From a virus: a DNA stretch of 64,000 nt. The notes beneath the pieces were generated by a model. The model was not told the DNA's origin, made no database searches, and saw only the letters and a list, made by a program, of their open reading frames with translations. The translations under genes and the position numbers were made by a program. Of this stretch, positions 1 through 64,000 are shown piece by piece. The number at the start of each line of letters is the position of its first letter. Positions within the stretch are counted from its first letter, which is position 1. The stretch covers positions 62,001 through 126,000 of IMG/VR virus record IMGVR_UViG_3300020438_004021, one strand, 5' to 3'.

Positions 1-64
1 TAAAGAAGAAATTCAATCATTATTCGATGCCCTCAATCTTCTAGAAACTAGTAGGGATGACATA

Positions 65-1540
65 ATGTCATTGGGTGAAGATACTTTGTCGGTAGAGGCC
101 TTTAATTTCTTGCTAGAGCAGGACGAAGAGGATGACTCTCCTCAAGATACCCCCACTCTTGTGGTGCTATCTAAATTCGAAGAATCAGATGAATACAGCG
201 ACACTGTAAGCAAAATAGATAAAGCATGTGACTCTTTGGACATATCATTCTTCGCTGTGTCTGTGGATGATGCCTTCATAGTAGATGAGGAAGTCTCAGA
301 CGATGAGCTTATAATCCATAACTACGACGGAGAGAACAATAAGATAACTCTGAACACAGACAACACAGTCTGCTGGCCTAGAGGTGGGGTAATGTCTCAC
401 CAATCTGGGATGGGTCTTCTTAGCACACTACAAGACTCTGGAGTTTTCTGTGTCAATAAGTTAAGCACGATGGAATTATGCAGGAACAAATTTGCTACCT
501 CTACAATGTTAGACAGGAACAACATACCATCCCCAAGGACCGCACTGGTCACCAACGAAGATGCTGTGGATATTGCACTAGAGAATATAGGTGGAGAGTT
601 CCCAGTGGTCATCAAGACCATCACTGGTGCTGAAGGAATAGGGGTATCCATTGTTGAGTCATATAAATCTCTTAAGAGTGTTTTACAGTCTCTATGGAAA
701 TTCGATGCTGAAGTAATCATACAAGAATATATGGAAATAGAGTATGATGTCAGGACCATAGTACTAGATGGAAAAATCATAGCATGTATGAAGAGGTTGA
801 AGGGGGATGGAGATTTCAGAACAAATAAGGCACTTGGAAATGAAACCGAACCGTATGATTTATCGGAAGAAGAAAAATCATTAGTACTAAAGACTGCCAA
901 ATTAGTGGGTGGTTTTCTATCAGGTGTAGACCATGTTACTGTCGATGGAGAGCATATGGTGCTAGAGGTGAATACATCGCCGGGTAGCGGTGCTCAGAAG
1001 TACACAATGTATGATGAAGAAGGGGAACCATACATAGGTGTCGGACAAGATATAGTGAATGTGGTAGTAGGACACATAACGGATAAAAACAACTGGGTTT
1101 ATTCTACCAAAGAGATAGGTGAACTTGAGAAAATATATATCTATGGTGTTGGAGAACTCATATCTAAAGCCGATACTGGCAATGGAAGTTACAATTCACT
1201 TCATGCCGAAGAAATAACAATAGAAGACGATGTAGTAAGCTTCTTCACCGAGAATGATACAGAGATGGTTCTACCTCTAATCGATATGGTAACCATCAAT
1301 ATGGGGGGCGATACTGAAGAAAGACCAGTAGTCCCTCTAGACTTCAAGATGGGGGACAAGGAATATAAGTCTATACCCTTCTCTCTAACAGATAGAGACG
1401 ATATGGACTACCCCGTGTTACTGGGAAAAGAATTCTTACAAAAGGCTAGGTTCTCGGTTAACGTATCTAAGAAGTATGAACTGACAGAAGAACCGTTTTG
1501 CGACTGGTTTGCATGGCAGAAAAGAAACTTAAGCCCTTAG
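65..1540 (+). CDS. RimK-type ATP-grasp ligase fused to a retropepsin-like (RimK-associated zinc protease family) domain
   Basis: ATP-grasp ligases of the RimK type add amino acids (glutamate in E. coli RimK) to protein C-termini or small molecules. A RimK-like body covers roughly residues 30-345, ending in the metal/nucleotide-binding stretch LEVNTSPGSG. The C-terminal ~120 residues match the RimK-linked aspartyl-protease-like family: KADTGN around D370, SLHAEE shortly after, and LLGKEFL near the end. The frame stays open upstream to base 2, so the gene may begin outside the window; ATG 65 was chosen because AGGG lies 8-12 bases before it. Such two-domain proteins occur in marine T4-like phages, but their substrate is unknown. 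The family is fairly sure; the role and the start are not. Confidence 0.8.
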   Translation: MSLGEDTLSVEAFNFLLEQDEEDDSPQDTPTLVVLSKFEESDEYSDTVSKIDKACDSLDISFFAVSVDDAFIVDEEVSDDELIIHNYDGENNKITLNTDNTVCWPRGGVMSHQSGMGLLSTLQDSGVFCVNKLSTMELCRNKFATSTMLDRNNIPSPRTALVTNEDAVDIALENIGGEFPVVIKTITGAEGIGVSIVESYKSLKSVLQSLWKFDAEVIIQEYMEIEYDVRTIVLDGKIIACMKRLKGDGDFRTNKALGNETEPYDLSEEEKSLVLKTAKLVGGFLSGVDHVTVDGEHMVLEVNTSPGSGAQKYTMYDEEGEPYIGVGQDIVNVVVGHITDKNNWVYSTKEIGELEKIYIYGVGELISKADTGNGSYNSLHAEEITIEDDVVSFFTENDTEMVLPLIDMVTINMGGDTEERPVVPLDFKMGDKEYKSIPFSLTDRDDMDYPVLLGKEFLQKARFSVNVSKKYELTEEPFCDWFAWQKRNLSP

Positions 1541-1543
1541 AGA

Positions 1544-1551
1544 TATAAATA
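1544..1551 (+). promoter_or_regulatory. T4-type late promoter TATAAATA
   Basis: Exact TATAAATA, 32 bases before the ATG at 1583. This octamer recurs before most structural genes of the window and matches the T4 late promoter read by sigma gp55 with gp33. Confidence 0.85.
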
Positions 1552-1582
1552 ATTTCAGAACCTTTCCTCAAAGAGAACAGAT

Positions 1583-2035
1583 ATGGAGAAGAAAATGAAA
1601 ACTTTCAATGAACTAAAAGAATCGATAGCGGCTGTAGTGCCTAGAGCATATCATGCCATGACAGCAGTGCCTCAAGAGACAGACAAGAATTTCTCTGACA
1701 CTAGAGACCCCGAGATAGTAGATAGGATTAATGTTGCACTATCGCACATCAATAAACTGCCTACCTCGGACCCTCGTTCTAGAATTAACGAGATTAAGGT
1801 GATTTTGAGTCACGCGGGTATAGATTTCGACCATACTAGTGTGCAGTTCCAAGAAGGTGTACCAATGGCAGTGCCAGTGAAGAAATTCGGCGGTCGCATC
1901 GGAATGACACCAGAAGACGGATACATCAACGACGATGGCTTTGGTGGGATGCCCCACCAGCTTACCTTTAACTGGTCCAAGAGCAGTGGTTCTTGGATGC
2001 TGAATTCGGAGCTCTCGAGAGCGAATATGATGTGA
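1583..2035 (+). CDS. Hypothetical protein with capsid-targeting-like N-terminus
   Basis: 150 residues, unrecognised as a whole. It starts MEKKMKTFNELKES; an internal ATG at 1595 would give MKTFNELKES. That start resembles the capsid-targeting sequence of T4 internal proteins (MKTYQEF...), and LKE followed by S fits the (L/I)xE cleavage rule of the T4 prohead protease gp21. The preceding late promoter fits a head-associated product. The C-terminal half is rich in Gly, Pro and Asn with no recognised domain. Packaging into the head as an internal protein is an inference from the N-terminus only. Confidence 0.7.
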   Translation: MEKKMKTFNELKESIAAVVPRAYHAMTAVPQETDKNFSDTRDPEIVDRINVALSHINKLPTSDPRSRINEIKVILSHAGIDFDHTSVQFQEGVPMAVPVKKFGGRIGMTPEDGYINDDGFGGMPHQLTFNWSKSSGSWMLNSELSRANMM

Positions 2036-2054
2036 TAACGTGAGACTTTTAATT

Positions 2055-2450
2055 ATGAAGAAAAATATTGGTTTGAATTCAAACAACTATATGATGTATG
2101 CTATGAAGCACTACGAGAATCCTCAGTGTTTAGACATAGAAGAATTCTATAGTGATTTGAGCAGGATAAAGTACCTAAAGAGGCTGTTGAGAAGGTATAC
2201 TGCTACTGGAGAACTGAAGGAAAGGTTGATATTAAACCACATTATAGTTCTTTACAATGTGTTCGGTATTGTACCAGCAACCAGACTGTTATTCTTCAGG
2301 ATGGGGGATGAATTCCACTCCGTTCTAAAGACCTTCCTAGTTTACCTAAGTGTTTTCCCCGAAGGCGATAATGAGATAGAGATTTTAGAGGCCGACTTAT
2401 TGTCGATACCGTTAGATAAAGGAATCACTGAGATACTCAGGAAGATATAA
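2055..2450 (+). CDS. Conserved T4-like phage hypothetical protein (helical)
   Basis: About 131 residues from ATG 2055; GTG 2040 in the same frame would add five. It is alpha-helical, with basic and hydrophobic segments (IEEFYSDLSRIKYLKRLLRRY; LILNHIIVLYNVFGIVPATR). This type of protein is common beside the next gene in marine T4-like phages and has no assigned function. Only two bases separate it from the following gene, so the two are probably co-translated. It is clearly a real gene because its codon pattern continues that of its neighbours and nothing competes for the space. Confidence 0.75.
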   Translation: MKKNIGLNSNNYMMYAMKHYENPQCLDIEEFYSDLSRIKYLKRLLRRYTATGELKERLILNHIIVLYNVFGIVPATRLLFFRMGDEFHSVLKTFLVYLSVFPEGDNEIEILEADLLSIPLDKGITEILRKI

Positions 2451-2452
2451 AA

Positions 2453-3019
2453 ATGGCAGGAGCATTCGACATATTTGTGGCATATAAGTTTATTAGGATA
2501 CTAACCACTCCTTATAAGAAGACTGATGCTTATAAATTGGGAATCATTGACGATAAGGGCAACCTACTCAAGAAGAGGAAAGAACTGAATACTGGTGCTG
2601 AGAAGAAAGCATACACTATCATCCATACGTTAGTCTGGAACTTGAAAAGGCTGCTAGACAAAATACCGGCTACTAAGACTAGACTGGGTTCATTCGCCGT
2701 AGCACTATGGTTATTGAAAGAGAAATTGAAGGATGGTATTAAAGAATCAGTCTTAGAAGAGTGTTTCCTATCTAGTGTGGGGATAGAAGACCTAAAAGAA
2801 TCAAAAGAATATCAGAAGACATTAGAGGCAGGACTTTTCATATCCAAGGACAGTCTGCCAATAATGTATGATTTTATAAATACCAGAGATAACATAGTGC
2901 TTGAGGAATCTAAGCCGGTCGGTTTCATGTTGAATCAACCAATATATGCAGGTTCCCATGCCCTAACAGGTAGAAAGGTTTATTTTTCCTATGAAGACGT
3001 TTTCAGAATTAGTAAATAG
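2453..3019 (+). CDS. Conserved T4-like phage hypothetical protein
   Basis: 188 residues beginning MAGAFDIFVAYKFIRILTTP. The blocks KTDAYKLGIIDDKG and AYTIIHTLVWNLKRLLDKIP look like a family conserved in cyanophage and pelagiphage myoviruses, usually left as hypothetical or virion-associated. No catalytic motif is visible. It follows the previous gene by two bases and its last 29 bases overlap the start of the next gene in another frame. A late promoter for the next gene lies inside its 3' end. Confidence 0.75.
   Translation: MAGAFDIFVAYKFIRILTTPYKKTDAYKLGIIDDKGNLLKKRKELNTGAEKKAYTIIHTLVWNLKRLLDKIPATKTRLGSFAVALWLLKEKLKDGIKESVLEECFLSSVGIEDLKESKEYQKTLEAGLFISKDSLPIMYDFINTRDNIVLEESKPVGFMLNQPIYAGSHALTGRKVYFSYEDVFRISK
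2875..2882 (+). promoter_or_regulatory. T4-type late promoter TATAAATA inside a gene
   Basis: Exact octamer within the 3' part of the 2453-3019 gene, 108 bases before the ATG at 2991. It could give late transcription of the large internal-protein candidate. Chance occurrence inside coding sequence is possible. Confidence 0.5.
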
Positions 3020-5675
3020 TTTACAAGAAGAGAAATCAAACCTCATAGAGTCCAAAATCTCTGCGGTTGACAGTAGTATCCTCACACCTACCTCCACCAA
3101 GGCGGATGCAGTCGCATTGACTGCTAATCCTCTAGGAATATTCGGTGGATTGGTAACTAGAGACGGAAGACTCACCAAACCCATGAATAAGAGAGACCTA
3201 ACAAGGTCAATCTGGTCACAGAATGCACAGGCTGCTGCCGAGAGTTTTTATGATAACCTAGATGACTATTGGTCAGATATGCTTTATTCAAGGAATTCAG
3301 CTGCATATGACCAGACAATATATGATGCTAAGCAGACAATCAATAAGTCTAGACAAAGCAGACCATACACCGAACTGGAATATAAGGGTGAGGTAGAAGA
3401 CCTAGACAACCCTTATAACAGAGGGCAGAGGGCAGGAAATGTAGACGACCTAGAAGGTAGTAGTCAATTCCACCAGTTGCCTAGAGAGATGCCTTATCAG
3501 CCTTCTGGTCCCATGCATTACTATCCCCAAAGACCACCGGTAGATGACCCCGGTCTGTTTCCAGATGACCCTTATGACTCATACCCACCAGGTATAGAGA
3601 CTGACCAGTTCAGCCCTATGCAGTTCCCTAACCCAATGAATAGGCGAGAGACTGACCCAATGCAGCCGAACATACCACCGGTTGTTTTACCACCTTCATT
3701 GCAACCACCTATTGGAATGCCTGGTAACCCTAATCAGGGTCCACCTCAGCTTAAGCCTATGAATAGGAGAGAGACATACCCTGGTCCTTATAATAAGTCT
3801 ACTAGAAGTTCTAGAAGACAAGAACTACTCAATCCTATGAACAGACGACAGACCTATCCGCCTGTTCAGGATATTAAACCAATCAAATTCCCTGATGACG
3901 TCATACCTGGACAGCAGTTGGATAAACCAGTTTCTGTTCCAGCTCCACAAGATAACCCATATCAATATTTCTTAGACCCGAGAAGTCCAGAGAATATGAA
4001 ACCTTATGGACACCCGAGACCTCACGTGGACCCCGACGTAGACCCCGACACACCTGGTCATCAGGTACCTGGTCTACCTCAATGGTTAACACCACCAGAA
4101 GGACCGAGTCATCAGCAAAAGGTAGACAAACTTCAGCAACTTATTGATATATTGCGCCGAGATGGAGAACCAGAGGATGTGCAAAGAGACATCGGGTATC
4201 CACCTTTAATGACTCCAGGCAATGTAGAGGGTTTACCTTCATATGTCGATGGTGAACCAACTGGTGTGCCTCAACCCCGTCATCCCTACAATAAACTCAT
4301 ACCGGGTAATCTAGATGGTTCTCCACTTCATCCCGAAGACTTAGAACCCGGCGGACCTCTGGATAAGTGGTGGCACAATAAATTCCGACAAGATAGGCAA
4401 CAAGTTCAGCAGCAACAGTTGCAAGACTTGCAGCAAGAATTAATACCATTGCTTCAGCAAAATCCTGAATTGTACCAACCTTGGATGATGCAGGGTTTCG
4501 ATGATCGATCTCAAGCTGGTTTCGATGATAACAGAGCACCAGATGACCAGTTTAAACCTCAACTACCGAAGTGGACAGACCCACCGATGGGACCAGAGAA
4601 ACCAAAGGGTCCTGGAAGACTTCCTTTGTCTCCTTCAATTCTACCCAGAGATGATTCTGGAAATCCTCAAGGACCACGTGATTTTGATCATGGTCTGCGT
4701 GACCCGATGGATAATGACCCGACCCTACCCCCTGTCACACCTCAGGATAAGTTAGACTGGTTGGATTACCTCGAAGATTTCTACGATTATTATGGTAAAC
4801 CTCCTAGAAACCAGAGGTCACAAGACGGAAGAGGCGACATTAATCAACCAATTAATTGGTATGATTTGCAGGACCCATCTGAAGTACCAGACGGTGTGAT
4901 GGTAGACAAACCAAATGTTTCCGTTCCTGGCATACAACCAGCAGACCCTCCAGTACCAGTACCTGGTCCATTCGTTCAACAGGACGGTGGTGGAGATGAG
5001 GATGACGGTGGTGACGAAGATCCCATCAGCATTACACCAAGTCTATACCCATATAGACCTAGACCACAACCTGGACCAGTCATAGACACTGACGACGATG
5101 AAGAAGGTGGTGACGATGATGACGATACCGGTGAAGGTGATAGCAGCAGCGAGTTTGATACCGGTGCTTACACCAAGGAACCATACAGACCTAAGGCAGA
5201 CCTTCAGACTGGCATCTTCACCGATCCTGACGATGACGATGACGATGACGATGATGGTGGAACAGGTTTCGATACTGGAGACTATACTAAACTGACACCC
5301 AAGGTAGACCTTCAAATCGGAGTATTTACAGATACAGACGACGATGATGAAGATGAAGGTTATCGTCCTGACATCTATCCTAAGGGCATAACATATGGAA
5401 TGCCACCTGAGCATGCTAAGCACTACTCTGGATTCTTGAATAAAATGGGATGGATGAACGAGGCAAAAGTCTCTAGGGCATGGAGAGATGCCGGAATGCC
5501 TGCTGGTGACGCACGTTCTAGTGATGACAAACCCCTGATGAAGTGGTTAACCGACCTAGAGAAGGAACTGAAGAAAAAAGGTAAGTCATATGATGATGTG
5601 GATGCAGACAATGCAATCCAGATGTATTATCGAAAGAAGAGACCAAACGCAGCTGCTAGGGAGTTAACCAAATGA
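2991..5675 (+). CDS. Proline/aspartate-rich repeat protein, candidate internal head protein
   Basis: 894 residues of low complexity. The first residues, MKTFSELVNSLQEE, resemble the T4 capsid-targeting peptide and include an LQE site of the gp21 protease type. The middle is Pro/Asp/Gln-rich with a repeated motif (NPMNRRETDP, KPMNRRETYP, NPMNRRQTYP). The 600-800 region carries two copies of an FDTGxYTK ... LQxGxFTD unit separated by runs of up to nine aspartates. The last ~80 residues form a normal basic/helical domain (WMNEAKVSRAWRDAGMPAGD). It overlaps the upstream gene by 29 bases and the next gene by 4. I infer a disordered protein packaged in, or ejected from, the head; no family was recognised. 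Confidence 0.75.
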   Translation: MKTFSELVNSLQEEKSNLIESKISAVDSSILTPTSTKADAVALTANPLGIFGGLVTRDGRLTKPMNKRDLTRSIWSQNAQAAAESFYDNLDDYWSDMLYSRNSAAYDQTIYDAKQTINKSRQSRPYTELEYKGEVEDLDNPYNRGQRAGNVDDLEGSSQFHQLPREMPYQPSGPMHYYPQRPPVDDPGLFPDDPYDSYPPGIETDQFSPMQFPNPMNRRETDPMQPNIPPVVLPPSLQPPIGMPGNPNQGPPQLKPMNRRETYPGPYNKSTRSSRRQELLNPMNRRQTYPPVQDIKPIKFPDDVIPGQQLDKPVSVPAPQDNPYQYFLDPRSPENMKPYGHPRPHVDPDVDPDTPGHQVPGLPQWLTPPEGPSHQQKVDKLQQLIDILRRDGEPEDVQRDIGYPPLMTPGNVEGLPSYVDGEPTGVPQPRHPYNKLIPGNLDGSPLHPEDLEPGGPLDKWWHNKFRQDRQQVQQQQLQDLQQELIPLLQQNPELYQPWMMQGFDDRSQAGFDDNRAPDDQFKPQLPKWTDPPMGPEKPKGPGRLPLSPSILPRDDSGNPQGPRDFDHGLRDPMDNDPTLPPVTPQDKLDWLDYLEDFYDYYGKPPRNQRSQDGRGDINQPINWYDLQDPSEVPDGVMVDKPNVSVPGIQPADPPVPVPGPFVQQDGGGDEDDGGDEDPISITPSLYPYRPRPQPGPVIDTDDDEEGGDDDDDTGEGDSSSEFDTGAYTKEPYRPKADLQTGIFTDPDDDDDDDDDGGTGFDTGDYTKLTPKVDLQIGVFTDTDDDDEDEGYRPDIYPKGITYGMPPEHAKHYSGFLNKMGWMNEAKVSRAWRDAGMPAGDARSSDDKPLMKWLTDLEKELKKKGKSYDDVDADNAIQMYYRKKRPNAAARELTK

Positions 5676-7315
5676 AGAGAAGGAATTTCAAACTAGAAGA
5701 CTGGTCTGTTATCAATGAGTCTGAGACTATTCATTGGAACAAACTCAAGGACCATGAGAAGAAAGAAATGCTTAGAAGTGTTAGACTTCCCTCGGCACTT
5801 GTTAAAGACAAGTGGAATAGTCTTGATTTTCGTGCTAAAGAGATGATGGGGAAGTTCATCAGTCAGACCACTAGCGGTGAGTTTAGACTTGCTGAAGAAG
5901 AGTTAACTCCAACGCAGAAGAAGAAAATGGAGAAAATTGTTCTCTCTATGAAGGATAAAGAAGACGAGTTCAAAGAGAGATATGGTGATGAGTGGAAGAG
6001 TGTAATGTATGCCACTGCTACCAAGATGGCAAAGGAGTCTACCACCAGTGAAGGTTGGAAGAGCGATGCCCAGAGAAAGGCAGCTTTCGCTAGCGGTTAT
6101 AAGGCGAAAGGCAAGAAAAACAAGAAGAAAGAAGAATCCACCGAATTAGATGAGGCTATGGATCACAACAGACGGCATAAAGAGGCACTTAAACTCATTA
6201 AGATGATTGGTGGTGAGAACTGGATAGACTCTTTCGGTGATATGGTAAAGAATAAACCGAATCCTAAGACAGATATGAATGATTCTAAACCTGTTGACTA
6301 TATGCAAGACAGGGGCAGGGGAGAATGGGACATCGCGGTTAGAGCAGACGGTTCTGTTGAGTACAACCACCTTGGAAGGGCTGGTAAATCCAATAGCATT
6401 GCAGGTTTTAAGAAGCATTTTTCAATCTTCAAAGAATCCATTGAAATGTATGAGGTTACTAGGACTGCTTTAGACAGAGAATTTCAAAAGGTGACTCGTT
6501 CTGGAAAAATGGACACAATGGCTGCAACTCGCCATATCGAGAAGAAATTCGGTATCAAGGATGTGAAATTACAGAAAGATAGGAACGGCAAGACACATGT
6601 GATATCTTTCAATCAACTTTCAGAGGCACGTAGTAGGAGTGGTCGAGGAGTTCCAGCACCTCTCCCCAAGGCAACCAATTTCGCTATACGGATGCCCATC
6701 AAAGATAAGAAGCATGACACTGAGCTTGCAAAAATTGTTGGTGTTGAGACAAACAGTAAAGGTATGGTTCAGAGTGGACAAAAGCAAGGGGACACATACG
6801 TCTTCTACTTCAAGAATGCTAGAGATAGAACCAAATTCAGAAACAAATATTTAAGAAATGAAGATATCGCTAACACCACAGCAGGTGTAGCGGGTCTGAC
6901 ACCAGACACAATGGGTATGCCTGTAAGCAGAATGAAGAAGAAGAAGAAGAGAAGAGAAATCGAACCTATGCTCACTACTGAATCCAGAAAGAGGGTAGAG
7001 AAGGCAATCAAGGCGATGAACTCCTCGGACAGTAAAGAGTTTAAAAGTGAAATAGATGGCATGCCAGTATTCAGAGTCAGCGAGGCTGAATTCGCTAGAT
7101 GTAAGGGTAAGAAGGCTAAGGGTGAAAGATGGGGTAAATTCTTCGAGGGGGACTCACCCAACTATTCTAGTATAAGAAAATATGCTAAGAAGAACCCGAA
7201 TAACCCACTTTTAGTTCAGAATAATGTGACCGGAGAAATGACCATATTCAGAAGAAAAATGAATGATGGTAGACTCAAACACAACAAGAAAAAGAAGATG
7301 TTAGGCGGCTACTGA
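5672..7315 (+). CDS. Lysine-rich putative head/internal protein
   Basis: 547 residues starting MKRRNFKLEDWSVINESE, ATGA-overlapped with the preceding gene. It is strongly basic with Lys-rich linkers (KGKKNKKKEESTE, RMKKKKKRRE). It contains several sites of the gp21 prohead-protease type: TELDE before A, QLSE before A and RLAE before E. Similar lysine-rich, LxE-containing proteins are found in heads of cyanophage myoviruses. Cleavage into smaller DNA-binding pieces inside the capsid is a reasonable inference; no enzyme motif is seen. Confidence 0.75.
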   Translation: MKRRNFKLEDWSVINESETIHWNKLKDHEKKEMLRSVRLPSALVKDKWNSLDFRAKEMMGKFISQTTSGEFRLAEEELTPTQKKKMEKIVLSMKDKEDEFKERYGDEWKSVMYATATKMAKESTTSEGWKSDAQRKAAFASGYKAKGKKNKKKEESTELDEAMDHNRRHKEALKLIKMIGGENWIDSFGDMVKNKPNPKTDMNDSKPVDYMQDRGRGEWDIAVRADGSVEYNHLGRAGKSNSIAGFKKHFSIFKESIEMYEVTRTALDREFQKVTRSGKMDTMAATRHIEKKFGIKDVKLQKDRNGKTHVISFNQLSEARSRSGRGVPAPLPKATNFAIRMPIKDKKHDTELAKIVGVETNSKGMVQSGQKQGDTYVFYFKNARDRTKFRNKYLRNEDIANTTAGVAGLTPDTMGMPVSRMKKKKKRREIEPMLTTESRKRVEKAIKAMNSSDSKEFKSEIDGMPVFRVSEAEFARCKGKKAKGERWGKFFEGDSPNYSSIRKYAKKNPNNPLLVQNNVTGEMTIFRRKMNDGRLKHNKKKKMLGGY

Positions 7316-7387
7316 TGAAGATTCTGGTCATGACAATATTAATGACTTTGTCTATTAGTAGCGAATTGACTGCATCGGAGATTAATT

Positions 7388-8305
7388 ATGAAATCAACAA
7401 CGGTAACAATCATATTATTTTTGCTATCATACACGATGGGATGCGAGACTCTGAAGGAGATAAATTCCCATCCGGAAAACACAGCATCAACCATAGTGGA
7501 CAGTGTGAGAGAGCAAAAAGAGCAGACGGACGAGATAACAGAGGCATCGAAAGAGATGGGTGGAAGTCTAGAAAAGATAGACAGTCACGCAGATTCGATT
7601 TTGGACGAGATAGCACTTGTCCCAGAGGACCCGAGTTACAACATAGACCCCACATTAAACTCGATAGAGAACTCAGCAGAGTCGATAAAAGAAGAGATAG
7701 ATTTTGCACAGAGGGAGCAGGTGAGGATAGACGAGGCATTAGAGGACCTAGAGTCCGCAAATGCAAGGGTATCCGCTGCCGTAGGTCAAATAGAGCAGTT
7801 AGAAGACCTAGTAGCAGACTACGAACAGTCCGATAGGGAAGTTCGTAAAGAAGCACTAGAGAACTTACATAGCTTCATCACTTTATTCTTCGTGATAGGC
7901 TTCGGTATGCTCATAGGTGGTGCATTTCTAACATTTTGGGTAAATAGCAAACTGGGTGGGGTAATTCTAGCGATAGGTGTCCTCACTGTAGGGTTTGCAG
8001 CCGCCTCACAATATTACCTTGAAGAAATAGCAGTAGTCGGTCTTGTCGTGTTAGTAATAGGATTCTTAGCATCTCTAGGTGTAGTAGGATGGATGTTGGT
8101 CGATGGTAGAAATGATAAGAAGGCTATTGCTGAAATAGTAGAGCTTATCGAAGAGACTAAAGACCATCTGACACTAGAAGAAAGACAAGAAATCTTCGGT
8201 AGAGATGGTTTCGCATCTAGAATGACTAGCGACCTTACTAAGAAGATTATTGCTCAGGTAAAAATTAAGAACGGATTCAAGAACCTATCTAGGAAGAAGG
8301 TCTAG
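7388..8305 (+). CDS. Predicted membrane protein with long periplasm-side coiled coil
   Basis: 305 residues. The N-terminus (MKSTTVTIILFLLSYTMGC) is a signal sequence ending in Cys19 in an imperfect lipobox. A Glu-rich coiled-coil segment follows (about 25-155), then three hydrophobic helices (about 163-240: ITLFFVIGFGMLIGGAFLTF, GVILAIGVLTVGFAAAS, VVGLVVLVIGFLASLGVVG) and a charged tail. RBS GGAG stands 7 bases before the ATG. The coiled-coil and membrane layout could fit a lysis/spanin or superinfection-exclusion factor, but no family was recognised. The 3' end overlaps the convergent RuvC-like gene by 21 bases. Confidence 0.75.
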   Translation: MKSTTVTIILFLLSYTMGCETLKEINSHPENTASTIVDSVREQKEQTDEITEASKEMGGSLEKIDSHADSILDEIALVPEDPSYNIDPTLNSIENSAESIKEEIDFAQREQVRIDEALEDLESANARVSAAVGQIEQLEDLVADYEQSDREVRKEALENLHSFITLFFVIGFGMLIGGAFLTFWVNSKLGGVILAIGVLTVGFAAASQYYLEEIAVVGLVVLVIGFLASLGVVGWMLVDGRNDKKAIAEIVELIEETKDHLTLEERQEIFGRDGFASRMTSDLTKKIIAQVKIKNGFKNLSRKKV

Positions 8306-8848
8306 GGTCTCGAAATAGAGGTACTTACAGATGAAGTAGGCATCCACGATATCGCTGACTGGATTCCCCACTTTTTCCCTTCTGGGTGTCATCTCTTCGT
8401 GAAGATTTATTCCGGTTTCTTTAAACCAGGCATCATGCATTTTATCTTTGGTTGCACTACCGCTTCCTGTAGCAAACTTCTTAACTTGAGGTGGTGTCAC
8501 GGTATCGAATTTGGTATTAGAACCCCAAAGTTTATGCTTCAATATGCCAGTATTCTCAGCAACGTCGAATACTCTACCGGTTGCTGCAAAAGCATAACCT
8601 TCCAACATAACGTGGTCGAATGACATTATCCTCTTCATCGCCCAATGGGAAATCATATCAAATCTTTCCTCTTGGCATTTATATTCTTTCAATAAGGACC
8701 CATGTATCATGCCACTAAGGTGTTTACATGCTAGCCTTTTGGTCTTAGTTAAAAAATAAAAACTGCAGTTGTTGAAATCCCAGCGCTCACCAATGTGAGT
8801 ACACAATGCTGGACTGGTCATGCTGTAATCTATGCCTGCTATTCTCAT
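8285..8848 (-). CDS. RuvC-like Holliday junction resolvase (RNase H fold)
   Basis: 187 residues beginning MRIAGIDYS. The expected RuvC acidic residues are visible: D7 in GIDYS, E83 in MLEGYAF, and D166/D169 in SDIVDAYF. The segment TPPQVKKFATGSGSATKDKM matches the conserved KxxxTGxGxAxK block. Such enzymes cut four-way junctions and branched DNA; T4 uses the unrelated endonuclease VII (gp49), so this is probably a replacement that resolves concatemers before packaging. The gene lies last in a minus-strand group, 11 bases after a tiny membrane-protein gene, with a late-promoter-like box just upstream. Confidence 0.85.
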   Translation of the reverse strand: MRIAGIDYSMTSPALCTHIGERWDFNNCSFYFLTKTKRLACKHLSGMIHGSLLKEYKCQEERFDMISHWAMKRIMSFDHVMLEGYAFAATGRVFDVAENTGILKHKLWGSNTKFDTVTPPQVKKFATGSGSATKDKMHDAWFKETGINLHEEMTPRREKVGNPVSDIVDAYFICKYLYFETLDLLPR

Positions 8849-8853
8849 ACTTT

Positions 8854-8861
8854 TATTTATT
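8854..8861 (-). promoter_or_regulatory. Late-promoter-like box AATAAATA
   Basis: On the minus strand, AATAAATA ends 5 bases before the RuvC-like start codon. It is one base from the consensus TATAAATA; this close to the ATG it would give a leaderless message, so confidence is modest. Confidence 0.35.
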
Positions 8862-8985
8862 AAGATAAGACAATTTTTCCAATTATTAAACCAGTGCAGA
8901 ACCCCATGATTATAACTACGATTCCGGCTGGAGTTTGTGATAATTGTATCTTTCTATCTAACCATTCTTTCAATTTTGCGTTCAC
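8860..8985 (-). CDS. 41-residue single-helix membrane protein, GTG start
   Basis: An unlisted small ORF that fills the gap between the trypsin-like and RuvC-like genes. It starts at GTG 8985 with GAGG about 9 bases upstream and reads MNAKLKEWLDRKIQLSQ, then a hydrophobic helix AGIVVIIMGFCTGLIIGKIV, then LS. It overlaps the end of the trypsin-like gene by 32 bases. The charged amphipathic start, single helix and good RBS make it credible. It could be a small holin-like or membrane-anchoring protein; no family was recognised. Confidence 0.6.
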   Translation of the reverse strand: MNAKLKEWLDRKIQLSQTPAGIVVIIMGFCTGLIIGKIVLS

Positions 8986-9712
8986 TGTCAATTTCCTCTC
9001 TAATCCAATTATAGACGACATCCACTCTTATAGCGGAGTTTTCATATATCATATCTCTATACATGCTGAAGGTCGAGATTATTCCTACCACTACGAACCT
9101 GTTATCGATTAGCATGAATACCGGACCACCAGAATCACCAAACCATACAGAACCTCCCATCGGAAGCATCTTCATTCCAGTGGGTTCGCTCTCTAGAGTT
9201 CCATAATAGAATAGTGTATTCAACTCGCTTCTCTTTTTAAATCCTCTAGAGTATCCAACTGATATCACCGGTGTGCCTTTTCTGACATCTAATAGTGGTT
9301 TAGAATTGATTCCAGATGGGAATATTCCACGAACGTAGGTATCTAGAACGATGACTGCCACATCATATCCCACCTTCATGTCAGCATTGTACTGCGGATG
9401 TTTGGTAGCACATTTGATGCTATACATTTCGTCACCAAATTGTACATAGGACTCGTCATTGGAAATGCAATGAGCAGCCGTAAGCACTATATCTTGCTCG
9501 ATAAGGACTACCGAGCATTTGGGTCTCATGTCTCCAGATAGAAGTCTGCCTACCGATGGATAGTCATCTTCCGTTATGGTTATAAAACCTTCTATACTCG
9601 GAACTATTTCTTTTTTAGGGGGTGGACTCTCTGCACTGGGTTTCACCGTTTTGGCAGCGCATCCCGTAAAGCATAATAAAAGGGCTGATAGATAAACTAT
9701 CTTTCTTAACAT
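8954..9712 (-). CDS. Trypsin-like (S1 family) serine protease lipoprotein
   Basis: 252 residues. A signal peptide ends in a lipobox (FTGC, Cys18), predicting a lipid-anchored envelope protein. A chymotrypsin-fold catalytic triad is present: H81 in TAAHC, D117 in YDVAVIVL and S194 in FGDSGGP. The TAAHC and GDSGGP signatures are unambiguous for S1 proteases. A proline-rich linker (SPPPKKE) separates the anchor from the enzyme. A perfect late promoter stands 8 bases before the start codon, so it would be made late, perhaps for envelope remodelling, lysis, or cleaving surface proteins to limit superinfection. Such lipoproteins are rare in T4-like phages. Confidence 0.88.
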   Translation of the reverse strand: MLRKIVYLSALLLCFTGCAAKTVKPSAESPPPKKEIVPSIEGFITITEDDYPSVGRLLSGDMRPKCSVVLIEQDIVLTAAHCISNDESYVQFGDEMYSIKCATKHPQYNADMKVGYDVAVIVLDTYVRGIFPSGINSKPLLDVRKGTPVISVGYSRGFKKRSELNTLFYYGTLESEPTGMKMLPMGGSVWFGDSGGPVFMLIDNRFVVVGIISTFSMYRDMIYENSAIRVDVVYNWIREEIDSERKIERMVR

Positions 9713-9719
9713 GTCCTCT

Positions 9720-10622
9720 TTATTTATAAGAAAAAACGGCTTCCGTGGAAGTTAGGTCGTCTACCTCTTCCTTCCTAAGTCTTCTTCCTACTATCCAAAA
9801 CAACGTCTTCTCCTTGGAGACATCGATATTTTCCCTCATCCATTTATGTGCTTTTCCTTCATAGATGTCGTCTATGAGTTCTCCGTTCACTTCTTCCCAT
9901 ATGGATTTAGAGTAGGCATCCTTAGTCAGGTGTATCTCATACTCTGGGAATTCCAGCACCTCTTGGGGAAAATTCTCATACCTAAACCTGTCTAAGTGTT
10001 GATTAATTGACTTGGTCCTATCGCAGAAGGCTATACCTATGACCCTCTTGACCTTTTTATTAAACTTATGTAGACCCCTGATAATGCCCGCGAACTGGAT
10101 TCCACTACCAACAGGTATTACTAGGTTGTCTAGTTCGTCTGGGATATTTTCTACCTGGTTGGTGACCCCATCGAATATAGCCTCTGGGTTACTCTCGAGG
10201 CTGATCGCGAACTTGATTAATTTATAATTATTATTCGCTATAATCTTCTTCTTAGCACCTGCGTCTATTGCGGTAGTCATACCGTGACCGGCTACGATTC
10301 GTATTTCCGAACCATAGTGCCTGGTCAACCGCATAATATGATGTTTATATAGGGTGTCTTCTTTACAACCACCGACGGCTACTACACACTTAATCCCATA
10401 CTCTTTCGCTACTTTTGCTATAATGGCACTTTGTGGGCTATGGACCGAACTTGCGGTTACAACCCCACCATTGTGGTTCTCGATTATGTCATCTCTGATT
10501 TCATCGAATAGTTGTACTGCCTGCCTTACCTTACCACCATTGATATGGTTGATTCCGTATGGGGCATATAAATCATCCCTCTTGTAGTATACGTCGCCAT
10601 GTTTTTGGATAGGGGTCATCAT
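9720..10622 (-). CDS. Fold-type II PLP-dependent enzyme (ACC deaminase / D-cysteine desulfhydrase-like)
   Basis: 300 residues. The N-terminal block VYYKRDDLYAPYGINHINGG followed by K31-VRQ matches the pyridoxal-phosphate lysine region of the ACC deaminase/D-cysteine desulfhydrase group (KRDD...GGNKxR). SSVHSPQSAIIAKVAKEYG fits the substrate-carboxylate/cofactor loop and VIPVGSGIQFAG fits the glycine-rich phosphate-binding loop. Enzymes of this fold act on amino acids by deamination, beta-elimination or replacement. The substrate cannot be told from sequence. It is 5'-most in the minus-strand late group, so an amino-acid metabolic gene or a role in DNA or virion modification are both open. Confidence 0.78.
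   Translation of the reverse strand: MMTPIQKHGDVYYKRDDLYAPYGINHINGGKVRQAVQLFDEIRDDIIENHNGGVVTASSVHSPQSAIIAKVAKEYGIKCVVAVGGCKEDTLYKHHIMRLTRHYGSEIRIVAGHGMTTAIDAGAKKKIIANNNYKLIKFAISLESNPEAIFDGVTNQVENIPDELDNLVIPVGSGIQFAGIIRGLHKFNKKVKRVIGIAFCDRTKSINQHLDRFRYENFPQEVLEFPEYEIHLTKDAYSKSIWEEVNGELIDDIYEGKAHKWMRENIDVSKEKTLFWIVGRRLRKEEVDDLTSTEAVFSYK
9721..9728 (-). promoter_or_regulatory. T4-type late promoter TATAAATA (minus strand)
   Basis: The plus strand reads TATTTATA, so the minus strand carries the exact late octamer, 8 bases before the ATG of the protease lipoprotein and overlapping the end of the PLP-enzyme gene. Confidence 0.7.
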
Positions 10623-10628
10623 CTTGAG

Positions 10629-10636
10629 TATTTATT
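10629..10636 (-). promoter_or_regulatory. Late-promoter-like box AATAAATA
   Basis: Minus-strand AATAAATA just upstream of the PLP-enzyme start (6 bases). It differs by one base from the late consensus and has the same short spacing as the box at 8854. Confidence 0.4.
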
Positions 10637-10660
10637 CTGGATGCCCAAAAGGTACAATAC

Positions 10661-10676
10661 CCCCCTTCCTGATATC
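10661..10676. repeat. GATATC-centred repeat, copy 1
   Basis: CCCCCTTCCTGATATC, repeated identically at 10757-10772 and nearly so twice at 17473-17516. All copies lie upstream of early promoters; candidate operator. Confidence 0.6.
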
Positions 10677-10680
10677 ACGA

Positions 10681-10708
10681 GGGCATATACCACTCCTTGT
10701 ATATGCCC
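10681..10708. repeat. Perfect hairpin GGGCATATAC / GTATATGCCC
   Basis: A 10-base perfect inverted repeat with an 8-base spacer CACTCCTT. A second, related hairpin follows at 10713-10737. Confidence 0.75.
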
Positions 10709-10712
10709 CCAA

Positions 10713-10737
10713 GGATATACCACCCATTGTATATGCC
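10713..10737. repeat. Second hairpin GGATATAC / GTATATGCC
   Basis: Related to the hairpin at 10681: GGATATAC, spacer CACCCATT, then GTATATGCC. Arms and spacer look like a diverged tandem duplicate of the first unit. Confidence 0.65.
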
Positions 10738-10757
10738 CTTCTCGGGTATCTCTGAAC

Positions 10758-10781
10758 CCCCTTCCTGATATCAGGAAGGGG
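10758..10781. repeat. 24-base perfect palindrome around GATATC
   Basis: CCCCTTCCTGAT followed by its exact reverse complement, no spacer, 37 bases before the -35 box at 10819. A two-fold symmetric site suits a dimeric repressor or activator; cruciform or replication-related roles are alternatives. Confidence 0.7.
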
Positions 10782-10818
10782 TATGACGATCGTATGTCAG
10801 CTGGCATCAATAAAGGGC

Positions 10819-10847
10819 TTGACAGAAGAGCTCCGGTATGATCTAAT
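10819..10847 (+). promoter_or_regulatory. Early sigma70-type promoter TTGACA-N17-TCTAAT
   Basis: TTGACA at 10819, exactly 17 bases, then TCTAAT followed by GGG. The same arrangement occurs at 12298, 16433 and 17527, and with TATAAT at 15455 and 23856. It drives cobS with a leader of about 50 bases. Confidence 0.85.
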
Positions 10848-10906
10848 GGGGGTTCAGGAATTGGGGAAAGACCCCCTTTGAAACCACCATACGGAGACCC
10901 AAAAAT

Positions 10907-12289
10907 ATGGCAACCAAGCAATCGAGACAAAATAGAGCTGACTTCATCAAAGCGATGAAGGAGGCAGGACTTACTTCACCTGTCACCCGTGAACAGGTCA
11001 GGGAAGTCTGCGATTCCACGGGCATCTATGCGGTTCCGCCATCATGGATTACGTACGATGCTTCCCGCAAGACCGGTGCTCTCGGCGAGTACCACATCCC
11101 AGAACTCTCCGAAGGTGCTACCACAACCGCACCCGCCAAGGAGGCAGCACCCATGACTGCTACTATCGTCACCAATAAGGTGAAAACCGCTGATGTCTGC
11201 GATACCACTATGGCACTCGCAATGACTGGTGGTGAGAGCGAGACTCTCGTCCCAGAGCGAATCAGCACTTACGTTCCTTGGGGTCACTTCAAGGACATCG
11301 AGCAAATCATTCGTGCGAAGATGTTCTACCCTTGCTTCATCACTGGTCTGTCCGGCAACGGCAAGACCACGATGGTTGACCAGGTTTGTGCGAAGCTCAA
11401 GCGAGAGCTGTTCCGCATCAACATCACTACTCAGACCGATGAGGACGATTTGCTTGGTGGTTTCCGTCTCATCAACGGTGAGACCAAGTGGTGTGATGGT
11501 CCTGTCGTGAAGGCGATGAAGCAGGGTGGAATTCTTCTCCTCGACGAAATCGACCTTGCGTCACATGCAATCATGTGCCTGCAGCCGGTTCTGGAAGGCA
11601 AGGGTGTCTTCCTCAAGAAGATTGGTCAATGGGTCAAGCCCGCAGCCGGTTTCCAGATTTTCGCTACTGCCAATACCAAGGGTAAGGGCAGCGATGATGG
11701 TCGGTTCATCGGGACCAACGTTCTCAATGAGGCATTCCTCGACCGATTCTCAGTTTGCTTTGAGCAGGCATACGCTCCCAAGAAGGTGGAGCAGAAGATT
11801 CTCACCAAGGCGATGCAATCGCTCGACTGCGAGGACAAGGACTTCACCAAGAAGCTGGTTGACTGGGCAGACATGATTCGTAAGTGCTTCTACGAGGATG
11901 CGGTTGATGAAATCATCACCACACGCCGTCTGGTCAACGTTGCTACGGCATTCTCCATCTTTGGTGACCGTGCCAAGGCAGTTGAGATGGCAGTCACCCG
12001 ATTCGATGACTCCACCAAGGAGGCCTTCCTCACGATGTACGGCAAGATTGATGCCGACACCATCGTGGGCGAGGAGGAGATGGAGGTGGTCGACTACGAA
12101 ACCGCAGAACGTTTCGACATTGACGTGTCTTTTGACGACAAGGACGAAGCGAAGAGACTGGGTGCTAGGTGGGACGTTCCCAAGAAGCAGTGGTATGTCG
12201 AAGGCGACAAGTACCGCAAGAATCCCGAAAGATGGGTAAGATGGAATCCGGTAGCCGTTTCTACCTCCTCCACTCCCGCACCGTTTTGA
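10907..12289 (+). CDS. cobS: CobS-like MoxR-family AAA+ ATPase with C-terminal DUF5710-like domain
   Basis: 460 residues. The AAA+ core has Walker A GLSGNGKTT (147-155), Walker B LLLDEIDL (210-217) and a cobalt-chelatase-CobS-like segment between them. CobS is the ATPase subunit of aerobic cobaltochelatase; cobS homologues are a hallmark of T4-like marine phages, where the true substrate is uncertain. Residues about 402-446 (SFDDKDEAKRLGARWD...WYVEG) match a DUF5710-type domain, a fusion not typical of cellular CobS. The N-terminal ~130 residues include an Ala/Thr-rich linker. Codons end in C/G more than in neighbouring genes. It is the first gene of the early plus-strand unit. Confidence 0.85.
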   Translation: MATKQSRQNRADFIKAMKEAGLTSPVTREQVREVCDSTGIYAVPPSWITYDASRKTGALGEYHIPELSEGATTTAPAKEAAPMTATIVTNKVKTADVCDTTMALAMTGGESETLVPERISTYVPWGHFKDIEQIIRAKMFYPCFITGLSGNGKTTMVDQVCAKLKRELFRINITTQTDEDDLLGGFRLINGETKWCDGPVVKAMKQGGILLLDEIDLASHAIMCLQPVLEGKGVFLKKIGQWVKPAAGFQIFATANTKGKGSDDGRFIGTNVLNEAFLDRFSVCFEQAYAPKKVEQKILTKAMQSLDCEDKDFTKKLVDWADMIRKCFYEDAVDEIITTRRLVNVATAFSIFGDRAKAVEMAVTRFDDSTKEAFLTMYGKIDADTIVGEEEMEVVDYETAERFDIDVSFDDKDEAKRLGARWDVPKKQWYVEGDKYRKNPERWVRWNPVAVSTSSTPAPF

Positions 12290-12297
12290 ACGAAGCC

Positions 12298-12326
12298 TTG
12301 ACAGAAGTAAGGAGCCATGATCTAAT
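12298..12326 (+). promoter_or_regulatory. Early promoter TTGACA-N17-TCTAAT
   Basis: -35 at 12298, -10 at 12321, spacer 17, with the same GCCATGA before and GGG after the -10 as in the 17527 promoter. Serves the string of small early genes. Confidence 0.85.
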
Positions 12327-12333
12327 GGGTGCT

Positions 12334-12471
12334 ATGAAAGAATTTTTGATGTGGTGTGAGGATAAAGGCTACTATGAGTGGTCTGACCTCAAAGACGACT
12401 ACGAGTGGGTCGGAGGTAAGACTCATTCAGAAGCAATGAGTGAATGGATGAAAGAGGAGGTTGGAGGATGA
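12334..12471 (+). CDS. Small acidic early protein
   Basis: 45 residues from ATG 12334 (MKEFLMWCEDKGYYEW). The start is uncertain: the predicted transcription start is almost at this ATG, so it may be leaderless, or ATG 12349 (MWCEDKG) may be used. ATG 12325 lies within the -10 box. The end overlaps the next gene as ATGA, the usual coupling in this operon. Function unknown; size and position suggest an early host-takeover protein. Confidence 0.55.
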   Translation: MKEFLMWCEDKGYYEWSDLKDDYEWVGGKTHSEAMSEWMKEEVGG

Positions 12472-12722
12472 TAGTGCTTGATGATTTTGATACCCAAATC
12501 CAGTGCGAGGATTATTGGTATGATGACTACGATGGCATCCCCACAGATGACATCATCGATGACGATGATGAGGACGTTCTCGATGATACTGATGAACACG
12601 ACGCTGTTTGGGATGACGATGATGAAGATGGCTTCGTAAGCACTCTGATTGACGGAAATGGGATTACCGCCGAAGGTTATAACTACCTTCATGAACTTGA
12701 TACCAATGGTTACTTTGTTTGA
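12468..12722 (+). CDS. Very acidic small early protein
   Basis: 84 residues from ATG 12468 with GGAGG just upstream, ATGA-coupled to the previous gene. More than a third of residues are Asp/Glu (for example DDIIDDDDEDVLDDTDEHD). Such acidity recalls DNA-mimic or nucleic-acid-protein inhibitors, but that is only a resemblance in composition. The C-terminal part (TAEGYNYLHELDTNGYFV) looks folded. Confidence 0.65.
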   Translation: MIVLDDFDTQIQCEDYWYDDYDGIPTDDIIDDDDEDVLDDTDEHDAVWDDDDEDGFVSTLIDGNGITAEGYNYLHELDTNGYFV

Positions 12723-12736
12723 AGGAGAAAATCAAA

Positions 12737-13060
12737 ATGAATAGTAACACACCTAACCCAGAATGGGCATATGACAACCTCACCGAATCACAGAAGCGTT
12801 ATGTGGAAATGATTCTTACACACGGACCAGACCTAGGTGTAGACTGCACCAAGGGTTCATTTTGTCGTGCCGAGCTGCGAGCGGTATCTCGCTCGTTTAA
12901 GACAAATGATGACATTCCTAACTGGATTGTTAAGACCAAGGAACGCAGAGCAGATGTGGGTGTCTATTACGTGCCTGAAGTTGCAGAGCACCAAACCCAT
13001 GTCCTAGGTGAGCAACCATCAGATGTCGAGGTTGAGACAATGGAAGAAGTAGCCGTCTAG
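12737..13060 (+). CDS. Hypothetical early protein
   Basis: 107 residues from ATG 12737, preceded by GAAGGAGAA. Residues MNSNTPNPEWAYDNLTESQKRYVEMIL suggest a helical start; RAELRAVSRSFKTNDDIPNWIVK resembles a small helix-turn-helix-like fold, with a related pattern in CobS's N-terminus (REQVREVCDSTG...VPPSWIT). It may share a DNA-binding-like module with cobS. Function unknown. Confidence 0.65.
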   Translation: MNSNTPNPEWAYDNLTESQKRYVEMILTHGPDLGVDCTKGSFCRAELRAVSRSFKTNDDIPNWIVKTKERRADVGVYYVPEVAEHQTHVLGEQPSDVEVETMEEVAV

Positions 13061-13072
13061 TACGGTGGTTAA

Positions 13073-13145
13073 AGGCTGGTAGCTCAGCGGTTAGAGCACC
13101 CGACTCATAATCGGTTAGTCGTCGGTTCGAATCCGACCCAGCCTA
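13073..13145 (+). tRNA. tRNA-Met (anticodon CAU)
   Basis: Cloverleaf folds fully: acceptor AGGCTGG/CCAGCCT, D-stem GCTC/GAGC, anticodon loop CTCATAA, T-arm GTCGG-TTCGAAT-CCGAC, discriminator A, no encoded CCA. The anticodon stem has four pairs plus a C-U mismatch at 27-43. CAU could also be lysidine-modified tRNA-Ile, but the body resembles elongator tRNA-Met. Confidence 0.9.
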
Positions 13146-13158
13146 TTTGGAGAACAAA

Positions 13159-13344
13159 ATGGAAATCACACAAGAGCAGGCAAATAAGTTTTTGAACTGG
13201 TTACGAGAAAGTGGTAAGACTAACATGTTTGGTGCTACCCCCTACCTGCAGAAAAAGTTTAAAATCAACAGGTATGATGCACAAAGGTTTCTTATCAACT
13301 GGATGGACATGGACAATTTCGACAAGGACAAGACCCAAGGATGA
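13159..13344 (+). CDS. Small early protein, possible helix-turn-helix
   Basis: 61 residues from ATG 13159 with TTTGGAG upstream, 13 bases after the tRNA. The sequence ITQEQANKFLNWLRESGKTN, then YLQKKFKINRYDAQRFLINW, reads like a small winged-helix or helix-turn-helix fold. It is ATGA-coupled to the next gene. A transcription factor is a guess from fold pattern only. Confidence 0.6.
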   Translation: MEITQEQANKFLNWLRESGKTNMFGATPYLQKKFKINRYDAQRFLINWMDMDNFDKDKTQG

Positions 13345-13694
13345 ACACAGACCACCCATATTCCAACCATGCTGGTCATAAGGTATGGTCCCTGATTAAG
13401 GATGGGGCCGTTTATGTTTTCAGACAGTATTATGAAGGTGGAAAGATTGAGATATGTGAGCCGGATGGTGAGGTACTCAAATTGACTGCTGAGCATGCTA
13501 GGGTGGTCTGGGAAACCCTAATCAGCTACGGATTCGTGGTCCAGAATGCATGCCATCACTGGGGTATGGATGAATTCAACAAGATGAAGAGAGAAGAAGA
13601 AATGAAATCTGTCTACCAACTTGGTAATAGGAAAGACAGAAGGAAAAAAGAATGGTTCGACAAGGTACTCAAAAATTATGCACTGGAGGCATGA
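13341..13694 (+). CDS. Hypothetical early protein
   Basis: 117 residues, ATGA overlap with the previous gene. The first half is beta-rich (KVWSLIKDGAVYVFRQYYEGGKIEICEPDGEV), the second half helical and basic (NRKDRRKKEWFDKVLKNY). No family recognised. Confidence 0.65.
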   Translation: MNTDHPYSNHAGHKVWSLIKDGAVYVFRQYYEGGKIEICEPDGEVLKLTAEHARVVWETLISYGFVVQNACHHWGMDEFNKMKREEEMKSVYQLGNRKDRRKKEWFDKVLKNYALEA

Positions 13695-13695
13695 A

Positions 13696-13959
13696 ATGAA
13701 CGACAACCACCCCACAACTACTTTTGTCCTTAGTGACGCAATCGATGCACTTCGTACCTCTGAGGAGAGGATGCAGGACCCCTTTGCACCAATCGAGCAG
13801 ATGGTCGGAATGTTGCAGGCAACTCTGGCAATCATCATGAGGCTTACCAGCAGTTACGACGAGTCGAACTTCACTGGTGAAGAGATTGATTTGGTACACA
13901 GGGTAACTACATTGGCATCTGAAATCACGAACGAAATGTTCACCGGAGAGAACCCATGA
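13696..13959 (+). CDS. Hypothetical early helical protein
   Basis: 87 residues from ATG 13696 with GGAGG eight bases earlier. Mostly helical (LSDAIDALRTSEERMQDPF; LATLAIIMRL-like segment), acidic, ATGA-coupled to the next gene. Function unknown. An earlier in-frame start at 13621 lies inside the upstream gene and lacks an RBS. Confidence 0.65.
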   Translation: MNDNHPTTTFVLSDAIDALRTSEERMQDPFAPIEQMVGMLQATLAIIMRLTSSYDESNFTGEEIDLVHRVTTLASEITNEMFTGENP

Positions 13960-14231
13960 ATAAATCGATAATCGAAATTGAATACGATGAGTCCTACAAC
14001 ACAGAGAAGAAAAGAGTCGTGGACCCAAAGAACAGTAAGAGATGGCATTATAAAGACATAAAGGTTGACGATCCCAAGGCATGGGAAATCATCACAGTGG
14101 AAAATAATGTGACCTTGGTTCCCGGTTACCGGCTCAATAAGAAGCAAGTAGAGGTACTTTGTAAGAACACTAGGTATGACGTGAGAATTGGGATGCCGGG
14201 TCAGTTTCGTGTCAGCAATAGCAGGTATTGA
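13956..14231 (+). CDS. Hypothetical early protein
   Basis: 91 residues, ATGA overlap with the previous gene. Basic and beta-rich, with a LVPGYRLNKKQVEVL segment. No domain recognised. Part of the chain of small early genes 12334-16069. Confidence 0.65.
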   Translation: MNKSIIEIEYDESYNTEKKRVVDPKNSKRWHYKDIKVDDPKAWEIITVENNVTLVPGYRLNKKQVEVLCKNTRYDVRIGMPGQFRVSNSRY

Positions 14232-14233
14232 TT

Positions 14234-14548
14234 ATGAAAATCATCGTTGAAGAAGAGTATGGTTATCGTTACTGGGTGTGGGAGCTTAAGGCATCCTCTA
14301 GGGTTGGTGTTGAAAGACACTTTAGTAAGACGACAGGTGCATCGGGAGACGATTATTGGTATTGTACTGGAAAACCAGAGGACCACTTCACAATCGGCGA
14401 GTGGAAGCAGGTGGAGTTTCCAGAATACAAGGTCATGGTTGATAAAGATGATTATGATGCGGCTGCTCACATTCATCAGAACGATGACAGTTGGATTAGT
14501 TTTAGGGACGACCCAGTACACTGTATAGACACAGGAGAGGACGTTTAA
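14234..14548 (+). CDS. Hypothetical early protein
   Basis: 104 residues from ATG 14234, two bases after the upstream stop. Aromatic-rich (YGYRYWVWELKASSR; GDDYWYCTGKPEDHF). The stop TAA overlaps the ATG of the 2OG oxygenase (TAATG). Function unknown. Confidence 0.65.
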   Translation: MKIIVEEEYGYRYWVWELKASSRVGVERHFSKTTGASGDDYWYCTGKPEDHFTIGEWKQVEFPEYKVMVDKDDYDAAAHIHQNDDSWISFRDDPVHCIDTGEDV

Positions 14549-15129
14549 TGGCATTTAAAGTATTTGACGATTTCATCGATGAAGGATACCGAGACTTAGT
14601 AGAGAATATGATGCTTAACACGCACTGGATGTATCAAAAGCATATGGATTATGACAATGATAAGGTTCTGGTAGATGGTGCTGACTCCTATTCTCAGTTT
14701 TCAAGTGTCATTTTTCACCACGGTTCCGTTAGTAACAACCACCTTCATGGCATCTTACTTCCAATGGTTAGTAAGGTGATTAATGAAGAGCTTAAAGGTT
14801 ACGACCTAGCGAGGTCCAGAGCGATACTTCAGGTTCCTAATGTAGCGAGACCCGAAATGTATGTGCCTCACATAGACTTCGATAGTAGATACATTATGAG
14901 CGTAATTTATTATGCTTGTGACTCTGACGGGGATACCGTACTCTTCGAAGAATCTGGATTTGACGTTAGTATGGAGGATAGAGGAGAACATAGTTTCAAA
15001 GAGGTGGATAGGGTCTCCCCCAAGAAGGGCAGACTGGTGATTTTTCCCTCAGACGAGTACCATTGTGGTTCTCCTCCCTCCAAGTCCAACAGAATGTTGG
15101 TTAATTTTAATTTTGAAAGGAATGCATGA
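14548..15129 (+). CDS. 2-oxoglutarate/Fe(II)-dependent oxygenase
   Basis: 193 residues. The iron-binding triad is visible: H108-x-D110 in VPHIDFD and H172 in YHCGSPP; R182 in SNRMLVNFNF fits the 2-oxoglutarate-binding arginine. A double-stranded beta-helix pattern surrounds them. Proteins of this type are very common in marine T4-like phages; they hydroxylate proteins, nucleic acids or small molecules, but the phage substrate is unknown. Coupled by TAATG upstream and ATGATG downstream in the early operon. Confidence 0.88.
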   Translation: MAFKVFDDFIDEGYRDLVENMMLNTHWMYQKHMDYDNDKVLVDGADSYSQFSSVIFHHGSVSNNHLHGILLPMVSKVINEELKGYDLARSRAILQVPNVARPEMYVPHIDFDSRYIMSVIYYACDSDGDTVLFEESGFDVSMEDRGEHSFKEVDRVSPKKGRLVIFPSDEYHCGSPPSKSNRMLVNFNFERNA

Positions 15130-15458
15130 TGGCTGGACACGCAATTTTCGTATTTAATAACAATGAGCAGAGAGAAAAATTCTTCTCTCACAGTATCCTC
15201 GAGAAGCATTCTGTCAATGAGGACACGATGGATACCGATGCTAACTGCAGAATTCGCATACCTACTGGTAACTGGAGGACTAGCGACAACCCGCTCAAGG
15301 TTCAGAAGCGGCTGCTCGAGGTAGCAGATGTGGCTAAGACGTTCGGTGCTGAATGCCATTTGGACTGTGGTGGTGATAATATGACCGACTGCAATAACCA
15401 TGAGGTGAGCTGCGGACGGCTATGCGACTTCTGCATGTTTGAGGAAAATAGGGGTTGA
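15126..15458 (+). CDS. Small protein with Cys/His-rich C-terminus
   Basis: 110 residues; start overlaps the oxygenase stop. The last 40 residues carry a dense Cys/His set (HLDCGG, TDCNNHEVSCGRLCDFCMF) that could bind zinc. The N-terminal half (AIFVFNNNEQREKFFSHSIL) is predicted to fold as a small alpha/beta unit. No family recognised. Promoter 15455 starts at its stop codon. Confidence 0.65.
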   Translation: MMAGHAIFVFNNNEQREKFFSHSILEKHSVNEDTMDTDANCRIRIPTGNWRTSDNPLKVQKRLLEVADVAKTFGAECHLDCGGDNMTDCNNHEVSCGRLCDFCMFEENRG

Positions 15459-15483
15459 CAGAAGAAAGAAGCCATGGTATAAT
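15455..15483 (+). promoter_or_regulatory. Early promoter TTGACA-N17-TATAAT
   Basis: -35 at 15455, perfect consensus -10 TATAAT at 15478, spacer 17, followed by GGG. Starts a transcript about 20 bases before the gene at 15510. Confidence 0.88.
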
Positions 15484-15509
15484 GGGTTTTCAACAGTGAA
15501 GGAAAAACG

Positions 15510-15857
15510 ATGACAGTACAGACTAAAGAATACAAAAAAGAAGTCCGAATGGCTGGTCCCACCAGACTTCTGGACATGGATGAAACGACAATCTCAGACA
15601 TTTATAGTTGTCTGAACGAAGGAATTTGTGAAATCAAGTACACTGGTCCTGATGGAGAAGAGGAAATCAGGTCATGCACTCTAAGAGGTTCATGGGTTCA
15701 GAATGACATGAAGAATGACTGGGTTGACCATGAGTATGAAAAAGGAATCATGGTAGTCTGGGATATGAGCGGAGATGAATGGAGAGGTGGGTCTTGGACT
15801 CAGATTCCAATCGACCGAATCACTTTCGTTGAGCAGCTTACTGGAGTACACAGATGA
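15510..15857 (+). CDS. Small beta-barrel protein resembling the phage DUF2693/WYL_2 family
   Basis: 115 residues from an ATG with GAAGGAAAAA upstream. The core ICEIKYTGPDGEEEIRSCTL...MVVWDMSGDEWRGGSWTQIPIDRI has the pattern of small SH3-like phage proteins that read KxDGxxRxxxCTL ... VxDxxxxxWRxIxxDRI. These are thought to be regulatory, but no function is established. Assignment is by memory of the family pattern. ATGA-coupled to the next gene. Confidence 0.65.
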   Translation: MTVQTKEYKKEVRMAGPTRLLDMDETTISDIYSCLNEGICEIKYTGPDGEEEIRSCTLRGSWVQNDMKNDWVDHEYEKGIMVVWDMSGDEWRGGSWTQIPIDRITFVEQLTGVHR

Positions 15858-16069
15858 GTTTTGATTACCAAGTTGGAGACAAAGCAGTTGACAAGCAGTC
15901 CATGAGAATGGGTACAATCATTGATTTGGTTGAAGAGTTTAATGAATCTGGCGAAAGCACATATAACGCCGCCAAGATTGATTTTGGAGACGGTACTACA
16001 GAATGGGTGAATGGTGAAAATATGACCAAACTGCTTCTAGAAGATTGTACGGATGCCCCCTCGTCATAA
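15854..16069 (+). CDS. Small KOW/SH3-like protein
   Basis: 71 residues, ATGA overlap. The pattern YQVGDKAVDKQSMRMGTIIDL ... KIDFGDGTTEWVNGENMTKL is that of a small SH3/KOW-type barrel like those that act on transcription or nucleic acids. It pairs with the preceding beta-barrel protein under one strong early promoter. Function inferred only at fold level. Confidence 0.6.
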   Translation: MSFDYQVGDKAVDKQSMRMGTIIDLVEEFNESGESTYNAAKIDFGDGTTEWVNGENMTKLLLEDCTDAPSS

Positions 16070-16072
16070 ATA
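16065..16072 (+). promoter_or_regulatory. Late-promoter-like box CATAAATA
   Basis: One base from the late octamer, 34 bases before the ATG at 16106. Spacing fits other late promoters; sequence match is imperfect. Confidence 0.4.
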
Positions 16073-16105
16073 AGGTAGATAAGAACCTCGAAAAAGGAGG
16101 TCACG

Positions 16106-16324
16106 ATGCCTAACGAGAGGAAAAAGAAGAAAGTCTGGACAGAACCAGAGGACAAATCGCAGTGGTTACTAGATTTGATTGATGCCGGAGAATCGGTGGT
16201 AGTTGGATATGAGAAATACTTGATGAATAAACTTGACTACAACCAGCTGGCACAACTCATGCTTCAACTGCGTGAGCTGCTTCCGATGTCCCTTGAGGAC
16301 AAAATGGAAAAAGACCCAGAGTGA
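16106..16324 (+). CDS. Hypothetical small helical protein
   Basis: 72 residues with a strong RBS (AAAGGAGG). Helical, charged (WLLDLIDAGESVVVGYEKYL; LAQLMLQLRELLPMSLEDK). No family recognised. Followed 14 bases later by tRNA-Lys. Confidence 0.65.
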   Translation: MPNERKKKKVWTEPEDKSQWLLDLIDAGESVVVGYEKYLMNKLDYNQLAQLMLQLRELLPMSLEDKMEKDPE

Positions 16325-16338
16325 ACTTCGTAATGCAT

Positions 16339-16411
16339 GGGAGTGTAGCTCAGTCGGTAGAGCATCGGTCTTTTAAACCGGTGGTCGTGGGTTCGAGTCC
16401 CACCGCTCCCA
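16339..16411 (+). tRNA. tRNA-Lys (anticodon UUU)
   Basis: Complete cloverleaf: acceptor GGGAGTG/CGCTCCC, D-stem GCTC/GAGC, anticodon loop CTTTTAA, T-arm GTGGG-TTCGAGT-CCCAC, discriminator A. No encoded CCA. Confidence 0.92.
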
Positions 16412-16432
16412 CTTGGGATTGACAATGAATAC

Positions 16433-16461
16433 TTGACAGGATAAATAACCTGTGATCTAAT
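16433..16461 (+). promoter_or_regulatory. Early promoter TTGACA-N17-TCTAAT
   Basis: -35 at 16433, -10 at 16456, spacer 17, followed by GG. A second TTGACA at 16419 has TAAATA exactly 17 bases later (16442), so two start sites may overlap. Drives the HTH gene at 16553 with a leader of about 85 bases. Confidence 0.82.
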
Positions 16462-16552
16462 GGAATTTGTGAAAGCATCAATAGGACCTAACCCGATGGG
16501 GTATGAGATGCGTGAATGTGAAATCGTCGGGAATTTTAAGGAGAATGTCATT

Positions 16553-16825
16553 ATGATGACAAAGATCTCAAAGCGTCGTAAGGTTATGAACTTCCTCAGC
16601 AACTCTGACAAGGGACTAACCGAGAGCGAAGCCCGCTCAATGTTTGGTGTCAATGCACTGCCTTCAGTGATCAGCAGCATCAAGAAGCAGGTCGAATGCA
16701 ATGGTAATTGGGAAATCGTCAAGGAGCGTACGCCTCGTAACAAGGTTCGCTATTTCATGAACGATACCCACCCAGGCACTCGCTCCTACGGTTTCAACCG
16801 TGACGGCAGTCGCTACGCTATCTGA
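16553..16825 (+). CDS. Winged-helix/HTH-like small protein
   Basis: 90 residues from ATG 16553, chosen because AAGGAG lies 9 bases upstream; the longer frame from 16460 would begin inside the -10 box. KVMNFLSNSDKGLTESEARSMFG, then ALPSVISSIKKQ, reads as helix-turn-helix, followed by wing-like strands (NWEIVKERTPRNKVRYFMND). A DNA-binding regulator is likely but the target is unknown. It has its own promoter and sits just upstream of the two RNA units, so regulation of early transcription is plausible. Confidence 0.68.
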   Translation: MMTKISKRRKVMNFLSNSDKGLTESEARSMFGVNALPSVISSIKKQVECNGNWEIVKERTPRNKVRYFMNDTHPGTRSYGFNRDGSRYAI

Positions 16826-16855
16826 TTCCTAACGGAATCGCCCCCTACAATTCAA

Positions 16856-16887
16856 GTCTTTTGATGGGTTCACTCCCATTGAAAGAC
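16856..16887 (+). terminator. 13-base-pair hairpin after the HTH gene
   Basis: GTCTTTTGATGGG pairs with CCCATTGAAAGAC across a 6-base loop (two G-U pairs). It is followed by only ATTCTT, so it may be a weak terminator or an RNA-stability/processing stem. A smaller perfect stem GATTCC/GGAATC overlaps the gene's stop codon at 16824-16839. Confidence 0.5.
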
Positions 16888-16891
16888 ATTC

Positions 16892-16920
16892 TTGACAAGT
16901 GAATAGAATATAAGTGCATT
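16892..16920 (+). promoter_or_regulatory. Promoter TTGACA-N17-TGCATT for RNA unit 1
   Basis: -35 at 16892, exactly 17 bases, then TGCATT followed by GGG as at the other early promoters. The -10 is weak, but spacing and flank match the family. No ORF with an RBS follows. Confidence 0.6.
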
Positions 16921-16926
16921 GGGATT

Positions 16927-17285
16927 AATTACCTCGATGCCGGACGGTGACAGAATATTTTTCGTTACTGAAGATAATGTATGCAATTCCTCGTGGTAAG
17001 GTGCGAATGCTCAAATGAGTGAAGTAGTCTTTGACCAAGACAGTTGCAGTGCGAGTAGGAAATAACCAAACTAGGTAACTCCGAAAGTTGTGGGTATAGT
17101 TGAGTCCCATCCGTCCATGAATAACGTCTCAGAAGAGGTGGTTCGAGTCCACCCATTAGGGCTGCAGTCAGACCCTGTAGTGTATGTCAGAGTTCAGCAC
17201 GCTGAGACAGGATTTTCCGAGGTTGTGTGGGGTGGAGCAGGGTGGTTGACTTTCTAGTTTGACAGCTCCCCCACACAACCTTTTA
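16927..17285 (+). ncRNA. Candidate structured non-coding RNA 1
   Basis: About 360 bases between a promoter (16892-16920) and a terminator-like hairpin (17221-17280), with no credible ORF on either strand. Many local stems are visible: CGGTGAC/GTTACTG (16945-16970), GTCTT/AAGAC (17027-17041), AACT/AGTT (17077-17089), GTGGG/CCCAT (17090-17110) and a perfect tRNA T-arm GGTGG-TTCGAGT-CCACC (17137-17153). No matching acceptor or anticodon stem was found, so it is not a normal tRNA, and no ALAA-type tag reading frame for tmRNA is present. The exact ends are estimates. Function unknown. Confidence 0.5.
17221..17284 (+). terminator. Long terminator-like hairpin ending RNA unit 1
   Basis: GGTTGTGTGGGG (17221-17232) pairs perfectly with CCCCACACAACC (17269-17280) and GAGC/GCTC extends the stem inward; TTTT follows at 17281. 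The stem's 3' arm is also the spacer of the next promoter. The 5' arm could instead pair with ACCTCG at 16931-16936, so an alternative closed structure is possible. Confidence 0.65.
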
Positions 17286-17287
17286 AT
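17259..17287 (+). promoter_or_regulatory. Promoter TTGACA-N17-TTTAAT for RNA unit 2
   Basis: -35 at 17259, spacer exactly 17, -10 TTTAAT at 17282. It lies inside the terminator hairpin of RNA unit 1. The predicted transcript starts near 17294. Confidence 0.6.
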
Positions 17288-17293
17288 CTACCG

Positions 17294-17466
17294 TTCTAAA
17301 GGAGACCTGCTATGGAGACCTAGGATTTTATTAATAAGATAGGATTTTAATATTATAGCACGTCAATTGACAGACTCAAAACAGCAACCGAACGAAGTTA
17401 ACTGGTCTTCCTATCGTTCGGTATTAAAGACCAGCGTTCTGACCCCGTACGATAACGGGGTTTTTT
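17294..17466 (+). ncRNA. Candidate structured non-coding RNA 2 with pseudoknot and terminator
   Basis: About 170 bases between promoter 17259-17287 and the terminator at 17443-17466. It contains only a three-codon ORF (ATG GAG ACC TAG at 17312) behind a good AAGGAG, so it is probably not a protein gene. Two stems interleave: CCGAACG/CGTTCGG (17388-17394 with 17415-17421) and CTGGTCTT/AAGACCAG (17402-17409 with 17427-17434), the arrangement of an H-type pseudoknot or of two mutually exclusive folds. Direct repeats GGAGACCT (twice) and AGGATTTTA (twice) lie in the 5' part. Function unknown; a regulatory leader or an sRNA are both possible. Confidence 0.5.
17443..17466 (+). terminator. Rho-independent terminator
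   Basis: CCCCGT, loop ACGATA, ACGGGG, then TTTTTT at 17461-17466. This is the clearest intrinsic terminator in the window. Confidence 0.9.
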
Positions 17467-17472
17467 CATATA

Positions 17473-17516
17473 CCCCCTCCTGATATCTAGAAAACGCTAT
17501 ATCCCCTCCTGATATC
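17473..17516. repeat. Two GATATC-centred repeats upstream of an early promoter
   Basis: CCCCCTCCTGATATC (17473-17487) and CCCCTCCTGATATC (17503-17516), 30 bases apart start to start, ending 10 bases before the -35 box at 17527. They match the copies at 10661 and 10757 except for one T. Confidence 0.65.
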
Positions 17517-17526
17517 GAGAAGGTAC

Positions 17527-17555
17527 TTGACAGGAGGTCAAAGCCATGATCTAAT
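17527..17555 (+). promoter_or_regulatory. Early promoter TTGACA-N17-TCTAAT
   Basis: -35 at 17527, -10 at 17550, spacer 17, GCCATGA before and GGG after the -10 as at 12298. Leader of about 17 bases with AAAAGGAG before the ATG at 17579. Confidence 0.88.
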
Positions 17556-17578
17556 GGGTGGAGTAAAAGGAGATATGG

Positions 17579-17770
17579 ATGGCAAAACGAGTATGGGACA
17601 GATTTGACGAAGAAGCCGAGAGAGAAGGAGCCGCCTTCACCAAGCAGGTAGTCACCCAAATTATAAAAGGTGGGGGTCGTGAAGGCAAGAAAATCCGAAA
17701 GCAGAGAAGCGGCATCCAAGCTGCTCTTAACCGTTCTGAAATGCGTATTATGAGGAAATATCTAGTATGA
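17579..17770 (+). CDS. Small basic early protein
   Basis: 63 residues, start set by AAAAGGAG 6 bases upstream. Basic and helical (EREGAAFTKQVVTQIIKGGG; KKIRKQRSGIQAALNRSEMRIMRKYL). First gene behind an operator-flanked early promoter; ATGA-coupled to a zinc-finger protein. A nucleic-acid-binding protein is plausible from charge only. Confidence 0.65.
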   Translation: MAKRVWDRFDEEAEREGAAFTKQVVTQIIKGGGREGKKIRKQRSGIQAALNRSEMRIMRKYLV

Positions 17771-17982
17771 GTAAGTCTTGCCTAGACTGTGGAACCAATA
17801 TTCCAGAAGCACGTTTGAGTGCAGTACCCGACACAGACTACTGCGTGGGTTGTGTCGACAAGAATTCAAAGCCGGTTGTAGCCAGGTTGATTTTCAATCA
17901 CAAGACAGCTGGTGAAGTATTCATCGCCAAGGGAAAAGAGAATGTGAGAATCCTAGAGAGGGAGTACTCAAGGGGCAGGTAA
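17767..17982 (+). CDS. DksA/TraR-type zinc-finger protein
   Basis: 71 residues. CLDCGTNIPEARLSAVPDTD followed by YCVGCVD is the DksA/TraR C4 zinc finger (CxxCG x-I-PxxRLxAxPxxxxCxxC). The family binds the secondary channel of RNA polymerase; here the coiled-coil domain is absent and a ~40-residue beta-rich tail follows, so it might alter host transcription in another way or be a finger only. Coupled to the preceding basic protein. Confidence 0.8.
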   Translation: MSKSCLDCGTNIPEARLSAVPDTDYCVGCVDKNSKPVVARLIFNHKTAGEVFIAKGKENVRILEREYSRGR

Positions 17983-17988
17983 TATTCT

Positions 17989-17996
17989 TATAAATA
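17989..17996 (+). promoter_or_regulatory. T4-type late promoter TATAAATA
   Basis: Exact octamer 19 bases before the ATG at 18015. Confidence 0.8.
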
Positions 17997-18014
17997 ATTT
18001 CAGAGGGACTCCCA

Positions 18015-18278
18015 ATGAAGATTGTGAAAGTGACATGGATAGATGCTGAAGAATATGGTGAAATTGGTTGGAATTCTCTTAAATCGATGAAAACCTATGC
18101 CAAGAAGCCATGCCCCACTATGACTAGTGTTGGGCATGTTCTGTATGAAGACGATAATCACATATCACTAATCAGTACCGTTGGTGAAAAAGAGTCCAGC
18201 AGTGTAGACAAAATTCCCAAGAGTTTCATTAATAAGATAGAAGAACTTACTGAAAAGGTGAATGAAAAAGATGCCTAG
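18015..18278 (+). CDS. Hypothetical protein
   Basis: 87 residues, beta-rich start (MKIVKVTWIDAEEYGEIGW) and a helical, charged end. Its pattern VGHVLYEDDNHISLIST resembles small SH3-like phage proteins with the same unknown role. Its last 8 bases overlap the start of the FmdB-like gene. Confidence 0.65.
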   Translation: MKIVKVTWIDAEEYGEIGWNSLKSMKTYAKKPCPTMTSVGHVLYEDDNHISLISTVGEKESSSVDKIPKSFINKIEELTEKVNEKDA

Positions 18279-18564
18279 TTATGAATACGCCTGCAAAGAA
18301 TGTAAAGAAGTTTGGGAAGAAGTCAGAAAAATATCTGATTGTATGATACCCACTAACAAGAAGTGCCCACACTGTGGTGCTAAAAGAGGCAGCATCTACC
18401 GTCACTTCAGTTCTGCACCATCAATGAAGATGGATGCCAATATGGATTTAACAAAACCACACAACCATGGTGGATTCCAAGATGCGATGAGGAGAGTCGC
18501 GAATGCACCTGGTGTTAAAGGTACAAAATATGCGGACAAAATCAATGAAAAGCATATTAGTTGA
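18271..18564 (+). CDS. FmdB-type zinc-ribbon protein
   Basis: 97 residues from ATG 18271. MPSYEYACKECKEVWEE, then CPHCGA about 20 residues on, is the FmdB/CxxC zinc-ribbon pattern (MPxYEYxCxxCG...CPxCG). An in-frame ATG at 18262 would add three residues, but family members start MPxYEY. The family is often called regulatory; no mechanism is established. It occurs in several phages. Its stop overlaps the -35 box of the purA/purZ promoter. Confidence 0.8.
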   Translation: MPSYEYACKECKEVWEEVRKISDCMIPTNKKCPHCGAKRGSIYRHFSSAPSMKMDANMDLTKPHNHGGFQDAMRRVANAPGVKGTKYADKINEKHIS

Positions 18565-18589
18565 CAATATCATCAGCAACCGATAAATA
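18561..18589 (+). promoter_or_regulatory. Promoter TTGACA-N17-TAAATA
   Basis: -35 at 18561, exactly 17 bases, then TAAATA. GATAAATA (18582-18589) is also two bases from the late octamer, so the gene may be read both early and late. A leader of about 40 bases with AAGGAG precedes the ATG at 18636. Confidence 0.6.
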
Positions 18590-18635
18590 CAAGTACACAA
18601 CCAACCAAAACGTTTTATTATGAAGGAGTTTCGTT

Positions 18636-19709
18636 ATGATTGAGTCTGGTAAGGTGAATTTTCTTATTGATGGACAGTGGGGAAGCACTGGCAAGGGCAA
18701 ACTTGCCGGTTACATGTATAGCAGATTTAAGAATCTGAACATGGCAATCAGTGATAATATGCCAAATGCGGGGCATACCTTTACACGCGATGGTAAGAAC
18801 TTCATCTTTAAGGCCCTTCCTACCGGAGTTTTGTTCGATGAAGTGACATCTTTAATCGGTCCACAGGCAGTGATGGGTGAAGAGCAGTTCCAATATGAAA
18901 TGGAGATGGTGAAGAACGAAATAGGTCACTATCCCAAGGTAATCATCCACCCAATGGCAACCGTTGTAACCGCCAGTGACAAAGATGCTGAAGCAGGAAT
19001 CGTCAGCAAAATGGCAAGTACGGGTCAGGGTTCTTGTTCCGCTACCGTTAAGAAGATGTGGAGACGAGGAGAGGCAAACCTCGCCAAGAACAGCAAGGTG
19101 TTTGATGAATTCGTCGGTGATACCCATTCCTTCCTTCATGAAGGACTTAAGAAGGGTGGTGCTGCACTTTCGGAAGGTAGTCAAGGTTTTGACCTTTCAA
19201 TGAATTGCGGACATGCCTACCCACACACGACGTCACGCGATTGCTTGATCGGGAGAATGATGGACAATGCAGGATGCCCAGTCAAGTCTGTAGGTAGCAT
19301 AATCGCTTGTCTAAGGACACTGCCAATTCGCGTTGGAAGCACTGAGAACACGAGCGGTCCTTACTACGACGACCAGAATGAAATCGACTGGAAGACGGTA
19401 TCCGATATGTGTGGTCATGATGTAGAAGAAAGAACTACAGTGACCCAGAGAGTTCGTAGAGTATTTACATTCTCGGAAGAACAGACTAGGAAGTTCTGCG
19501 AATTTGTTCGTCCGGATTATGCATTCCTTAACTTCGTTAACTACTATAAGGAAGAGGGAGACCGACTCAATGCTGTCTCTGAAGTAGCGACAATTCTGGG
19601 TGAGTACGGTTGCGACCTTACACTACTAGGTACTGGTGCTGGACTAGACGATATGGAAATGACCAGCAACGAGCAAATCCTAGGCAAGCAGGAAACACTT
19701 TTTGCATGA
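18636..19709 (+). CDS. Adenylosuccinate-synthetase family enzyme, PurZ-like (aminoadenylosuccinate synthase candidate)
   Basis: 357 residues. Family motifs are clear: the P-loop DGQWGSTGKGK (12-22), NAGHTF with H47, ASTGQGSCSAT, SEGSQGFDLSM and CGHAYPHTTS. PurA of cells reads GQWGDEGKGK there; its catalytic Asp is replaced here by S17. This substitution is the hallmark recalled for phage PurZ, which joins aspartate to dGMP on the way to 2-aminoadenine (Z) nucleotides. Length also fits the short archaeal/PurZ class rather than the ~430-residue bacterial PurA. It has its own promoter and is ATGA-coupled to a nucleotide-kinase gene. An IMP-using PurA variant cannot be excluded. Confidence 0.82.
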   Translation: MIESGKVNFLIDGQWGSTGKGKLAGYMYSRFKNLNMAISDNMPNAGHTFTRDGKNFIFKALPTGVLFDEVTSLIGPQAVMGEEQFQYEMEMVKNEIGHYPKVIIHPMATVVTASDKDAEAGIVSKMASTGQGSCSATVKKMWRRGEANLAKNSKVFDEFVGDTHSFLHEGLKKGGAALSEGSQGFDLSMNCGHAYPHTTSRDCLIGRMMDNAGCPVKSVGSIIACLRTLPIRVGSTENTSGPYYDDQNEIDWKTVSDMCGHDVEERTTVTQRVRRVFTFSEEQTRKFCEFVRPDYAFLNFVNYYKEEGDRLNAVSEVATILGEYGCDLTLLGTGAGLDDMEMTSNEQILGKQETLFA

Positions 19710-20260
19710 TTCAGCACTGCGTAATAGGACAGGCTGGTAGTGGTAAGTCCACATTCATAGAGAAGAAATTCCCTAGGGACGAACACATCTTCTTTGATAC
19801 GGGTAGCATGCTTAGAAGCATGTTTACCTGTCTCAAGGGGGAACAGACTAGCAAGAACGTTTGGGATTTTGCAAATCCGTTGGTATATAGTGTTTACAAG
19901 CAGTGCTGCACTGTTTCAGAGAACACCGGTTATGAGTTCATAACTGACGGTTTCCCTAGGAACTCATCTCAAGTTAAGAATATGCATATGTTTTTGACTT
20001 CTCTACCCCATAGCAATTCTATCATATTCCATATGCTGGACATTTCAGAAGAAGAGCAGATTAGGAGGATAGAGAAGAGAAATGGAAAGATGAGCGACTA
20101 TCATATTGATAGGATATCACAGTCTAGGAGAGACTTCGAGTCTGTATTGGATGAACTAGACAGGATTATGAGTAGCAGCACTGCGAACAGAACCTTAATA
20201 GAGATAAAGTGGTATAAGCAAGAAGATGGTGATTTCGTTCTGGACAGAAGTTATAAATAG
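19706..20260 (+). CDS. Adenylate-kinase-like nucleoside monophosphate kinase
   Basis: 184 residues; the true start is the ATG overlapping the upstream stop (ATGA at 19706). Motifs of the adenylate kinase family: P-loop GQAGSGKST (8-16), DTGSMLR (31-37, compare STGDMLR) and TDGFPRN (80-86, compare LDGFPRT). The C-terminal third (EEQIRRIEKRNGKMSDY) fits a shortened LID. It transfers phosphate to a (d)NMP; coupling with the PurZ-like gene suggests its substrate is the product of that pathway, which is inference. Ends next to a late promoter. Confidence 0.8.
   Translation: MIQHCVIGQAGSGKSTFIEKKFPRDEHIFFDTGSMLRSMFTCLKGEQTSKNVWDFANPLVYSVYKQCCTVSENTGYEFITDGFPRNSSQVKNMHMFLTSLPHSNSIIFHMLDISEEEQIRRIEKRNGKMSDYHIDRISQSRRDFESVLDELDRIMSSSTANRTLIEIKWYKQEDGDFVLDRSYK
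20252..20259 (+). promoter_or_regulatory. T4-type late promoter TATAAATA
   Basis: Exact octamer, 17 bases before the ATG at 20276 and inside the kinase stop region. Confidence 0.8.
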
Positions 20261-20275
20261 TCAGGAGATTTACCT

Positions 20276-20827
20276 ATGGCATCATTCAACTATGAAATTC
20301 CAGACGAATACTTAGAAAATGCATCCGACTTCGGGTTTACTACGGTAGACTCCGATGCTGTAGAACAACAAGAAAGAGATGTAGCCGAAGAAGTAGCGGG
20401 TGAAATATCATCAAATCTTATTGGTCAGATTAGCACCAAGATTAGCGGTCTAGAAGGAAAAATCAATTCTGTCCTTCTTAAAATGCAAGATGAAACAGAT
20501 GAAGACAATGTAGCAGGTGAAATAAATCTGGTTAGGATAGAAGAGAAGATAGATAAGATTCTTGCTATGGAAAATGAAGAACTTGCCAGTAGCATACAAG
20601 CACAAGGTGAGAGCATCCGTGCAGTCATAGATGAAGTAGAAGAGAGAAAAAGCACACTAGAAGACCAATACCTAGATAAAATGAAGGAAATTGAAAAACT
20701 GGTCTTACCTCTATTGGTTAATCTGACCAAGAATCCAGAAAGAGAGTACCTCTTCTGGCCTGATAGGTCTGAAAAAGTCAATAAGCAGATAGGAAAAGTC
20801 CTTTCTATTACAAGAAATGCCGAATAA
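20276..20827 (+). CDS. Coiled-coil protein, probably virion-associated
   Basis: 183 residues, acidic with long heptad-like helices (about 45-145: LIGQISTKISGLEGKINSVL; IRAVIDEVEERKSTLEDQYL). The end LFWPDRSEKVNKQIGKVLSI recalls a conserved C-terminal block of T4-like marine phage proteins that precede the exonuclease gene. A late promoter and overlap with the exonuclease gene by 11 bases suggest late expression. Function unknown. Confidence 0.72.
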   Translation: MASFNYEIPDEYLENASDFGFTTVDSDAVEQQERDVAEEVAGEISSNLIGQISTKISGLEGKINSVLLKMQDETDEDNVAGEINLVRIEEKIDKILAMENEELASSIQAQGESIRAVIDEVEERKSTLEDQYLDKMKEIEKLVLPLLVNLTKNPEREYLFWPDRSEKVNKQIGKVLSITRNAE

Positions 20828-21497
20828 AAAATTCACCCATCTATCCAATAAGATAACCGAGGATATAGATGCCGTCACCAACAAGGACGGTTCTAGATTC
20901 TACCAAGCACCCAATGGTGAGAAATACCCCAGTGTCACCACAGTCACTGGTTGGGAGAAGAAGGCTTTCTTCGCTGAATGGAGGAGGAAGAACCCCAAGG
21001 AATCTAAAAGGGTTCTGTCCGTAGGAACCAGTATGCACCAGGTAGTAGAAGATTTCTTAGATAATAAAGAAACCTACCTCGATGGTGCATCTCAATCTGC
21101 CATTAATCTTTTTCAGTACATGAAGCCTGTCCTGATAGAGAAGATAGATAATATCAAAGCACAAGAAGTCGCCCTATGGAGTAGTTTATTGGGGTTGGCA
21201 GGAAGGGTGGATTGTGTTGCTGAATATGATGGTAAGTTGTCCATCATAGATTTTAAGAGCAGCAGAAGAGAGAAGAAAGAAGAATATATAGGCAACTACT
21301 TCGCTCAGGCTACCGCATATGCCATAATGTGGAAAGAGTTAACTGGTGAGCAAATAGACCAGATAGTTATACTGATATCTTGTGAAGATGGTAGTGTCCA
21401 GCAATTCATAGATAAACCAGTAAATCACGTAAAAACGCTCAAAGAGATGATAGACAAGTACTATCAGAGTCAGGCACTATCGGAGTATTTAGGTTAA
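20817..21497 (+). CDS. PD-(D/E)XK exonuclease (Cas4/RecB-like)
   Basis: 226 residues. H74 in TSMHQVVEDF, D132 in AGRVDCVAEYDGK and D145-F-K147 in SIIDFKSSR give the RecB/Cas4-type nuclease core H...D...DxK; the later FAQATAYAIMW helix carries the usual Q. T4-like marine phages carry this exonuclease close to structural genes. It probably trims DNA during recombination or packaging. Starts inside the upstream gene and converges with the next minus-strand gene (4-base overlap of stops). Confidence 0.85.
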   Translation: MPNKKFTHLSNKITEDIDAVTNKDGSRFYQAPNGEKYPSVTTVTGWEKKAFFAEWRRKNPKESKRVLSVGTSMHQVVEDFLDNKETYLDGASQSAINLFQYMKPVLIEKIDNIKAQEVALWSSLLGLAGRVDCVAEYDGKLSIIDFKSSRREKKEEYIGNYFAQATAYAIMWKELTGEQIDQIVILISCEDGSVQQFIDKPVNHVKTLKEMIDKYYQSQALSEYLG

Positions 21498-22714
21498 GAC
21501 CTAGGGACGGTTCTCTTAAAAGTGACATCGATACACGGTCTAAAGTCTACACGACTATCATTCACCGAATATATCTCCATCATGTGTCTCCAATGGGTGT
21601 AATACCCATCTAGAGAACCTTGACCATCTACATGCTCGGTATTGGTATCATCGTTGCCAATGAACACCATTCTCAGATCTCCCGTTCTGCTATCTATGCA
21701 ATCCTGAACGAGAGAAGTAACATCCACCTTGACCTCAGGGACCGCAGGTATCGTTCCTAGAGAACCTGCGATTCTCACCCTAGCACCACCTACTGATGGT
21801 TTTATCCCTATCATGGCTCCGGTTGTGATTCCACCACCAGTATCTAATGTAACACCCGTTTCATCACCAGTTCGTCCTGCATCGTCGTCAGGACCTATAG
21901 TAACCCCATTGCTGGTATCGTCGTCAGGTTGGTCTGGGAGTTCGTTTCCATCCCCAAATGGTTTCACACCTAACCAACAATGTCCCAATGGGCTGGCATT
22001 CGTTATGTCGGCTGAATTGGTAGCACCAGAAGAATCTCCACCGCTTGAACCCCAATAGGCATCAGCAGTTGGAGCACCTTTGAAATGATACCAACCCATA
22101 GTATCCATAGAACCAGCAGTCCACCCATTGCTAGCGCCTTGAACGTTAGCATTCCTAGTACCTCTATAAATGCAATATATTCTGTCTGCTATTGCATAAG
22201 TAGCACCACCATCATAGAAGGGTACGTGGTGACCCCATACTTTATGGATTTTAAGACTTAATGTAGCACTAACGATGGTATCTCCACCTGTCAGTCCATA
22301 AGTTCCACCACCACCAGGATCTGTTGGGTCGTTTGGATTACCTGGTGGACCCCAGTCGCTGACATTGGTGTACCAAAAAATTCTAGCAGCTGGAGTTGCT
22401 AATTCATAAGCATCACCGAATTCTTGTTCTCCCCACATATCTTTGGTCATATAATATCTGGCAGCCGCTCCCAGTTGGAGAATGGCATCAGAACTAGCAC
22501 CCAATGCTGTCCTATGTAGGTGGAAATCGTTGAAGTAAGTCTGAGATGTGGGTCCAGTAGCACCATCAATTATTTGTATATCTCGAACATAGGTGTCTTC
22601 GTTAGGGTAAAGTCTCACCTTAGCGGTTACTTCAGTCCCACCGTCACCACCATCATCTGGTTTGTTGACTTCAGCCTGTCTTCTTTTAGTTAATCTGTGC
22701 CTTGCTCGACTCAT
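21494..22714 (-). CDS. Virion decoration-like protein with DNRLRE-type beta domain
   Basis: 406 residues. After a basic start (MSRARHRLTKRRQAE) the protein is beta-rich with Gly/Asp/Pro linkers. SATLSLKIHKV and the C-terminal DVTSLVQDCIDSRTGDLRMVFIGND follow the pattern of DNRLRE domains, which occur in secreted and surface proteins. It belongs to a two-gene minus-strand island among replication genes, so it is probably an accessory head or tail decoration or adhesion protein. Fold assignment is moderate. Confidence 0.7.
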   Translation of the reverse strand: MSRARHRLTKRRQAEVNKPDDGGDGGTEVTAKVRLYPNEDTYVRDIQIIDGATGPTSQTYFNDFHLHRTALGASSDAILQLGAAARYYMTKDMWGEQEFGDAYELATPAARIFWYTNVSDWGPPGNPNDPTDPGGGGTYGLTGGDTIVSATLSLKIHKVWGHHVPFYDGGATYAIADRIYCIYRGTRNANVQGASNGWTAGSMDTMGWYHFKGAPTADAYWGSSGGDSSGATNSADITNASPLGHCWLGVKPFGDGNELPDQPDDDTSNGVTIGPDDDAGRTGDETGVTLDTGGGITTGAMIGIKPSVGGARVRIAGSLGTIPAVPEVKVDVTSLVQDCIDSRTGDLRMVFIGNDDTNTEHVDGQGSLDGYYTHWRHMMEIYSVNDSRVDFRPCIDVTFKRTVPRS

Positions 22715-22739
22715 ATTTCACATACCTCATGGGTTATTA

Positions 22740-23537
22740 TCATGTACCAACTATTCTAATGTCCGCAGTGCCGGTCCCTGTGCAGGTTGCTCTAATTCCG
22801 TTAGAGTTGGATGCCTCGATAAAGAGACTATCAAATGCTTGTAGAGCATACCCATTATTGGCACTAGTGATTCCGGTGTCGAATGTACACCCAATGAATG
22901 CAGTAGCAGGACCGAAGTTAGTGATTCTGAATCCTGTGGCAAATGTCCTTGCGGGCAATGTTTGCTGTGCCACTGCTGTAGAACCTGTTGATTTCTGTGC
23001 GAAAAGGAAACCGGTAGTGAAACCGGTGCTGTTACTTGGGTGTGTAGAAGGTATTGCTACTGTAAGAACGTCAACGTCACCGATATTATTAGTACTGGCG
23101 GCTAGTTTAACATCACCAGTGATCTGGGCAGTGATTCCTAGCAGTCCACTTGATGCCACGGAGATGGTAGCACCATCTGCAAACCCTTTAACAGTGCTGA
23201 CAAAATCTAGAGTACCACCCACCACCTTGTCGAGAGTGCCACCACCAATAGTCACATTCGATACATCGAACGATGCACCACCAGTAATTAGGACTTGTAC
23301 GGGGAGTGTACCTGAGGTGTTACCCGCTACTGGTATGGAACCAAATCCGGCTGCATTGGTATGCATGATTGGGACAGGGGCTGCATTGGTCATCAAGGAG
23401 TCAACGCCATCGCCTCCGGTGTTGATCTTAATTTCTTGAAAATGCCCTACATTATCCCCACCATAGTCAGTCGCCAAGGTTGCTCCGACAGGACTTGTCG
23501 ATGTAATTTGAATATTATCAGATGTTAGTTGTGCCAT
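22740..23537 (-). CDS. Beta-rich virion structural protein
   Basis: 265 residues starting MAQLTSDNIQITSTSPVG. Composition is Gly/Thr/Ala/Val with strand-rich repeats (GTLPVQVLITGGASFDVSNV) and no catalytic motif, typical for phage surface proteins of marine T4-like phages. The N-terminal part reads like sequences that anchor such proteins to the virion. It precedes the DNRLRE-type protein by 25 bases. A TATAAATC box lies about 10 bases upstream, one base from the late octamer. Function inferred from composition. Confidence 0.72.
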   Translation of the reverse strand: MAQLTSDNIQITSTSPVGATLATDYGGDNVGHFQEIKINTGGDGVDSLMTNAAPVPIMHTNAAGFGSIPVAGNTSGTLPVQVLITGGASFDVSNVTIGGGTLDKVVGGTLDFVSTVKGFADGATISVASSGLLGITAQITGDVKLAASTNNIGDVDVLTVAIPSTHPSNSTGFTTGFLFAQKSTGSTAVAQQTLPARTFATGFRITNFGPATAFIGCTFDTGITSANNGYALQAFDSLFIEASNSNGIRATCTGTGTADIRIVGT

Positions 23538-23548
23538 TATCAGTACTC

Positions 23549-23556
23549 TCCAGATT
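23549..23556 (-). promoter_or_regulatory. Late-promoter-like box TATAAATC (minus strand)
   Basis: Minus strand TATATAAATC, one base off the late octamer, 11 bases before the ATG at 23537, with GGAGAG in between as RBS. Confidence 0.5.
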
Positions 23557-23566
23557 TATATAAGTG

Positions 23567-23596
23567 TTGACAGGTATTACCCACTAATTATATATA
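23567..23596 (+). promoter_or_regulatory. Promoter TTGACA-N17/18-ATATATA
   Basis: TTGACA at 23567 and ATATATAAG at 23590; the -10 is TATATA with an 18-base spacer. It precedes gp33 by about 35 bases. Confidence 0.55.
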
Positions 23597-23629
23597 AGAT
23601 GAAAGCAGTGGACGAAAAAGGGGCTTATC

Positions 23630-23851
23630 TTGATTGAGGATGGTATTGATTTTTGTAAGGACGTTGAAAAACTGATTTTGAACGACACCTTTGACAATTA
23701 TATTGATGCTGTCCTGCATCTTTGTGATGATAAAGGGATTGAGCCGTTCGTCGCAGCCAGGATGCTAAGCAAACCGATAAAAGAGAAAATAAAAAAGGAG
23801 GGGCAGGAGATAAATCTGCTCCCCAGAAAAACACGGCTACCAATAAAATAA
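23630..23851 (+). CDS. 33: gp33-like late transcription co-activator
   Basis: 73 residues. T4 gp33 bridges RNA polymerase and the sliding clamp at late promoters. The small size, the helix DFCKDVEKLILNDTFDNYIDAVLHLC, the C-terminal EINLLPRKTRLPIK block and the position just before gp32 all fit gp33 of marine T4-like phages. The start TTG 23630 has GGGG 8 bases upstream; there is no ATG in frame. A 11-codon ORF from ATG 23599 overlaps the start and could couple translation. The abundance of TATAAATA promoters agrees with a functional gp33. Confidence 0.75.
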   Translation: MIEDGIDFCKDVEKLILNDTFDNYIDAVLHLCDDKGIEPFVAARMLSKPIKEKIKKEGQEINLLPRKTRLPIK

Positions 23852-23855
23852 TATA

Positions 23856-23884
23856 TTGACAAGAGAATACCCATGTGGTATAAT
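23856..23884 (+). promoter_or_regulatory. Early promoter TTGACA-N17-TATAAT for gp32
   Basis: -35 at 23856, consensus -10 at 23879, spacer 17, followed by GG. Strongest promoter of the set; fits the high need for gp32. Confidence 0.9.
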
Positions 23885-23929
23885 GGAATTTGAAACGAAA
23901 CGCAGTAATACAATACAAGGAGAAATATT

Positions 23930-24832
23930 ATGAGTTTCAGTAGTATGAAAAAGTCTTCGGGAGACAACACGAAGCTGTTGGATGAATTGAGTAAGATTTC
24001 ATCTGGAGACAAGGCAAGTTATAAAGACGATAGATTCTGGAAGCCTGAACGAGACAAGTCCGATAACGGGTTTGCCGTAATTCGGTTCCTTCCTCCAGTA
24101 GAAGGTGAGGATTCACCTTGGGTTCGAATGTTCTCACATGGATTTAAGGGTCGAGGTGGTTGGTACATCGAGAATTGCCCAACTACAATCGGTCGCAAGT
24201 GTCCTTTGTGTGAGGCAAACAGCGAACTATGGAACAGTGGACTTGAGACCGATAAGGATGTAGCAAGAAACCGCAAGCGAAGACTTAACTACATCTCAAA
24301 TATTCTGGTGGTAAGTGACCCCAAGAATCCAGACAACGAAGGTAAGGTCTTCCTCTACAAGTTCGGCAAGAAGATTTTTGATAAGATTATGGAATCTCTT
24401 CAACCAGAATTTCAAGATGAAGAGGCGATTAACCCATTCGACTTCTGGAAGGGTGCTAACTTCAAGTTGAAGGTCCGTAAGGTAGCAGGATTCATCAACT
24501 ATGATAAGAGCGAATTTGACATTCAGTCTGAGATGTTCGATGGTGATGATGGGAAGCTGGAAGAATTGTGGAAGAGTCAGTACCCTCTTCAACCACTAGT
24601 AGCACCCGACCAGTTCAAGAGTTATGATGAACTGAAGGCACGTCTGATGCAGGTACTTGGTGGTGGTAACTCTAATATCGCTACCTCTGCTGATGAGGTC
24701 ACCAACGAAGATGTAAAGAAGGTCGCCGAAGAGCAGTTTGGTACTAATAAAGAAGAGACTGTTTCTTCTAGTGAACCAAAAGAAGAGACCGATGCACTAG
24801 CATACTTTGAGAAACTAGCACAAGAGGATTGA
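23930..24832 (+). CDS. 32: gp32 single-stranded DNA-binding protein
   Basis: 300 residues. It has the T4 gp32 layout: a basic N-terminal cooperativity region (MSFSSMKKSSGDNTKLLDEL), the OB-fold core with the zinc site in TTIGRKCPLCE, and a long acidic C-terminus (from ~260 on, EETVSSSEPKEETDALAYF) that contacts other replication proteins. Preceded by gp33, as in T4-like genomes. Coats ssDNA in replication and recombination. Its own consensus promoter and AAGGAG RBS fit strong early expression. Confidence 0.93.
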   Translation: MSFSSMKKSSGDNTKLLDELSKISSGDKASYKDDRFWKPERDKSDNGFAVIRFLPPVEGEDSPWVRMFSHGFKGRGGWYIENCPTTIGRKCPLCEANSELWNSGLETDKDVARNRKRRLNYISNILVVSDPKNPDNEGKVFLYKFGKKIFDKIMESLQPEFQDEEAINPFDFWKGANFKLKVRKVAGFINYDKSEFDIQSEMFDGDDGKLEELWKSQYPLQPLVAPDQFKSYDELKARLMQVLGGGNSNIATSADEVTNEDVKKVAEEQFGTNKEETVSSSEPKEETDALAYFEKLAQED

Positions 24833-24862
24833 TTATTCTTTAGTATTTTGTTATGCCTCTTG

Positions 24863-24900
24863 TTGGGGGTGGGTACTTTGAAAAAGGTGTCCACCCCCAA
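24863..24900. terminator. Hairpin between convergent gp32 and tape-measure genes
   Basis: TTGGGGGTGG (24863-24872) and CCACCCCCAA (24891-24900), 10 perfect pairs with an 18-base loop. No U-run follows on either strand, so efficiency is unclear, but the site between converging transcripts fits a bidirectional terminator. Confidence 0.6.
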
Positions 24901-24908
24901 TGCTTATA

Positions 24909-26441
24909 TCAGGCGATAATTGGGAAGGGTTTGAGGAATGAAGGGTCTTGTAATACCATAGGTGGTGCTGTGAAGGTATTATTCTCGTTGTTAATGAAGG
25001 TGTTGACGCTATTTGAAGATGGAGCGGGTGGACCAACAAAACTTGGTTGGTTGGCATAACCTTGTGTAGCATCTGCTTTCTGTTGTTGATCTCTAAGGTC
25101 CGTCCCACTTTGGGCGGGTCTCCTAGCGGCTAGCATCGCTTCTCTTTCGGCCCTCATTGAATCTCTTGCTGCTTTTCTAAGTTGCCTTTCTTTCTCTCTT
25201 GCTTGCTTTCTAGCCTCCATCTCCTCTAGTTGTTGCTTCTCTAGATCAGCATCTTCTTTTTCCAATCTTGCTGTTCTCTCTTTTCTGATCCTTCTCAACT
25301 CATCCAGACCAGCCTGTTGTTCTGCAGCAAAATCGTCTCCTACTAAGAAGTCTCCTAGGGTGGTTGAGTTAATGTAGTTAGTAATTCCGACTTGAATTTC
25401 TGCTATTTTCTCTACTAAGAAATAACCGAAATCCATGAAGAGTCTACCGAACCCCTTGGCGAATCCTATTAATGTGTTCCCCACTGCAACACCCAGTTCA
25501 AATATTACTGAACCGATTGTCTTACCTAAGTCGACCACGAAATCCAGCATGTTCCCAATCAGACCTGACTCGCCTTCTCCAGAGAACCAGCTTATCACAC
25601 CGTCTATCATATCTCTGATTGCGTTAGGTAACGTGAACTGGAAGAAGAATGATAGATTATCTCCAAGGATTCCTATATAGTAGGGTACATTGGTGGCAAT
25701 CCAGTCTATCGCCATTCCACCATACTCAACTATGCCGTTTAAGATTCTACTCATATTCTCTTGGAATCCAGCCCTTATGTCAATCAGACCAAATGTAAGA
25801 GAAGAGACGAAACCGTCTAAGAATGCTAGAAGTACTTCAGATATAGTACCTCCTGACTCATATTCACGGAAGGCTGCTATTCCACCCTCGATTGCACCTA
25901 TTAGTAGTGTCAGAGGGAAGAATACCTTACCAAATATCTTGCCAACGGTCTTGAACACACCCAACACTTTGCCAAATATTGGGAATACAGCAGTTAATCC
26001 TGCTACCAGTTTACCAGGTCCCTTTATTATCTTACCTATGAAACCAAATATCTGACTGAATACAGGAATCTTATTGCCTATCTGCGTGATTAGACCAATC
26101 ACTTTAGCAATACCAGGAACCTTCATGAATGCACCTATCGCTGGACCCACGAATCCGGCAATTAGTGCTGCACCCATTGCAGGCAGTGCTAGCAGTGCGG
26201 CTGCTATCCCCTTAGCAAGTGTGCTCGGTTTCACTTTCATCATACTCTTAGGGGCAGACAAGATACCTGTCATCTTGGAAAAGAGACTGGAGAAGAAAGC
26301 ATTTTGCTCTCTTTGATTTTCTTTGTCTTTGAGCTTATCTTCTTTGCCTTGTTCCTTAATGGCATCTGTTACCTCGGCGTTCCCTTTTTGGATCGCCCAA
26401 GCAAGTTTCATTACTTCTGATTTTAAGCCTTTTTCTGCCAT
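24909..26441 (-). CDS. Tape-measure / tail length protein (gp29-like)
   Basis: 510 residues. A charged start is followed by many hydrophobic, glycine-rich helices (about 75-360, for example AALLALPAMGAALIAGFVG, VFFPLTLLIGAIEGGI) and a long charged coiled coil (about 385-450, ERTARLEKEDADLEKQQLEE). This is the usual look of a phage tape-measure protein. It lies directly after gp26 and its frameshift extension, exactly where tape-measure genes follow tail-assembly chaperones. It probably fills the baseplate hub and tube and sets tail length; T4 gp29 is 590 residues. Two bases separate its ATG from the upstream stop. Confidence 0.75.
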   Translation of the reverse strand: MAEKGLKSEVMKLAWAIQKGNAEVTDAIKEQGKEDKLKDKENQREQNAFFSSLFSKMTGILSAPKSMMKVKPSTLAKGIAAALLALPAMGAALIAGFVGPAIGAFMKVPGIAKVIGLITQIGNKIPVFSQIFGFIGKIIKGPGKLVAGLTAVFPIFGKVLGVFKTVGKIFGKVFFPLTLLIGAIEGGIAAFREYESGGTISEVLLAFLDGFVSSLTFGLIDIRAGFQENMSRILNGIVEYGGMAIDWIATNVPYYIGILGDNLSFFFQFTLPNAIRDMIDGVISWFSGEGESGLIGNMLDFVVDLGKTIGSVIFELGVAVGNTLIGFAKGFGRLFMDFGYFLVEKIAEIQVGITNYINSTTLGDFLVGDDFAAEQQAGLDELRRIRKERTARLEKEDADLEKQQLEEMEARKQAREKERQLRKAARDSMRAEREAMLAARRPAQSGTDLRDQQQKADATQGYANQPSFVGPPAPSSNSVNTFINNENNTFTAPPMVLQDPSFLKPFPIIA

Positions 26442-26442
26442 T

Positions 26443-26634
26443 TTACATTCCTATTTTGCTTTTCGCTAATCTCTCGTTTTCCTCTTGGATATGATTGCTC
26501 AATAAAGTTATATATATTTGTCTTTCCCAAGGTATCATATTTTCTATCTCTGTAATAGAATACTTATGATGTTGTGCCATTGCAAAATTGGTCTGATAGA
26601 ACCCTATCAAGGTGTCATGGAAAAGACTTACACG
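26443..26634 (-). CDS. -1 frame extension of gp26 (gp51-like; probably made by ribosomal frameshift)
   Basis: 63 codons reached from gp26 by a -1 shift at 26634-26640: RVSLFHDTLIGFYQTNFAMA, then QHHKYSITEIENMIPWERQI, ending AKSKIGM. The block FYQTNFAMAQHHKY...MIPWERQIYITLL looks conserved, but part of it lies upstream of the only internal ATG (26580), and no ATG, GTG or RBS exists before the conserved start; TTG 26607 has no RBS either. Fusion to gp26 by frameshifting is the simplest explanation. The stop lies two bases from the tape-measure ATG. By analogy with lambda G/GT it would be a tail-assembly chaperone. Confidence 0.7.
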   Translation of the reverse strand, partial: RVSLFHDTLIGFYQTNFAMAQHHKYSITEIENMIPWERQIYITLLSNHIQEENERLAKSKIGM

Positions 26635-27338
26635 AAAAAATCCTGAATCGACTCCAACACCAACTCATTTCTGGTATCGCATTTACCACAAGTAAATGAT
26701 GCGTCATGCTTCATTGAAGGCATGGTCTCGAAGAATTTCTGAATCTTCAAAAATTGGTCTTGATTAAGACTTTCAACGAATTCATTTAAGTCTGAGTCTG
26801 AATAATCTTTCGCATTATATACTTTATCGGAGTCATATATCTTATCGATGCAAGAGTTTACCAACCTAACGGGGTCTTTTGTTATGACTTCTCTGGTGGA
26901 TTCATCAATAGTCATTCCGAAGGTAGGATATTTCATAACCACACCTATTTCTTCCGTAAGTTGTATCTTGCTGTCATGATCATCTACCATGTTCATTTTG
27001 ACACTTTCTATGTCTATATTCAGGGTATAATCATTTTTGCAATTCTTACATGGCATCACTACCTTGATGGTCTCACCTATAGACTTAGCCCTAAGGTTGA
27101 GGAATAGGTATTCTACATCAAAAGTGGGTAGGTCTTTAACCCTAGTACCATCTCTGAAGTCTACACAGTCTTCTAATATGCTACTAATCGCATTGGTCAT
27201 CTGACTTTCATTGCCAGACTCCACTGCCATCAGCAGGATTTTCTCTTCTTTCACCAGAAACGGTCTATACTTTACTTCCATATTATTAGATGGTAGTTTC
27301 AAAGTATATTCTGGTGTTGCTAGTTTAGGTAATGCCAT
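26628..27338 (-). CDS. 26: gp26 baseplate hub assembly protein
   Basis: 236 residues. Matches the T4 gp26-type (T4_baseplate) family: start MALPKLATPEYTLKLPSNN, RPFLVKEEKILLMAVESGNE, PTFDVEYLFLNLRAKSIGE and two CxxC pairs, PCKNCKN and CGKCDTRNE, that probably bind zinc. The zero frame ends GAT TTT TTC GTG TAA, with the slippery heptamer T TTT TTC three codons before the stop. The gene precedes the tape-measure gene. It assembles the central baseplate hub; with the frameshift extension it may also serve as a tape-measure chaperone. Confidence 0.85.
   Translation of the reverse strand: MALPKLATPEYTLKLPSNNMEVKYRPFLVKEEKILLMAVESGNESQMTNAISSILEDCVDFRDGTRVKDLPTFDVEYLFLNLRAKSIGETIKVVMPCKNCKNDYTLNIDIESVKMNMVDDHDSKIQLTEEIGVVMKYPTFGMTIDESTREVITKDPVRLVNSCIDKIYDSDKVYNAKDYSDSDLNEFVESLNQDQFLKIQKFFETMPSMKHDASFTCGKCDTRNELVLESIQDFFV
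26634..26640 (-). promoter_or_regulatory. Slippery heptamer T_TTT_TTC for -1 frameshift
   Basis: On the minus strand, GA[T TTT TTC] GTG TAA in the gp26 frame. Both Phe tRNAs can re-pair after slipping one base back, and the next codons CGT GTA AGT CTT open the downstream 63-codon frame. Confidence 0.7.
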
Positions 27339-27364
27339 TCAATTCATCTCCTTATAATAAATCA

Positions 27365-28120
27365 TCACGAGAACCAATTACTGAAGTTGCCAAGATTCAC
27401 CTTGGTAACCTTCTTATTCACCACTGCTCCAGCGTCTGCGAATCTCTCTATGACCTGAGAGTAGTTAAACGGATTTCCATATTTTCCACCCAATATTCCG
27501 ACATCATTTATGAGAGAGCCTGCGCTGTCATCAAATTCTCTCACCGCATCTATGTCATATAAGAACTCTTCTGCAACTGCCAAACCGAAGTTTACAATCG
27601 TGGGCACATACCTTCTGAATGAGAGTGTCATTGTCTGTTGGGCAACTTCGTTGCCCCCCTGATTGGTGAACTCCACTTCTGATACTGCTTTAGGGAACAC
27701 TTCTTCTAGTCGTATCCTATATATCGGCATGTCGAATTCGTTGAGAACGTACATGAACATGTCACAGGTATAATCTTTGTAATATCCTAGCCTCCCAGTT
27801 ATTGGGTCGACTATTGTATCTTGCCAAGTTTCAAATATTCTTCTTTCCCATAAGTCCTTAGCGAGGTAGAAAGATAAGTTCACCTCACCCGAATATAGCG
27901 GTTCATAGGGAATCTCCCTTTGGGGACCGGATGAGTTCCTGTCTGGTGTAGTTGCTATCGATCTACCCGGCAAGGTCATCGAAGTACACATTAGACTCAG
28001 CCTGTTTCCTAGTGCTAAGTCAGCAATACCTAATATACCCGAGAATTCTATTAGATACTTGTTAGGTGCAAAAACACCGAACTTTTTAATATTTGCTATC
28101 ATTCTGTCTATTCTTGGCAT
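27365..28120 (-). CDS. Tail-tube-fold baseplate protein, gp54-like
   Basis: 251 residues. NKYLIEFSG, then CTSMTLPGRSIATTPDRNSS, then SGEVNLSFYLAKDLWERRIF...DPITGRLGYY follows the gp19/gp54 tail-tube fold (NxxxVxF ... CxSVxLPGR ... YxPLxxxFxxD ... Wxxxxxx-DPxTG). T4 gp54 starts the tail tube on the baseplate. A short tube gene between gp2/gp4-like genes and gp26 fits that role, but another tube-like baseplate protein is possible. Two late promoters lie just upstream. Confidence 0.72.
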   Translation of the reverse strand: MPRIDRMIANIKKFGVFAPNKYLIEFSGILGIADLALGNRLSLMCTSMTLPGRSIATTPDRNSSGPQREIPYEPLYSGEVNLSFYLAKDLWERRIFETWQDTIVDPITGRLGYYKDYTCDMFMYVLNEFDMPIYRIRLEEVFPKAVSEVEFTNQGGNEVAQQTMTLSFRRYVPTIVNFGLAVAEEFLYDIDAVREFDDSAGSLINDVGILGGKYGNPFNYSQVIERFADAGAVVNKKVTKVNLGNFSNWFS

Positions 28121-28133
28121 ATCTACCTCTTTT

Positions 28134-28152
28134 TATTTATATTTTATTTATA
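28134..28152 (-). promoter_or_regulatory. Tandem T4-type late promoters (minus strand)
   Basis: TATTTATA occurs twice on the plus strand, at 28134-28141 and 28145-28152, so the minus strand carries two exact TATAAATA boxes 11 bases apart, 14 and 25 bases before the ATG at 28120. Confidence 0.75.
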
Positions 28153-28748
28153 CTGTCTACCCATACTTTAGTGTCACTAGCACCCACAAAAGATTCTGTT
28201 GGAAGATAAATTGCGGTGGTCCAGTCCGAAGGATTTATGAAAAGCATGTTAGATACTACTCTCTTCCTAAGGTATCTCTTGTAGCATGGTTTGAACCATT
28301 TGAATCTTCTACCTCTGATTAGAATATCATAGGTTACCTTAAATCTGGTGGTCTCATCATATCTATCGTTGTTAGTTATGTCTAAGAGTCTGATTAACAA
28401 CTGCTGCCTGGCAACGTGAGGAAGATAATGCAGGTTGAGGCCATGAATGTATTTTCTGTCCCAGCCTAAAGTTATGACTAGAGGTAGTCTGTCGTAATAA
28501 GGCAGTGTGTTCTTTCCCTTGGGGCTATATGCGAACATATACATCTTGCCAGATTTCCTAGTGGCAGGACCTTCCATTTCACCAAATTCTTTGATACCAA
28601 CTTTACTTTTACCGAAGAGTTCCCCAACTTTATCCCTATACCACTGCCAGGACGACTTCTGTTGGGGGTCTGCTCCTTGGGAAGGCCTTTTATTATCTAA
28701 TAATGCTAGCGATGTTATCCTAGAAATGGGCGATGGTTTCTTTGCCAT
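28137..28748 (-). CDS. Conserved T4-like protein beside gp4; candidate gp2 DNA-end protector
   Basis: 203 residues. A basic start (MAKKPSPISRITSLALLDNK) is followed by YMFAYSPKGKNTLPYYDRLP, LVITLG and GLNLHYLP, then a very basic helix RRFKWFKPCYKRYLRKR. The block is conserved in marine T4-like phages. In T4, gene 2 is next to gene 4, and gp2 protects the packaged DNA ends, so the position and basic character suggest gp2. I am not certain; it could be a different head/tail joining protein. Shares its ATG region with the gp4 stop. Confidence 0.6.
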   Translation of the reverse strand: MAKKPSPISRITSLALLDNKRPSQGADPQQKSSWQWYRDKVGELFGKSKVGIKEFGEMEGPATRKSGKMYMFAYSPKGKNTLPYYDRLPLVITLGWDRKYIHGLNLHYLPHVARQQLLIRLLDITNNDRYDETTRFKVTYDILIRGRRFKWFKPCYKRYLRKRVVSNMLFINPSDWTTAIYLPTESFVGASDTKVWVDSINKI

Positions 28749-29200
28749 TACTTTTTATTTCCCCTCTTGTAAAGGTGGTCTTCTGTCAGTATTTTGAAGT
28801 TCCATCCTTTATTCTCTGCGAATTCTCTAGCCGCTTCCCACTTAGCGGAGTTTACACCCCACCTCATCACTTCGTTGAAATACCTTCTAGTCTTCCTATT
28901 GCCTTTTTTATTCGGTTCCTTACATTGTGCCTTAGGTTTCACCTCTATTAGTGTAACCTCTTTGAAACCTCTCTTGTTTATCGTCTCTACGATGAAATCC
29001 ACATAGTATCTGTGCATCTTATTGTCTTTTGGGGACATATAGGGTATTACCACCTCTTCCGAACCCCAAGAGAGTACAGAATCGTTGTCATCGCAGAATA
29101 CCATGAATCTTCTCTCCCACAGAGAACGATAGATGACCTTGGTCGGGTCTCCTAAATATTTTTTGGGATTCTTCGGTTTGTACTTTCCCTTGTAAGCCAT
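28748..29200 (-). CDS. 4: gp4 head completion protein
   Basis: 150 residues, the same length as T4 gp4. The start MAYKGKYKPKNPKKYLGDPT and the blocks YRSLWERRFMVFCDDND, WGSEEVVIPYMSP, YYVDFIVET, EVTLIEVKPKAQ, WGVNSAKWEAAREFAENKGW and FKILTEDHL follow T4 gp4 line by line. The D...E-V-K pattern (YVDFIV; LIEVKPK) is that of a nuclease-like fold. Completes the filled head before tail joining. First gene of the minus-strand tail group. Confidence 0.93.
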   Translation of the reverse strand: MAYKGKYKPKNPKKYLGDPTKVIYRSLWERRFMVFCDDNDSVLSWGSEEVVIPYMSPKDNKMHRYYVDFIVETINKRGFKEVTLIEVKPKAQCKEPNKKGNRKTRRYFNEVMRWGVNSAKWEAAREFAENKGWNFKILTEDHLYKRGNKK

Positions 29201-29212
29201 CCCTGTGTAACC

Positions 29213-29240
29213 TTTATATATAATTATGTATAATTGTCAA
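29213..29240 (-). promoter_or_regulatory. Candidate sigma70-type promoter TTGACA-N16-TATAAA (minus strand)
   Basis: The minus strand reads TTGACA, 16 bases, TATAAAGG, ending 13 bases before the gp4 start. It overlaps the divergent gp48 leader. A middle/early promoter for a late gene would be odd; the match may be by chance in AT-rich DNA. Confidence 0.4.
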
Positions 29241-29246
29241 TAAATA
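29239..29246 (+). promoter_or_regulatory. Late-promoter-like box AATAAATA
   Basis: One base from the late octamer, 14 bases before the gp48 ATG at 29261, followed by GGGGAG as RBS. Confidence 0.5.
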
Positions 29247-29260
29247 TTGGGGAGATAAAA

Positions 29261-30553
29261 ATGTCCGAAACACCAGTAGGAGCAGTTGGTCCGATAAATG
29301 ACGGGGCCGACAGTTCTTCGAACTCAAGAATAGAGAACTTTGTTAACAACATGGGGGATGCAGCCTTCTTTGATGCTTTCCAAAGTTCTGGTAACCTCCA
29401 TAACTTAAAAGGTAACCAAGGAACTAGGATAGTATTCCCAGAGACTATGCATAATGACCCGCAGTTTGGTCATATCATTCATTTTGATATCTTCTACAAG
29501 AAAAGTCCGAAGATGGAAGACGTTACAAATGGTATTAAGAACCTGTTCTCCACCGTAAAGAATAACCTATCTGGTGTGGCAGATGGTGTAGGCAGTGGTC
29601 AAGATATCGGGGAGATTGCCAGTGGTGCTTTACCCGGCGGTGATGCCGTCTCCAACGAGGCAAACAATTTCATCAGTAATGGTTCTGTCAACGATCAGAC
29701 TGATGGTCTGATTGGTGGGTTGCTCCAAGGAGTGCTCGCTAGCACTCTAGGTGGATTCAGTGACATTTTCGGTGGTGGTGGACAGGGATTTGCATTTGAT
29801 ACCAGCGATTTCGGTGCTTTGGGTTCGGTGATATCGAATGACCCGGTGACCCAAGACACCAGACTTGGAAAGGCTACCGAAGAATCTCTAGACAAAATCA
29901 CCTTATATATGCCCAGAGGTTTAAAAAATGTCGACACCCTAAACTATACTGATGTAGATTTTGCACTTATAAAAGGTGCACTAGAGGGAAACTTGGCAGC
30001 ACTACTGCCCGGTATGTCAACCAAAGCTGCTGACTTTGTAGATGGATTAGCAGAAATTGCTGGGACAGAACTAAACACTGGAGAGGCAATCCAAGCGGTC
30101 ACCGGTGCTGTTAGAAATCCTAGGAAAGAGCAATTGTTTGAGAGTGTAGGATTCAGGACTTTCGATTTTACTTTCAACTTGTTCCCTAAATCGGAAAAAG
30201 AGTCGCATGATTTGATGGAGATGGTAAAACTATTCAGATTCCACGCACACCCAGAAATAGTGCCCAATCAGGCATTTTATAACTTTCCATCAGAATTCCA
30301 AATCACATACATCGACCTCAGTTATAGAAATAACAATCCGTTCATTAATGGTCAAGTGGATGGAGTGGTTGCCAAAGAGAACCAGTGGTTGACTAAGGTG
30401 GGGAGATGTGCACTAACTAATATCGCAGTGGATTATTTCCCACAAGACAGCATGTCTACATTCGGTGATGGTGCACCCACTTCCATCAATCTGACTCTGA
30501 CCTTCACAGAGATGCAAACAATCAGCAGAAATCATGTCAAACAAGGATATTGA
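29261..30553 (+). CDS. 48: gp48 baseplate tail-tube cap
   Basis: 430 residues from ATG 29261, after GGGGAG; an in-frame TTG at 29234 lacks support. TRIVFPETMHNDPQFGHIIH near the start, ITLYMPRGLKNVDTLNYTDV in the middle and RNPRKEQLFESVGFRTFDFT, YPSEFQ-like NFPSEFQITYID and MSTFGDGAPTSINLTLTFTE toward the end match gp48 of T4-like marine phages. The Gly/Ser-rich insert (about 90-170) is longer than in T4. gp48 caps the baseplate and starts tube assembly together with gp54. Followed by gp53 after 3 bases. Confidence 0.88.
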   Translation: MSETPVGAVGPINDGADSSSNSRIENFVNNMGDAAFFDAFQSSGNLHNLKGNQGTRIVFPETMHNDPQFGHIIHFDIFYKKSPKMEDVTNGIKNLFSTVKNNLSGVADGVGSGQDIGEIASGALPGGDAVSNEANNFISNGSVNDQTDGLIGGLLQGVLASTLGGFSDIFGGGGQGFAFDTSDFGALGSVISNDPVTQDTRLGKATEESLDKITLYMPRGLKNVDTLNYTDVDFALIKGALEGNLAALLPGMSTKAADFVDGLAEIAGTELNTGEAIQAVTGAVRNPRKEQLFESVGFRTFDFTFNLFPKSEKESHDLMEMVKLFRFHAHPEIVPNQAFYNFPSEFQITYIDLSYRNNNPFINGQVDGVVAKENQWLTKVGRCALTNIAVDYFPQDSMSTFGDGAPTSINLTLTFTEMQTISRNHVKQGY

Positions 30554-30556
30554 TAA

Positions 30557-31471
30557 ATGTCATATTTCAAAAGATTCCCTAGAATTAAATACTCGTTTGA
30601 CAGTGGAAAGACTAATAAAATCGCTGTAGACATCCTAAGAAGAATAGGATTTAGAGACGAAGCACAAAAAGAGAAGGGACTCCTGATTGACTATATTGTC
30701 AAAGACGGAGATACCCCAGAGAATCTCGCTGACAAAATGTATGGTGACCCAGAATTCCACTGGGTGATATTGCTTTTCAATAATATTATCAATCCATATC
30801 ACGACTGGCCCTTATCTACTAGAAAATTTGAGTCTTTCATTAAAAAGAGGTATCCTGGACAGGCATTCTTCCTGGTAGGAGATGGCGACGAGCAGTTTCC
30901 TAGTTTCAACTTCAATAGGAATGAGACTCTGCTGACAATCACCGGCAACACATTTGATGATGTGTCAAATGTGTCATACGGTTCAACCAACGCAGCCCTA
31001 ATACACAAGTGGGATAAAAATCTTGCCAAGTTAGAACTTACTGGGGTATCTGGTGACTACTCTACCGGAGATTTTGTAGTAGTAATAGGAACTTCTGGAG
31101 ATGGAAGTACATTCAACAAGACTGCTAGGATTAACAAGATAGTGTCATTAAATTATGAATCAGTGCACCACTTCGAGAATCCAATCGACCAGACGATACT
31201 GAATGCATTTGGAGCACCCCCAACCGGAGGCACTGGAGAGCAAAAGGTATTGGGTTCTACTGGCAATTACGACGGTGGAACTACATTGGGTATATCTTGG
31301 GAGAATACCATATTACAGAACTATATCGTGGACGCAGATAGTACCTACGTTAAGACTAATCAAGATTTTGAGAACGAAGAGAACGAGAAGAAGAGGAGTA
31401 TTAAACTTCTAAGACCAGAATTTCTGCAGAGAGTCGTAGAAGAATTTGACAAATTAGTCAGGGGTGTTTGA
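30557..31471 (+). CDS. 53: gp53 baseplate wedge protein
   Basis: 304 residues. The N-terminal half is classic gp53: MSYFKRFPRIKYSFD, a LysM-like DYIVKDGDTPENLADKMYGD, then PEFHWVILLFNNIINPYHDW. The C-terminal half (about 110-280) is a beta-rich extension found in marine members, ending KRSIKLLRPEFLQRVVEEF. gp53 joins baseplate wedges around the hub. TTGATGA junction with the next gene. Confidence 0.9.
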   Translation: MSYFKRFPRIKYSFDSGKTNKIAVDILRRIGFRDEAQKEKGLLIDYIVKDGDTPENLADKMYGDPEFHWVILLFNNIINPYHDWPLSTRKFESFIKKRYPGQAFFLVGDGDEQFPSFNFNRNETLLTITGNTFDDVSNVSYGSTNAALIHKWDKNLAKLELTGVSGDYSTGDFVVVIGTSGDGSTFNKTARINKIVSLNYESVHHFENPIDQTILNAFGAPPTGGTGEQKVLGSTGNYDGGTTLGISWENTILQNYIVDADSTYVKTNQDFENEENEKKRSIKLLRPEFLQRVVEEFDKLVRGV

Positions 31472-32898
31472 TGAGCGTTCCAGAGATAGACAAGTACAAG
31501 AGACTGAATGACGTAGACGTGTCTAGGGTAGATTTGATATCAGACTCTGGTGGTGTTCTAGACATTAAAGATTTATGCACACACGTTACCATCTATGAAG
31601 ATATGTTCTCACCTACTGGGTTTATGTCTGGGTATATTTACATGTCAGATGCTGTTAACCTCAAATCTCACTTCCCCATAAGTGGACATGAGACCATTCA
31701 CCTTGTTTATAGAACGCCCGGCATGGATGCCGAATATTTAGATCTAAAATTTGATGTCTACTCTATGACTGATAGAACCAAGTCTACTAACGAGAGAAAT
31801 GAGATGTATAGACTGAATTTCATCTCAAAGAAGCATAGAATTAACTGCCAACAGAGGATAAGTAAGAAGTATAAAGGTTTCATATCTGATATAGTGAGAC
31901 TCATCATTGAAGACTATTTTCCGGAAGACACCAAATATTTAATCGAACCCACTCAGGAAGAAATCGATGTGGTAATCCCCAATCTTAAACCTGTTGAGGC
32001 GATTAAATGGTTGGCATCTATGTGCAAGACCAAGCAAGGTCAAAACAACCCTAATTACGTATTTTTCGAGTCTTTTGACCGTCTCAATTTCGTGTCGATG
32101 GGTTCTATGTCAAAAGCACCTGTTAGCAGGCAATACAGCATGTCCCCGACAGGAGTTAGAACTGATGATTTCAAAGACATCTTTAAACAATTCTTGAATG
32201 TACAAGACTTCGCGATATCTAGAGAGTTCAACAGGCATGAAGAATTCGAGGCTGGGTTATTTACTTCCCGACTCTACACTCACGATATAACTACTAAGGA
32301 GTGGGGCATTAAGGTATATAACTACATGTCTGGTTTCTTGAATGACGACCATCTAGAGGAAAATCCGATTGTGCCAAAGGCTAGCAAGTATCTTCTGTCA
32401 ACCAACGGTCCAAGTTATTTCAGACCCAAGCAAAAATTTGGGAACTCCCAACCTTTGGTAGTAGGTGGTGACTCTGCCTCCGAGTGGGAAGGTAAATTAG
32501 AAGAAGGTGAATCTTTCATTCCTAACCAGAACAAACCAGAAGAACATTTCCTTCAGAGGAAATCATCTGTGGGTTCATACAATAATAGGGTGATAAAGGT
32601 AAGAGTAGCGGGAGATTCTAGACTGAGGGCTGGTACGGTCTCAGGAATAAAGATACCGTCCAATGAGCCTCTTGATGATGCAGCCGACAATTGGTTCGAT
32701 AAGTACACTAGTGGCAGGCATATAATTTCTAGGGTTAGACATTCTATTGATAATGTATCGGGTGGTGACTATACTTGTATGGTAGAACTTGCTAGCGACT
32801 CATTGGCAGAACAATACCCAGATAAGAAGACATTTTCTGGTAGTGATACGACCAATAAAGAAGAAGGTTTTGGAACGGAGCAATTAAATGATGGATGA
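31471..32898 (+). CDS. gp27-like baseplate hub protein
   Basis: 475 residues from ATG 31471, sharing bases with the gp53 stop. Early strands LCTHVTIYEDMFSPTGFMSG and IHLVYRTPGMDAEYLDLKFD, followed by RNEMYRLNFISKKH and LKPVEAIKWLASMCKTKQG...VFFESFDRLNFVS, follow the hub (gp27/VgrG-N) layout. It stands between gp53 and the gp5-like spike, where a hub protein is expected. In T4 a gp27 trimer carries gp5. The match is to the general hub fold, not to an exact T4 sequence. Confidence 0.7.
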   Translation: MSVPEIDKYKRLNDVDVSRVDLISDSGGVLDIKDLCTHVTIYEDMFSPTGFMSGYIYMSDAVNLKSHFPISGHETIHLVYRTPGMDAEYLDLKFDVYSMTDRTKSTNERNEMYRLNFISKKHRINCQQRISKKYKGFISDIVRLIIEDYFPEDTKYLIEPTQEEIDVVIPNLKPVEAIKWLASMCKTKQGQNNPNYVFFESFDRLNFVSMGSMSKAPVSRQYSMSPTGVRTDDFKDIFKQFLNVQDFAISREFNRHEEFEAGLFTSRLYTHDITTKEWGIKVYNYMSGFLNDDHLEENPIVPKASKYLLSTNGPSYFRPKQKFGNSQPLVVGGDSASEWEGKLEEGESFIPNQNKPEEHFLQRKSSVGSYNNRVIKVRVAGDSRLRAGTVSGIKIPSNEPLDDAADNWFDKYTSGRHIISRVRHSIDNVSGGDYTCMVELASDSLAEQYPDKKTFSGSDTTNKEEGFGTEQLNDG

Positions 32899-33841
32899 TA
32901 AACTGACCGCTGATATGGATTTTGTTTGGTTTCAAGGTGTCGTAGAAAACCGAGATGACCCTCTGCAATTGGGTAGATGTAAAGTCAGATGCTTGGGTTT
33001 TCACACACACAACAACACTCAACTGAAGACAGAAGAGTTGCCTTGGGCGCACCCATTGCAACCGATTACCTCTGCTGCTATGAGTGGAATCGGTCAGACA
33101 CCCACCGGTCCGGTTTTGGGTACTTGGGTGTTCGGATTTTTCAGGGATGGCAGGAGTGCACAACAACCAGTTATAGTAGGAACTATGGGTGGTATCCCCA
33201 CCGAAAGACCTCCCCAAGAAGTAGGATTCAGTGACCCAACAGGGGTCTACCCGAAAGAAGAGTATATTGGAGAGGCTGACACAAATAGACTAGCAAGAGG
33301 TGTTACTATGGACACCATCGTGCAGAAGAAGTTAGAAAATATAGACGAGATGGAGTTAGCAACAAGCATAGATGGGTCTGACACAGTTAGGGAACCTGAG
33401 ACTAAATATTCTGCTCAGTATCCACTAAATAAGGTAACCGAGTCAGAATCCGGTCACATAATTGAGATTGATGATACCGAAGGCGCAGAAAGAATTCATG
33501 TTTATCACAAGTCAGGTACTTTCCTAGAAGTACACCCAGGAGGAGATATTGTGGTTAAAATAGGTGGTGGTTCAGGAGGATTTTTGACTTTTGGGGCAAA
33601 AGATAGTAATATCAACCTTAAGGGTGATTTTAATATAACGGTAGAGGGAGATTCTAGCATCTACACCAAGGGAGATGCTACCGTTAAGACAGATGGTGAT
33701 TTTAAACATAACGTCACAAATGGAGACTACGAAGTGAATGTGAAAGGTGAAATTAGACTCAACGCAGGCGAGGGAGGGTCATCTATTAAGATGGATGGAA
33801 CTTCAATTAGGGAGAACTCTGGTAGCATATACCTGAACTGA
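32888..33841 (+). CDS. gp5-like central spike protein without lysozyme domain
   Basis: 317 residues. The start DFVWFQGVVENRDDPLQLGR, CKVRCLGFH is the gp5/VgrG OB-fold, and GTWVFGFFRDGRSAQQPVIV follows as in gp5. The C-terminal third is a triple-stranded beta-helix-like repeat (NLKGDFNITVEGDSSIYTKG). T4 gp5 carries a lysozyme between these parts; none is seen here, so peptidoglycan must be breached by another protein. Overlaps the hub gene by 11 bases. PAAR-like protein at 37520 would sharpen its tip. Confidence 0.82.
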   Translation: MMDDKLTADMDFVWFQGVVENRDDPLQLGRCKVRCLGFHTHNNTQLKTEELPWAHPLQPITSAAMSGIGQTPTGPVLGTWVFGFFRDGRSAQQPVIVGTMGGIPTERPPQEVGFSDPTGVYPKEEYIGEADTNRLARGVTMDTIVQKKLENIDEMELATSIDGSDTVREPETKYSAQYPLNKVTESESGHIIEIDDTEGAERIHVYHKSGTFLEVHPGGDIVVKIGGGSGGFLTFGAKDSNINLKGDFNITVEGDSSIYTKGDATVKTDGDFKHNVTNGDYEVNVKGEIRLNAGEGGSSIKMDGTSIRENSGSIYLN

Positions 33842-33843
33842 TT

Positions 33844-36732
33844 ATGGCAGATATTAACAAAATATTTAACTATCTGAAGAGGCAAGGTGTCAATCTGACA
33901 ACCGGAAGTGCACCTTTGTCTACGGGTAATCCGTCTTTTAAGAATTCTCTGCTTCTTTATGCGGATGAAAATGGAGAATTCCTAACACCACTAATGGTTA
34001 ATGGCATAGTATCAGTTCCCAACAGATCTAATAGTTTGAACGATGCTAATATTACTAGCGGTGTTGATAACACTTTTAAGCAGTCCTTGAAAGCGATCGA
34101 ACGGGCATATAAAAGATGCATACTTAAGGCCATTAGAGATTTTTGCACTGCTAACCCTACAAATGAACAGATATGCGATGAATGGGTACAACCATTTGAT
34201 GGACTTCCTGGTGAAGAATGGGACTTAGAATTGTGGTATGAAAGAATGCCCACAATAATAAAGGCAGCTATTTTGTGCTGCACTCTACATGCAATTGCAG
34301 ATGCGCACTGTGCAAATACAGATGCCTTGTTTAGGATAATAAACAGACAGAGAAGAGACCTAAGGAGGCTGGAAAGGAGATGTGAAGGTGGGGATCCCGG
34401 TGCTTGTTCTGAAGCAGAGGTACTTCGCGAAGCAATTGGTCTCTTTATTACAATGCATGCAAAAATGGTAGATACATGCAGGGCTTTGAGAAATGAGGCG
34501 AATACCTGTACTGAGGGTATTACACCTGAACTGTTTGAACCCGGTTTTCCTAGTCCATATGCGGAAATCACGAAAGAGACACTAAAACTATCTGATAGTC
34601 TCGACAAACTATTGACAAGCTCAGATGACAGCAAGAGCAAGCTTACTATCTCTACGGATTCTATTAAATCTTATCTGACAAAAGAAGAGCTTAAGTTAGT
34701 CATAGACAATGAAGAAGATTTGATAGAAGAAATCAAATCTTCTATAGACACATCTAGGCTAGGTTCTCAGAAGAAGTTAATAGGGGTGGGAAATGCAGTT
34801 ACTTCTGGTGCTCAATCTTCTACCAAGTTAAGAAGTCAGTCAGAGATTGATAAAAGGTCCAGAGGTCTTTTCAAAAATGTGGAGACATTCAACGGTGAGA
34901 CTGGAGATATTTTTGGTGTGAACTCCTTGAATGGTGAGACCGGAAATATTAAGATAAAAGATTTGCCTTTGGTGTCTTCACTAAACGGCTCCACCGGTGT
35001 GGTAGAAGGTGTAAGTGCCTTTAATGGTTCTACTGGTAACGTTGAAGGTGTATCTTCTTTCAATGGAAGTACAGGCGATGTAAAACTAGTTGACCTAATT
35101 GGTGTAAATACATTTAATGGTGTGTCGGGAGACATACAAGGCATCAACACATTCAACAGTGCTACTGGTGCAGTAGAGGGTGTATCCACTTTCAACGGTT
35201 CTACTGGTAGTATTACCTTCGGTTTGAGCAGTTTGGGTATAGCAGCATCAGCAGAAGAAATTAATATCTTAGATGTTAGTGCTTCTTCCATACAAAGCAT
35301 ACTGATAGATGCAGCTTCCGATAGTGTTATAATGAACGATGGTGGTACTGGTGGTTCTCTGAAGCATGTTAGCGTTTCTTCTTGGGAGCAGCATCTTAGA
35401 AATGTATTGGTTTCAACATTCAACAGTGCTACTGGTGCGGTAGAGGGCATCAACACATTCAACAGTGCTACTGGTGCGGTAGAGGGCATCAACACATTCA
35501 ACAGTGCTACTGGTGCAGCAGAAGGTGTCTCTACCTTCAATAGTGCAACCGGTGCAGCAGAAGGTGTCTCTACCTTCAATAGTGCAACTGGTGCGATAGA
35601 TACTTCCACTCTTAGACTTGTCACAAATGGAATATCTGCCAATAACGGAATTTCTTGCGGAGGCAATATAGAACTACCAGAAGATGGTACAATTAGTGTC
35701 GCAGGAGATTCGGAAGTAATAAAACTTAACTTCGGTGGTGGAATATTAGATATCAGTGCTAACCAACTTGATATCCCCAAAAAATTGAGACACAGAGGAG
35801 ATTCTGACACCTACCTTGAGTTCAAAACCGACCATATAGGATTGCAGGCTGGTGGTACTACCTTCGCTTATGGATATTCAGGAGACTTCGTTGCAAATAA
35901 AGGTATGACTGTATTTGGTGATATGTCTATCTCTGGTGATATAATCGTGCAGAGCGGTAAAACCGTCAAAGGAGGAGGTTATACCCTAGGTGCTGGTGGT
36001 GCTACCTTCAGCAGTCCAATTACCATAGAGAACACGGGAGACGTTGCCCTATTCCTCAATGCAGACTCAGACAACTCCGGTGAAAATGATAATCCAATCA
36101 TATCAATGGGTCAAGATGGTGGTGTTGGCAGATTTGAAATCGGTCTGGTGGGAGATGCGGGTCAAAACTACACCGACTCCACTGCAAATGCAGCCTTCTT
36201 GAACACAGGTGCTAGTTACGTCGATTTACAACTCGCCACTCACGATACCGCTAGGGTGACAATACTCAGAACCGGTGAGGTGGGAATAGGCACTAAGACA
36301 CCATCACATGGTCTAGACCTAGAAGGTGGTTTCAATGTGACTGGGGGTGCTACTTTCACAGGTCCAGTAAATGTCACAGACCATGACGTTATTAGACCCA
36401 ACTTAAAAGATTTTTCAGAAACTGTTAACGCAATCGGAACTGTCACCGGAAACACCGCAGTGAACTTTGAAAGCGGCAATGTTCAGACTATTACGATGAA
36501 TGGTAATTGTGAGTTCACATTCACCAACCCACCAGCATCTGGTAAAGCAGGGACAGTTACCTTAATTATCACTAATGGTGGAGCAAACACCACGACTTTC
36601 CACTCCTCTGTGAAATGGCCTAGCGATGTTGCACCTTCATTAACATCTTCTGGTATTGACATCATAACGTTCTTGACAACCGATGCGGGAAGCAACATTT
36701 TCGGATTCGTAGGTGGGTTGAACTTCTCATGA
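33844..36732 (+). CDS. Tail fibre-like protein with NGxTGxVxGV repeats
   Basis: 962 residues. Residues 1-260 are a helical, Cys-rich domain (for example KRCILKAIRDFC, AILCCTLHAIADAHC, VDTCRALRNEANTC). About 345-585 holds ~13-residue repeats (TFNSATGAVEGIN type) matching the FNGxTG repeats of cyanophage fibres. A beta-rich region follows (VGIGTKTPSHGLDLEGGFNV, as in phage fibre tips) and the end GKAGTVTLIITNGGANTTTF...GLNFS is a common fibre-end module. It is probably a baseplate-attached fibre. Its stop overlaps the glycine-rich adhesin gene, likely its tip partner. Confidence 0.8.
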   Translation: MADINKIFNYLKRQGVNLTTGSAPLSTGNPSFKNSLLLYADENGEFLTPLMVNGIVSVPNRSNSLNDANITSGVDNTFKQSLKAIERAYKRCILKAIRDFCTANPTNEQICDEWVQPFDGLPGEEWDLELWYERMPTIIKAAILCCTLHAIADAHCANTDALFRIINRQRRDLRRLERRCEGGDPGACSEAEVLREAIGLFITMHAKMVDTCRALRNEANTCTEGITPELFEPGFPSPYAEITKETLKLSDSLDKLLTSSDDSKSKLTISTDSIKSYLTKEELKLVIDNEEDLIEEIKSSIDTSRLGSQKKLIGVGNAVTSGAQSSTKLRSQSEIDKRSRGLFKNVETFNGETGDIFGVNSLNGETGNIKIKDLPLVSSLNGSTGVVEGVSAFNGSTGNVEGVSSFNGSTGDVKLVDLIGVNTFNGVSGDIQGINTFNSATGAVEGVSTFNGSTGSITFGLSSLGIAASAEEINILDVSASSIQSILIDAASDSVIMNDGGTGGSLKHVSVSSWEQHLRNVLVSTFNSATGAVEGINTFNSATGAVEGINTFNSATGAAEGVSTFNSATGAAEGVSTFNSATGAIDTSTLRLVTNGISANNGISCGGNIELPEDGTISVAGDSEVIKLNFGGGILDISANQLDIPKKLRHRGDSDTYLEFKTDHIGLQAGGTTFAYGYSGDFVANKGMTVFGDMSISGDIIVQSGKTVKGGGYTLGAGGATFSSPITIENTGDVALFLNADSDNSGENDNPIISMGQDGGVGRFEIGLVGDAGQNYTDSTANAAFLNTGASYVDLQLATHDTARVTILRTGEVGIGTKTPSHGLDLEGGFNVTGGATFTGPVNVTDHDVIRPNLKDFSETVNAIGTVTGNTAVNFESGNVQTITMNGNCEFTFTNPPASGKAGTVTLIITNGGANTTTFHSSVKWPSDVAPSLTSSGIDIITFLTTDAGSNIFGFVGGLNFS
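35416..35610 (+). repeat. 39-base tandem repeat inside the fibre gene
   Basis: Five consecutive 39-base units starting at 35416, 35455, 35494, 35533 and 35572; the first two are identical and the rest show a few changes. More diverged copies extend upstream to about 34885. Each unit encodes a 13-residue TFNSATGAVEGIN-type repeat; copy number could change by recombination. Confidence 0.85.
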
Positions 36733-37487
36733 GTTTAGGTGCAGCAAGAGCAGCTAGTACGAGACAGTACCAGGTATTGTCTACCACCAACATCACCTCC
36801 ACTGGATCACAGAGTTATACTGTCCCAGAAGGAACAGTTTTCATTGAAATAGAGATGTATGGTGGAGGCGGTGGAGGTGGTGCAGGTCACGTAGCGGGTG
36901 GTAGAGGTGGGTCAACTCATAAAAGAGGAGGAGGTGGTGGTGGTGGTGCTTATGTAAGACATAAACTATTCATCGCCCAGTTAGTTGAGGATGCAGTCAT
37001 CAACTTCACCGTTGGAGCAGGAGGAGCGGGTGGTGGTAATGGTGGTGGACTCTTCCCCAATGATGGTGTTGACGGTGGGGACACCACATTAGTCAATATC
37101 GTCGCGCCTGGAGGTGGTAGTACCACAAGTTTGTCTGGACCTTCTGCCGGTGGTGGGGCTAAAGGACTCAAAGGGAATAACAATGCTGCCGGAGGTCAGG
37201 TAGGAGTGGCAGCGGATGGAAACATAACCAACACGAACGGCAGTGCAGGGGAAGCACAGTCTGGTATTGGGTCTAGTGGTACTACTATTGCAGGTGGTGA
37301 CGGTGGTGATGCTGGAGGTCCAGATGGTGGTGCAGGTGGTGACGGAGGTATCACAGGCTTTTCTGCTAAGGGCTTCGCAGATAACGGTGCTGCTCCAGGC
37401 GGTGGTGGTGGTGGAGGTGCGACTACTGTTGAAGACGATGGTGGTTCAGGTGCTGATGGAAAAGTTATTGTAAAGGCATTTGGATGA
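36729..37487 (+). CDS. Glycine-rich putative adhesin
   Basis: 252 residues, start overlapping the fibre stop. After a ~50-residue lead with TGSQSYTVPEGTVFIEIEMY (a known module before Gly-rich tips) the protein has many glycine runs (GGGGGGGAGHVAGGRGG, GAGGAGGGNGGG) and ends ADGKVIVKAFG. Such runs form polyglycine-II-like adhesin tips as in T-even gp38. Coupling with the fibre gene supports a receptor-binding tip. Receptor unknown. Confidence 0.78.
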   Translation: MSLGAARAASTRQYQVLSTTNITSTGSQSYTVPEGTVFIEIEMYGGGGGGGAGHVAGGRGGSTHKRGGGGGGGAYVRHKLFIAQLVEDAVINFTVGAGGAGGGNGGGLFPNDGVDGGDTTLVNIVAPGGGSTTSLSGPSAGGGAKGLKGNNNAAGGQVGVAADGNITNTNGSAGEAQSGIGSSGTTIAGGDGGDAGGPDGGAGGDGGITGFSAKGFADNGAAPGGGGGGGATTVEDDGGSGADGKVIVKAFG

Positions 37488-37491
37488 AGAA

Positions 37492-37499
37492 TATAAATA
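37492..37499 (+). promoter_or_regulatory. T4-type late promoter TATAAATA
   Basis: Exact octamer 21 bases before the PAAR-like gene. Confidence 0.82.
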
Positions 37500-37519
37500 C
37501 CGATAAGAGGATTATTTGA

Positions 37520-37786
37520 ATGGCAGGAGCATCCAGAATAGTAATAGATTCTGCTGGTGGTATAATACTGGGACCTGGTTCTCAGTCGGTATTCATCAAT
37601 GGTCTTAGTGCCAGTGTATTAGGAGACGCTGTTGAAGGACATGGGAATGGTAGTCACTCTTCTCCGAACGTGGTGACAGCATCCTCTAGTGTTTTTGCGG
37701 ATGGTCAAGGAATGGTAGGCGAGACAAGTGTCACTAGTTGTGGCAAGAGTCCTACTGGTTCTGGTGACGTTTTTATAGGAGATTGA
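37520..37786 (+). CDS. PAAR-like spike-tip protein
   Basis: 88 residues. The pattern DSAGGIILGPGSQSVFINGL...GDAVEGHGNGSHSSPNVVTA, then SSSVFADGQGMV and TSCGKSPTGSGDVFI is the PAAR fold (short strands closing around His and Cys ligands). T4 gp5.4 is the equivalent: it caps the gp5 needle, usually holding a metal ion; H in GHGNGSH and C in TSCG are candidate ligands. Located among baseplate genes behind its own late promoter. Confidence 0.85.
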   Translation: MAGASRIVIDSAGGIILGPGSQSVFINGLSASVLGDAVEGHGNGSHSSPNVVTASSSVFADGQGMVGETSVTSCGKSPTGSGDVFIGD

Positions 37787-37787
37787 T

Positions 37788-38633
37788 ATGACATACTTTC
37801 ACGAGACATTTCCGACCCAAGACATCAAAGACGGAATCACTTTCGCAGTTAACATCCCTTCTGCAGAATTAACAGAAGAAGAAAAAGATGTAATTAATTT
37901 AGCATTGAGTGGTAACCACCCACTGGCAAATCCATATGGTTCAAGGATTGAGGATAGGGCATCTTCTGCCGATTCAATAGCAGATATTTTGTATGGTTTG
38001 GTGAATAGCATACCTCCCCCACCAGGTCAGGCTAGCGAACTACAACTGGCACTCCTCAGGTCAGACACTGCTGATAACTTCGCAAGAATAGCCGACCACC
38101 TGAACAACGAATTTAGCGAGACCGGAACCGGTCCAAGTTTCAAAGAGCACACGGATAGGATAAGTGGGGAGACTCTACAGTCTGACGGTGAGAGATACCC
38201 TTTCACTGGTGTCCAAGGGATTGCTAGGGCATATAACGGAATGAGAGAATCCATGAGGAACGAAGGTGAACCTGTTGAGGATAACTACTCAATTCTATTC
38301 ACAAGCATACTGAGAGCAGGTAAAGACGTGATGAGAGACGTCGAAAGTCTAGTCACGTCCGATACCTCTATCTCAGGGATAACGATATCAGAAATTACAC
38401 CGGCGGACATCGAAGGGATATCAGCAGACTCATTCAGGGTCGCCAATGGTATCATAGGGTTAATAGAAGAAGATAATGGTAATTTTGATGAAGCATTGAA
38501 CTATGTGAAGGCTTATGGTCTGGGTAGCATGATACTTGGTATGAATAGAGATACCTATTTTGGCAAGAGACTACTAGACGAGTCAGGAATAGCTACTGAG
38601 GAACTTCGTCAAGAACTAGATGATATTGTTTGA
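37788..38633 (+). CDS. Unknown protein of the baseplate cluster
   Basis: 281 residues, helical, acidic, one base after the PAAR gene. Segments such as DVINLALSGNHPLANPYGS and IARAYNGMRESMRNE look folded, but no family was recognised. Co-transcription with the PAAR gene and position before gp25 suggest a virion or baseplate assembly role. The next gene starts behind a new late promoter. Confidence 0.7.
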   Translation: MTYFHETFPTQDIKDGITFAVNIPSAELTEEEKDVINLALSGNHPLANPYGSRIEDRASSADSIADILYGLVNSIPPPPGQASELQLALLRSDTADNFARIADHLNNEFSETGTGPSFKEHTDRISGETLQSDGERYPFTGVQGIARAYNGMRESMRNEGEPVEDNYSILFTSILRAGKDVMRDVESLVTSDTSISGITISEITPADIEGISADSFRVANGIIGLIEEDNGNFDEALNYVKAYGLGSMILGMNRDTYFGKRLLDESGIATEELRQELDDIV

Positions 38634-38636
38634 TTG

Positions 38637-38644
38637 TATAAATA
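38637..38644 (+). promoter_or_regulatory. T4-type late promoter TATAAATA
   Basis: Exact octamer 34 bases before the ATG at 38678. Confidence 0.82.
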
Positions 38645-38677
38645 ATAGTAGTTTACTATAGATTTAGAGGAACCCCC

Positions 38678-39343
38678 ATGACCACAGAGACCATAGAAAT
38701 AGTTGACAACTCGTTCAACAATATTGATATATTGGGGTCTTGGGTCGAGGTGGGTATGGTGATAGGTGCAACAATAGTTGGTTTCATCATACTGCTACCA
38801 ACTGTCAGACATTTTCTCAAATTAAACAAAACCATTCACCCGTGTTCTACCAAGTTCAGGGGTGTACACTCTAGAGTTCATGAGTTTCTGACTGAGTTGA
38901 GAGTTAAACTGCATGCCGATAGAGCAGTAATATTACAATTCCATAATGGTGGTTCTTTCCTAGATGGGTCTTCTATGAAGAAATTCTCGTCTACTCATGA
39001 ATCTTGCTCGGTAGGTGTATCTGAGACCGCCAGTGTTAGGGCTGGTCTTCTTGCATCTAACTACATAGACATGCTGGAACATTTATCTTTGAACACACCT
39101 GACATCCATGCTACCTCCAGCATATCTGACTGCCAGTTTAGAAGGCATCTAGAATCCAACCATACCTTGGTATATAGTATGATGCCCATAAAAGACGTTA
39201 GAGGTGTTTCAGTTATGGGTTGTCTGTTGATAGAATGGTGTAATTGGGACAGGGCAGACCTAATAGACGAAGATAAAGTATCCGTAATCATCCCTGAGTA
39301 TACTAGACATATCTCAGGTCAACTACATACTGGGGGGACATGA
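38678..39343 (+). CDS. Membrane-anchored GAF-like protein
   Basis: 221 residues. One transmembrane helix (about 27-45, GMVIGATIVGFIILLPTVRH) is followed by a soluble domain: VKLHADRAVILQFHNGGSFL, SMKKFSSTHESCSVGVS and VSVMGCLLIEWCNWDR follow the layout of GAF-type sensor domains. The same type of gene sits before gp25 in other marine T4-like phages, always unexplained. ATGA-coupled to gp25. A membrane sensor or a tail-associated injection protein are both possible. Confidence 0.72.
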   Translation: MTTETIEIVDNSFNNIDILGSWVEVGMVIGATIVGFIILLPTVRHFLKLNKTIHPCSTKFRGVHSRVHEFLTELRVKLHADRAVILQFHNGGSFLDGSSMKKFSSTHESCSVGVSETASVRAGLLASNYIDMLEHLSLNTPDIHATSSISDCQFRRHLESNHTLVYSMMPIKDVRGVSVMGCLLIEWCNWDRADLIDEDKVSVIIPEYTRHISGQLHTGGT

Positions 39344-39726
39344 TAATGGTTAGATGGAAAGACTTAGATTTAGACTTCGATGCTCACCCGGTCACGGGTG
39401 AATTGAGCATACTAGAAGATGAAGAATCAGTGAAGAGGTCTGTAAGGAACCTGGTGTTGATGGCAAGATATGAGAAGCCCTTCAACCCAGCGATACAGTG
39501 CGGCATTAGACAAATGCTATTCGAACCTCTATCACCCATCACTGCCCTGCATATGAGGCAGAACATTATAAGTGCCATCAAACAGTTCGAACCAAGAGCA
39601 CATTTGATGGAGGTTCAGGTATTGGCAAAGACAGACCAGAATGCTTTCAGCATAGAAATATATTTCAGAGTTAAGAATGCACAAAACGTGGTCAGTCTGG
39701 ATTTAACCTTGGAGAGGCTAAGATAA
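39340..39726 (+). CDS. 25: gp25 baseplate wedge protein
   Basis: 128 residues, close to T4 gp25 (132). Family blocks: KDLDLDFDAHPVTGELSILE, VKRSVRNLVLMARYEKPFNP, GCGI-like QCGIRQMLFEPL and FSIEIYFRV. gp25 is the shared core of contractile-tail wedges (GPW_gp25). Directly followed by gp6, as in T4-like phages. Confidence 0.93.
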   Translation: MIMVRWKDLDLDFDAHPVTGELSILEDEESVKRSVRNLVLMARYEKPFNPAIQCGIRQMLFEPLSPITALHMRQNIISAIKQFEPRAHLMEVQVLAKTDQNAFSIEIYFRVKNAQNVVSLDLTLERLR

Positions 39727-41550
39727 ATGGCAACTAATAATTCTAACTTAACAATCAGCAATCTGGATTTTGATGCAATAAAATCTAACTTGAAGAGTTA
39801 TCTATCCGGTCAGACCGCATTCGCAGATTATAACTTCGAGGGTTCTGGTATGAACATCCTTCTGGATGTTCTAGCATATAATACCCACTACGAGGCATTC
39901 TATAATAATATGATTGCCAACGAGATGTTCCTAGATAGTGCAGTAGATAGAGATAATGTGGTTTCGATAGCTAAGCACCTTGGTTATACACCAACTTCCA
40001 AGAAGGCAGCAACCGCTACAGTAGACATAACACTAGGTGCTGGTCAAACAGCCGCCAATGAAACCACTTTTCCGGTAGGTTCGGTGTTTGGTGCTAATAT
40101 GGATGGGAAAAGTTTCCAATTCGTAAACACGAGTGTGGGGACTATTGACCCGTTTTCTTCAGGTGCACACATAAAAGGTTTGGAAATCAAGCAAGGGAAG
40201 TTGGAATCATTCACCTATGTCAAAGATGACAGCAAAGAGCAGAAATTCATCGTCCCTTCTTCTGATGTGGACATTAGCACCTTGTCTATTAGAGTTCAAG
40301 AATCAACTACCGATGACACCGGATATGGTGACAGTTGGAAATTGTCTTCTGATTACAACGATATAACTTCAACCACCAAGGCATATTTCATTCAAGAGAA
40401 TAGAGATGGCAGATTTGAGATTTACTTTGGAGACGGGTCCGTAGGGAAGACCCTTGGTGACGGAAATTTGATAGTATTTAACTACTTGAAAACCAATGGT
40501 TCTGAGGCTAATGGTTTGGGTCTGAGAGATACTTCATCATCTAGAACCTTCACCTATGGAAGTTCCAGTGTAGTGTCAGTGGTCGGTGCAGCCGAGGGGG
40601 GTGCTGATAAGGAGTCTATTAACTCTATCAAAAGATTAGCACCTCTAGCATACCAAGCACAGAACAGAGCGGTGACTACCGAAGATTATAAAACTCTACT
40701 CGTCAAAGATTACCCAGATGTAGAGTCTATCACCGTTTGGGGTGGAGAAGAAAACGACCCACCAAACTATGGCACTGTCTATGTATCTTTCAAACCTACT
40801 GTGGGGACCACAATTTCCGAAGTGACCAAAAGGTCCATCAAAAACTCATTGGCGAACGACAATTCTATAGTGGGCATTAATACCGAGATATTGGACCCAG
40901 AGTACATTTACGTTAGAGTGGACAGCGAGATTAACTATAATAGTGCAAATTCGTCAGTGGATGAGAATGCTCTGAAGCAATTGGTATCTAATAAGATATA
41001 TGAATTTGGAGATGAACAACTTGAGAAGTTCGACAAAGGTCTTAGATACTCAAAATTAATTAAAGAAATAGACAGTGTAGAAGATTCTATACTCAGTAAT
41101 GAGACCAATCTAACTATGGAAATCAGGATGTTCCCGTTCATTAACGAGAGTTATTCCTACAATGTGGAATTCGAGAACGAAATATTCCACCCACATTCAG
41201 GTCATAGTCCAGTCATCTCTAGTTCTGAATTCATTTACATGGACTCTTCTGGTGTATCCAGACAAGTATTCTATGAAGACAACGGTGAAGGGACTATCAG
41301 GTTGATGTACTTCTTGGGTGGTGTTAAGACAGTTCTGGATGGCAATGTTGGTTCAGTTGATTATGGAACTGGAAAAGTCGACCTAGACAGAATCAATGTC
41401 AAATCCGTGGTGGATGATGCCTTCATAAGAGTTAAGGCTCAACCTAAGGGGAAAGATATAGATAGTAAAAGAAGGACTATTCTTATCATTGATAGAGATG
41501 ATCAAGAGTCGGTAACCGTTAGATGCAGCAGAGAGACATACCTTAGTTGA
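39727..41550 (+). CDS. 6: gp6 baseplate wedge protein
   Basis: 607 residues. Start SNLTISNLDFDAIKSNLKSY and FEGSGMNILLDVLAYNTHYE, YNNMIANEMFLDSAVDRDNV, AKHLGYTPTSKKAATATVDI are diagnostic for gp6 (baseplate J-like). Middle YFGDGSVGKTLGDGNLIVFN and IKRLAPLAYQAQNRAVTTED, TLLVKDYPDVESITVWGGEE match as well. Twelve or more gp6 chains form the inner baseplate ring. No gap to gp25. Confidence 0.94.
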   Translation: MATNNSNLTISNLDFDAIKSNLKSYLSGQTAFADYNFEGSGMNILLDVLAYNTHYEAFYNNMIANEMFLDSAVDRDNVVSIAKHLGYTPTSKKAATATVDITLGAGQTAANETTFPVGSVFGANMDGKSFQFVNTSVGTIDPFSSGAHIKGLEIKQGKLESFTYVKDDSKEQKFIVPSSDVDISTLSIRVQESTTDDTGYGDSWKLSSDYNDITSTTKAYFIQENRDGRFEIYFGDGSVGKTLGDGNLIVFNYLKTNGSEANGLGLRDTSSSRTFTYGSSSVVSVVGAAEGGADKESINSIKRLAPLAYQAQNRAVTTEDYKTLLVKDYPDVESITVWGGEENDPPNYGTVYVSFKPTVGTTISEVTKRSIKNSLANDNSIVGINTEILDPEYIYVRVDSEINYNSANSSVDENALKQLVSNKIYEFGDEQLEKFDKGLRYSKLIKEIDSVEDSILSNETNLTMEIRMFPFINESYSYNVEFENEIFHPHSGHSPVISSSEFIYMDSSGVSRQVFYEDNGEGTIRLMYFLGGVKTVLDGNVGSVDYGTGKVDLDRINVKSVVDDAFIRVKAQPKGKDIDSKRRTILIIDRDDQESVTVRCSRETYLS

Positions 41551-41561
41551 GGAATAATTAA

Positions 41562-43940
41562 TTGGCACTCATACCTTTACATCTTGGAGTCGACGGAATA
41601 ACAATCAATGTTTTAGAGGGGGTATCTCTAGACATAGACAACGGCGTCTCTTACCTGTTAAAGGACCAGATTCCCGATTTTGTTGTGTCGGACCATACTA
41701 AATTCTTAGAATTCTTAGAAGCATATTACGAATGGATGGAGACCGAAGGGAATCCTAAGTACGAATCCAACAAGCTGCTTAGCTATAGAGATATCGATGA
41801 TACTATAGATGAGTACATAGACTTCTTCTCTAAGGAGTTCATAGTCAACTTCCCCAAAGAGTTTGCAGACAAGAATACTGATAAGACGACTCTAATCAAA
41901 AACATCAAGGATTTCTATAAGTCTAAAGGTACAGAGAAGTCATATAAGCTGCTATTTAGACTGCTTTATGGTGAAGAACCTGAGTTGAAGTACCCCAACA
42001 GAAATATCCTGAAACTTTCTAGTGCTAGATGGATTGAGCCTACAGTATTGAAAACAACGAGGACTTTCTCTCCAGAGAAGATACCCGCAATGACGGGCGT
42101 CAAGATAAACCAGATAAATCCCACCAATGGCAACTTAGAGGCCTATGGATTCGTAGACTCAGCAGTTGCATATGAAAGAGACGGGTACGAGGTACTGGAG
42201 CTGGAACTATCTGGTATATTTGGTTCTTTCTCCCCAGAGCAGTACATAACGGCGACTCTTAATGATGGCACAGTTATATTTGAATATGTCTATCCAGTCT
42301 TAGATTCTATAGGGGTGTCTTCAGGGGCTAGCGGTTCAAAATACTCTATAGGGGATACAGTCAATATATCTGGAAGTAGTTTAGGGGTAGGTGCGTTAGG
42401 GACCATTTCATCTGTAGGTATTAGTGGTGAGATAAATGCCATAGAGGTGATTGATTCAGGAATCAACTATAGGTCTGTTGAGTCACTTACTGCCACCATA
42501 TCTTCCAACGGAGGAACCGGAAGTGGTGCAACTCTAGGTGTTACTGGTGGTGGTTCCATTGTGAAAAAGAGCGGATTCTGGGAAGGAGACTCCGGTCTCC
42601 TCAGTTCCAGTATGAAGAGTCAAGACAACAGTTATTATCAATCTTTCTCCTATGTGCTAAAATCTTCTAGGGATTTGTCTGACTATGCTGATATCATAAA
42701 GAAAATTGTCCACCCAGCAGGTTTCAAGCTGTTCGGAAGTGCACTCTTGAAAGAGACTATGGCAAAGGGTGCAACACTTACTGAGACTCTGAAAAAATAT
42801 GAAGTCCCTCTCAACGGTCATTACACACCATATAGGTTCATCACCGCTAGAAACTTAAGAGCGAACGGAATTGGAGGTTCAGGTGGTACTGACCTTTATC
42901 CGGATGGTTACGGTTGGTCAGCAGGTAGCACAGGATTCATAGTGGGAGAAACTGCAGGAGTTGCCCACGCACCTAATGGGGGGTCGGGTCCACTTGGTGG
43001 AACAACCCACATAAATGAGAGTGTGGGTTCAGGAGCATCAAGCAATCAGATGACCGTAGCCGCTCATGGTACTGTAACAATATCAGATGCTTCCAAATTA
43101 GCAGTATCTCCTGCCCACTCCGTAACAATTTTGACTACAGACGGCACAGCAATCACTGCTTCAGCACATGCCAGCACCACCACCACTACTAATACAAATA
43201 CCCCAACATTCGAATTGGATACAAGCAGTGGACTATCCACAGCCGCCAATCTAGCCACGTGTCTCAATGGCAATGCTAAAGTCACTGCCAAAACGGGTGG
43301 CAATGGTACAGTTGTTGGTATTACGCAAGCAGCCGTCGGTTCAACGGGTGAGACCGGTATTACACTAACGGACCCAGGTGATGATGGAATGACTAAGGTA
43401 GATTTCTCAGTCCACTATGAGCAGTCTGCAGGTCCTGGTGGCACCTTAAATGGTCCTAGAGGCGCACAATTCAACGTTGTGGGTGGTATATGGGGTGCTT
43501 CTGCTATGTCTTCCGGAGAGACTGGTGGTGGTTACTGGGAGATTTACCCACACCCCAACTCCAGAAGTATTTCAAGTATACCGAATACTTTGGGTTACAC
43601 AGCGGACGTTATATTGATAGACCCACCACCTTCTGGTACGACCTTCTACGTCGATGAGTTCGTTGTACAGCAGAACCCGTATTCACAATTGTCGGTAGGC
43701 AAGATATTGTCTTATGTAATAGACCCATTCCAGCATAGAATCGAAGTTCAAAAGCTGGGTGGAGAATTCCTTCCCTTTGATATAAATATTATTGGAGGTT
43801 CTGCAGGAATGCTTGTGGGGCAATCTGGGGGTGCTACTGCAAATATAAATAGTGTGGATTACAGGTCCGCTACCGGTGACACGCAAAACGAGTTCACCTA
43901 CATCAGTATTAGAGATTTCTTATTTGGGATAGAGAGATAA
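41562..43940 (+). CDS. 7: gp7-like baseplate wedge protein
   Basis: 792 residues, TTG start 41562 with GAGG 8-11 bases upstream. FLEFLEAYYEWMETEGNP, ESNKLLSYRDIDDTIDEYID, FFSKEFIVNFPKEFADKNTD and KDFYKSKGTEKSYKLLFRLL are conserved in the marine gp7-type wedge protein. C-terminal half is Gly/Ser/Thr-rich and strand-rich, with an insert around 470-600. It is the usual gene between gp6 and gp8. Assignment rests on synteny and remembered family blocks. Confidence 0.8.
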   Translation: MALIPLHLGVDGITINVLEGVSLDIDNGVSYLLKDQIPDFVVSDHTKFLEFLEAYYEWMETEGNPKYESNKLLSYRDIDDTIDEYIDFFSKEFIVNFPKEFADKNTDKTTLIKNIKDFYKSKGTEKSYKLLFRLLYGEEPELKYPNRNILKLSSARWIEPTVLKTTRTFSPEKIPAMTGVKINQINPTNGNLEAYGFVDSAVAYERDGYEVLELELSGIFGSFSPEQYITATLNDGTVIFEYVYPVLDSIGVSSGASGSKYSIGDTVNISGSSLGVGALGTISSVGISGEINAIEVIDSGINYRSVESLTATISSNGGTGSGATLGVTGGGSIVKKSGFWEGDSGLLSSSMKSQDNSYYQSFSYVLKSSRDLSDYADIIKKIVHPAGFKLFGSALLKETMAKGATLTETLKKYEVPLNGHYTPYRFITARNLRANGIGGSGGTDLYPDGYGWSAGSTGFIVGETAGVAHAPNGGSGPLGGTTHINESVGSGASSNQMTVAAHGTVTISDASKLAVSPAHSVTILTTDGTAITASAHASTTTTTNTNTPTFELDTSSGLSTAANLATCLNGNAKVTAKTGGNGTVVGITQAAVGSTGETGITLTDPGDDGMTKVDFSVHYEQSAGPGGTLNGPRGAQFNVVGGIWGASAMSSGETGGGYWEIYPHPNSRSISSIPNTLGYTADVILIDPPPSGTTFYVDEFVVQQNPYSQLSVGKILSYVIDPFQHRIEVQKLGGEFLPFDINIIGGSAGMLVGQSGGATANINSVDYRSATGDTQNEFTYISIRDFLFGIER
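43781..43851 (+). promoter_or_regulatory. Two exact TATAAATA boxes inside gp7
   Basis: 43781-43788 and 43844-43851, 153 and 90 bases before gp8. They may give extra late transcription of gp8; chance matches are possible in coding sequence. Confidence 0.4.
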
Positions 43941-43941
43941 A

Positions 43942-45927
43942 ATGGCAATCAAAAATGCTCTAAAAACACACATGCTACAGACTTTAATTGATAGCTTCTC
44001 TATCAATTCTAAAGACTCTTCATATCTCTTCATTTCAAGACCAGAGGGATGGTCTGATGATTCATCTCCAGATAACTTTATTGACTGCACAAACGATTTT
44101 AATGATGTATGGAAGAGGATGATAGCGGCTAAGAAAATATCTTCTGTGGATGCCTACCTGATGATTCCTAGGAACTCATGGGTCTCTGGGTCTACCTACG
44201 GGATGTATACCGACAACGATGATATGTCTGGTATAACGTTTTATACTACCAATTCTGAGAACAACGTATATAAATGTATCTTCAATGGTCTCTCTGGTGG
44301 TAGCACAACCAGCACCAAGACTTCAACGGACCAACCGTTAGGTGCACAGAGCAGTACGATAACTACTGGTGACGGTTTCAAGTGGAAGTTCATGTACAAA
44401 ATCCCTGAGGCATGGACCAAATTCGCTGATAATGACTACATTCCAGTTAAAAAATTGAAGATAGAAGATAACGTACCAGAAAAATACTCTGACGATAGAT
44501 TCCTGCAATACTCAACTCAGTATAACTCCGTTAATGGAACAGTTGAATACATTGATTTGACGGCATCTGGTTCGTCTTATGGTAATAATGTGCAATCTAA
44601 GAACTTTGGATTTGATGTTAATATCAGGACCAAGGCACTAGCCGCTGCGAACGTAGGCACAGGTGGTACTATACAGTTCAATCTCGGAGAGTCTACCACA
44701 GATGACTTCTACAACACTTATTCAGTGAATATTGTAAGTGGTGTGGGTGTTGGTCAGAGTAGAAGAATCGACGACTATACGGGTTCCACCAGAACTGCTA
44801 CCCTAAGCTCTAGTTGGGATACAATTCCTGATACCACTAGTATCTATGAAGTCATGCCAGAGGTCATAATTGATGGAGATGGGGTTGGAGCAGAGGCTAC
44901 TGCGGTCATAGAGTCCGCTGGTGGAATCACGTTAGAAGGGGTTCGAGTAACCAAACCTGGCAGCGGTTACACAAGAGCTATCGCTAGCATTAAAACATCT
45001 ACCCCAATAGGTGCAGCCCTAGAACCATATCTATCTCCTTATGGGGGTCATGGTTTCGACCCAGTTTCAGAACTCAGACCATCTAGACTGATGGTTATTG
45101 TTACATTGGACAGGGAAGATTCTGCTATAACCGGTGGCAACTTAACTGGAACCTTCCCCATAGTTAATGACTTCAGGCAATATGGATTAATAAAGAATCC
45201 TGTATTAGCAACTGGTCCTAGGAAGGGTGAAGTCGCTGGTACAGAAGTACAGTCAACTTCAACATTAAATGTAAGTGCTGCTACAGGTTCTGTATTCAAT
45301 TTCGGTGACTTTACTGTCGGTGACTTGGTCATCGGAGAGAGCAGTAAGTCCTGTGGTGAGGTGGTCAACTGGTTCAGAAATACAGACACCTCTAAAGGTA
45401 CATTGAACCTCCTGGATGTCGATTCAGAATTCTTAGTCGGCGAAAGCATCAGAGGACTTGGAACTGGTGCAGAGTGGACATCTAGCAATAAGGGTCTAGG
45501 ATACGTTCAGTTCCAAGAAGACCCTGTAATCACGCAAACAAATAGCAGTTACAGATTGACCACATACTTAGAGATACAGTCAACCGCAGGTAATGCGGGG
45601 CATACCTACTTAGCCTCCAACTTCGATTTAGACCAGGTAATTGGTGGTGCTAGTGGTAGTTCTGCCACCATTGTAGAGTATATTCCTAGCGGTGGTCAGA
45701 CAGCATCATTATACCTGACTACCTTATTAGGTTCATCTGGAGCAGACTCGCACGGTTTCACGATAAACGAGAAGTTGGCAGGAGTTACTATATCATCTGC
45801 AATAAATAAGATAGAAATACCAGAATTTGTCAAGGGTGCTGGTGAAATATTATACATAAATAATAGTACACCCATTACCAGACAGAACGAGCAAGAAGAA
45901 GAAGTCAAAATCATAATAGACCTATGA
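43942..45927 (+). CDS. 8: gp8 baseplate wedge protein
   Basis: 661 residues. SSYLFISRPEGWSDDSSPDN, NDVWKRMIAAKKISSVDAYL, MIPRNSWVSGSTYGMYTDND and GFKWKFMYKIPEAW match gp8 of T4-like marine phages. The C-terminal half is extended by beta-rich, Gly/Ser/Thr segments relative to T4 gp8 (334 residues). One base separates it from gp7. gp8 clamps the wedge arms. Confidence 0.9.
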   Translation: MAIKNALKTHMLQTLIDSFSINSKDSSYLFISRPEGWSDDSSPDNFIDCTNDFNDVWKRMIAAKKISSVDAYLMIPRNSWVSGSTYGMYTDNDDMSGITFYTTNSENNVYKCIFNGLSGGSTTSTKTSTDQPLGAQSSTITTGDGFKWKFMYKIPEAWTKFADNDYIPVKKLKIEDNVPEKYSDDRFLQYSTQYNSVNGTVEYIDLTASGSSYGNNVQSKNFGFDVNIRTKALAAANVGTGGTIQFNLGESTTDDFYNTYSVNIVSGVGVGQSRRIDDYTGSTRTATLSSSWDTIPDTTSIYEVMPEVIIDGDGVGAEATAVIESAGGITLEGVRVTKPGSGYTRAIASIKTSTPIGAALEPYLSPYGGHGFDPVSELRPSRLMVIVTLDREDSAITGGNLTGTFPIVNDFRQYGLIKNPVLATGPRKGEVAGTEVQSTSTLNVSAATGSVFNFGDFTVGDLVIGESSKSCGEVVNWFRNTDTSKGTLNLLDVDSEFLVGESIRGLGTGAEWTSSNKGLGYVQFQEDPVITQTNSSYRLTTYLEIQSTAGNAGHTYLASNFDLDQVIGGASGSSATIVEYIPSGGQTASLYLTTLLGSSGADSHGFTINEKLAGVTISSAINKIEIPEFVKGAGEILYINNSTPITRQNEQEEEVKIIIDL

Positions 45928-45951
45928 TTTACCTAGGAGCGATTTCCAAAG

Positions 45952-48900
45952 ATGCCATATTCCCAGACACCTTATGATTCAAATCTGTTTAATAAGAGTC
46001 CTTATTACGACGACTTCAGTGAAGACAAGAAGTTCCTCAGGACACTTTTCAGACCCGGTTATGCTGTTCAGGCAAGAGAACTGACACAGCTACAAACTGT
46101 TCTACAATCTCAGCTCGAAAGAATGGGGACCCATATATTTGAAAATGGTGCGGTCATTGCGGGTGGTGGTATTGCAGAATCTAATATCGCCTATGCTAGA
46201 CTTGGAACAGCAGATGCCCTAAGCACTTCTAATCTAAACAGGCTCATCAATCAGAACATTTCAAATGATTCTGGTGTAAATGCTAGAATCCTCCACGTAC
46301 TAGACGGTTCTACTTTGGATATTGACCCGTCTCAGGTGGTATTCTTCCAGTTCACTTCCAATGGTGGATTTGTAGAAGGAAGCACTTTAGGGACTACTGG
46401 TGCTAATAGTGCCGGTCTAACGTTCTCTATTGCAGCTGCTGGTAACACCGCACCATCTGTTGGCAATGATGCAATGATATTCAGTGTGGACGAGGGTGTT
46501 TACTACGTAGACGGGTACTTCGTCAAGAACGATAAGCAAGTCACAGTTCCATTTTATGAAGCAGGTTCCTGTGCAGATAATAATGACCACAGATATAGAG
46601 GATTCGTCAGTCCAACATCTTCAGTAGGTTGGAACATATCCAGAACTATAGTCACTGCCAATGATGACGAGTCCCTAAAAGACCCAGCGGCCGGTTTCTA
46701 TAACCAGAACGCACCTGGTGCAGATAGATACAAGATAGACCTATCATTAGGTCACAAGGGTTTCACGTCATCTCTAGGAAGTGCTTCCGGACTCACCTTC
46801 GATGACCAAGACTTCATCGAGCTTGTGAGGATAATCGGTGGCAGTAGTACAAAGACAGTCAAATATACTGACTATGCAGAGATTGAAGAGACATTCGCAA
46901 GAAGGACATTCGACGAATCCGGCAACTTCACGGTGGGTGCACCTAAGATCAGGATAACCACCCATGATGCTGCCTTTACTCCCGCAGACAGCAGTAAATT
47001 CGCGGTAGGGGTAGAACCAAATAAATCTTATGTTGGTGGTTTTGAGGTCGATACCCAAAGCACGGCCTACCTAGAGGTAGACAAGGCGAGAGATATTGGA
47101 AAGATACCACCATATTTCGAGCAACTCAACTCTCAACTGGGTAACTATGTATTCATAGAACCTAGCGGTGGTGGTGTTTATGGTGGTGGATGGGGTTCCG
47201 GTACTAGTGCCGATAATTCGTTCTCTGCCAATTCTATAGACAAACAATACTCTTACAGCATCTATAAAGAAGACGTACACACAGCACCAGAAATTGGTCC
47301 AACACTAGGAAGTTGTAATGTTAGATCCATTGCCAGAGAAGGTGATGACCTCAAACTATACCTCTTCAACATCAAGATGGCAATTGGAGAAGATGGTACA
47401 CCAAATAACTTCACAGATGCCCAATACATAGTATCCCATGACCCCGTTCAGGGTGGTACTGGTGGAACTGGTTCCTACTTCAAGGTGAAAACGGATAGCA
47501 GTGGTTTCATTGGTCCCCATGATGCTGGAAACAAGACATTGGTATTCCCAGTCTCCCAAAATAAGGTAGTGACTGAGACTGGACCTGGTAAACAACTAGA
47601 CACAGCATCTACTTTCACCGTACTAGAGACCCATGACGTTCACTTCACCAACGGAAAATCTACGGCAATTGTGTCATTAGAAGATGGTAAGCAGTTCTTA
47701 GGCAGTGACGATGAAGATGTCTTAGTTTGGTTTGGAGCAACTGCCTCTGATTCAGGTTTAGATGCCGGATACACTGCTGACTTGCTACCTTTGAGTCAGT
47801 TCAGGTGGACCAGTTACGGTAGTAGAGGTCAACTAGAGCTATTGGAAGGTCTAGACGCCCCCTCAGCAGGTGCTACCGCTACGATGGTGTTACCAGTAAT
47901 GTATGACTCCGAAAGAGTGGTGGGAGACGTTTATAGAACTCTTACCACAACAACTGGGTCGGTAGTTGGTGCAATATCCGATGCGGTGGTGTTCCATGAA
48001 GGTGCTACTTGTGCTAGGTTCAAACTAGACAACTCTCACATCAAATCGATAGATACGGTCGCCGATGGAAGTGGAGTTAAACCATCCACAAGTTATTTCT
48101 TTGATGATGGTCAGAGACAATCAGGATTTTATAAAGGTCAGGTATTTGTACCGACCAATGTCCTATCAGGTAACGACACAGATGGTTATGTTGCTAATAT
48201 TAGCTATTCTTACTACTCCCATACTGGTAAGGGTCCAATCACAGTAAACAGTTATCCAGTAGGGTATGAGCAAATACCCGAGTTCACAGACACGGAAAGC
48301 GGTAGACTGTACAGACTTAGGAACTGCATTGACTTCCGACCGGTAGAAGATAGCGATGGTACTTTCAGCAGCTTTGGAATTCCTTTCTATAAGTATAACC
48401 GGTCTTATAGCAAGATCAGTTACAACTACTATATGCCTAGAATAGACAAGGTATGCTTATGCAGGGATAGGACCTATAGGTTGATTAAAGGTGTAAGTTC
48501 AATCGAACCACAAGCACCAGAGACTACTAGCGATGACATGGACCTATACCTGATTAAGATAAGTCCATACGTTTTCGACCTTAATAGGGACGTGACTGCC
48601 AAATATATCGACAATAAGAGATTCACTATGAGGCAGATTAGTGAAATTGAGAACCAAGTTGAGAAGGTCGACCAAGAAAGATATCTAGACAGACTCTACT
48701 CAGATGCTGTCGCCAAGGGCAACGCTGATGTAGGAACTGGAATCAATGAATCTATTATGGTAGATGATTTTAGTAGTCACGCATTCGCAGACGTTACTAA
48801 TAGAGACCACAACTGCAGTATGGATACCTCTTTCAGGGGTCTTCTTCCACCGAAGGTTACCAGTGTTTACAACTTCGCAAGCGGTTCAATTCCATCTGGA

Positions 48901-51021
48901 ATGACATTAACCGAGGGCAGACATGTCGTTTATGACTTCCAAGAGGTACAGGTAGTGGGTGGCAACACCGGAACTGCCACTCTAGCGGTAAATCCATTCG
49001 GAAGTACAGATTTCTTGGGTCACATGAGTCTTAACCCATCTTCAGACATCTATTACGACACCAGCAAGAACGGTCAGGTAATTGTAAACTCATTTGGAGA
49101 AAACAACCTATACAAAACGGTAGGCAAATCTTGGACTCAAGGTAGAACAGCTGGTTGGGGTGGTGAAGACAATGAATGGATAAACAGGTGGTTGGGAAGC
49201 GAAGACTTATCTGAAAAATCCCAAGCAGAAGTGGATCATACGGAGAGAGATTATAGACTACCCAATAAGGTTGCTAGGGTCAAACTTCCAGACAGGATTC
49301 TCAGAACCGCAGGCGATAGAACTGTTGATGAGAGTGTAGTACCTTATGCTAGATCTAAGGGATTCACATTTGAGGCAACAGGTCTTCTACCTGGTTCCAC
49401 GGTATACGCAATCCTAGATAATACCTTGGTGGGTGCTTCAGGCACTGGTTACGCAGTTAGTAGTCAGGGTGGTGTTTCAGGACACATCGAAGTTGATAAC
49501 TCATTCCTATCTGGACCAATAAGTTTCAGAGTGTCGGACAGCAATACCAACACGTTAAGTTCTACAAACACAGCAGCCGATTGTAAGTTCTACTCTCAGG
49601 GACTGCTGGATACTAGGAATTCTACAATCGTTTCTACTAGGACACCTCAGGCGAGGAGAAAGTCCGTTGCCAGTGAGAGTGTAATTGATGGTCCGTTCTT
49701 AAATGTAGTCGACGGCAATTTCTCTTCTGTACAAAACGGTTTAGACCCATTAGCACAAGAGATTTCGGTAGATGCTGGCACATTCCCCCAAGGAGTGTTC
49801 TTGAGAAGTATTGACCTATTCTTCAATCAGGTTGATCCTAACGTACCAGTGAACATTCATATTAGACCGATGATAAATGGTGCTCCACATGATTTCTTAG
49901 TCCTACCAGACTCCGAAATCACTGTAAAACCCACGGTTGTTGGAGATGGACCTCAGTTCTCACAGAATACGAACTTTAAGTTCAAAAACCCCGTATTCCT
50001 ACCACCTGGTAACTGGGCAGTGTGCATAAGCAGTAACAGTGCCGATAACATATTATTCTTATCTGAGATAGGTGGTATATGGTTAGATTCTAACGGAGCA
50101 CAGAATACCGACTCCTATGAGGTAACCGGTGCTAACGGGAATGGTATCAGACTGAAGGGTATCCTTAAACCCCTGAACAACGGCAGCAGAACCAAAGAAT
50201 CTGGTCAGAACCTAATGATGGGCATAAACAGATGTCAATTCGTCGGTGGGGCATCCGAAGCACCAGATAGAACGGCATCATTCAATCTCACCATACCATC
50301 CGGTAGCACTGGAGCAGGACTGATTGCCAATGTTATATCTAACAAGCAGTTGTTCACCGATTCTGATATTAGACCGACATACAACCTACAGATGGGCAAT
50401 CAATCGTATAACGGTGTGGTTCCCAATAAAGATATTGTTCTAGATCAAAGGCATTTCGTGAATTCATCTTCACAGCAAAGTCTAGACGTTATATTTGGTT
50501 CCACCACAACCAACAATGTGTCTCCTGTGGTAGACATGGACAGGTTGGGTCTACTGATAGCGGACAGTGCTCTTAGAGCATCTATGACGCCGGGTGATAC
50601 TGGTTTCAGGGTAGGAGAGACACAGAATAATTCCTCAGCCGCTAGAACCTATGCCAGATATGTCAGCAAGAAGATTACCTTCGGGAATTCTATTGCAGAC
50701 GACATCAGGGTCTTCCTAGATGTTGCACCAAATGAAGGGAATGTCAAAGTGTTTGTTAAATTGGGAACTTCTGGAGAAGATTTCGATGACTTGGATTACG
50801 TCCAACTATATAATGATGGGGACAGCAGTTCGGAATCTGAGTGGTTCGATTCGGGAAGTCAACTACTTACAAGTTATTCCTTCAAACCAGCAGCGGGGAC
50901 TTCGATAGGAGAATTCTCCTCTTATGCAGTAAAGATTGTAATCAGCAAGAGTCAATCTACAATCACAGAAGACAAGTTGCCAATCATTAAAGATTTGAGA
51001 GCGATAGCTATCAAGAACTGA
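45952..51021 (+). CDS. Very large tail/baseplate protein with DUF4815-type N-terminus
   Basis: 1689 residues, the largest gene of the window. PYYDDFSEDKKFLRTLFRPG, YAVQARELTQLQTVLQSQLE, RMGTHIFENGAVIAGGG is the DUF4815 phage-tail signature. Later blocks (YRLRNCIDFRPVED; SPYVFDLNRDVTAKYIDNKR; QVEKVDQERYLDRLYSDAVA) are typical for this protein in marine T4-like phages. The C-terminal ~500 residues are strand-rich. It probably forms the outer baseplate or fibre base (gp10-like place). GGAG RBS. Confidence 0.82.
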   Translation: MPYSQTPYDSNLFNKSPYYDDFSEDKKFLRTLFRPGYAVQARELTQLQTVLQSQLERMGTHIFENGAVIAGGGIAESNIAYARLGTADALSTSNLNRLINQNISNDSGVNARILHVLDGSTLDIDPSQVVFFQFTSNGGFVEGSTLGTTGANSAGLTFSIAAAGNTAPSVGNDAMIFSVDEGVYYVDGYFVKNDKQVTVPFYEAGSCADNNDHRYRGFVSPTSSVGWNISRTIVTANDDESLKDPAAGFYNQNAPGADRYKIDLSLGHKGFTSSLGSASGLTFDDQDFIELVRIIGGSSTKTVKYTDYAEIEETFARRTFDESGNFTVGAPKIRITTHDAAFTPADSSKFAVGVEPNKSYVGGFEVDTQSTAYLEVDKARDIGKIPPYFEQLNSQLGNYVFIEPSGGGVYGGGWGSGTSADNSFSANSIDKQYSYSIYKEDVHTAPEIGPTLGSCNVRSIAREGDDLKLYLFNIKMAIGEDGTPNNFTDAQYIVSHDPVQGGTGGTGSYFKVKTDSSGFIGPHDAGNKTLVFPVSQNKVVTETGPGKQLDTASTFTVLETHDVHFTNGKSTAIVSLEDGKQFLGSDDEDVLVWFGATASDSGLDAGYTADLLPLSQFRWTSYGSRGQLELLEGLDAPSAGATATMVLPVMYDSERVVGDVYRTLTTTTGSVVGAISDAVVFHEGATCARFKLDNSHIKSIDTVADGSGVKPSTSYFFDDGQRQSGFYKGQVFVPTNVLSGNDTDGYVANISYSYYSHTGKGPITVNSYPVGYEQIPEFTDTESGRLYRLRNCIDFRPVEDSDGTFSSFGIPFYKYNRSYSKISYNYYMPRIDKVCLCRDRTYRLIKGVSSIEPQAPETTSDDMDLYLIKISPYVFDLNRDVTAKYIDNKRFTMRQISEIENQVEKVDQERYLDRLYSDAVAKGNADVGTGINESIMVDDFSSHAFADVTNRDHNCSMDTSFRGLLPPKVTSVYNFASGSIPSGMTLTEGRHVVYDFQEVQVVGGNTGTATLAVNPFGSTDFLGHMSLNPSSDIYYDTSKNGQVIVNSFGENNLYKTVGKSWTQGRTAGWGGEDNEWINRWLGSEDLSEKSQAEVDHTERDYRLPNKVARVKLPDRILRTAGDRTVDESVVPYARSKGFTFEATGLLPGSTVYAILDNTLVGASGTGYAVSSQGGVSGHIEVDNSFLSGPISFRVSDSNTNTLSSTNTAADCKFYSQGLLDTRNSTIVSTRTPQARRKSVASESVIDGPFLNVVDGNFSSVQNGLDPLAQEISVDAGTFPQGVFLRSIDLFFNQVDPNVPVNIHIRPMINGAPHDFLVLPDSEITVKPTVVGDGPQFSQNTNFKFKNPVFLPPGNWAVCISSNSADNILFLSEIGGIWLDSNGAQNTDSYEVTGANGNGIRLKGILKPLNNGSRTKESGQNLMMGINRCQFVGGASEAPDRTASFNLTIPSGSTGAGLIANVISNKQLFTDSDIRPTYNLQMGNQSYNGVVPNKDIVLDQRHFVNSSSQQSLDVIFGSTTTNNVSPVVDMDRLGLLIADSALRASMTPGDTGFRVGETQNNSSAARTYARYVSKKITFGNSIADDIRVFLDVAPNEGNVKVFVKLGTSGEDFDDLDYVQLYNDGDSSSESEWFDSGSQLLTSYSFKPAAGTSIGEFSSYAVKIVISKSQSTITEDKLPIIKDLRAIAIKN

Positions 51022-51029
51022 TATAAATA
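51022..51029 (+). promoter_or_regulatory. T4-type late promoter TATAAATA
   Basis: Exact octamer directly after the large tail gene, 22 bases before the ATG at 51051. Confidence 0.82.
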
Positions 51030-51050
51030 ACTTAGCAGGATAAGATATAC

Positions 51051-53180
51051 ATGGGAACATCAACTACAACACCACCTTCAGGAACTACGGCAGATCCAGT
51101 ACCTAGTCTGTATCTATCTGATACTTTCTATACTTGGTTTAATACCACCAATGATGTAATCAACAAAGTCAACCCAATAGAGGTCTATACTTTAGCGGCT
51201 GCCACAGGTGGTTACAACTCCAACTCCATAGCAGCAGCATATGGAAGCACCACTGGTATTGGTGGTGTCACTATAGATGACTTGGGTAACGGCAACTTTA
51301 AACTAGGGTATGTCATCCCAGAGAAAATTACGGGTGGTCATACATTTTATGGTCATATTGACTTCAAGAAGGGTCCATCTGGTCACATCGCAAACAGTTT
51401 CTGCGGTAGGACGGGTGAAATCGTTGGTGTTAACACCGTAAGTGGTAGACTGCCAGTAGTCTCTGGTGGAACTGGCAATATTACCGGTTGTGTCATTCAA
51501 ATCAATGGTATTCTTGCAACAGAAGGTGGCACTATCGCAATCACCGCTGGTGATATCGAGGGTTCACTAGCGAGCAGCACCGGTCCTGCGGGATTCATCA
51601 TTACCGCTACTGGCGGTTTCGAGATGGATGCTCAGACTAAACTATTCGATGGAATCCCAGATAGTCTTCAGGGAACAGATACACAATACCAAAACGCACT
51701 TCTAGTTCATGGTGCTTCTGGTGCTTCGACTGGTACTAGACCAGCAGTCGCCATTGGTGGACAGTCTTGTGACGCATCTTATGGTCTTTTGGTAGACGGT
51801 GGTGCTTGGTATGGTGGTCATCCTCAGGATGGTAGTGATAAGCACAGCGGTGGAATCAAACTAAAGGGCAACAACAAGGACAACTACTTCGATATCTCAG
51901 CGGTAGACAGCCTACATATTGGTGCTTGTGCTGACATCATCATGAATATCGACCACGTTGCCGATGGTTCTGCTGAATTCAAAGTTACCAAGTCCAGCAC
52001 TGCTAATGGCACACCTGGTCAGATATCCAACCTGATGAGAGTCAACTCAAGCGGAGAGCTGTTCGTAGATAAAATTAGAGGTGTTGACGACTCTGCCACG
52101 ATGATTACCCTGTCTGGTGGTACTGATGTCAAGATTAATAAGACACTTCACATCGCCGATTTTGTTAAAGATAATGGTGGACAGTCTAGTAATTCATATA
52201 GGCAGAACTCAGTTTCAGGCACAGATGCCTCAGGGTTCGTATTAAGACCAAATACAGCCGGTAAGATGGACTGGCAGAATGATTACGTTATTGATGATTC
52301 GGAAGCACCTAGCAGTGCTACTGGATACTCCGATGGTGCAGTGTGGTATCAGACCGGTGGTGGAGCGGCTGGTGGTGCTGGAACAGCGGTAGGAAATAAG
52401 ACTCACCACGTAAGTATCACCAACAACACTAAAGTCTCATTAGAGAATATGACTTCGTTGGATTTGTTCCAACCAGTTCGACCAGGCATCACTTCTTTCG
52501 ATAAGTGGCAGGGAGATGTCAATATTGGAAGCGGCAGAACATCTAAAGCAGAAAGAGGTTGGGATGTTTATGAGGTAGGGACAGACAGTAACGGCATCTT
52601 CACAGTCAAAAGACTCACTGCCAGACCTTACATAAACGGCGGTGCGGATGACCTAAGCGGTACTGGTTTGCTCCCAATAGGCCTCGATATGGCAGGTACG
52701 CATGCCTCGATAAAGATAAGTGGTCAGTTTGGTGTCGCCCAACCTTTAAGCAACCATAGTCATGACGAAATATCATCAATTGGGTCTAACTGGGCAATCC
52801 ATGCATATGTAACTCAGTCTCCAGCCCCAATGTACTACAGTGGTGACGGTTGGTCGCACACCGACCCGGTTATCTATGATTTTTGTGAGTCACAGTCTGA
52901 GATAGGAACTGGTGTTAACTGGAGTTATACTCTTAAATCAGAAGTTCACCAGAGCAGATTGGACTTCCGAGAGAGAGACAACAATCAGTTGGGTAGACAA
53001 CTAATTAGAGATGGGTCAGTCGAACTTGGCATCCCAATTGGGAGCAGCACTAACAATAGACTATTCATATGCGTTTCAGACGAGAGACCGTTAGCCGCAG
53101 GTTCGACAACTTGGGCCCCATCAACAGACAAATTCCAACTAGATGAAGTAATGATTGACGCATATTCTTTTGATGCTTAA
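51051..53180 (+). CDS. Tail fibre-like structural protein
   Basis: 709 residues, beta-rich and Gly/Ser/Thr/Asn-rich. The first 130 residues (YLSDTFYTWFNTTNDVINKV; CGRTGEIVGVNTVSG) match the attachment region of cyanophage-type fibres, including an FNG-like GRTGEIVGVN unit. The middle has fibre-type strands (GIKLKGNNKDNYFDISAV), and a C-terminal ~120-residue domain (WGPSTD-like TTWAPSTDKFQLDEVMID) ends it. No enzymatic motif. It probably attaches to the baseplate and recognises the host. Confidence 0.78.
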   Translation: MGTSTTTPPSGTTADPVPSLYLSDTFYTWFNTTNDVINKVNPIEVYTLAAATGGYNSNSIAAAYGSTTGIGGVTIDDLGNGNFKLGYVIPEKITGGHTFYGHIDFKKGPSGHIANSFCGRTGEIVGVNTVSGRLPVVSGGTGNITGCVIQINGILATEGGTIAITAGDIEGSLASSTGPAGFIITATGGFEMDAQTKLFDGIPDSLQGTDTQYQNALLVHGASGASTGTRPAVAIGGQSCDASYGLLVDGGAWYGGHPQDGSDKHSGGIKLKGNNKDNYFDISAVDSLHIGACADIIMNIDHVADGSAEFKVTKSSTANGTPGQISNLMRVNSSGELFVDKIRGVDDSATMITLSGGTDVKINKTLHIADFVKDNGGQSSNSYRQNSVSGTDASGFVLRPNTAGKMDWQNDYVIDDSEAPSSATGYSDGAVWYQTGGGAAGGAGTAVGNKTHHVSITNNTKVSLENMTSLDLFQPVRPGITSFDKWQGDVNIGSGRTSKAERGWDVYEVGTDSNGIFTVKRLTARPYINGGADDLSGTGLLPIGLDMAGTHASIKISGQFGVAQPLSNHSHDEISSIGSNWAIHAYVTQSPAPMYYSGDGWSHTDPVIYDFCESQSEIGTGVNWSYTLKSEVHQSRLDFRERDNNQLGRQLIRDGSVELGIPIGSSTNNRLFICVSDERPLAAGSTTWAPSTDKFQLDEVMIDAYSFDA

Positions 53181-53186
53181 TAAATA
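53179..53186 (+). promoter_or_regulatory. Late-promoter-like box AATAAATA
   Basis: One base from the late octamer, 37 bases before the ATG at 53223; overlaps the upstream stop. Confidence 0.5.
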
Positions 53187-53222
53187 CTAGTGAATATAAA
53201 AGACTTAACGAGGATAATATAA

Positions 53223-54341
53223 ATGGCAGGAAAAGATTTTGATACCGGTGGTGTTTTTAGGGACCCTCAAGGTAAGATATATATTAAGAACGTCATCGAT
53301 ATTGGTAGTGCTATCACCACCAAATCTGTTGCGTCGATATCTAGTGTAAATATAGATACTCTGACAACCGGCTCTTCTTTCAATGTAGGCACTGGTCCTA
53401 GTGGTGCAGGCAAGTCTGGTGATGGTTATTACCTGTCTAAGATGCTTATATCAGAAAGCCCAGTATCTTCAAGACAGTTGAAATTCAATCCCAAAGGGTC
53501 TGGTACTTCTACCACAAGATCAGCTACTGTATCCATTCCTGACCCCAGAACTGAGTTTGTTGTGGCATTCACCGCAGGTGCGTTCAGCGGTCAGGGGCAT
53601 ATAACGTCTGGAAGAGGATTCTCTCTAGATGAAACAGTTCAGGCATATGTCAATGGTACTACGTGGCTTGGTAGGGTTTCTTATGCAGACAATGTTACCG
53701 GATCTTATAATGAAGACTACGGCATAACTGGTGCTGTAGTAGGTTTTTATAACTGTGGACCCACATATGCTACTGGTGGTGCAACTGGTCCATGTGGTGG
53801 TCACAGTGGTGATACTGGACCCGGTATTAGTGGTTTATCTAGTGGTGCTTTCGGTTATCCTTTCACTGTTTACACGGTAATGTCACCCGACAATATCAGA
53901 AGTCAACTCCTGTTTGGAGGAAATAATACCGCTGGATTTAGTAGTGCACAGGAGTTGAACGACCCATCCATGGTAGAGTTTACATATGGAACAGGTCCTG
54001 CTGGTGCTACCCTGCCCAAGGGTTACATTATGAACACACTATCAGATAAAGCACAAGTTGTTAGGACTAATCATGAGTTATATGGTGCTGGTCAAGCTTC
54101 AGAATTCATCTCCTCAATGAAAGTACACTTGGTAACAGGTGCTACTCTGGTGTTGAGCACTACTGCTGGTTCATCTGGTGGTGGTTCTGGTGGTGCATCT
54201 GGACCAGGCATATTCCAAGAATTTGCTACAACCGCGTTGGAGACGGTGAACAACAACACAGACGCATTCTTTGAAATTCGCAATGAGCTTAACCAATTGG
54301 ACTCAGTTCATAAATTGCTCTATGCTGGTCTGACTAACTGA
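53223..54341 (+). CDS. Fibre-associated structural protein
   Basis: 372 residues. DFDTGGVFRDPQGKIYIKNV and a beta-rich body with ATGGATGPCGGHSGDTGPGI (short collagen-like Gly-x-x stretch) and a helical end (TTALETVNNNTDAFFEIRNE). The layout resembles short fibre or whisker proteins of marine T4-like phages. It lies between the large fibre gene and the Gly/Cys-rich adhesin gene, so it may link them. Confidence 0.72.
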   Translation: MAGKDFDTGGVFRDPQGKIYIKNVIDIGSAITTKSVASISSVNIDTLTTGSSFNVGTGPSGAGKSGDGYYLSKMLISESPVSSRQLKFNPKGSGTSTTRSATVSIPDPRTEFVVAFTAGAFSGQGHITSGRGFSLDETVQAYVNGTTWLGRVSYADNVTGSYNEDYGITGAVVGFYNCGPTYATGGATGPCGGHSGDTGPGISGLSSGAFGYPFTVYTVMSPDNIRSQLLFGGNNTAGFSSAQELNDPSMVEFTYGTGPAGATLPKGYIMNTLSDKAQVVRTNHELYGAGQASEFISSMKVHLVTGATLVLSTTAGSSGGGSGGASGPGIFQEFATTALETVNNNTDAFFEIRNELNQLDSVHKLLYAGLTN

Positions 54342-54360
54342 TTTAAGGTGATTATAGTAT

Positions 54361-55671
54361 ATGGCATATGGAAACAAGACAAGCGGTATATCTGGAGCGG
54401 TTTCAAAAAACCAAAGTGGAAGTAATTCTCAATTCCACTGGTTGAATAAGGTCTATGTCGCTAAAAGCAACCTGTTCGAAGAAATCAAAGCATCTTGGGT
54501 AGTGCAGTCTGGTAATTGGGTGAAATGGTATGACCCAGTGTTTGCGGTCGCTTTCTTCGCAGATAAAGCAGCCTCAGACGGCACACCAGGTAGTATATCC
54601 GGTAATGTACCTAAATGGAATGTTCCTGTAGGAACCAAAACGTTTTATGCTAGACTATTCGGGGCTGGTGGAAAAACATACACCCCTTGTCCTCAGAAAC
54701 CAACCCACGGTGGACATGGTGGGTGCACCGACATACAAGTCAGGACAAGTGAATATAATGCTAATAACGACTATTTCGTAAAGACCGGAAACGATTTACA
54801 TGTATGCGTAGGTGTGCAAGGTGGTATTGCCAATGTTGATGTGACCCATGGAAGTGGTGGATCAGTGTATGTCGGTGGGGGTGGAGGCGGTGGAGGAAGT
54901 TGGTTAGTACAAACTACAGACGCTTTTCAGGACTGGAGTGGAACTTGTCCAGCTGATTCTATAGGAGGTGGACAACGTGCACTTTATGGTCGTGGTGATC
55001 TTTTCGGTACACCAGAAGACAACTGGCCTGTAGCCTGGAGTAACCTTCAAAAAGCGGTCTACAACAATTTCTTAGCCTGCGCCGCAGGTGGTGGTGCTGG
55101 ATCGGTGAATGCGGGTGCTAATGACCATGCCTGCAAGTGTGGTGCCGGGGATGTGGGATGCTATGGACCAAGAGGTGGTGACGGTGGAGGTGGTTACAAC
55201 TTCTATGGATGCGGTACGGGATGGTGCGATCCTCCCGCTAGTCCTCAAGAATGCACGACATCCCAAGGATGTGGTAATTTCCAAGGTAAGGGTTCTGGTG
55301 TGAATCAAGGGGGCGTCGGGATTGGAGATGGGTCGAGAAATGGTCAGTTCTTCAGAGGTGCTGCCTCTAATAAGAATAGAGAAGCAGGTGGTGGAGGCTG
55401 GGGAGGCGGTGGAGCAGGAGAATATGGTGCAGGTGGCGGCGCTGGCAATATTAGACAAGGTGCTAACTGGGCTAATCCCAGTGACACGGGCATATATCAA
55501 AACCTACAACTAGGCAGAGCGAGAACCACTGAACCTGGTTGGGAACAAGGTGGTGGTAACTGGAATCGAGTAATACCTCAATGGGTCAGAACTGCTTATG
55601 GTTCTCAATATAATTTCGGCACTAGAGACAGCCATGGTCTGGTTATAATATCTTCAGAACCAATTAGTTGA
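54361..55671 (+). CDS. Glycine- and cysteine-rich putative adhesin
   Basis: 436 residues. The start SNSQFHWLNKVYVAKSNLFE...WVKWYDPV is an attachment module; VPVGTKTFYARLFGAGGKTY matches the lead-in of the other glycine-rich adhesin. Glycine runs (GGGGGGGGSW, GGGGWGGGGAGEYGAGGGAG) alternate with at least 15 cysteines (for example ACKCGAGDVGCYG; GCGTGWCDPP; CTTSQGCGN). It ends HGLVIISSEPIS. Glycine runs suggest a polyglycine-II tip; so many cysteines are unusual and may form disulfides or bind metal. Likely the receptor-binding tip of the long fibre. Confidence 0.75.
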   Translation: MAYGNKTSGISGAVSKNQSGSNSQFHWLNKVYVAKSNLFEEIKASWVVQSGNWVKWYDPVFAVAFFADKAASDGTPGSISGNVPKWNVPVGTKTFYARLFGAGGKTYTPCPQKPTHGGHGGCTDIQVRTSEYNANNDYFVKTGNDLHVCVGVQGGIANVDVTHGSGGSVYVGGGGGGGGSWLVQTTDAFQDWSGTCPADSIGGGQRALYGRGDLFGTPEDNWPVAWSNLQKAVYNNFLACAAGGGAGSVNAGANDHACKCGAGDVGCYGPRGGDGGGGYNFYGCGTGWCDPPASPQECTTSQGCGNFQGKGSGVNQGGVGIGDGSRNGQFFRGAASNKNREAGGGGWGGGGAGEYGAGGGAGNIRQGANWANPSDTGIYQNLQLGRARTTEPGWEQGGGNWNRVIPQWVRTAYGSQYNFGTRDSHGLVIISSEPIS

Positions 55672-55682
55672 CATCGGGCAGT

Positions 55683-55690
55683 TATAAATA
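55683..55690 (+). promoter_or_regulatory. T4-type late promoter TATAAATA
   Basis: Exact octamer 30 bases before the ATG at 55720; start of the neck/terminase block. Confidence 0.85.
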
Positions 55691-55719
55691 GTATAGACTA
55701 ACAAAATAGGGATGCTAAT

Positions 55720-56088
55720 ATGTCGTCAGAAACACACATAGAAGGAACTTCAGAAGTTAACTTCGTAACAGATTATTTAAGACCTTTAAGTTGTGCACTC
55801 CTCAATCTGGACAGCAACTTCTTGCAATCTTATACCACGATGTATGCTATGGTAGAATCTTCATTCCAAGAAGAGAATCAGACTAAGATAGTTAGCGATG
55901 GTCAGTCTGGAGATGCTTTCTCACGACTTTTAGGTGCTAACGTTACTGAAATTTCGGACCAAATAGAACAAATGTCGGTTGCTATTGGATCTATCAGTGG
56001 AATCTTAAGACTGGCAGCAGATTCTGAAGCATTTTCTACTAATGCTATAAACTTAAGAGGTGCTGGTACTGGTGGTTGTGCTTGTTGA
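55720..56088 (+). CDS. Small helical protein before gp13
   Basis: 122 residues, amphipathic helices (LRPLSCALLNLDSNFLQSYT; IEQMSVAIGSISGILRLAAD) and a Cys-containing glycine tail (RGAGTGGCAC). No family recognised. It shares a late promoter with gp13, so a neck, head or fibre-accessory role is likely. 24 bases separate it from gp13. Confidence 0.68.
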   Translation: MSSETHIEGTSEVNFVTDYLRPLSCALLNLDSNFLQSYTTMYAMVESSFQEENQTKIVSDGQSGDAFSRLLGANVTEISDQIEQMSVAIGSISGILRLAADSEAFSTNAINLRGAGTGGCAC

Positions 56089-56112
56089 ACAAGGTAAACA
56101 GGGAAATGTACA

Positions 56113-56862
56113 ATGGCTAAACCCACGTCTAGACAAACTTTAAAAGATTATGCACTGAGGAGACTAGGTGCTCCTGTCATCGATATTAATGTCGACGACT
56201 CTCAGATGGAGGATGCTCTAGATGATGCTTTGCAATTTTTCGCTGAGTACCATTTCGATGGTGTTGAGAAGGTATACCTTAGTCATCAAATCACCTCAAC
56301 AGACCAAACCAACAAATATCTAGATATGAATGCGATAGACAGCAATGTCATTAGTGTTATCAAGATGTTTAATGTTAACACCAATTCCATCAATATGTTT
56401 GATGTATCTTACCAGTTAGCACTGAATGACTTCTTCGGAACTTTCTCTACTGGGACTTTGACTAATTACACCATTACCAAACAGCATCTAGAAATGCTCG
56501 AAGACATACTGGACCCAGAAAAGAATGTAAGATTCAGCAGGGTAACCAATAAGTTATATGGAGATTTTGATTGGGAAAACGATGTAGATGCTGGAGACTA
56601 TCTGGTAATAGAGGCATATAGTGTTCTAGACCCAGAAACATATACGGAAATTTACAACGATAGACTCTTGAAAAGGTATACTACTGCTCTCATAAAAAGA
56701 GCATGGGGTGCTAATTTATCTAAATTCGAGGGAATACAACTGCCTGGTGGAGTCCAGTTTAATGGACAGAGGATTCTGGAAGAAGCTATGTCGGAAATTG
56801 AGAAGATCGAAGAAGAGGTTCAGGATAAATACGAACTACCACCTGACTTCATGATGGGTTAA
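56113..56862 (+). CDS. 13: gp13 neck protein
   Basis: 249 residues. SRQTLKDYALRRLGAPVIDI, NVDDSQMEDALDDALQFFAE, YHFDGVEKVYLSHQIT and GIQLPGGVQFNGQRILEEAM are diagnostic of gp13 in T4-like phages. gp13 and gp14 form the neck that closes the head and receives the tail. First of the conserved run 13-14-15-16-17-18-19-20. Confidence 0.93.
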   Translation: MAKPTSRQTLKDYALRRLGAPVIDINVDDSQMEDALDDALQFFAEYHFDGVEKVYLSHQITSTDQTNKYLDMNAIDSNVISVIKMFNVNTNSINMFDVSYQLALNDFFGTFSTGTLTNYTITKQHLEMLEDILDPEKNVRFSRVTNKLYGDFDWENDVDAGDYLVIEAYSVLDPETYTEIYNDRLLKRYTTALIKRAWGANLSKFEGIQLPGGVQFNGQRILEEAMSEIEKIEEEVQDKYELPPDFMMG

Positions 56863-56874
56863 GGGAGGTGATTC

Positions 56875-57744
56875 TTGGCAACTAATTCTCATTTCAGACC
56901 TCAGAGGGATGAGCAGAAGATTATTGAAGATTTGTCTATAGAGGCTATTAAAATCTATGGGCATGACTTCGTTTATATACCCAGAACTCTGGTCAAGGAA
57001 GACGAATTATTCGGTGAAGATGTCCTGTCCACTTTCGATAATGGTGTGGAACTGGAAATGTACATTCAAAACATAGATGGTTTTGAAGGAGATGGAGACT
57101 TTGTCTCTAAGTTCGGTTTAGAGGTCAGAGATTCCATGAAATTGGTAGTCTCCAAGAAGAGATTTGAAGAAGAAGTATCACCTGTTGAATCTTCAATTAA
57201 ATACCCAAGAGAGGGAGACTTAATTTTCTTCCCCATGACCAAAGGTCTCTTCGAGATTAAATTTGTAGAGCATGAAAATCCATTTTATCAACTCAACAAG
57301 TTATATACCTATTCTCTATCGTGCGAGCTGTTCCAATACGCACAAGAAGACCTCAACACTGGTTGGACAGACGTAGACAAGATAGAAACAGACAGATACG
57401 ACTCTGTGGTACAGCTGACCACATCTGGTGGTGTAACCGGTACATTCTTGGTCGGAGAGTTTGTGTTTGATGGACCATCGTATGCTACATCTGTTAACAC
57501 TGCAACCATCGTTAAATGGGATGGTTCAGTAATGCAGATAGCCGGACAATCAGGTGCTATAGGGACTACGGGAATCACTGGAAGCGATTCAAGTGCCTTC
57601 GCAGTAGTTGGTTCCACTGGTGCACCCAATACAACGATAATTGTACCACCTACCAACTTCACTGACAACAGGGACATTCAGGTAGAGGCTGACGATGTAT
57701 TCGACTTCACTGATAAAGACCCATTCTCGGAGGGTAACTATTAA
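56875..57744 (+). CDS. 14: gp14 neck protein
   Basis: 289 residues, TTG start 56875 behind GGGAGGTG. IEDLSIEAIKIYGHDFVYIP, RTLVKEDELFGEDVLSTFDN, EMYIQNIDGFEGDGDFVSKF and GLEVRDSMKLVVSKKRFEEE match gp14. A strand-rich insert (about 180-265) distinguishes it from T4. Stop overlaps gp15 start by one base. Confidence 0.93.
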   Translation: MATNSHFRPQRDEQKIIEDLSIEAIKIYGHDFVYIPRTLVKEDELFGEDVLSTFDNGVELEMYIQNIDGFEGDGDFVSKFGLEVRDSMKLVVSKKRFEEEVSPVESSIKYPREGDLIFFPMTKGLFEIKFVEHENPFYQLNKLYTYSLSCELFQYAQEDLNTGWTDVDKIETDRYDSVVQLTTSGGVTGTFLVGEFVFDGPSYATSVNTATIVKWDGSVMQIAGQSGAIGTTGITGSDSSAFAVVGSTGAPNTTIIVPPTNFTDNRDIQVEADDVFDFTDKDPFSEGNY

Positions 57745-58586
57745 TGTTTGAAGTCTTTTATAATCAGACTATTAGAAAGATGACTGTAGCCTTCGGTTCC
57801 ATGTTCAACAATGTCTATGCAACTAGACTGAACTCCGATGGTACAACTGCAGCCCATGTTAGGGTTCCTCTAGGGTATGGACCAAAAGATAAATGGGTGA
57901 GAAGGCTAAGAGAGCAGAATCCTCTAGACGAAGATTCAAACGAGACTTCAATAACACTGCCCAGATTGAGCTTTGAAATGACATCTCTTACCTATGACCC
58001 AGATAGGAAGAAGAACACAATACAGAAAAGGTTTCTAAAAGGAACCCAGAACGAGAAGATAATGAGGAACTACGTAGAGGTTCCCTATGATATTGAGTTC
58101 AGTGTATCTGCCATGGTTAAATTCATGGAGGATGGTCTCAGCATTATGGAACAGATACTTCCCTACTTCACACCAGAGTTTACAGTTACTATCAACTTCA
58201 ATGACATCAACCAAAAAGTAGATGTACCCATAGTTTTAAATTCTGTAAATGTTAATGAAGATTATGAAGGTGATTTTGATACTAGAAGGTTAATAACTTT
58301 CGACATGAACTTCACTGCTAAGACTCATGTATTTGGACCAATCAAGACCAGCTCTACAATTCAGAACGTTACTGCTACACTTCTTCAACCAGACTCATTC
58401 TACCACGACGGTACTTCTTTGGGTCTTTCAGGTACTAATGCAGCAATGTCCAAGGTATTGGTGGGTGTCACCGGTCCTTCTGGTTCCTCATCCGGTGTGG
58501 ATAACTTCACCGCGTATACTACAGATGTAAGAGTTTATGGAATGACTGGAGAAGATGGCATTAGCCTAGATGGGACTAACTTATAA
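57744..58586 (+). CDS. 15: gp15 tail completion / proximal sheath stabiliser
   Basis: 280 residues. FYNQTIRKMTVAFGSMFNNV, RVPLGYGPKDKWVRRLREQN, LPRLSFEMTSLTYDPDRKKN and YVEVPYDIEFSVSAMVKFME follow T4 gp15. It caps the tail after sheath assembly and joins the neck. Overlaps gp16 by one base (TAATG). Confidence 0.93.
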   Translation: MFEVFYNQTIRKMTVAFGSMFNNVYATRLNSDGTTAAHVRVPLGYGPKDKWVRRLREQNPLDEDSNETSITLPRLSFEMTSLTYDPDRKKNTIQKRFLKGTQNEKIMRNYVEVPYDIEFSVSAMVKFMEDGLSIMEQILPYFTPEFTVTINFNDINQKVDVPIVLNSVNVNEDYEGDFDTRRLITFDMNFTAKTHVFGPIKTSSTIQNVTATLLQPDSFYHDGTSLGLSGTNAAMSKVLVGVTGPSGSSSGVDNFTAYTTDVRVYGMTGEDGISLDGTNL

Positions 58587-59092
58587 TGGGTAAGAAGAAG
58601 AGCATTGACGAGAAAATCGCTGATGCTTTGGATATCGATTTGACAACTGAAAATGTGGAAATTGTGTCTAAAGAATCAGATGATGTAGAAATAGAAGAAG
58701 TGTCCGAGAGAGAAGCGGACATGGGTAGCGACTATGACCTGGTCAGGGGCAACCTAAAAGATATAATCAAGACTGGTCAAGGAGCGATAGACGGCATCCT
58801 AAATGTAGCATCCGAGGGTGAAAGTCCTCGCGCCTATGAGGTGGTATCACAGTTAATAAAGACGGTCGCAGATGCCAATAAAGACCTTATGGACCTGCAT
58901 AAGAAAGTGAAAGATTTAGAGAAAGATGACTCTACCAAGCAGTCTGCCGGTAGAATCACCAATAATGCTATATATGTGGGTTCTACCAAAGACCTACAAA
59001 AGCTGGTTAAAGATTCTAGAAATCAGGCTGAGACAATAGATGCCGATTTCAATGTGATTGAGGGTGATATTAATGGCGATGAGAGAGAATGA
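58586..59092 (+). CDS. 16: gp16 small terminase subunit
   Basis: 168 residues, as T4 gp16 (164). The core DYDLVRGNLKDIIKTGQGAI, DGILNVASEGESPRAYEVVS and LIKTVADANKDLMDLHKKVK is the gp16 coiled-coil oligomerisation region. It recognises DNA and stimulates gp17. Its 3' end overlaps the gp17 start. Confidence 0.93.
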   Translation: MGKKKSIDEKIADALDIDLTTENVEIVSKESDDVEIEEVSEREADMGSDYDLVRGNLKDIIKTGQGAIDGILNVASEGESPRAYEVVSQLIKTVADANKDLMDLHKKVKDLEKDDSTKQSAGRITNNAIYVGSTKDLQKLVKDSRNQAETIDADFNVIEGDINGDERE

Positions 59093-60728
59093 TTCTTATC
59101 TAGGCAACCAAAACCTTAAGGGTATTGGGGTAGAACAAGAATTTACTAAAGAGCAGGTAGAAGAGTATGTTAAATGCTCTGGGGACCCTCTATATTTTGT
59201 CAAGAACCACGTCAAAATTGTCACCCTAGACGAAGGTTTGGTCAATTTTCAACCATGGGACTTCCAAGAAGACATGCTTGAAAAAGTACATGACAACAGA
59301 TTCATTATATGTAAATTCCCTAGGCAGACCGGTAAAAGCACCACGATTATATCTTATCTTCTTCACTATGTCTTGTTCAACTCAGATGTGAGGGTAGCAA
59401 TATTAGCAAATAAGCAGGCTACTGCTATCGAACTCTTACACAGGCTCAAGATAGCATATGAGCATTTGCCTAAGTGGTTGCAACAAGGAGTAGAAGAATG
59501 GAACAAAGGTTCTATCGTCCTAGAGAACGGTTCTAAGATAATCGCATCAGCAACCTCTTCCTCAGCTGTTCGTGGTGGTTCTTTCAATATGATATTCTTA
59601 GACGAATTCGCATACGTACCGCATGGAGTAGCAGAAGAATTTTTCAGTTCTGTCTACCCCACCATCTCTTCTGGTAAAGACACCAAAGTTCTGATAGTGT
59701 CTACACCAAAAGGTCTGAATATGTTTTACAAACTGTGGGTCAATGCACAGAATGGGAGAAATGAGTATATACCCATCGAGGTAGAGTGGGACCAGGTGCC
59801 AGGTAGAGATGAAGCATGGAAAAAGCAAACTATTGCCAATACCAGCGAAGAGCAGTTTAAGGTAGAGTTTGAATGTGACTTTGTGGGTTCCTCGAATACC
59901 CTAATATCCACTTCTAAACTGAAGAACTTAGTATTTGAAGACCCAATACACCGATCAGAAGACGGTCTTAAGATTTTTGAGAGACCCGTCAAAGACCACA
60001 TCTATAATATGTGCGTGGACGTATCTAGAGGTCAGGGATTGGACAACCATGCTTTCACGTTAGTAGATGTCACAGAGATGCCCTATAAAGTTGTAGCCTC
60101 TTTCAAGAACAATAGCATTCCACCGATGGTCCTCCCAGACTTGATTAACAGGATATGTACAGAGTATAATGAAGCATATTGTTTGGTAGAGGTAAACGAT
60201 ATAGGTGGTCAGATAGCAGATATCCTAGCCTCGGACATTGGATATGAGAACGTATTAAGAACTGCTTCTAGGGGTCATAGGGGTCAAGAACTAAGCAGTG
60301 GTTTCAAGGCTAACTCCAAACCCGGTGTGAAGACTTCCACTTCGGTGAAGAGGGTTGGTTGTGCTAATTTCAAGTCTTTGATAGAAGAAGATAAGCTCAT
60401 AGTCAGGGACATCGACATTATAGAGGAGATATCTACCTTTATATCCAAGAAGACCTCTTATTCAGCCGATACCGGACATCACGATGACTTGGTAATGACA
60501 TTAGTCATACTCGGATGGATGACCAGTCAACAGTATTTTAAAGAGATATCAGACATAGATATTAGAAGAGAGATATATCAAAAAAGAATCGATGATATGG
60601 AGCAAGATCTGACTCCTTTTGGTTTTTCCAATGAGGACTCGGAGCAAGATGCGGGTTATGAGGTTGATTCAGATGGTAATGTATGGTTTAAGGGTGATAG
60701 TGAATATGGTGGTTGGTCTGATTGGTAA
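59073..60728 (+). CDS. 17: gp17 large terminase (packaging ATPase and nuclease)
   Basis: 551 residues from ATG 59073 (GAGGGTGA upstream; ATG 59079 also possible). ATPase: Walker A FPRQTGKST around K88, Walker B MIFLDEFAY, coupling motif VSTPKG. Nuclease: VDVSRGQGLDNHAF, LVEVNDIGGQIADILASDIG and TGHHDDLVMTLVILGWM hold the three acidic positions expected for gp17. Pumps DNA into the prohead through the gp20 portal and cuts it when full. No intein or split was seen. Confidence 0.95.
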   Translation: MAMRENDSYLGNQNLKGIGVEQEFTKEQVEEYVKCSGDPLYFVKNHVKIVTLDEGLVNFQPWDFQEDMLEKVHDNRFIICKFPRQTGKSTTIISYLLHYVLFNSDVRVAILANKQATAIELLHRLKIAYEHLPKWLQQGVEEWNKGSIVLENGSKIIASATSSSAVRGGSFNMIFLDEFAYVPHGVAEEFFSSVYPTISSGKDTKVLIVSTPKGLNMFYKLWVNAQNGRNEYIPIEVEWDQVPGRDEAWKKQTIANTSEEQFKVEFECDFVGSSNTLISTSKLKNLVFEDPIHRSEDGLKIFERPVKDHIYNMCVDVSRGQGLDNHAFTLVDVTEMPYKVVASFKNNSIPPMVLPDLINRICTEYNEAYCLVEVNDIGGQIADILASDIGYENVLRTASRGHRGQELSSGFKANSKPGVKTSTSVKRVGCANFKSLIEEDKLIVRDIDIIEEISTFISKKTSYSADTGHHDDLVMTLVILGWMTSQQYFKEISDIDIRREIYQKRIDDMEQDLTPFGFSNEDSEQDAGYEVDSDGNVWFKGDSEYGGWSDW

Positions 60729-60740
60729 AGTCCACCAATT

Positions 60741-60748
60741 TATAAATA
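60741..60748 (+). promoter_or_regulatory. T4-type late promoter TATAAATA
   Basis: Exact octamer 72 bases before gp18. The leader is longer than elsewhere and AT-rich; it ends with AAGGAGAAG. Confidence 0.85.
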
Positions 60749-60819
60749 TTCTAGTAAAAAATACCTAAGAAGTACACATCCTATTTTTGTACATTAAAAG
60801 ACTCTAAGGAGAAGTAAGT

Positions 60820-62658
60820 ATGGCATTTCAAGTAAGCCCCGGCGTGGTCGTCAAAGAAGAAGACCTAACAAGTCTGATTCCTGCAGTATCTTCAACTATT
60901 GCCGGTTTCTGCGGTCACTTCCATTGGGGACCAGCAAACGAAATCATTACCGTGGACAGCGAAAATGAGCTAGTCCAACTATTTGGTCCTCCTGCAGACG
61001 ACAACTTTAAAGAATGGTTCACCGCTGCTAACTTCCTTGGTTATGGTAACAACCTTAAATTGGTTCGAACCATAGACCAGGCAGCTGGAAAGGCCGCTAA
61101 CGCATCTGGTCCATCTGGTCCTGGTGCGGTAACTCTCGTCAAAGGTTCAGGCAGTGTATCAGATGCCGCACAAACCACTGGTAGTTCTGGTGGTCAGCAT
61201 TTTATAGGTAAATATCCTGGTGCCAGAGGCAACTCATTGAAGGTCGCAATGTGGGACGGTGGTTATACTACCGGTATTTCAGCAGGTGCTGCCCACACTG
61301 CGGTATCAGCAGGTGCTTATAAAAACTGGACATATGTAGACAATTTCCAAACCAACATGCCATTCACCACTGGTTGGGCTAATAACCTAACTGGAAGTGA
61401 TACTGTTTTCGATGGTGTTAATGTTGCAATCATCGACGAAGACGGCGATTTCACTGGTACTAAGGGAACGGTTCTAGAGGCATTCAACGGTCTTTCTAAG
61501 GCAACAAATGCTAGGAATTCAGATAATACATCCAACTATTATGTGGATGTTATCAACGAGACATCAAAATATGTAAACTCATTGGCACACCCATATGAAG
61601 CAGGTTCATCGCAGGAAAAAGGTGTGGGTGTCTCTGGTGGTTCTCAAAACTGGGGTACGGTCCTTACCACAGCCGGTGGTACTTTCGATGTCATATTCGC
61701 ATCCAATACAGCCGGTTATGAAATAAGTTTAGCCGGTGGTTCTGGTTCTACAAGTGGTACGATATCCTGCACCAAGGGTGGTACAGTTGACTACGGTCTG
61801 TTCTATGATTCAGAGACAGTTGATGTTAGTCTGATTCTAGGTGGACCCGCAGACAACACCCTCGCCGGTGCTCTAGTAGACTTGTGTGATGATAGAAAAG
61901 ACTGTGTTGCATTCCTCTCGCCAGAAGAAGCAGATTGCCTTTCTAATAATACACCACTAGTTGAATCAACTACCGAGACCGCTATATTGGACTTCAGAAA
62001 TACTCAGCTGAACAAGAGCAGTTCTTATGCATTCCTAGACTCTGGTTGGAAATATCATTACGACAGATACAATGATAAGTTCAGATGGGTTCCACTAAAC
62101 GGCGATATTGCCGGTGTAGCCGTTAGGTCTGACGAAGTTGCGGAGACATGGTTCTCCCCAGCAGGTTTCAACCGAGGTCAGGTCCGTGGTGCAATTAAAC
62201 TCGCATTCAATCCGAGGAAAGCCCATAGAGACAACTTGTACCAAGATCAAGTCAACCCAGTGGTTTCATTCCCTGGTGAAGGTACGGTCCTCTTCGGAGA
62301 CAAGACACTTCTCGCTAAACCAAGTGCTTTCGATAGACTCAATGTTAGAAGACTCTTCATTGTACTCGAGAAGGCAATCTCTACAGCCTCTAAATACCAG
62401 TTATTTGAGCAGAACGATGAATTCACACGTGCTAACTTCAAGAGCATGATTGAACCATTCCTTAGAGATGTTCAAGCAAGAAGAGGTCTACAAAGCTTCA
62501 AGGTGGTGTGTGACGATACTAATAATACTTCGGCAGTTGTCGATAGAAATGAGTTCGTCGCGGACATTTTCATCAAACCCACCAAGTCCATTAACTTCAT
62601 CACCCTAACGTTCATTGCAACTTCACAGGGTGTTGATTTTACTGAGATTGGTTCTTGA
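60820..62658 (+). CDS. 18: gp18 tail sheath protein
   Basis: 612 residues. MAFQVSPGVVVKEEDLTSLI, PAVSSTIAGFCGHFHWGPAN, ENELVQLFGPP and the C-terminal VAVRSDEVAETWFSPAGFNR, GAIKLAFNPRKAHRDNLYQD, VNPVVSFPGEGTVLFGDKTL are the contractile-sheath signature. The variable middle domain (about 110-340) is Gly/Ser/Thr-rich, as usual for the exposed part. Own late promoter and strong RBS fit the high copy number. Confidence 0.96.
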   Translation: MAFQVSPGVVVKEEDLTSLIPAVSSTIAGFCGHFHWGPANEIITVDSENELVQLFGPPADDNFKEWFTAANFLGYGNNLKLVRTIDQAAGKAANASGPSGPGAVTLVKGSGSVSDAAQTTGSSGGQHFIGKYPGARGNSLKVAMWDGGYTTGISAGAAHTAVSAGAYKNWTYVDNFQTNMPFTTGWANNLTGSDTVFDGVNVAIIDEDGDFTGTKGTVLEAFNGLSKATNARNSDNTSNYYVDVINETSKYVNSLAHPYEAGSSQEKGVGVSGGSQNWGTVLTTAGGTFDVIFASNTAGYEISLAGGSGSTSGTISCTKGGTVDYGLFYDSETVDVSLILGGPADNTLAGALVDLCDDRKDCVAFLSPEEADCLSNNTPLVESTTETAILDFRNTQLNKSSSYAFLDSGWKYHYDRYNDKFRWVPLNGDIAGVAVRSDEVAETWFSPAGFNRGQVRGAIKLAFNPRKAHRDNLYQDQVNPVVSFPGEGTVLFGDKTLLAKPSAFDRLNVRRLFIVLEKAISTASKYQLFEQNDEFTRANFKSMIEPFLRDVQARRGLQSFKVVCDDTNNTSAVVDRNEFVADIFIKPTKSINFITLTFIATSQGVDFTEIGS

Positions 62659-62660
62659 GG

Positions 62661-62668
62661 TATAAATA
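62661..62668 (+). promoter_or_regulatory. T4-type late promoter TATAAATA
   Basis: Exact octamer directly after the gp18 stop, 29 bases before gp19, followed by AAGGAG. Confidence 0.87.
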
Positions 62669-62696
62669 AAGAAAATACATCCCTAAGGAGATTTAG

Positions 62697-63254
62697 ATGA
62701 ATATCGATAAATTCAAAGAAGCACTATCACAGGGCGGAGTCCGAAAGAACCTTTTCAGAGTACAAGGTAATATAGGTACTACTTCCCTTCCTACCAAGGT
62801 TGGGTTCCTATGTAAGGCGGCTTCTCTTCCCTCTTCAACGATCACCCCCATTGAAGTACCATATCGGGGAAGAAAGTTGAAACTACCTGGTGATAGGGAA
62901 TACGCAGAATGGACTCTAACATTCATGTGTGATGGAGACTTCGAGGTCAGGAACGCATTCGAAAAATGGATGGATGACCTGAACAAGACAGTAGACAATA
63001 TTGCCACTGAGAACTTGAACCTAACTGGGGAACTGTTCCCAGATTGGAGATTTGACCAACTAGACAGACAAGGTAAGGCGATTAAGTCCTACCAGTTCTT
63101 CCACTGTTGGCCATCTGAGATTAGTGCCATTGATGTTACATATGAAGACACTGACTTGATGGAGTTCACAGTAAACCTACAATACACATACTTCATTACT
63201 CAAGATACAGATGTGAGTGTTGGTACAGGTATTGCAGCCGCACCAGGCAACTGA
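62697..63254 (+). CDS. 19: gp19 tail tube protein
   Basis: 185 residues; T4 gp19 has 163. KNLFRVQGNIG, CKAASLPSSTITPIEVPYRG, KLKLPGDREYAEWTLTFMCD, RNAFEKWMDDLNKT and ISAIDVTYEDTDLMEFTVNL follow the gp19 fold. Forms the inner tube of the tail. Between gp18 and gp20 as in T4. Confidence 0.95.
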   Translation: MNIDKFKEALSQGGVRKNLFRVQGNIGTTSLPTKVGFLCKAASLPSSTITPIEVPYRGRKLKLPGDREYAEWTLTFMCDGDFEVRNAFEKWMDDLNKTVDNIATENLNLTGELFPDWRFDQLDRQGKAIKSYQFFHCWPSEISAIDVTYEDTDLMEFTVNLQYTYFITQDTDVSVGTGIAAAPGN

Positions 63255-63282
63255 TATCTGAGCAACACATAAGGAATTTATT

Positions 63283-64000
63283 ATGCCTATTGAACTATTT
63301 GGTTTCAGTCTAGGAAAAGCGAAGAAGACGAATGAAGAAAAGAAGTCAGAGCTTAAGTCTTTCGTTAGACCAGACTCTGAGGATGGTGCAGCCATACTCG
63401 ACTATGGTGCTGGCAGTGGTTACTTCGGAACCTATATGGACTTCAATTCAGAAGTCAAAGGTGATATGGAGGCCATCAGCAGGTATAGAGAGATGGCACT
63501 CCACCCCGAATGTGAATCAGCAATCGAAGACCTCTGCAATGAATCTATAGTTTATAGAGAAGAAGGCAAGTCGATTGAGATTGAGTTAGACAATGTCGAT
63601 ATGTCAGATAGCATCAAAGACAAAATACATGAAGAGTATGATTATCTTTATAGACTGTTAGACTTCTCTAACAAAGGGTATGAGGTATTCAGAAGATGGT
63701 ATATTGATGGCAAGTTATACTACCATATGGTGGTAGACGACAAGAATCCTAAGAAAGGGATTCAAGATGTAAGATATGCCGACCCAATGAAGATTAAAAA
63801 AGTGATAGAGGTAAAGAAAGAAAAGTCCGACCAGAAGGACCATCAATCTTTAGAGGTAGTAAAAAAGACAGACGAGTATTTCGTTTACAGAGAGAAAGAA
63901 ACAGATGCCAACGGTCTCAGGATAGCACCGGAGGCAGTCTGCTATGTCACCTCAGGTCTTTATGATTCTAGTAACAAAAAGGTTATTAGCTACCTACATA
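63283..64000 (+). CDS. 20: gp20 portal protein (5' part, cut by window end)
   Basis: The frame opens at ATG 63283 (AAGGAATT upstream) and stays open to the last base, 239 codons. DYGAGSGYFGTYMDFNSEVK, SRYREMALHPECESAIEDLC, NESIVYREEGKSIEIELDNV, LLDFSNKGYEVFRRWYIDGK and IQDVRYADPMKIKKVIEV are diagnostic of gp20. The dodecameric portal starts head assembly and is the DNA channel for gp17. The 3' half lies outside the window. Confidence 0.95.
   Translation, partial: MPIELFGFSLGKAKKTNEEKKSELKSFVRPDSEDGAAILDYGAGSGYFGTYMDFNSEVKGDMEAISRYREMALHPECESAIEDLCNESIVYREEGKSIEIELDNVDMSDSIKDKIHEEYDYLYRLLDFSNKGYEVFRRWYIDGKLYYHMVVDDKNPKKGIQDVRYADPMKIKKVIEVKKEKSDQKDHQSLEVVKKTDEYFVYREKETDANGLRIAPEAVCYVTSGLYDSSNKKVISYLH

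Follow-up and report, generated by a model that had tools for sequence, protein, structure and literature searches.

A protein-free interval in a T4-like marine phage

The window, the 64,000-nucleotide stretch of DNA analysed in this study, originates from a 136,240-base IMG/VR virus record, whose large terminase is 58% identical to its closest match, found among T4-like cyanomyoviruses. For its RNA-bearing part, described below, there is no DNA similarity to named phages. Inspection of open reading frames bears out the statement of an earlier note on this DNA that 753 bases (16826–17578) are devoid of a credible gene, since the upstream gene stops at 16825 and the first credible start after it, that of a gene spanning 17579–17770, is located at 17579. 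The small upstream gene is conserved in 36 loci, and in phages of the clade of the window it is usually followed by the RNA unit. Further downstream, at 18636–19709, a phage adenylosuccinate synthetase-like gene encodes 357 amino acids, and the small genes preceding it are conserved in relatives.

Within the gap, the segment 16919–17287 folds better than shuffled sequences (z -2.3). Conservation over the RNA region does not extend to any small ORF of a useful length, and the sole conserved reading element seen there consists of three codons (17312–17323). This frame forms part of a small arrangement at 17298–17323, with the Shine-Dalgarno sequence AAAGGAG followed by ATG GAG ACC and a stop codon (TAG, replaced by TAA in the relative L002, a phage with 92% identity in the neighbouring PurA-like protein). 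At Rfam gathering scores, two tRNAs are the sole matches in the whole window and no family is detected in the gap, and neither a tRNA nor a tmRNA was found there by ARAGORN. RNase P RNA, group I introns, GOLLD and ROOL yielded no Rfam match at gathering scores or at E-values up to 5, and no tmRNA tag frame was found, which for tmRNA, RNase P RNA and group I introns agrees with what had been noticed from the sequence before.

Table 1. Positions of the described features in the window and of related RNAs in other contigs.
Feature	Position	Strand	Basis and remarks
Promoter-like TTGACA-N17-TCTAAT	16433–16461	+	Read from sequence; 5' of the preceding gene
Small upstream gene	16555–16825	+	About 90 amino acids, SKRR[KQ]V.NFL... 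family; locus marker in relatives
13-bp hairpin behind the gene	16856–16887	+	z -3.5; base-paired in L002 too
Leader TTGACAAGTGAATA	16892–16905	+	Conserved among relatives, directly 5' of the RNA; candidate promoter or transcribed leader
Block missing from L002	16900–17123	+	218 nt between TGAATA direct repeats (16900–16905, 17118–17123)
Divergent full-length manA RNA (RF01745), predicted	16916–17120	+	Rfam covariance model and covariation
Module C, undescribed cloverleaf, predicted	17126–17208	+	Fold and comparison with L002
Long G+C-rich hairpin, then TTTT	17219–17286	+	Terminator-like, weak U tract; not kept in L002
Non-coding stretch	17297–17395		Strongly conserved with L002; holds Shine-Dalgarno sequence and three-codon ORF (+) and promoter-like site (-)
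Intrinsic terminator GACCCCGTACGATAACGGGGTTTTTT	17441–17466	+	Conserved in L002
Promoter-like TTGACA-N17-TCTAAT of the next gene	17527–17555	+	Same arrangement as 16433–16461; TTGACA-N17-TATAAT in L002
Module B (defined here)	L005 5205–5323; L041 3570–3698; L049 3553–3680; L154–L157 3' of manA		CGUUCC..GUGAAGAUGAUGUAAGAUUCAUUA..GGAACG
Cyanophage-type manA loci (examples)	L076 1906–2264; L077 1912–2274; L039 1133–1503; L128–L153

A divergent manA RNA

At permissive thresholds, the covariance model of the manA motif (RF01745) aligns over its entire length (positions 1–192 of 192) with the RNA following the leader, at 49.8 bits and an E-value of 1.1e-11, or 4.9e-13 when the whole 136-kb record is searched. 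The previous notion that no known RNA is present thus has to be abandoned, with the qualification that the score lies about 5 bits below the gathering cut-off of 55.2 bits and hence does not amount to a match at gathering level. In related phages that share both leader and RNA, the score lies between 48 and 70 bits, in several of them above the cut-off (55.4–70.2), and several sister RNAs whose neighbourhood was checked sit behind the same small gene. Since the score of the window RNA is itself below the threshold, its membership rests on homology to these sisters. A further match, in L038 (22 bits), was discounted as it falls within a tail gene.

The fold was evaluated in an alignment of eleven members of the clade, on which the helices of the family were imposed. 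In this alignment 88.6% of the cells are paired and both sides have changed at 26 of 43 pairs, a signal that is reached by none of 500 shuffles and that collapses once the partner is shifted by one column. The closing, pseudoknot-type helix is paired throughout (100%), with both sides altered in four of its six pairs; it reads GGACGG/CCGUCC in the window, GGCCGG/CCGGCC in G070 and ACUCCG/CGGAGU in G071. Compensatory changes between homologues are thus plentiful over the manA region, and the structured RNA without a protein that had been proposed from the sequence is well supported. On the basis of these comparisons, we confidently assign the RNA as a divergent member of the manA family, residing in a predicted protein-less unit. 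Besides the full-length match and the closing helix, it has in common with the family the first hairpin, the core GUGACAGAAUA, the last hairpin GGGUAUAG..AGUCCC and the occurrence in marine T4-like phages. It differs from typical manA in its lower score, its location outside a 5' UTR, the second RNA module and terminator behind it and the leader TTGACAAGTGAATA. Of the candidate new RNA that the earlier note had envisaged, the main body therefore belongs to a published family, and the novelty resides in module C and in the companion modules of relatives, for which there is no Rfam match.

A conserved tRNA-like module behind manA

The block that is missing from L002 corresponds to the manA RNA, which has been gained or lost as a unit. 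In this relative the leader joins module C directly, and leader, module C and terminator are retained. Module C is closed by a 7-bp stem (GUCUCAG/CUGAGAC) and contains, at 17137–17153, the arm GGUGG-UUCGAGU-CCACC, which is a perfect tRNA T-arm and is followed by two more hairpins. It is about 95% identical in L002, and the four changes within the fold, among them one compensatory pair, all preserve pairing on the + strand, which for two sequences is suggestive, as 245 of 500 shuffles reach the same level. A covariance model of module C finds matches in two phages only, that of the window and L002. The next-best matches (E 0.005 and weaker) are junctions of two adjacent tRNAs, from which it follows that the arms of the module are arranged as if a 3' half of a tRNA preceded a 5' half. 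A pattern search for the T-arm retrieved the close record of the window, L002 and unrelated tRNA genes and nothing else, and no Rfam family matches the module, including RF02553 even at an E-value of 5. Sequence and predicted fold together make a firm case for a conserved tRNA-like second module behind manA, which would represent either a tRNA-like form in permuted order or a relic.

Its likeness to tRNA and tmRNA is found in the perfect T-arm GGUUCGAGUCC and in the presence of permuted tmRNA genes near manA in L049, L050 and L052; in contrast to both, there is no call by ARAGORN or Rfam, no tag frame and no GG in the D-like loop. As relatives carry permuted tmRNAs, we considered module C as the first half of such a gene, an idea that was dropped in light of the absent tag frame and model match. 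The bacterial Y RNA YrlA (RF02553), a tRNA mimic, resembles module C as an RNA with a tRNA-like domain, which in YrlA is likewise entered via a stem other than the acceptor. An identity as Y RNA was rejected, since RF02553 does not match and no Ro/TROVE gene was found in the phage record or in two relatives. The permuted tmRNA genes themselves (with tags DNSYSMAA, ANQLAMAA and ATTMIANKLAMAA) are located in the marine phage contigs L049 (4870–5259), L050, L052, L060 (807–1199) and L067, and some such genes adjoin manA units.

Leader, promoters and terminators

The TTGACA-N17 promoter that had been proposed to open the unit is confirmed with respect to its first hexamer, located at 16892–16897, but not with respect to a -10 box, as TGCATT stands 17 bases later and a promoter scan detected no sigma-70-like site on the + strand of the gap. 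The leader occurs in a single exact copy in the 64-kb window, which marks it as specific to this locus and which led us to reject a role as general phage promoter. In L047, L055 and L058 the element GACAAGTGAATAA is found downstream of a promoter and may thus be a transcribed leader; elsewhere, the T-run of an upstream terminator touches the element. It is possible, judging from the sequence, that a transcript starting at 16433–16461 runs into the RNA unit; this promoter-like site is omitted by the scan because its second hexamer does not contain an A at position 2. At the position equivalent to the 13-bp hairpin behind the upstream gene, several relatives contain an intrinsic terminator, and in several relatives the terminator scan found no hairpin with a T-run.

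The hairpin followed by TTTT with which the unit had been thought to end is real (from 17219 to about 17282, MFE -33.4 kcal/mol, z -3.9), but the better terminator is the one at 17441–17466, which likely ends the predicted unit. The latter consequently runs past the end that had been assigned to it, and it holds several RNA modules in a row, which had been missed. On the opposite strand, the stretch preceding this terminator contains a promoter-like site (TTGAGT-N16-TATAAT with a TG before the -10 element, 17344–17379) that is conserved in L002 and points to the left, in antisense orientation relative to manA and module C; it is followed by the direct repeats TAAAATCCTA and AGGTCTCC.

manA and companion modules in relatives

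In cyanophages, manA RNAs abut tRNA genes. According to the published annotation of S-CREM1, manA (10215–10429) is placed between tRNA-Leu (10132–10213) and tRNA-Asn (10429–10501); in its passages on the motif, the corresponding paper classes manA as cis-regulatory and does not comment on the abutment. In ACG-2014f and S-B43/S-H68, tRNAs identified by ARAGORN are found 0–1 nt from both ends of manA. A further 26 contigs were gathered with a pattern of the RNA core that is blind to tRNAs, each confirmed by Rfam at 86–117 bits. Among the resulting 30 cyanophage-type loci, 24 start -2 to 5 nt behind a tRNA and 16 end -2 to 7 nt ahead of one, so that a tRNA adjoins at least one side in 29 and both sides in 11, compared to about 0.3 loci per side expected for random placement. 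After removal of redundancy, 13 RNAs remain, with a tRNA before manA in 11, after it in nine, on either side in 12 and on both sides in eight. The tRNA neighbours appear in at least nine different combinations. These cyanophage RNAs are not tied to the upstream small gene of the window, and the manA RNA of the window has no adjoining tRNA. Bacterial genomes scanned with the cyanophage-type pattern returned no match. With a pattern of the Rfam consensus type, two contigs were found, which are filed under Prochlorococcus and Flavobacteriales and whose neighbouring genes look phage-like.

Relatives of the window phage carry other structured modules behind manA, followed by a terminator, and in part of the set terminators are found after or between the modules. 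In L005, the leader directly precedes a different RNA module. Module B is found in about a dozen contigs, with manA upstream or without it; its consensus fold combines an invariant core (GUGAAGAUGAUGUAAGAUUCAUUA) with a covarying closing stem, and its loops might form a pseudoknot (GGCC/GGCC in G011, AGCC/GGCU in G008). The corresponding model, R2, has matches in relatives and none in the window or in L002. Two further modules, D (UUGGUGGUGCAGAAGCAC..GAACCACCAA, also given as UUGGUGGUGCAGAAGCAC..ACCACCAA) and E (GGGGAAGUGGACGGAAGACACUUC..CUCCUUCCC), were recognised by eye 3' of manA in L154, L155, L156 and L085 and near position 5220 in L004. The scanned examples of companion modules do not match any Rfam family. 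Modules B, C, D and E are candidates for new RNA families, and in the case of module C this may be a tRNA mimic with permuted arms.

Certain contigs show manA RNAs in a different context. In L161 and L162, the two contigs filed under Prochlorococcus and Flavobacteriales, manA scores very highly and is located directly behind a sigma-70-like promoter and ahead of small ORFs with ribosome-binding sites, as would be expected in a 5' UTR. The manA RNA of the window, in contrast, is separated from the next ORF (17579) by module C, the hairpin, the intrinsic terminator and another promoter-like site. A manA-like RNA with the conserved ends GGGACUC/GAGUCCC and GGUAUACAAUAACC and a different interior is found in L047 (4304–4540), L055 (4229–4470), L058 (4470–4710) and L054 (4176–4397). 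In the first three, a TTGACA-N16-TATAAT promoter precedes it and a strong terminator follows it, with an ORF immediately behind, a layout resembling that of an attenuator.

Discussion

The described features suggest that in this T4-like marine phage the region 16892–17466 is probably a protein-less transcription unit whose RNAs act in trans. With slightly less confidence, yet still in favour of this view, we expect the unit to produce free RNAs that function independently. A single transcript would contain, in this order, the manA RNA, module C, the long hairpin and the intrinsic terminator, and the RNAs would be separated by RNase cleavage in short A/U-rich linkers, a task that in the cyanophage relatives could be taken over by tRNA-maturation enzymes cutting at the adjoining tRNAs. 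Once freed, the RNAs might serve as stable accessory RNAs, acting in trans by binding a factor of host or phage, and not as a switch in cis for the gene that follows.

The manA motif has been a candidate riboswitch since 2010, and a limited literature search found no confirmed function. The original proposal (Weinberg et al., 2010; PMC2864571) describes manA as common in potential 5' UTRs, which together with the Rfam class Cis-reg would favour a metabolite-sensing aptamer that, as leader of a riboswitch or attenuator, controls the genes or RNAs behind it by read-through at the hairpin 17219–17286 or at the terminator at 17441. The small-ORF leaders of L161 and L162 are in line with such a role, and so are terminator-like hairpins that follow immediately behind manA in L037, L089, L159 and L160, some of them just before an ORF or a tRNA, and behind the variant in L047, L055 and L058. 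Still, we regard it as unlikely for manA of the window, where the next gene resides past a terminator behind its own promoter-like site and where the hairpin is not retained in L002, while almost all cyanophage-type loci adjoin tRNA genes. As the neighbour behind manA varies between phages (tRNA, RNA module or ORF), there is also no common gene that it would regulate. Even less probable, to an extent that we give it little credit, is a structured 3' untranslated region that shields the mRNA of the upstream gene from decay. The promoter-like site ahead of this gene and the lack of one on the + strand between gene and RNA would agree with it, but several relatives contain an intrinsic terminator between the gene and manA, the cyanophage RNAs are independent of the gene, and a barrier to decay does not need such detailed covariation.

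For module C, the perfect T-arm, the order of the arms, the model matches at tRNA junctions and the D-like loop without GG could also reflect the non-functional remains of tandem tRNA genes, in which a 3' half was joined to the next 5' half. This origin appears to us a real possibility, though the less probable one, as the module has remained nearly identical in L002 despite the absence of manA and its substitutions maintain pairing, the latter with the reservation imposed by the shuffles.

In favouring trans-acting RNAs, we note that the relatives adjoining tRNAs suggest that manA, mostly classed among gene switches, can be a stand-alone RNA as well. A comparable situation is found in GOLLD and ROOL (PMC12286853), which are likewise phage-borne structured RNAs near tRNA genes, a proximity that for manA applies to the relatives; they differ in that they belong to other families of far larger RNAs. 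A more general and speculative extension, which we consider doubtful in its entirety, would view the manA RNAs of T4-like marine phages as trans-acting RNAs instead of riboswitches, strung like interchangeable beads into tRNA arrays and into RNA operons without protein genes and excised by tRNA-maturation and other RNases; module C would be a tRNA mimic in circularly permuted form, and all of them would serve host take-over or counter-defence. Where phage manA is flush with tRNAs or part of protein-less units that hold other unlisted RNAs, the search should be directed, in infected cells, at a free RNA about 200 nt long whose ends are made by RNases, rather than at a ligand.

A separate observation concerns the contigs L014, L016–L021, L023 and L026, which share the sequence ..CTTTTAATCCATTGGTTGTGGGTTCGAGTCCCACAGGGCCTAC and, behind it, a conserved hairpin (GGACCCCAGCTCA..TGAGCTGGGGTCC). 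The arrangement resembles a tRNA-Lys gene whose 3' end serves as integration site.

Follow-up and report, generated by a model that had tools for sequence, protein, structure and literature searches.

A phage lineage of the T4-like group appears to carry a dispersed pathway for the synthesis of 2-aminoadenine (Z), and we regard it as fairly probable that Z is incorporated into DNA by a family B polymerase in this lineage. The gene on which the argument is centred, encoding a PurZ-type synthetase, lies in the window (the whole stretch of 64,000 nucleotides that was analysed), which sits within an IMG/VR record of 136,240 bp. The Z phages have been described as small sipho- and podoviruses (PMC8599892, PMC8775771, PMC12884076, PMC8065100), in which replication relies on the family A polymerase DpoZ or, in S-2L, on PrimPol (PMC8599892, PMC8775771, PMC8065100). 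A 2026 survey of NCBI viruses recognizes at least seven groups, with DpoZ-1 and DpoZ-2 tied to PurZ0 and PurZ, respectively (PMC12884076). A literature search, to which the supplementary data of the 2021 Z-genome papers did not belong, returned no T4-like or family B case.

The T4-like nature of the carrier, proposed in the preliminary description, is borne out by the gene content of the record, which includes the replication genes for gp43, gp44, gp45, gp46, gp47, gp62, regA and gp32, together with RNase H, a RecA/UvsX-type protein and a gp41-type helicase, as well as a gp23-like capsid gene, a contractile tail sheath gene and baseplate genes. Among these, the window contains the genes for gp32, the single-strand DNA-binding protein (23930..24832, +; phrog_224, E=8.8e-114), a T4-type baseplate protein (26628..27338, –; PF12322, E=3.3e-66) and the tail sheath (60820..62658, +; phrog_23, E=3.3e-122), this last preceded by another T4-like landmark, the terminase large subunit (59073..60728, +; phrog_2, E=2e-66). 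The gene order is common to the record and to two relatives of 136,012 and 126,210 bp, and since a single, circularly permuted order is found in all three, the record is, by this reading, a near-complete T4-like genome of ~136 kb. The lineage is, by its gene content, T4-like and related to the Kyanoviridae: it shares replication genes and their order with cyanophages of the Synechococcus phage syn9 type, and the gp43 proteins of the record and of syn9 have about 50% identity. These cyanophages differ from it in that no PurZ match was obtained in the 11 contigs with T4-like polymerase relatives that were tested, a result that is indicative only, these contigs being fragments, one of which (L107) is, judging by its polymerase, probably a member of the PurZ clade.

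The purZ reading frame (18636-19709, +) is open from an ATG start and encodes a product of 357 aa, in which the P-loop GQWGSTGKGK occupies residues 13-22 and a Ser at residue 17 takes the position of the catalytic Asp of PurA. This substitution, from which the preliminary description started, is invariant in the purZ orthologues (71-92% identity), and dN/dS between the query genome and the 136-kb relative is 0.04. The top PDB match of the protein is 6FKO/6FM1 (E=6.8e-55), identified as the phiVC8 PurZ (PMC8342488), followed by 7ODX (PurZ), with the archaeal PurA only behind both, while in PHROGs it is named, in the wording of the database, “2-aminooxy adenylosuccinate synthetase” (E=4.7e-61). 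The best NCBIfam model is NF038379 (PurZ), with 211.7 bits against a cut-off of 300 bits that is a naming threshold and not a biochemical feature; identity to those deposited members that were listed is 28-39%. When the residues are numbered as in S-2L PurZ, with the structural roles of the sites taken from PMC8342488, the query reads S23-T24-G25, T273 and N305-F306-x-N308, like the known PurZs, whereas the corresponding residues are D-E-G, G and T-K-x-D in E. coli PurA and S-E-A (or S-E-A-like), T/S305 and D308 in PurZ0. In other words, the Ser replacing the catalytic Asp stands in an S-T-G context, the ATP-type base site (NFxN/Q) and T273 are present, the T-K-x-D and the Gly of PurA are absent, and neither the S-E-A P-loop nor a placement in the PurZ0 clade was found.

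The phylogeny agrees with the residues. In a 55-row tree, nine PurZ sequences of the T4 clade group together (support 100/99) and nest within PurZ (100/93), with PurZ0 and PurA outside; a clustering of the query with the IMP-using PurA, the outcome that would have spoken against the original proposal, was therefore not obtained, and the query falls inside PurZ instead. Active-site residues, tree position and nearest structures together lend strong support to the assignment of the 357-aa protein to the PurZ type. The same PurZ clade is encoded by 12 further IMG/VR contigs, all public, so that the lineage does not stand on a single assembly. Among 50,697 phage records, the PurZ-type relatives have about 25-39% identity among the matches listed (of 212 records), where each entry with a name is either a small phage or clearly a bacterial sequence; cellular genomes, when scanned, revealed no relative of the T4-like PurZ clade. 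Across 28 PurZ contigs, PolB is found only in the two long T4-like ones, with PolA in 23 others, and PurB is present in every PurZ contig of at least 126 kb and in none below 100 kb. As a separate observation, purZ also occurs, together with PurB, in two contigs of jumbo size, L045 (262,650 bp) and L066 (395,473 bp), and the PurZ of L066 branches very deep in the tree.

The 3' end of purZ overlaps by 4 bp a gene (19706..20260, +) for a P-loop NMP kinase of the adenylate kinase type, which we propose to be a dZMP kinase. The preliminary description was right that DatZ, MazZ and DpoZ are missing from the window, but it overlooked this companion. The protein matches Pfam ADK, the NCBIfam adk model (38.6 bits) and, in the PDB, the adenylate kinase 3BE4 (E=2e-4), contains the motifs GQAGSGKST and DGFPRN, and has no match in the 50,697 phage records. 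With an iterated profile, the kinase was found directly 3' of purZ in every locus of the T4 clade long enough to show it, as well as in 23 of 25 sister contigs (L036-L060), while the DatZ-type loci (L061-L073) are mostly without it. In many of the sister contigs the kinase is followed by a dUTPase with the RSST and IDxGY motifs of the characterised DutZ enzymes, so that purZ-kinase-dutZ would seem to be a second layout of the Z cassette in addition to purZ-mazZ-datZ; in the 2026 survey, PurZ0 is the only partner of DutZ (PMC12884076). Examples of the complete cassette are L042:5001-7039 and L037:5001-7255, both in non-T4 contigs with family A polymerases. No report joining PurZ, phage and a nucleotide kinase emerged from the literature search. 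The purZ-kinase pair lies in a conserved block, with a small ORF two genes 5' of purZ (18015..18278, +; synteny in L008-L015, no Pfam family), a zinc-ribbon protein directly 5' of it (18262..18564, +; Zn_ribbon_8, E=1.8e-9, also syntenic), an ORF 3' of the kinase (20276..20827, +; synteny in L008, L010 and L011, no Pfam family over the cut-off) and an adjoining PD-(D/E)XK exonuclease (20817..21497, +; phrog_298, E=1.7e-60; PF12705).

The other genes that may belong to the pathway are scattered over the record, and their positions are given here in record coordinates. The gene for PurB (2188-3642) is flanked by those for gp47 and gp46; its product passes the cut-off of the NCBIfam purB model, has adenylosuccinate lyases among its matches and is present in all three genomes. 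An NDT-like DUF4406 protein (10253-10657), between gp45 and gp44, is assigned by PHROGs to the nucleoside 2-deoxyribosyltransferases and contains a YIAGP motif and the Glu in GACAE; it was compared with DmtZ, the NDT-family dAMP hydrolase/transferase, and its profile matched no PDB sequence. A dUTPase (26338-26916), a DUF1599-like protein (26913-27308; Pfam E=0.0011, below cut-off) and the T4 gp43-type PolB (27305-29863; PF00136) adjoin in a row. They are followed along the record by a GlnII-type glutamine synthetase (34094-35179; L003:15094-16179) and a class II ribonucleotide reductase (36000-37937), both in all three genomes, by a CBS-less IMPDH (44858-45973) with the GSICTTR Cys loop and the DRY flap of true IMPDH, kept in 3/3 genomes, and by a member of the adenosine/adenine deaminase family (45963-46967). 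The nearest PDB entries to the latter are 3OU8/3PAN, which we take to be Pa0148, an enzyme that, as the title of a 2011 study by Goble et al. (cited in PMC6281700) reportedly has it, deaminates adenine. Every listed pathway gene is in all three genomes except the deaminase, which is absent from the third. Phages that lack PurZ commonly have NDT-like DUF4406 proteins, and the DUF1599-like protein is also found in T4-like phages without known PurZ. The PolB relatives at 47-48% identity have no DUF1599-like gene in front of PolB, nor, in those that cover the region, an NDT-like gene between gp45 and gp44. A tblastn search with PurB and IMPDH gave no Synechococcus phage among the matches listed.

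Several of these genes have features of their own. The glutamine synthetase, which might supply glutamine for GMP synthesis, finds among deposited phages only four metagenomic phage genomes of >630 kb. The two 136-kb genomes share 98% identity in IMPDH, well above most of their other genes (about 50-90%), which suggests a recent exchange of this gene; its start is overlapped by a gene for an N6/N4 DNA methyltransferase (43911-44891; L004:5911-6891) with a TSPPY motif, which is not in the two relatives.

From gene identities, intact signature motifs, co-conservation, synteny, phylogeny and the absence of DatZ, MazZ and a family A polymerase, all of which are read from the sequence, we infer all the reactions of the following scheme, the substrates of the kinase and of the NDT-like and DUF1599-like proteins, and the presence of Z in the virion DNA. 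PurZ would join dGMP and aspartate, with ATP, into dSMP, which the phage PurB would split into dZMP and fumarate; dZMP would be phosphorylated to dZDP by the kinase overlapping purZ and to dZTP by the host NDP kinase, and the T4-type family B polymerase (gp43) would place Z opposite T. Upstream, the CBS-less IMPDH could push purines towards GMP, increasing the guanylate supply, and the class II ribonucleotide reductase could provide dGTP, while the NDT-like protein and, where present, the deaminase may remove adenine and channel it, as hypoxanthine, back to IMP; a role as nucleotide pyrophosphohydrolase is possible for the DUF1599-like protein. In this scheme, the synthesis of dZMP by the phage is likely and the incorporation of Z into DNA is probable, and Z would replace adenine in the virion DNA, fully or partly. 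The additional pathway genes lend good support to the proposal of the preliminary description that dZ nucleotides are made by the phage.

The companion enzymes of the known Z phages were sought over the whole near-complete record, and the absence of DatZ and MazZ, first noticed in the window, extends to all of it. A profile of eight sequences of DatZ, a dATP triphosphohydrolase, gave a best E of 0.19 in the genome and nothing in the two long relatives; profiles of MazZ-1 and MazZ-2, dGTP pyrophosphohydrolases, had no hit, and no family A polymerase (PF00476), hence no DpoZ, was found in the same three genomes; with profiles for DUF5664/DUF550 and Ghobes gp52, the genome yielded noise only. A DutZ identity for the dUTPase next to the polymerase was rejected, its motifs being the canonical PRSG and IDEDY and not RSST/IDxGY. 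The DUF1599-like protein was likewise examined as a MazZ, and no BLASTP match to S-2L MazZ was found; the Foldseek matches of its two AlphaFold models (pLDDT 65.6 and 81.2), none of them significant, had DCTPP1 and further enzymes of the MazG type at the top, and it is no more than a candidate stand-in for MazZ. With a canonical dUTPase and no DatZ, the search brought up no enzyme of a kind already known to remove dATP, and partial substitution is for this reason a serious rival: the pathway would work, yet the DNA would be a mixture of A and Z, since dATP would not be removed and PolB would be blind to dATP versus dZTP. This is a real possibility, though short of probable. The lack of DatZ, of a DutZ-type dUTPase and of DpoZ, the unchanged main catalytic and pocket residues of the polymerase, and the case of S-2L, where a non-selective polymerase relies on dATP removal (PMC8065100), point to it; selection could, however, come from the NDT-like protein, the deaminase and the clade-specific residues of the polymerase, and dATP is usable as energy donor by S-2L PurZ itself (PMC8342488). 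The reading in which most or all adenine is replaced, with a PolB adapted by V561, C575 and N827 and a pathway fed both by a dedicated purZ-linked dZMP kinase and by a conversion cycle of the NDT-like protein, the deaminase and IMPDH, is put forward tentatively.

The three polymerase residues (RB69 numbering) distinguish the five PolBs of the PurZ clade, of which three come from sources where PurZ was seen directly and two (L107, L108) are assigned by 69% polymerase identity. C575 and N827 of these five are F and G, respectively, in 106/106 other T4-like PolBs, T4 and RB69 included, and V561 is I in 103, L in one and V in two of the others; the remaining catalytic and pocket residues checked are unchanged. 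L561 is one of the residues mutated to enlarge the nascent-base-pair pocket of RB69 (PMC3799440). All five sequences share their ancestry, so that the pattern is a lead to a Z adaptation and not a proof of it, and we see the chances as evenly poised that the three changes are lineage drift unrelated to Z: the five PolBs descend from one common ancestor and differ at 10-12 of 173 conserved columns, compared with 8-17 in other divergent lineages and 42 in T4 and RB69, but positions 575 and 827 are invariant in all the others and 561 belongs to the nascent-base-pair pocket (PMC3799440). The absence of a Z-specific polymerase of the known family A type would also fit a PurZ that serves some other end, for example host takeover or defence evasion, by producing dZ nucleotides or using up dGMP, with no Z in the virion DNA. 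We hold this to be unlikely, given that a dedicated kinase after purZ favours the production of the triphosphate and that known PurZ phages incorporate Z (PMC12884076). Less credible still is an ordinary auxiliary PurA that boosts adenylate from IMP, with PurB and IMPDH as general purine helpers; marine phages often carry purine genes and these two enzymes serve normal purine synthesis too, but the catalytic Asp has become Ser, the GTP-type base site is lost, the protein lies inside PurZ in the tree, and no other de novo purine gene was found among the genes scanned with Pfam.

The preferred reading, incorporation of Z by a family B polymerase in a T4-like lineage, sets the query apart from known systems. 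The phiVC8 PurZ shares with it S-T-G, the NFxN ATP site and the catalytic pocket residues at about 38% identity, but its phage, of 39 kb, has DatZ next to purZ and replicates with a polymerase of family A. The Z cluster of S-2L (purZ-mazZ-datZ, PrimPol) is similar in having PurZ without a DpoZ-type polymerase and a non-family-A replication, and it differs by its MazZ and DatZ, which the query lacks, while the query has a family B polymerase, PurB, IMPDH and the purZ-linked kinase. The PurZ0 phages, Arthrobacter phage Wayne, Gordonia phage Ghobes and Streptomyces phage Hiyaa (DutZ, DmtZ), likewise have Ser in the catalytic position, a dUTPase, an NDT-family protein and, in Hiyaa, PurB; unlike the query, with its canonical dUTPase motifs and family B in place of family A polymerase, they have S-E-A and a different base site. 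The 25 sister contigs share the PurZ branch and the purZ-kinase pair, but have family A polymerases, many with a DutZ-type dUTPase near purZ, and are not T4-like. If true, the T4-like case would add a further polymerase class for Z-DNA and a large, genetically familiar phage chassis, and would bring the purZ-linked NMP kinase and a purine-diverting IMPDH into the Z pathway, with V561, C575 and N827 as residues through which the handling of Z by a family B enzyme with proofreading could be probed.

Other genes were noted in passing. The window contains a RimK-like ATP-grasp domain fused to a putative ATP-dependent zinc protease domain (65-1540), a trypsin-like protease adjoining a PLP-dependent (PALP) enzyme (8954-10622, –) and a 2OG-Fe(II) oxygenase (14548-15129) that is not in the two long relatives. 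Elsewhere in the record, a phosphate-selective-porin-like gene (38280-39449) and a PstS-like binding-protein gene (47857-48885) are possibly a sign of phosphate-limited hosts, and a nucleotide-sugar and glycosyltransferase cluster lies between regA and the dUTPase (13469-25676; L002/L003), which is kept in the 126-kb relative and largely replaced in the 136-kb one.

Follow-up and report, generated by a model that had tools for sequence, protein, structure and literature searches.

Frameshifting in the tail assembly chaperone genes G/GT of phage lambda is classical, and T4 has been named as the exception to its conservation among long-tailed phages (PMC5009743). In the PRFect paper, it was stated that some T4-like phages have a short gene and a fused long gene in place of frameshifting (PMC10885494). 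The chaperone genes of T4-like phages, with TAC-N and TAC-NC of T4, were identified by Vladimirov et al. (2022, Virology 566:9), to whom poly-T −1 signals in these genes are credited in a later paper (PMC12846349). The preliminary description regarded such an arrangement as one seldom described for T4-like phages, a view that these two sources have overtaken. Both the chaperones of T4-like phages and the poly-T frameshift signals in them are already known, and the frameshift system is not a new kind; what is added here is a Shine-Dalgarno (SD)-like bias upstream of the slip site, excess folding past it and a contrast in copy number.

The window, i.e., the whole stretch of DNA that was analysed, comprises 64,000 nucleotides (positions 62,001 to 126,000 of IMG/VR record IMGVR_UViG_3300020438_004021). 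Judged from its sequence, one gp26 gene in this marine T4-like phage very probably yields both forms of the chaperone by programmed −1 frameshift. The features of the locus are as follows.

29200..28748, minus strand: head closure protein (gp4-like)
28748..28137, minus strand: DNA end protector
28120..27365, minus strand: tail tube protein (gp19/gp54-like), directly upstream of gp26; phrog_45, E 1.6e-35
27338..26628, minus strand: gp26 ORF, short tail assembly chaperone (TAC-N), 236 aa; PF12322, E 3.3e-66; phrog_150, E 3.6e-71
26652..26655, minus strand: partial Shine-Dalgarno-like GGAG, 11 nt upstream of the heptamer, possible stimulator suggested by a GAG bias
26640..26634, minus strand: slippery heptamer T_TTT_TTC, 0-frame codons GAT TTT TTC, read from the sequence; T_TTT_TTN in 118/135 distinct related loci
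26628..26630, minus strand: gp26 0-frame stop TAA, one codon past the slip site, read from the sequence
26443..26640, minus strand: −1 extension (FF + 63 codons + stop), predicted C-terminal part of the long chaperone (TAC-NC); open in 118/118 loci; pN/pS 0.22 ahead of the conserved Met; T4 gp51 match
26618..26627, minus strand: candidate stimulatory stem, 5' arm GTCTTTTCCA, 6 nt past the heptamer, from folding; not conserved in one register
26520..26529, minus strand: candidate stimulatory stem, 3' arm TGGGAAAGAC, from folding; not conserved in one register
26441..24909, minus strand: tape-measure candidate, 510 aa, directly downstream; phrog_28 (tail length tape measure), E 7.2e-6, and position

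The match of the window gp26 to PF12322 (T4_baseplate) scored 223.6 bits, against a curated cut-off of 24.5. On the minus strand the gene ends CAG GAT TTT TTC GTG TAA. A −1 slip on T_TTT_TTC retains FF and continues RVSLFHDTLIGFYQTNF..., the whole −1 translation being FF-RVSLFHDTLIGFYQTNFAMAQHHKYSITEIENMIPWERQIYITLLSNHIQEENERLAKSKIGM with its stop codon at 26445..26443, and the predicted fusion has 298 aa. The tail stops 1 base upstream of the ATG of the tape-measure candidate. The preliminary description had reported the GAT TTT TTC GTG TAA ending with its heptamer, the opening of a 63-codon extension by a −1 shift and the running of this extension into the tape-measure start, and all three readings held, with the heptamer at 26640..26634, 63 codons after FF, the tail stop at 26443 and the tape-measure candidate beginning at 26441. 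The window contains 6 copies of TTTTTTC where 12.8 would be expected, and in window ORFs of at least 100 codons the gp26 site is the only one in T_TTT_TTC phase; hence, the gp26 heptamer goes beyond chance. The scarcity of TTTTTTC in the whole window perhaps reflects avoidance of slippery sites.

The gene and its −1 tail sit between the tail tube gene and the tape-measure candidate, as in lambda G/GT-type pairs. At 510 aa, the tape-measure candidate (24909-26441, minus strand) falls far short of the 1548-aa gene at the equivalent place in Syn19. The head closure protein (28748-29200, minus strand) matches a TnsA-like endonuclease domain (E 1.5e-22).

The comparison set comprised 135 distinct sites, drawn from viral contigs and from named phages. 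When gp26 junctions were aligned, as the preliminary description had proposed, both the heptamer and the stretch of −1 frame that precedes any Met proved conserved across divergent relatives. T_TTT_TTN stands in reading phase at the end of gp26 in 118 of the 135 (91 TTC, 26 TTT and 1 TTG), and the −1 tail, 58 to 71 codons long, is open in every one of these 118. Such loci occur in Kyanoviridae, in Straboviridae (Aeh1, S13, Asswx_1) and in Pseudomonas pf16, Stenotrophomonas BUCT608, Rhizobium P10VF and Vibrio K566. The 0-frame stop follows the slip codons by 0-1 codons in 99/119 scored loci. Among 48 representatives with pairwise identities below 75%, the codon ahead of TTT TTN ends in T in all 48, though its amino acid differs (D, S, N, A or T; codons GAT, AGT, AAT, TCT, GCT and ACT), against a background T-ending rate of 61% for those amino acids, taken from upstream codon use. 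The naive chance of an always-T codon is about 5e-11, a value to be read with the related loci being not fully independent.

The 17 loci without a canonical heptamer are T4, which has two genes, 15 Ackermannviridae and Vibrio phage K474. Related phages without the heptamer, or with a proper start codon for the tail, had been named beforehand as what would speak against frameshifting; none were found except the Ackermannviridae and K474, which keep the tail without a canonical heptamer and count against the frameshift reading. In the Ackermannviridae (L082, L183-L200), gp26 ends ATT TTC ATT TAA and is followed by a −1 frame tail with an MPWH motif and no obvious start. In Vibrio phage K474 (L089:2209-2405), ATG codons overlap the gp26 stop as a possible tail start, and re-initiation may have replaced frameshifting there; the viral contigs scanned with the K474 protein gave no matches.

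The K474 arrangement also bears on the idea that the tail is a small protein in its own right (45-61 aa; called gp51 or hypothetical in cyanophage annotations), translated either from a start codon of its own or by ribosomes that re-initiate past the stop of gp26. Public records annotate it in this manner: none of 13 public records with the heptamer gives a joined gene, the tail being a separate small gene in 10 and omitted in 3. However, it is only in the −1 frame that the tail section ahead of a conserved Met shows purifying selection, with a pN/pS of 0.22 vs 1.13 and 1.50 in the other frames and no stops vs 165 and 188 (46 separate pairs). No ATG, GTG or TTG precedes the conserved Met in 69/118 tails. 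An SD-like motif was found ahead of 4 of 111 conserved Mets and 1 of 46 earlier start-type codons, and ahead of gp26 genes in 84/118, in agreement with the earlier statement that the N-terminal part of the tail has no start codon with a ribosome-binding site of its own. In the window, the earliest potential start within the tail is a TTG at 26610, with no SD-like sequence ahead. A separate protein would also leave the phase of the heptamer unexplained, and T4 gp51 is itself a fusion. A separate small protein is thus very improbable, and for the tail in those 13 records the best reading is that it forms the C-terminal end of a protein made by frameshifting.

Signals that may stimulate slipping were found on both sides of the heptamer. 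In the 48 representatives, the Glu five codons ahead of the slip Phe is encoded by GAG in 18/27 cases vs a background of 24%, and the Gly next after that Glu by GGG in 19/112 vs 3% across the 118 loci. These biases yield a GGAGGG-like motif about 9 nt upstream of the slip site, of which the window has only GGAG. The dnaX frameshift site has a comparable upstream Shine-Dalgarno-like motif, and a stimulatory role may be suggested for the one seen here. Relative to synonymous shuffles, the first 90 nt past the heptamer show stronger folding (mean z −1.91, standard error 0.21); the control values are −0.1 to −0.8 within gp26 and −0.2 farther downstream. The candidate stem of the window has 10 pairs, GTCTTTTCCA with TGGGAAAGAC (z −3.9 over 120 nt; duplex P 0.025), and a comparable stem at P<0.05 was observed in 19/48 representatives, with arms that vary by lineage. 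RNAalifold, applied to 23 aligned sites, produced no consensus downstream structure, and a scan for a single helix register with covariation across sites gave nothing clear; both results count against the frameshift reading, and with no clear single register showing covariation, the downstream stem is only a candidate.

Transcriptional slippage on the T run, in place of ribosomal slipping, might draw on the run of 6 Ts in the window and up to 8 in some relatives, but six Ts are short for polymerase slippage, the run is exactly T6C in 91/119 scored loci (T6G in one) with the X_XXX_YYZ phase kept, and the upstream SD bias and downstream folding suit ribosomal slipping, so that this origin of the −1 product is likewise very improbable.

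An AlphaFold2 model of gp26 built from 41 sequences was confident, with a pLDDT of 92.3. The best solved match of residues 1-87 was the HK97 tail assembly chaperone 2ob9 (Z 7.5 over 81 residues, rmsd 3.9; Foldseek E 0.32, prob 0.85). RBSTP2171 and YqbN, which we take to be phage chaperone relatives, ranked next. The HK97-like match of the model supports membership of the chaperone family without proving it, as a Z below 8 can reflect a common arrangement. The −1 tail alone was predicted as three helices (pLDDT 77.9). Searches of gp26 against PDB chains gave no sequence match, and against NCBIfam no meaningful one. The window gp26 (26628-27338, minus strand) contains two CxxC pairs (CKNC and CGKC), a likely zinc ribbon; these are missing from many aligned relatives, and T4 gp26 has CPEC.

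In T4, gp26 (208 aa) and gp51 (249 aa) both match PF12322. The gp26 profile phrog_150 spans the tail too, and T4 gp51 matches it through the tail; the −1 tail alignment matches T4 gp51 residues 200-244 (E 8.9e-5), with FYQxN and MIPxER shared. T4 gp51 is the long form, with the tail fused in frame, and T4 gp26 the short form. The family search yielded one PF12322 gene per genome where there is no second gene of the gp51 type (15 named genomes: 13 that carry the heptamer, together with Vibrio K474 and Klebsiella Menlow) and two per genome where gp26 and gp51 occur together (five genomes: T4, PM2, 44RR, KP-21068 and MD-2021a). The window's own 136-kb record, possibly a fragment, holds one. In a tree of the family, a single branch sets each of the three groups (gp26, gp51 and frameshift genes) apart from the rest, with moderate support for the gp26 and frameshift groups. 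The tree fits one switch between the frameshift and two-gene ways, in a direction that hinges on the root. There is about an even chance that frameshifting is ancestral in the whole T4-like supergroup, driven by an internal SD-like stimulator and by lineage-specific long-range stems beginning about 6 nt past the heptamer, and that in T4 and its nearest relatives a gene duplication, giving gp26 and an in-frame fused gp51, took its place.

Overall, the reading as a lambda G/GT-type (TAC-N/TAC-NC) pair, first put forward in the preliminary description, whose testable predictions were all borne out, is supported by the conserved heptamer and its phase, the startless −1 tail, the gene order, the similarity in fold and the in-frame fusion of T4 gp51, and short and long chaperone forms are almost certainly derived from one gene, as far as sequence can tell. 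From these features we infer that slipping occurs, at a rate at which most ribosomes would stop at the TAA one codon past T_TTT_TTC and release the 236-aa TAC-N. A minority would slip back one base, the tRNAs on TTT and TTC re-pairing on TTT TTT, and would continue in the −1 frame to give the 298-aa TAC-NC. By analogy with lambda G/GT, many short and few long forms would coat the tape-measure protein, and the C-terminal part of TAC-NC would recruit tail-tube subunits. Chaperone frameshifting appears to be the rule among the sampled T4-like relatives, in contrast to the earlier "except T4" of PMC5009743. One frameshifted gene as against two duplicated genes offers a natural experiment on how phages fix the proportions in which two tail assembly proteins are made.

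Among known systems, the locus resembles lambda G/GT and P2 E/E' in having a short ORF with a −1 heptamer near its end and a startless extension, directly before the tape measure, with short and long forms predicted. It differs from lambda in its slip site (T_TTT_TTC; that of lambda is G_GGA_AAG), its family (PF12322) and its stop one codon past the slip site. With T4 gp26/gp51 it shares the family PF12322 and the C-terminal tail on the long form, whereas T4 has two separate genes on opposite strands and no frameshift, and the window record has one gene. The chaperone locus of Vandenendeviridae and Andersonviridae is similar in that it, too, encodes a chaperone of myophages, carries a poly-T −1 signal and has, ahead of the tape measure, a −1 tail left out of the annotation, but it belongs to other phage families and its motif is given as GTTTTT (PMC12846349).
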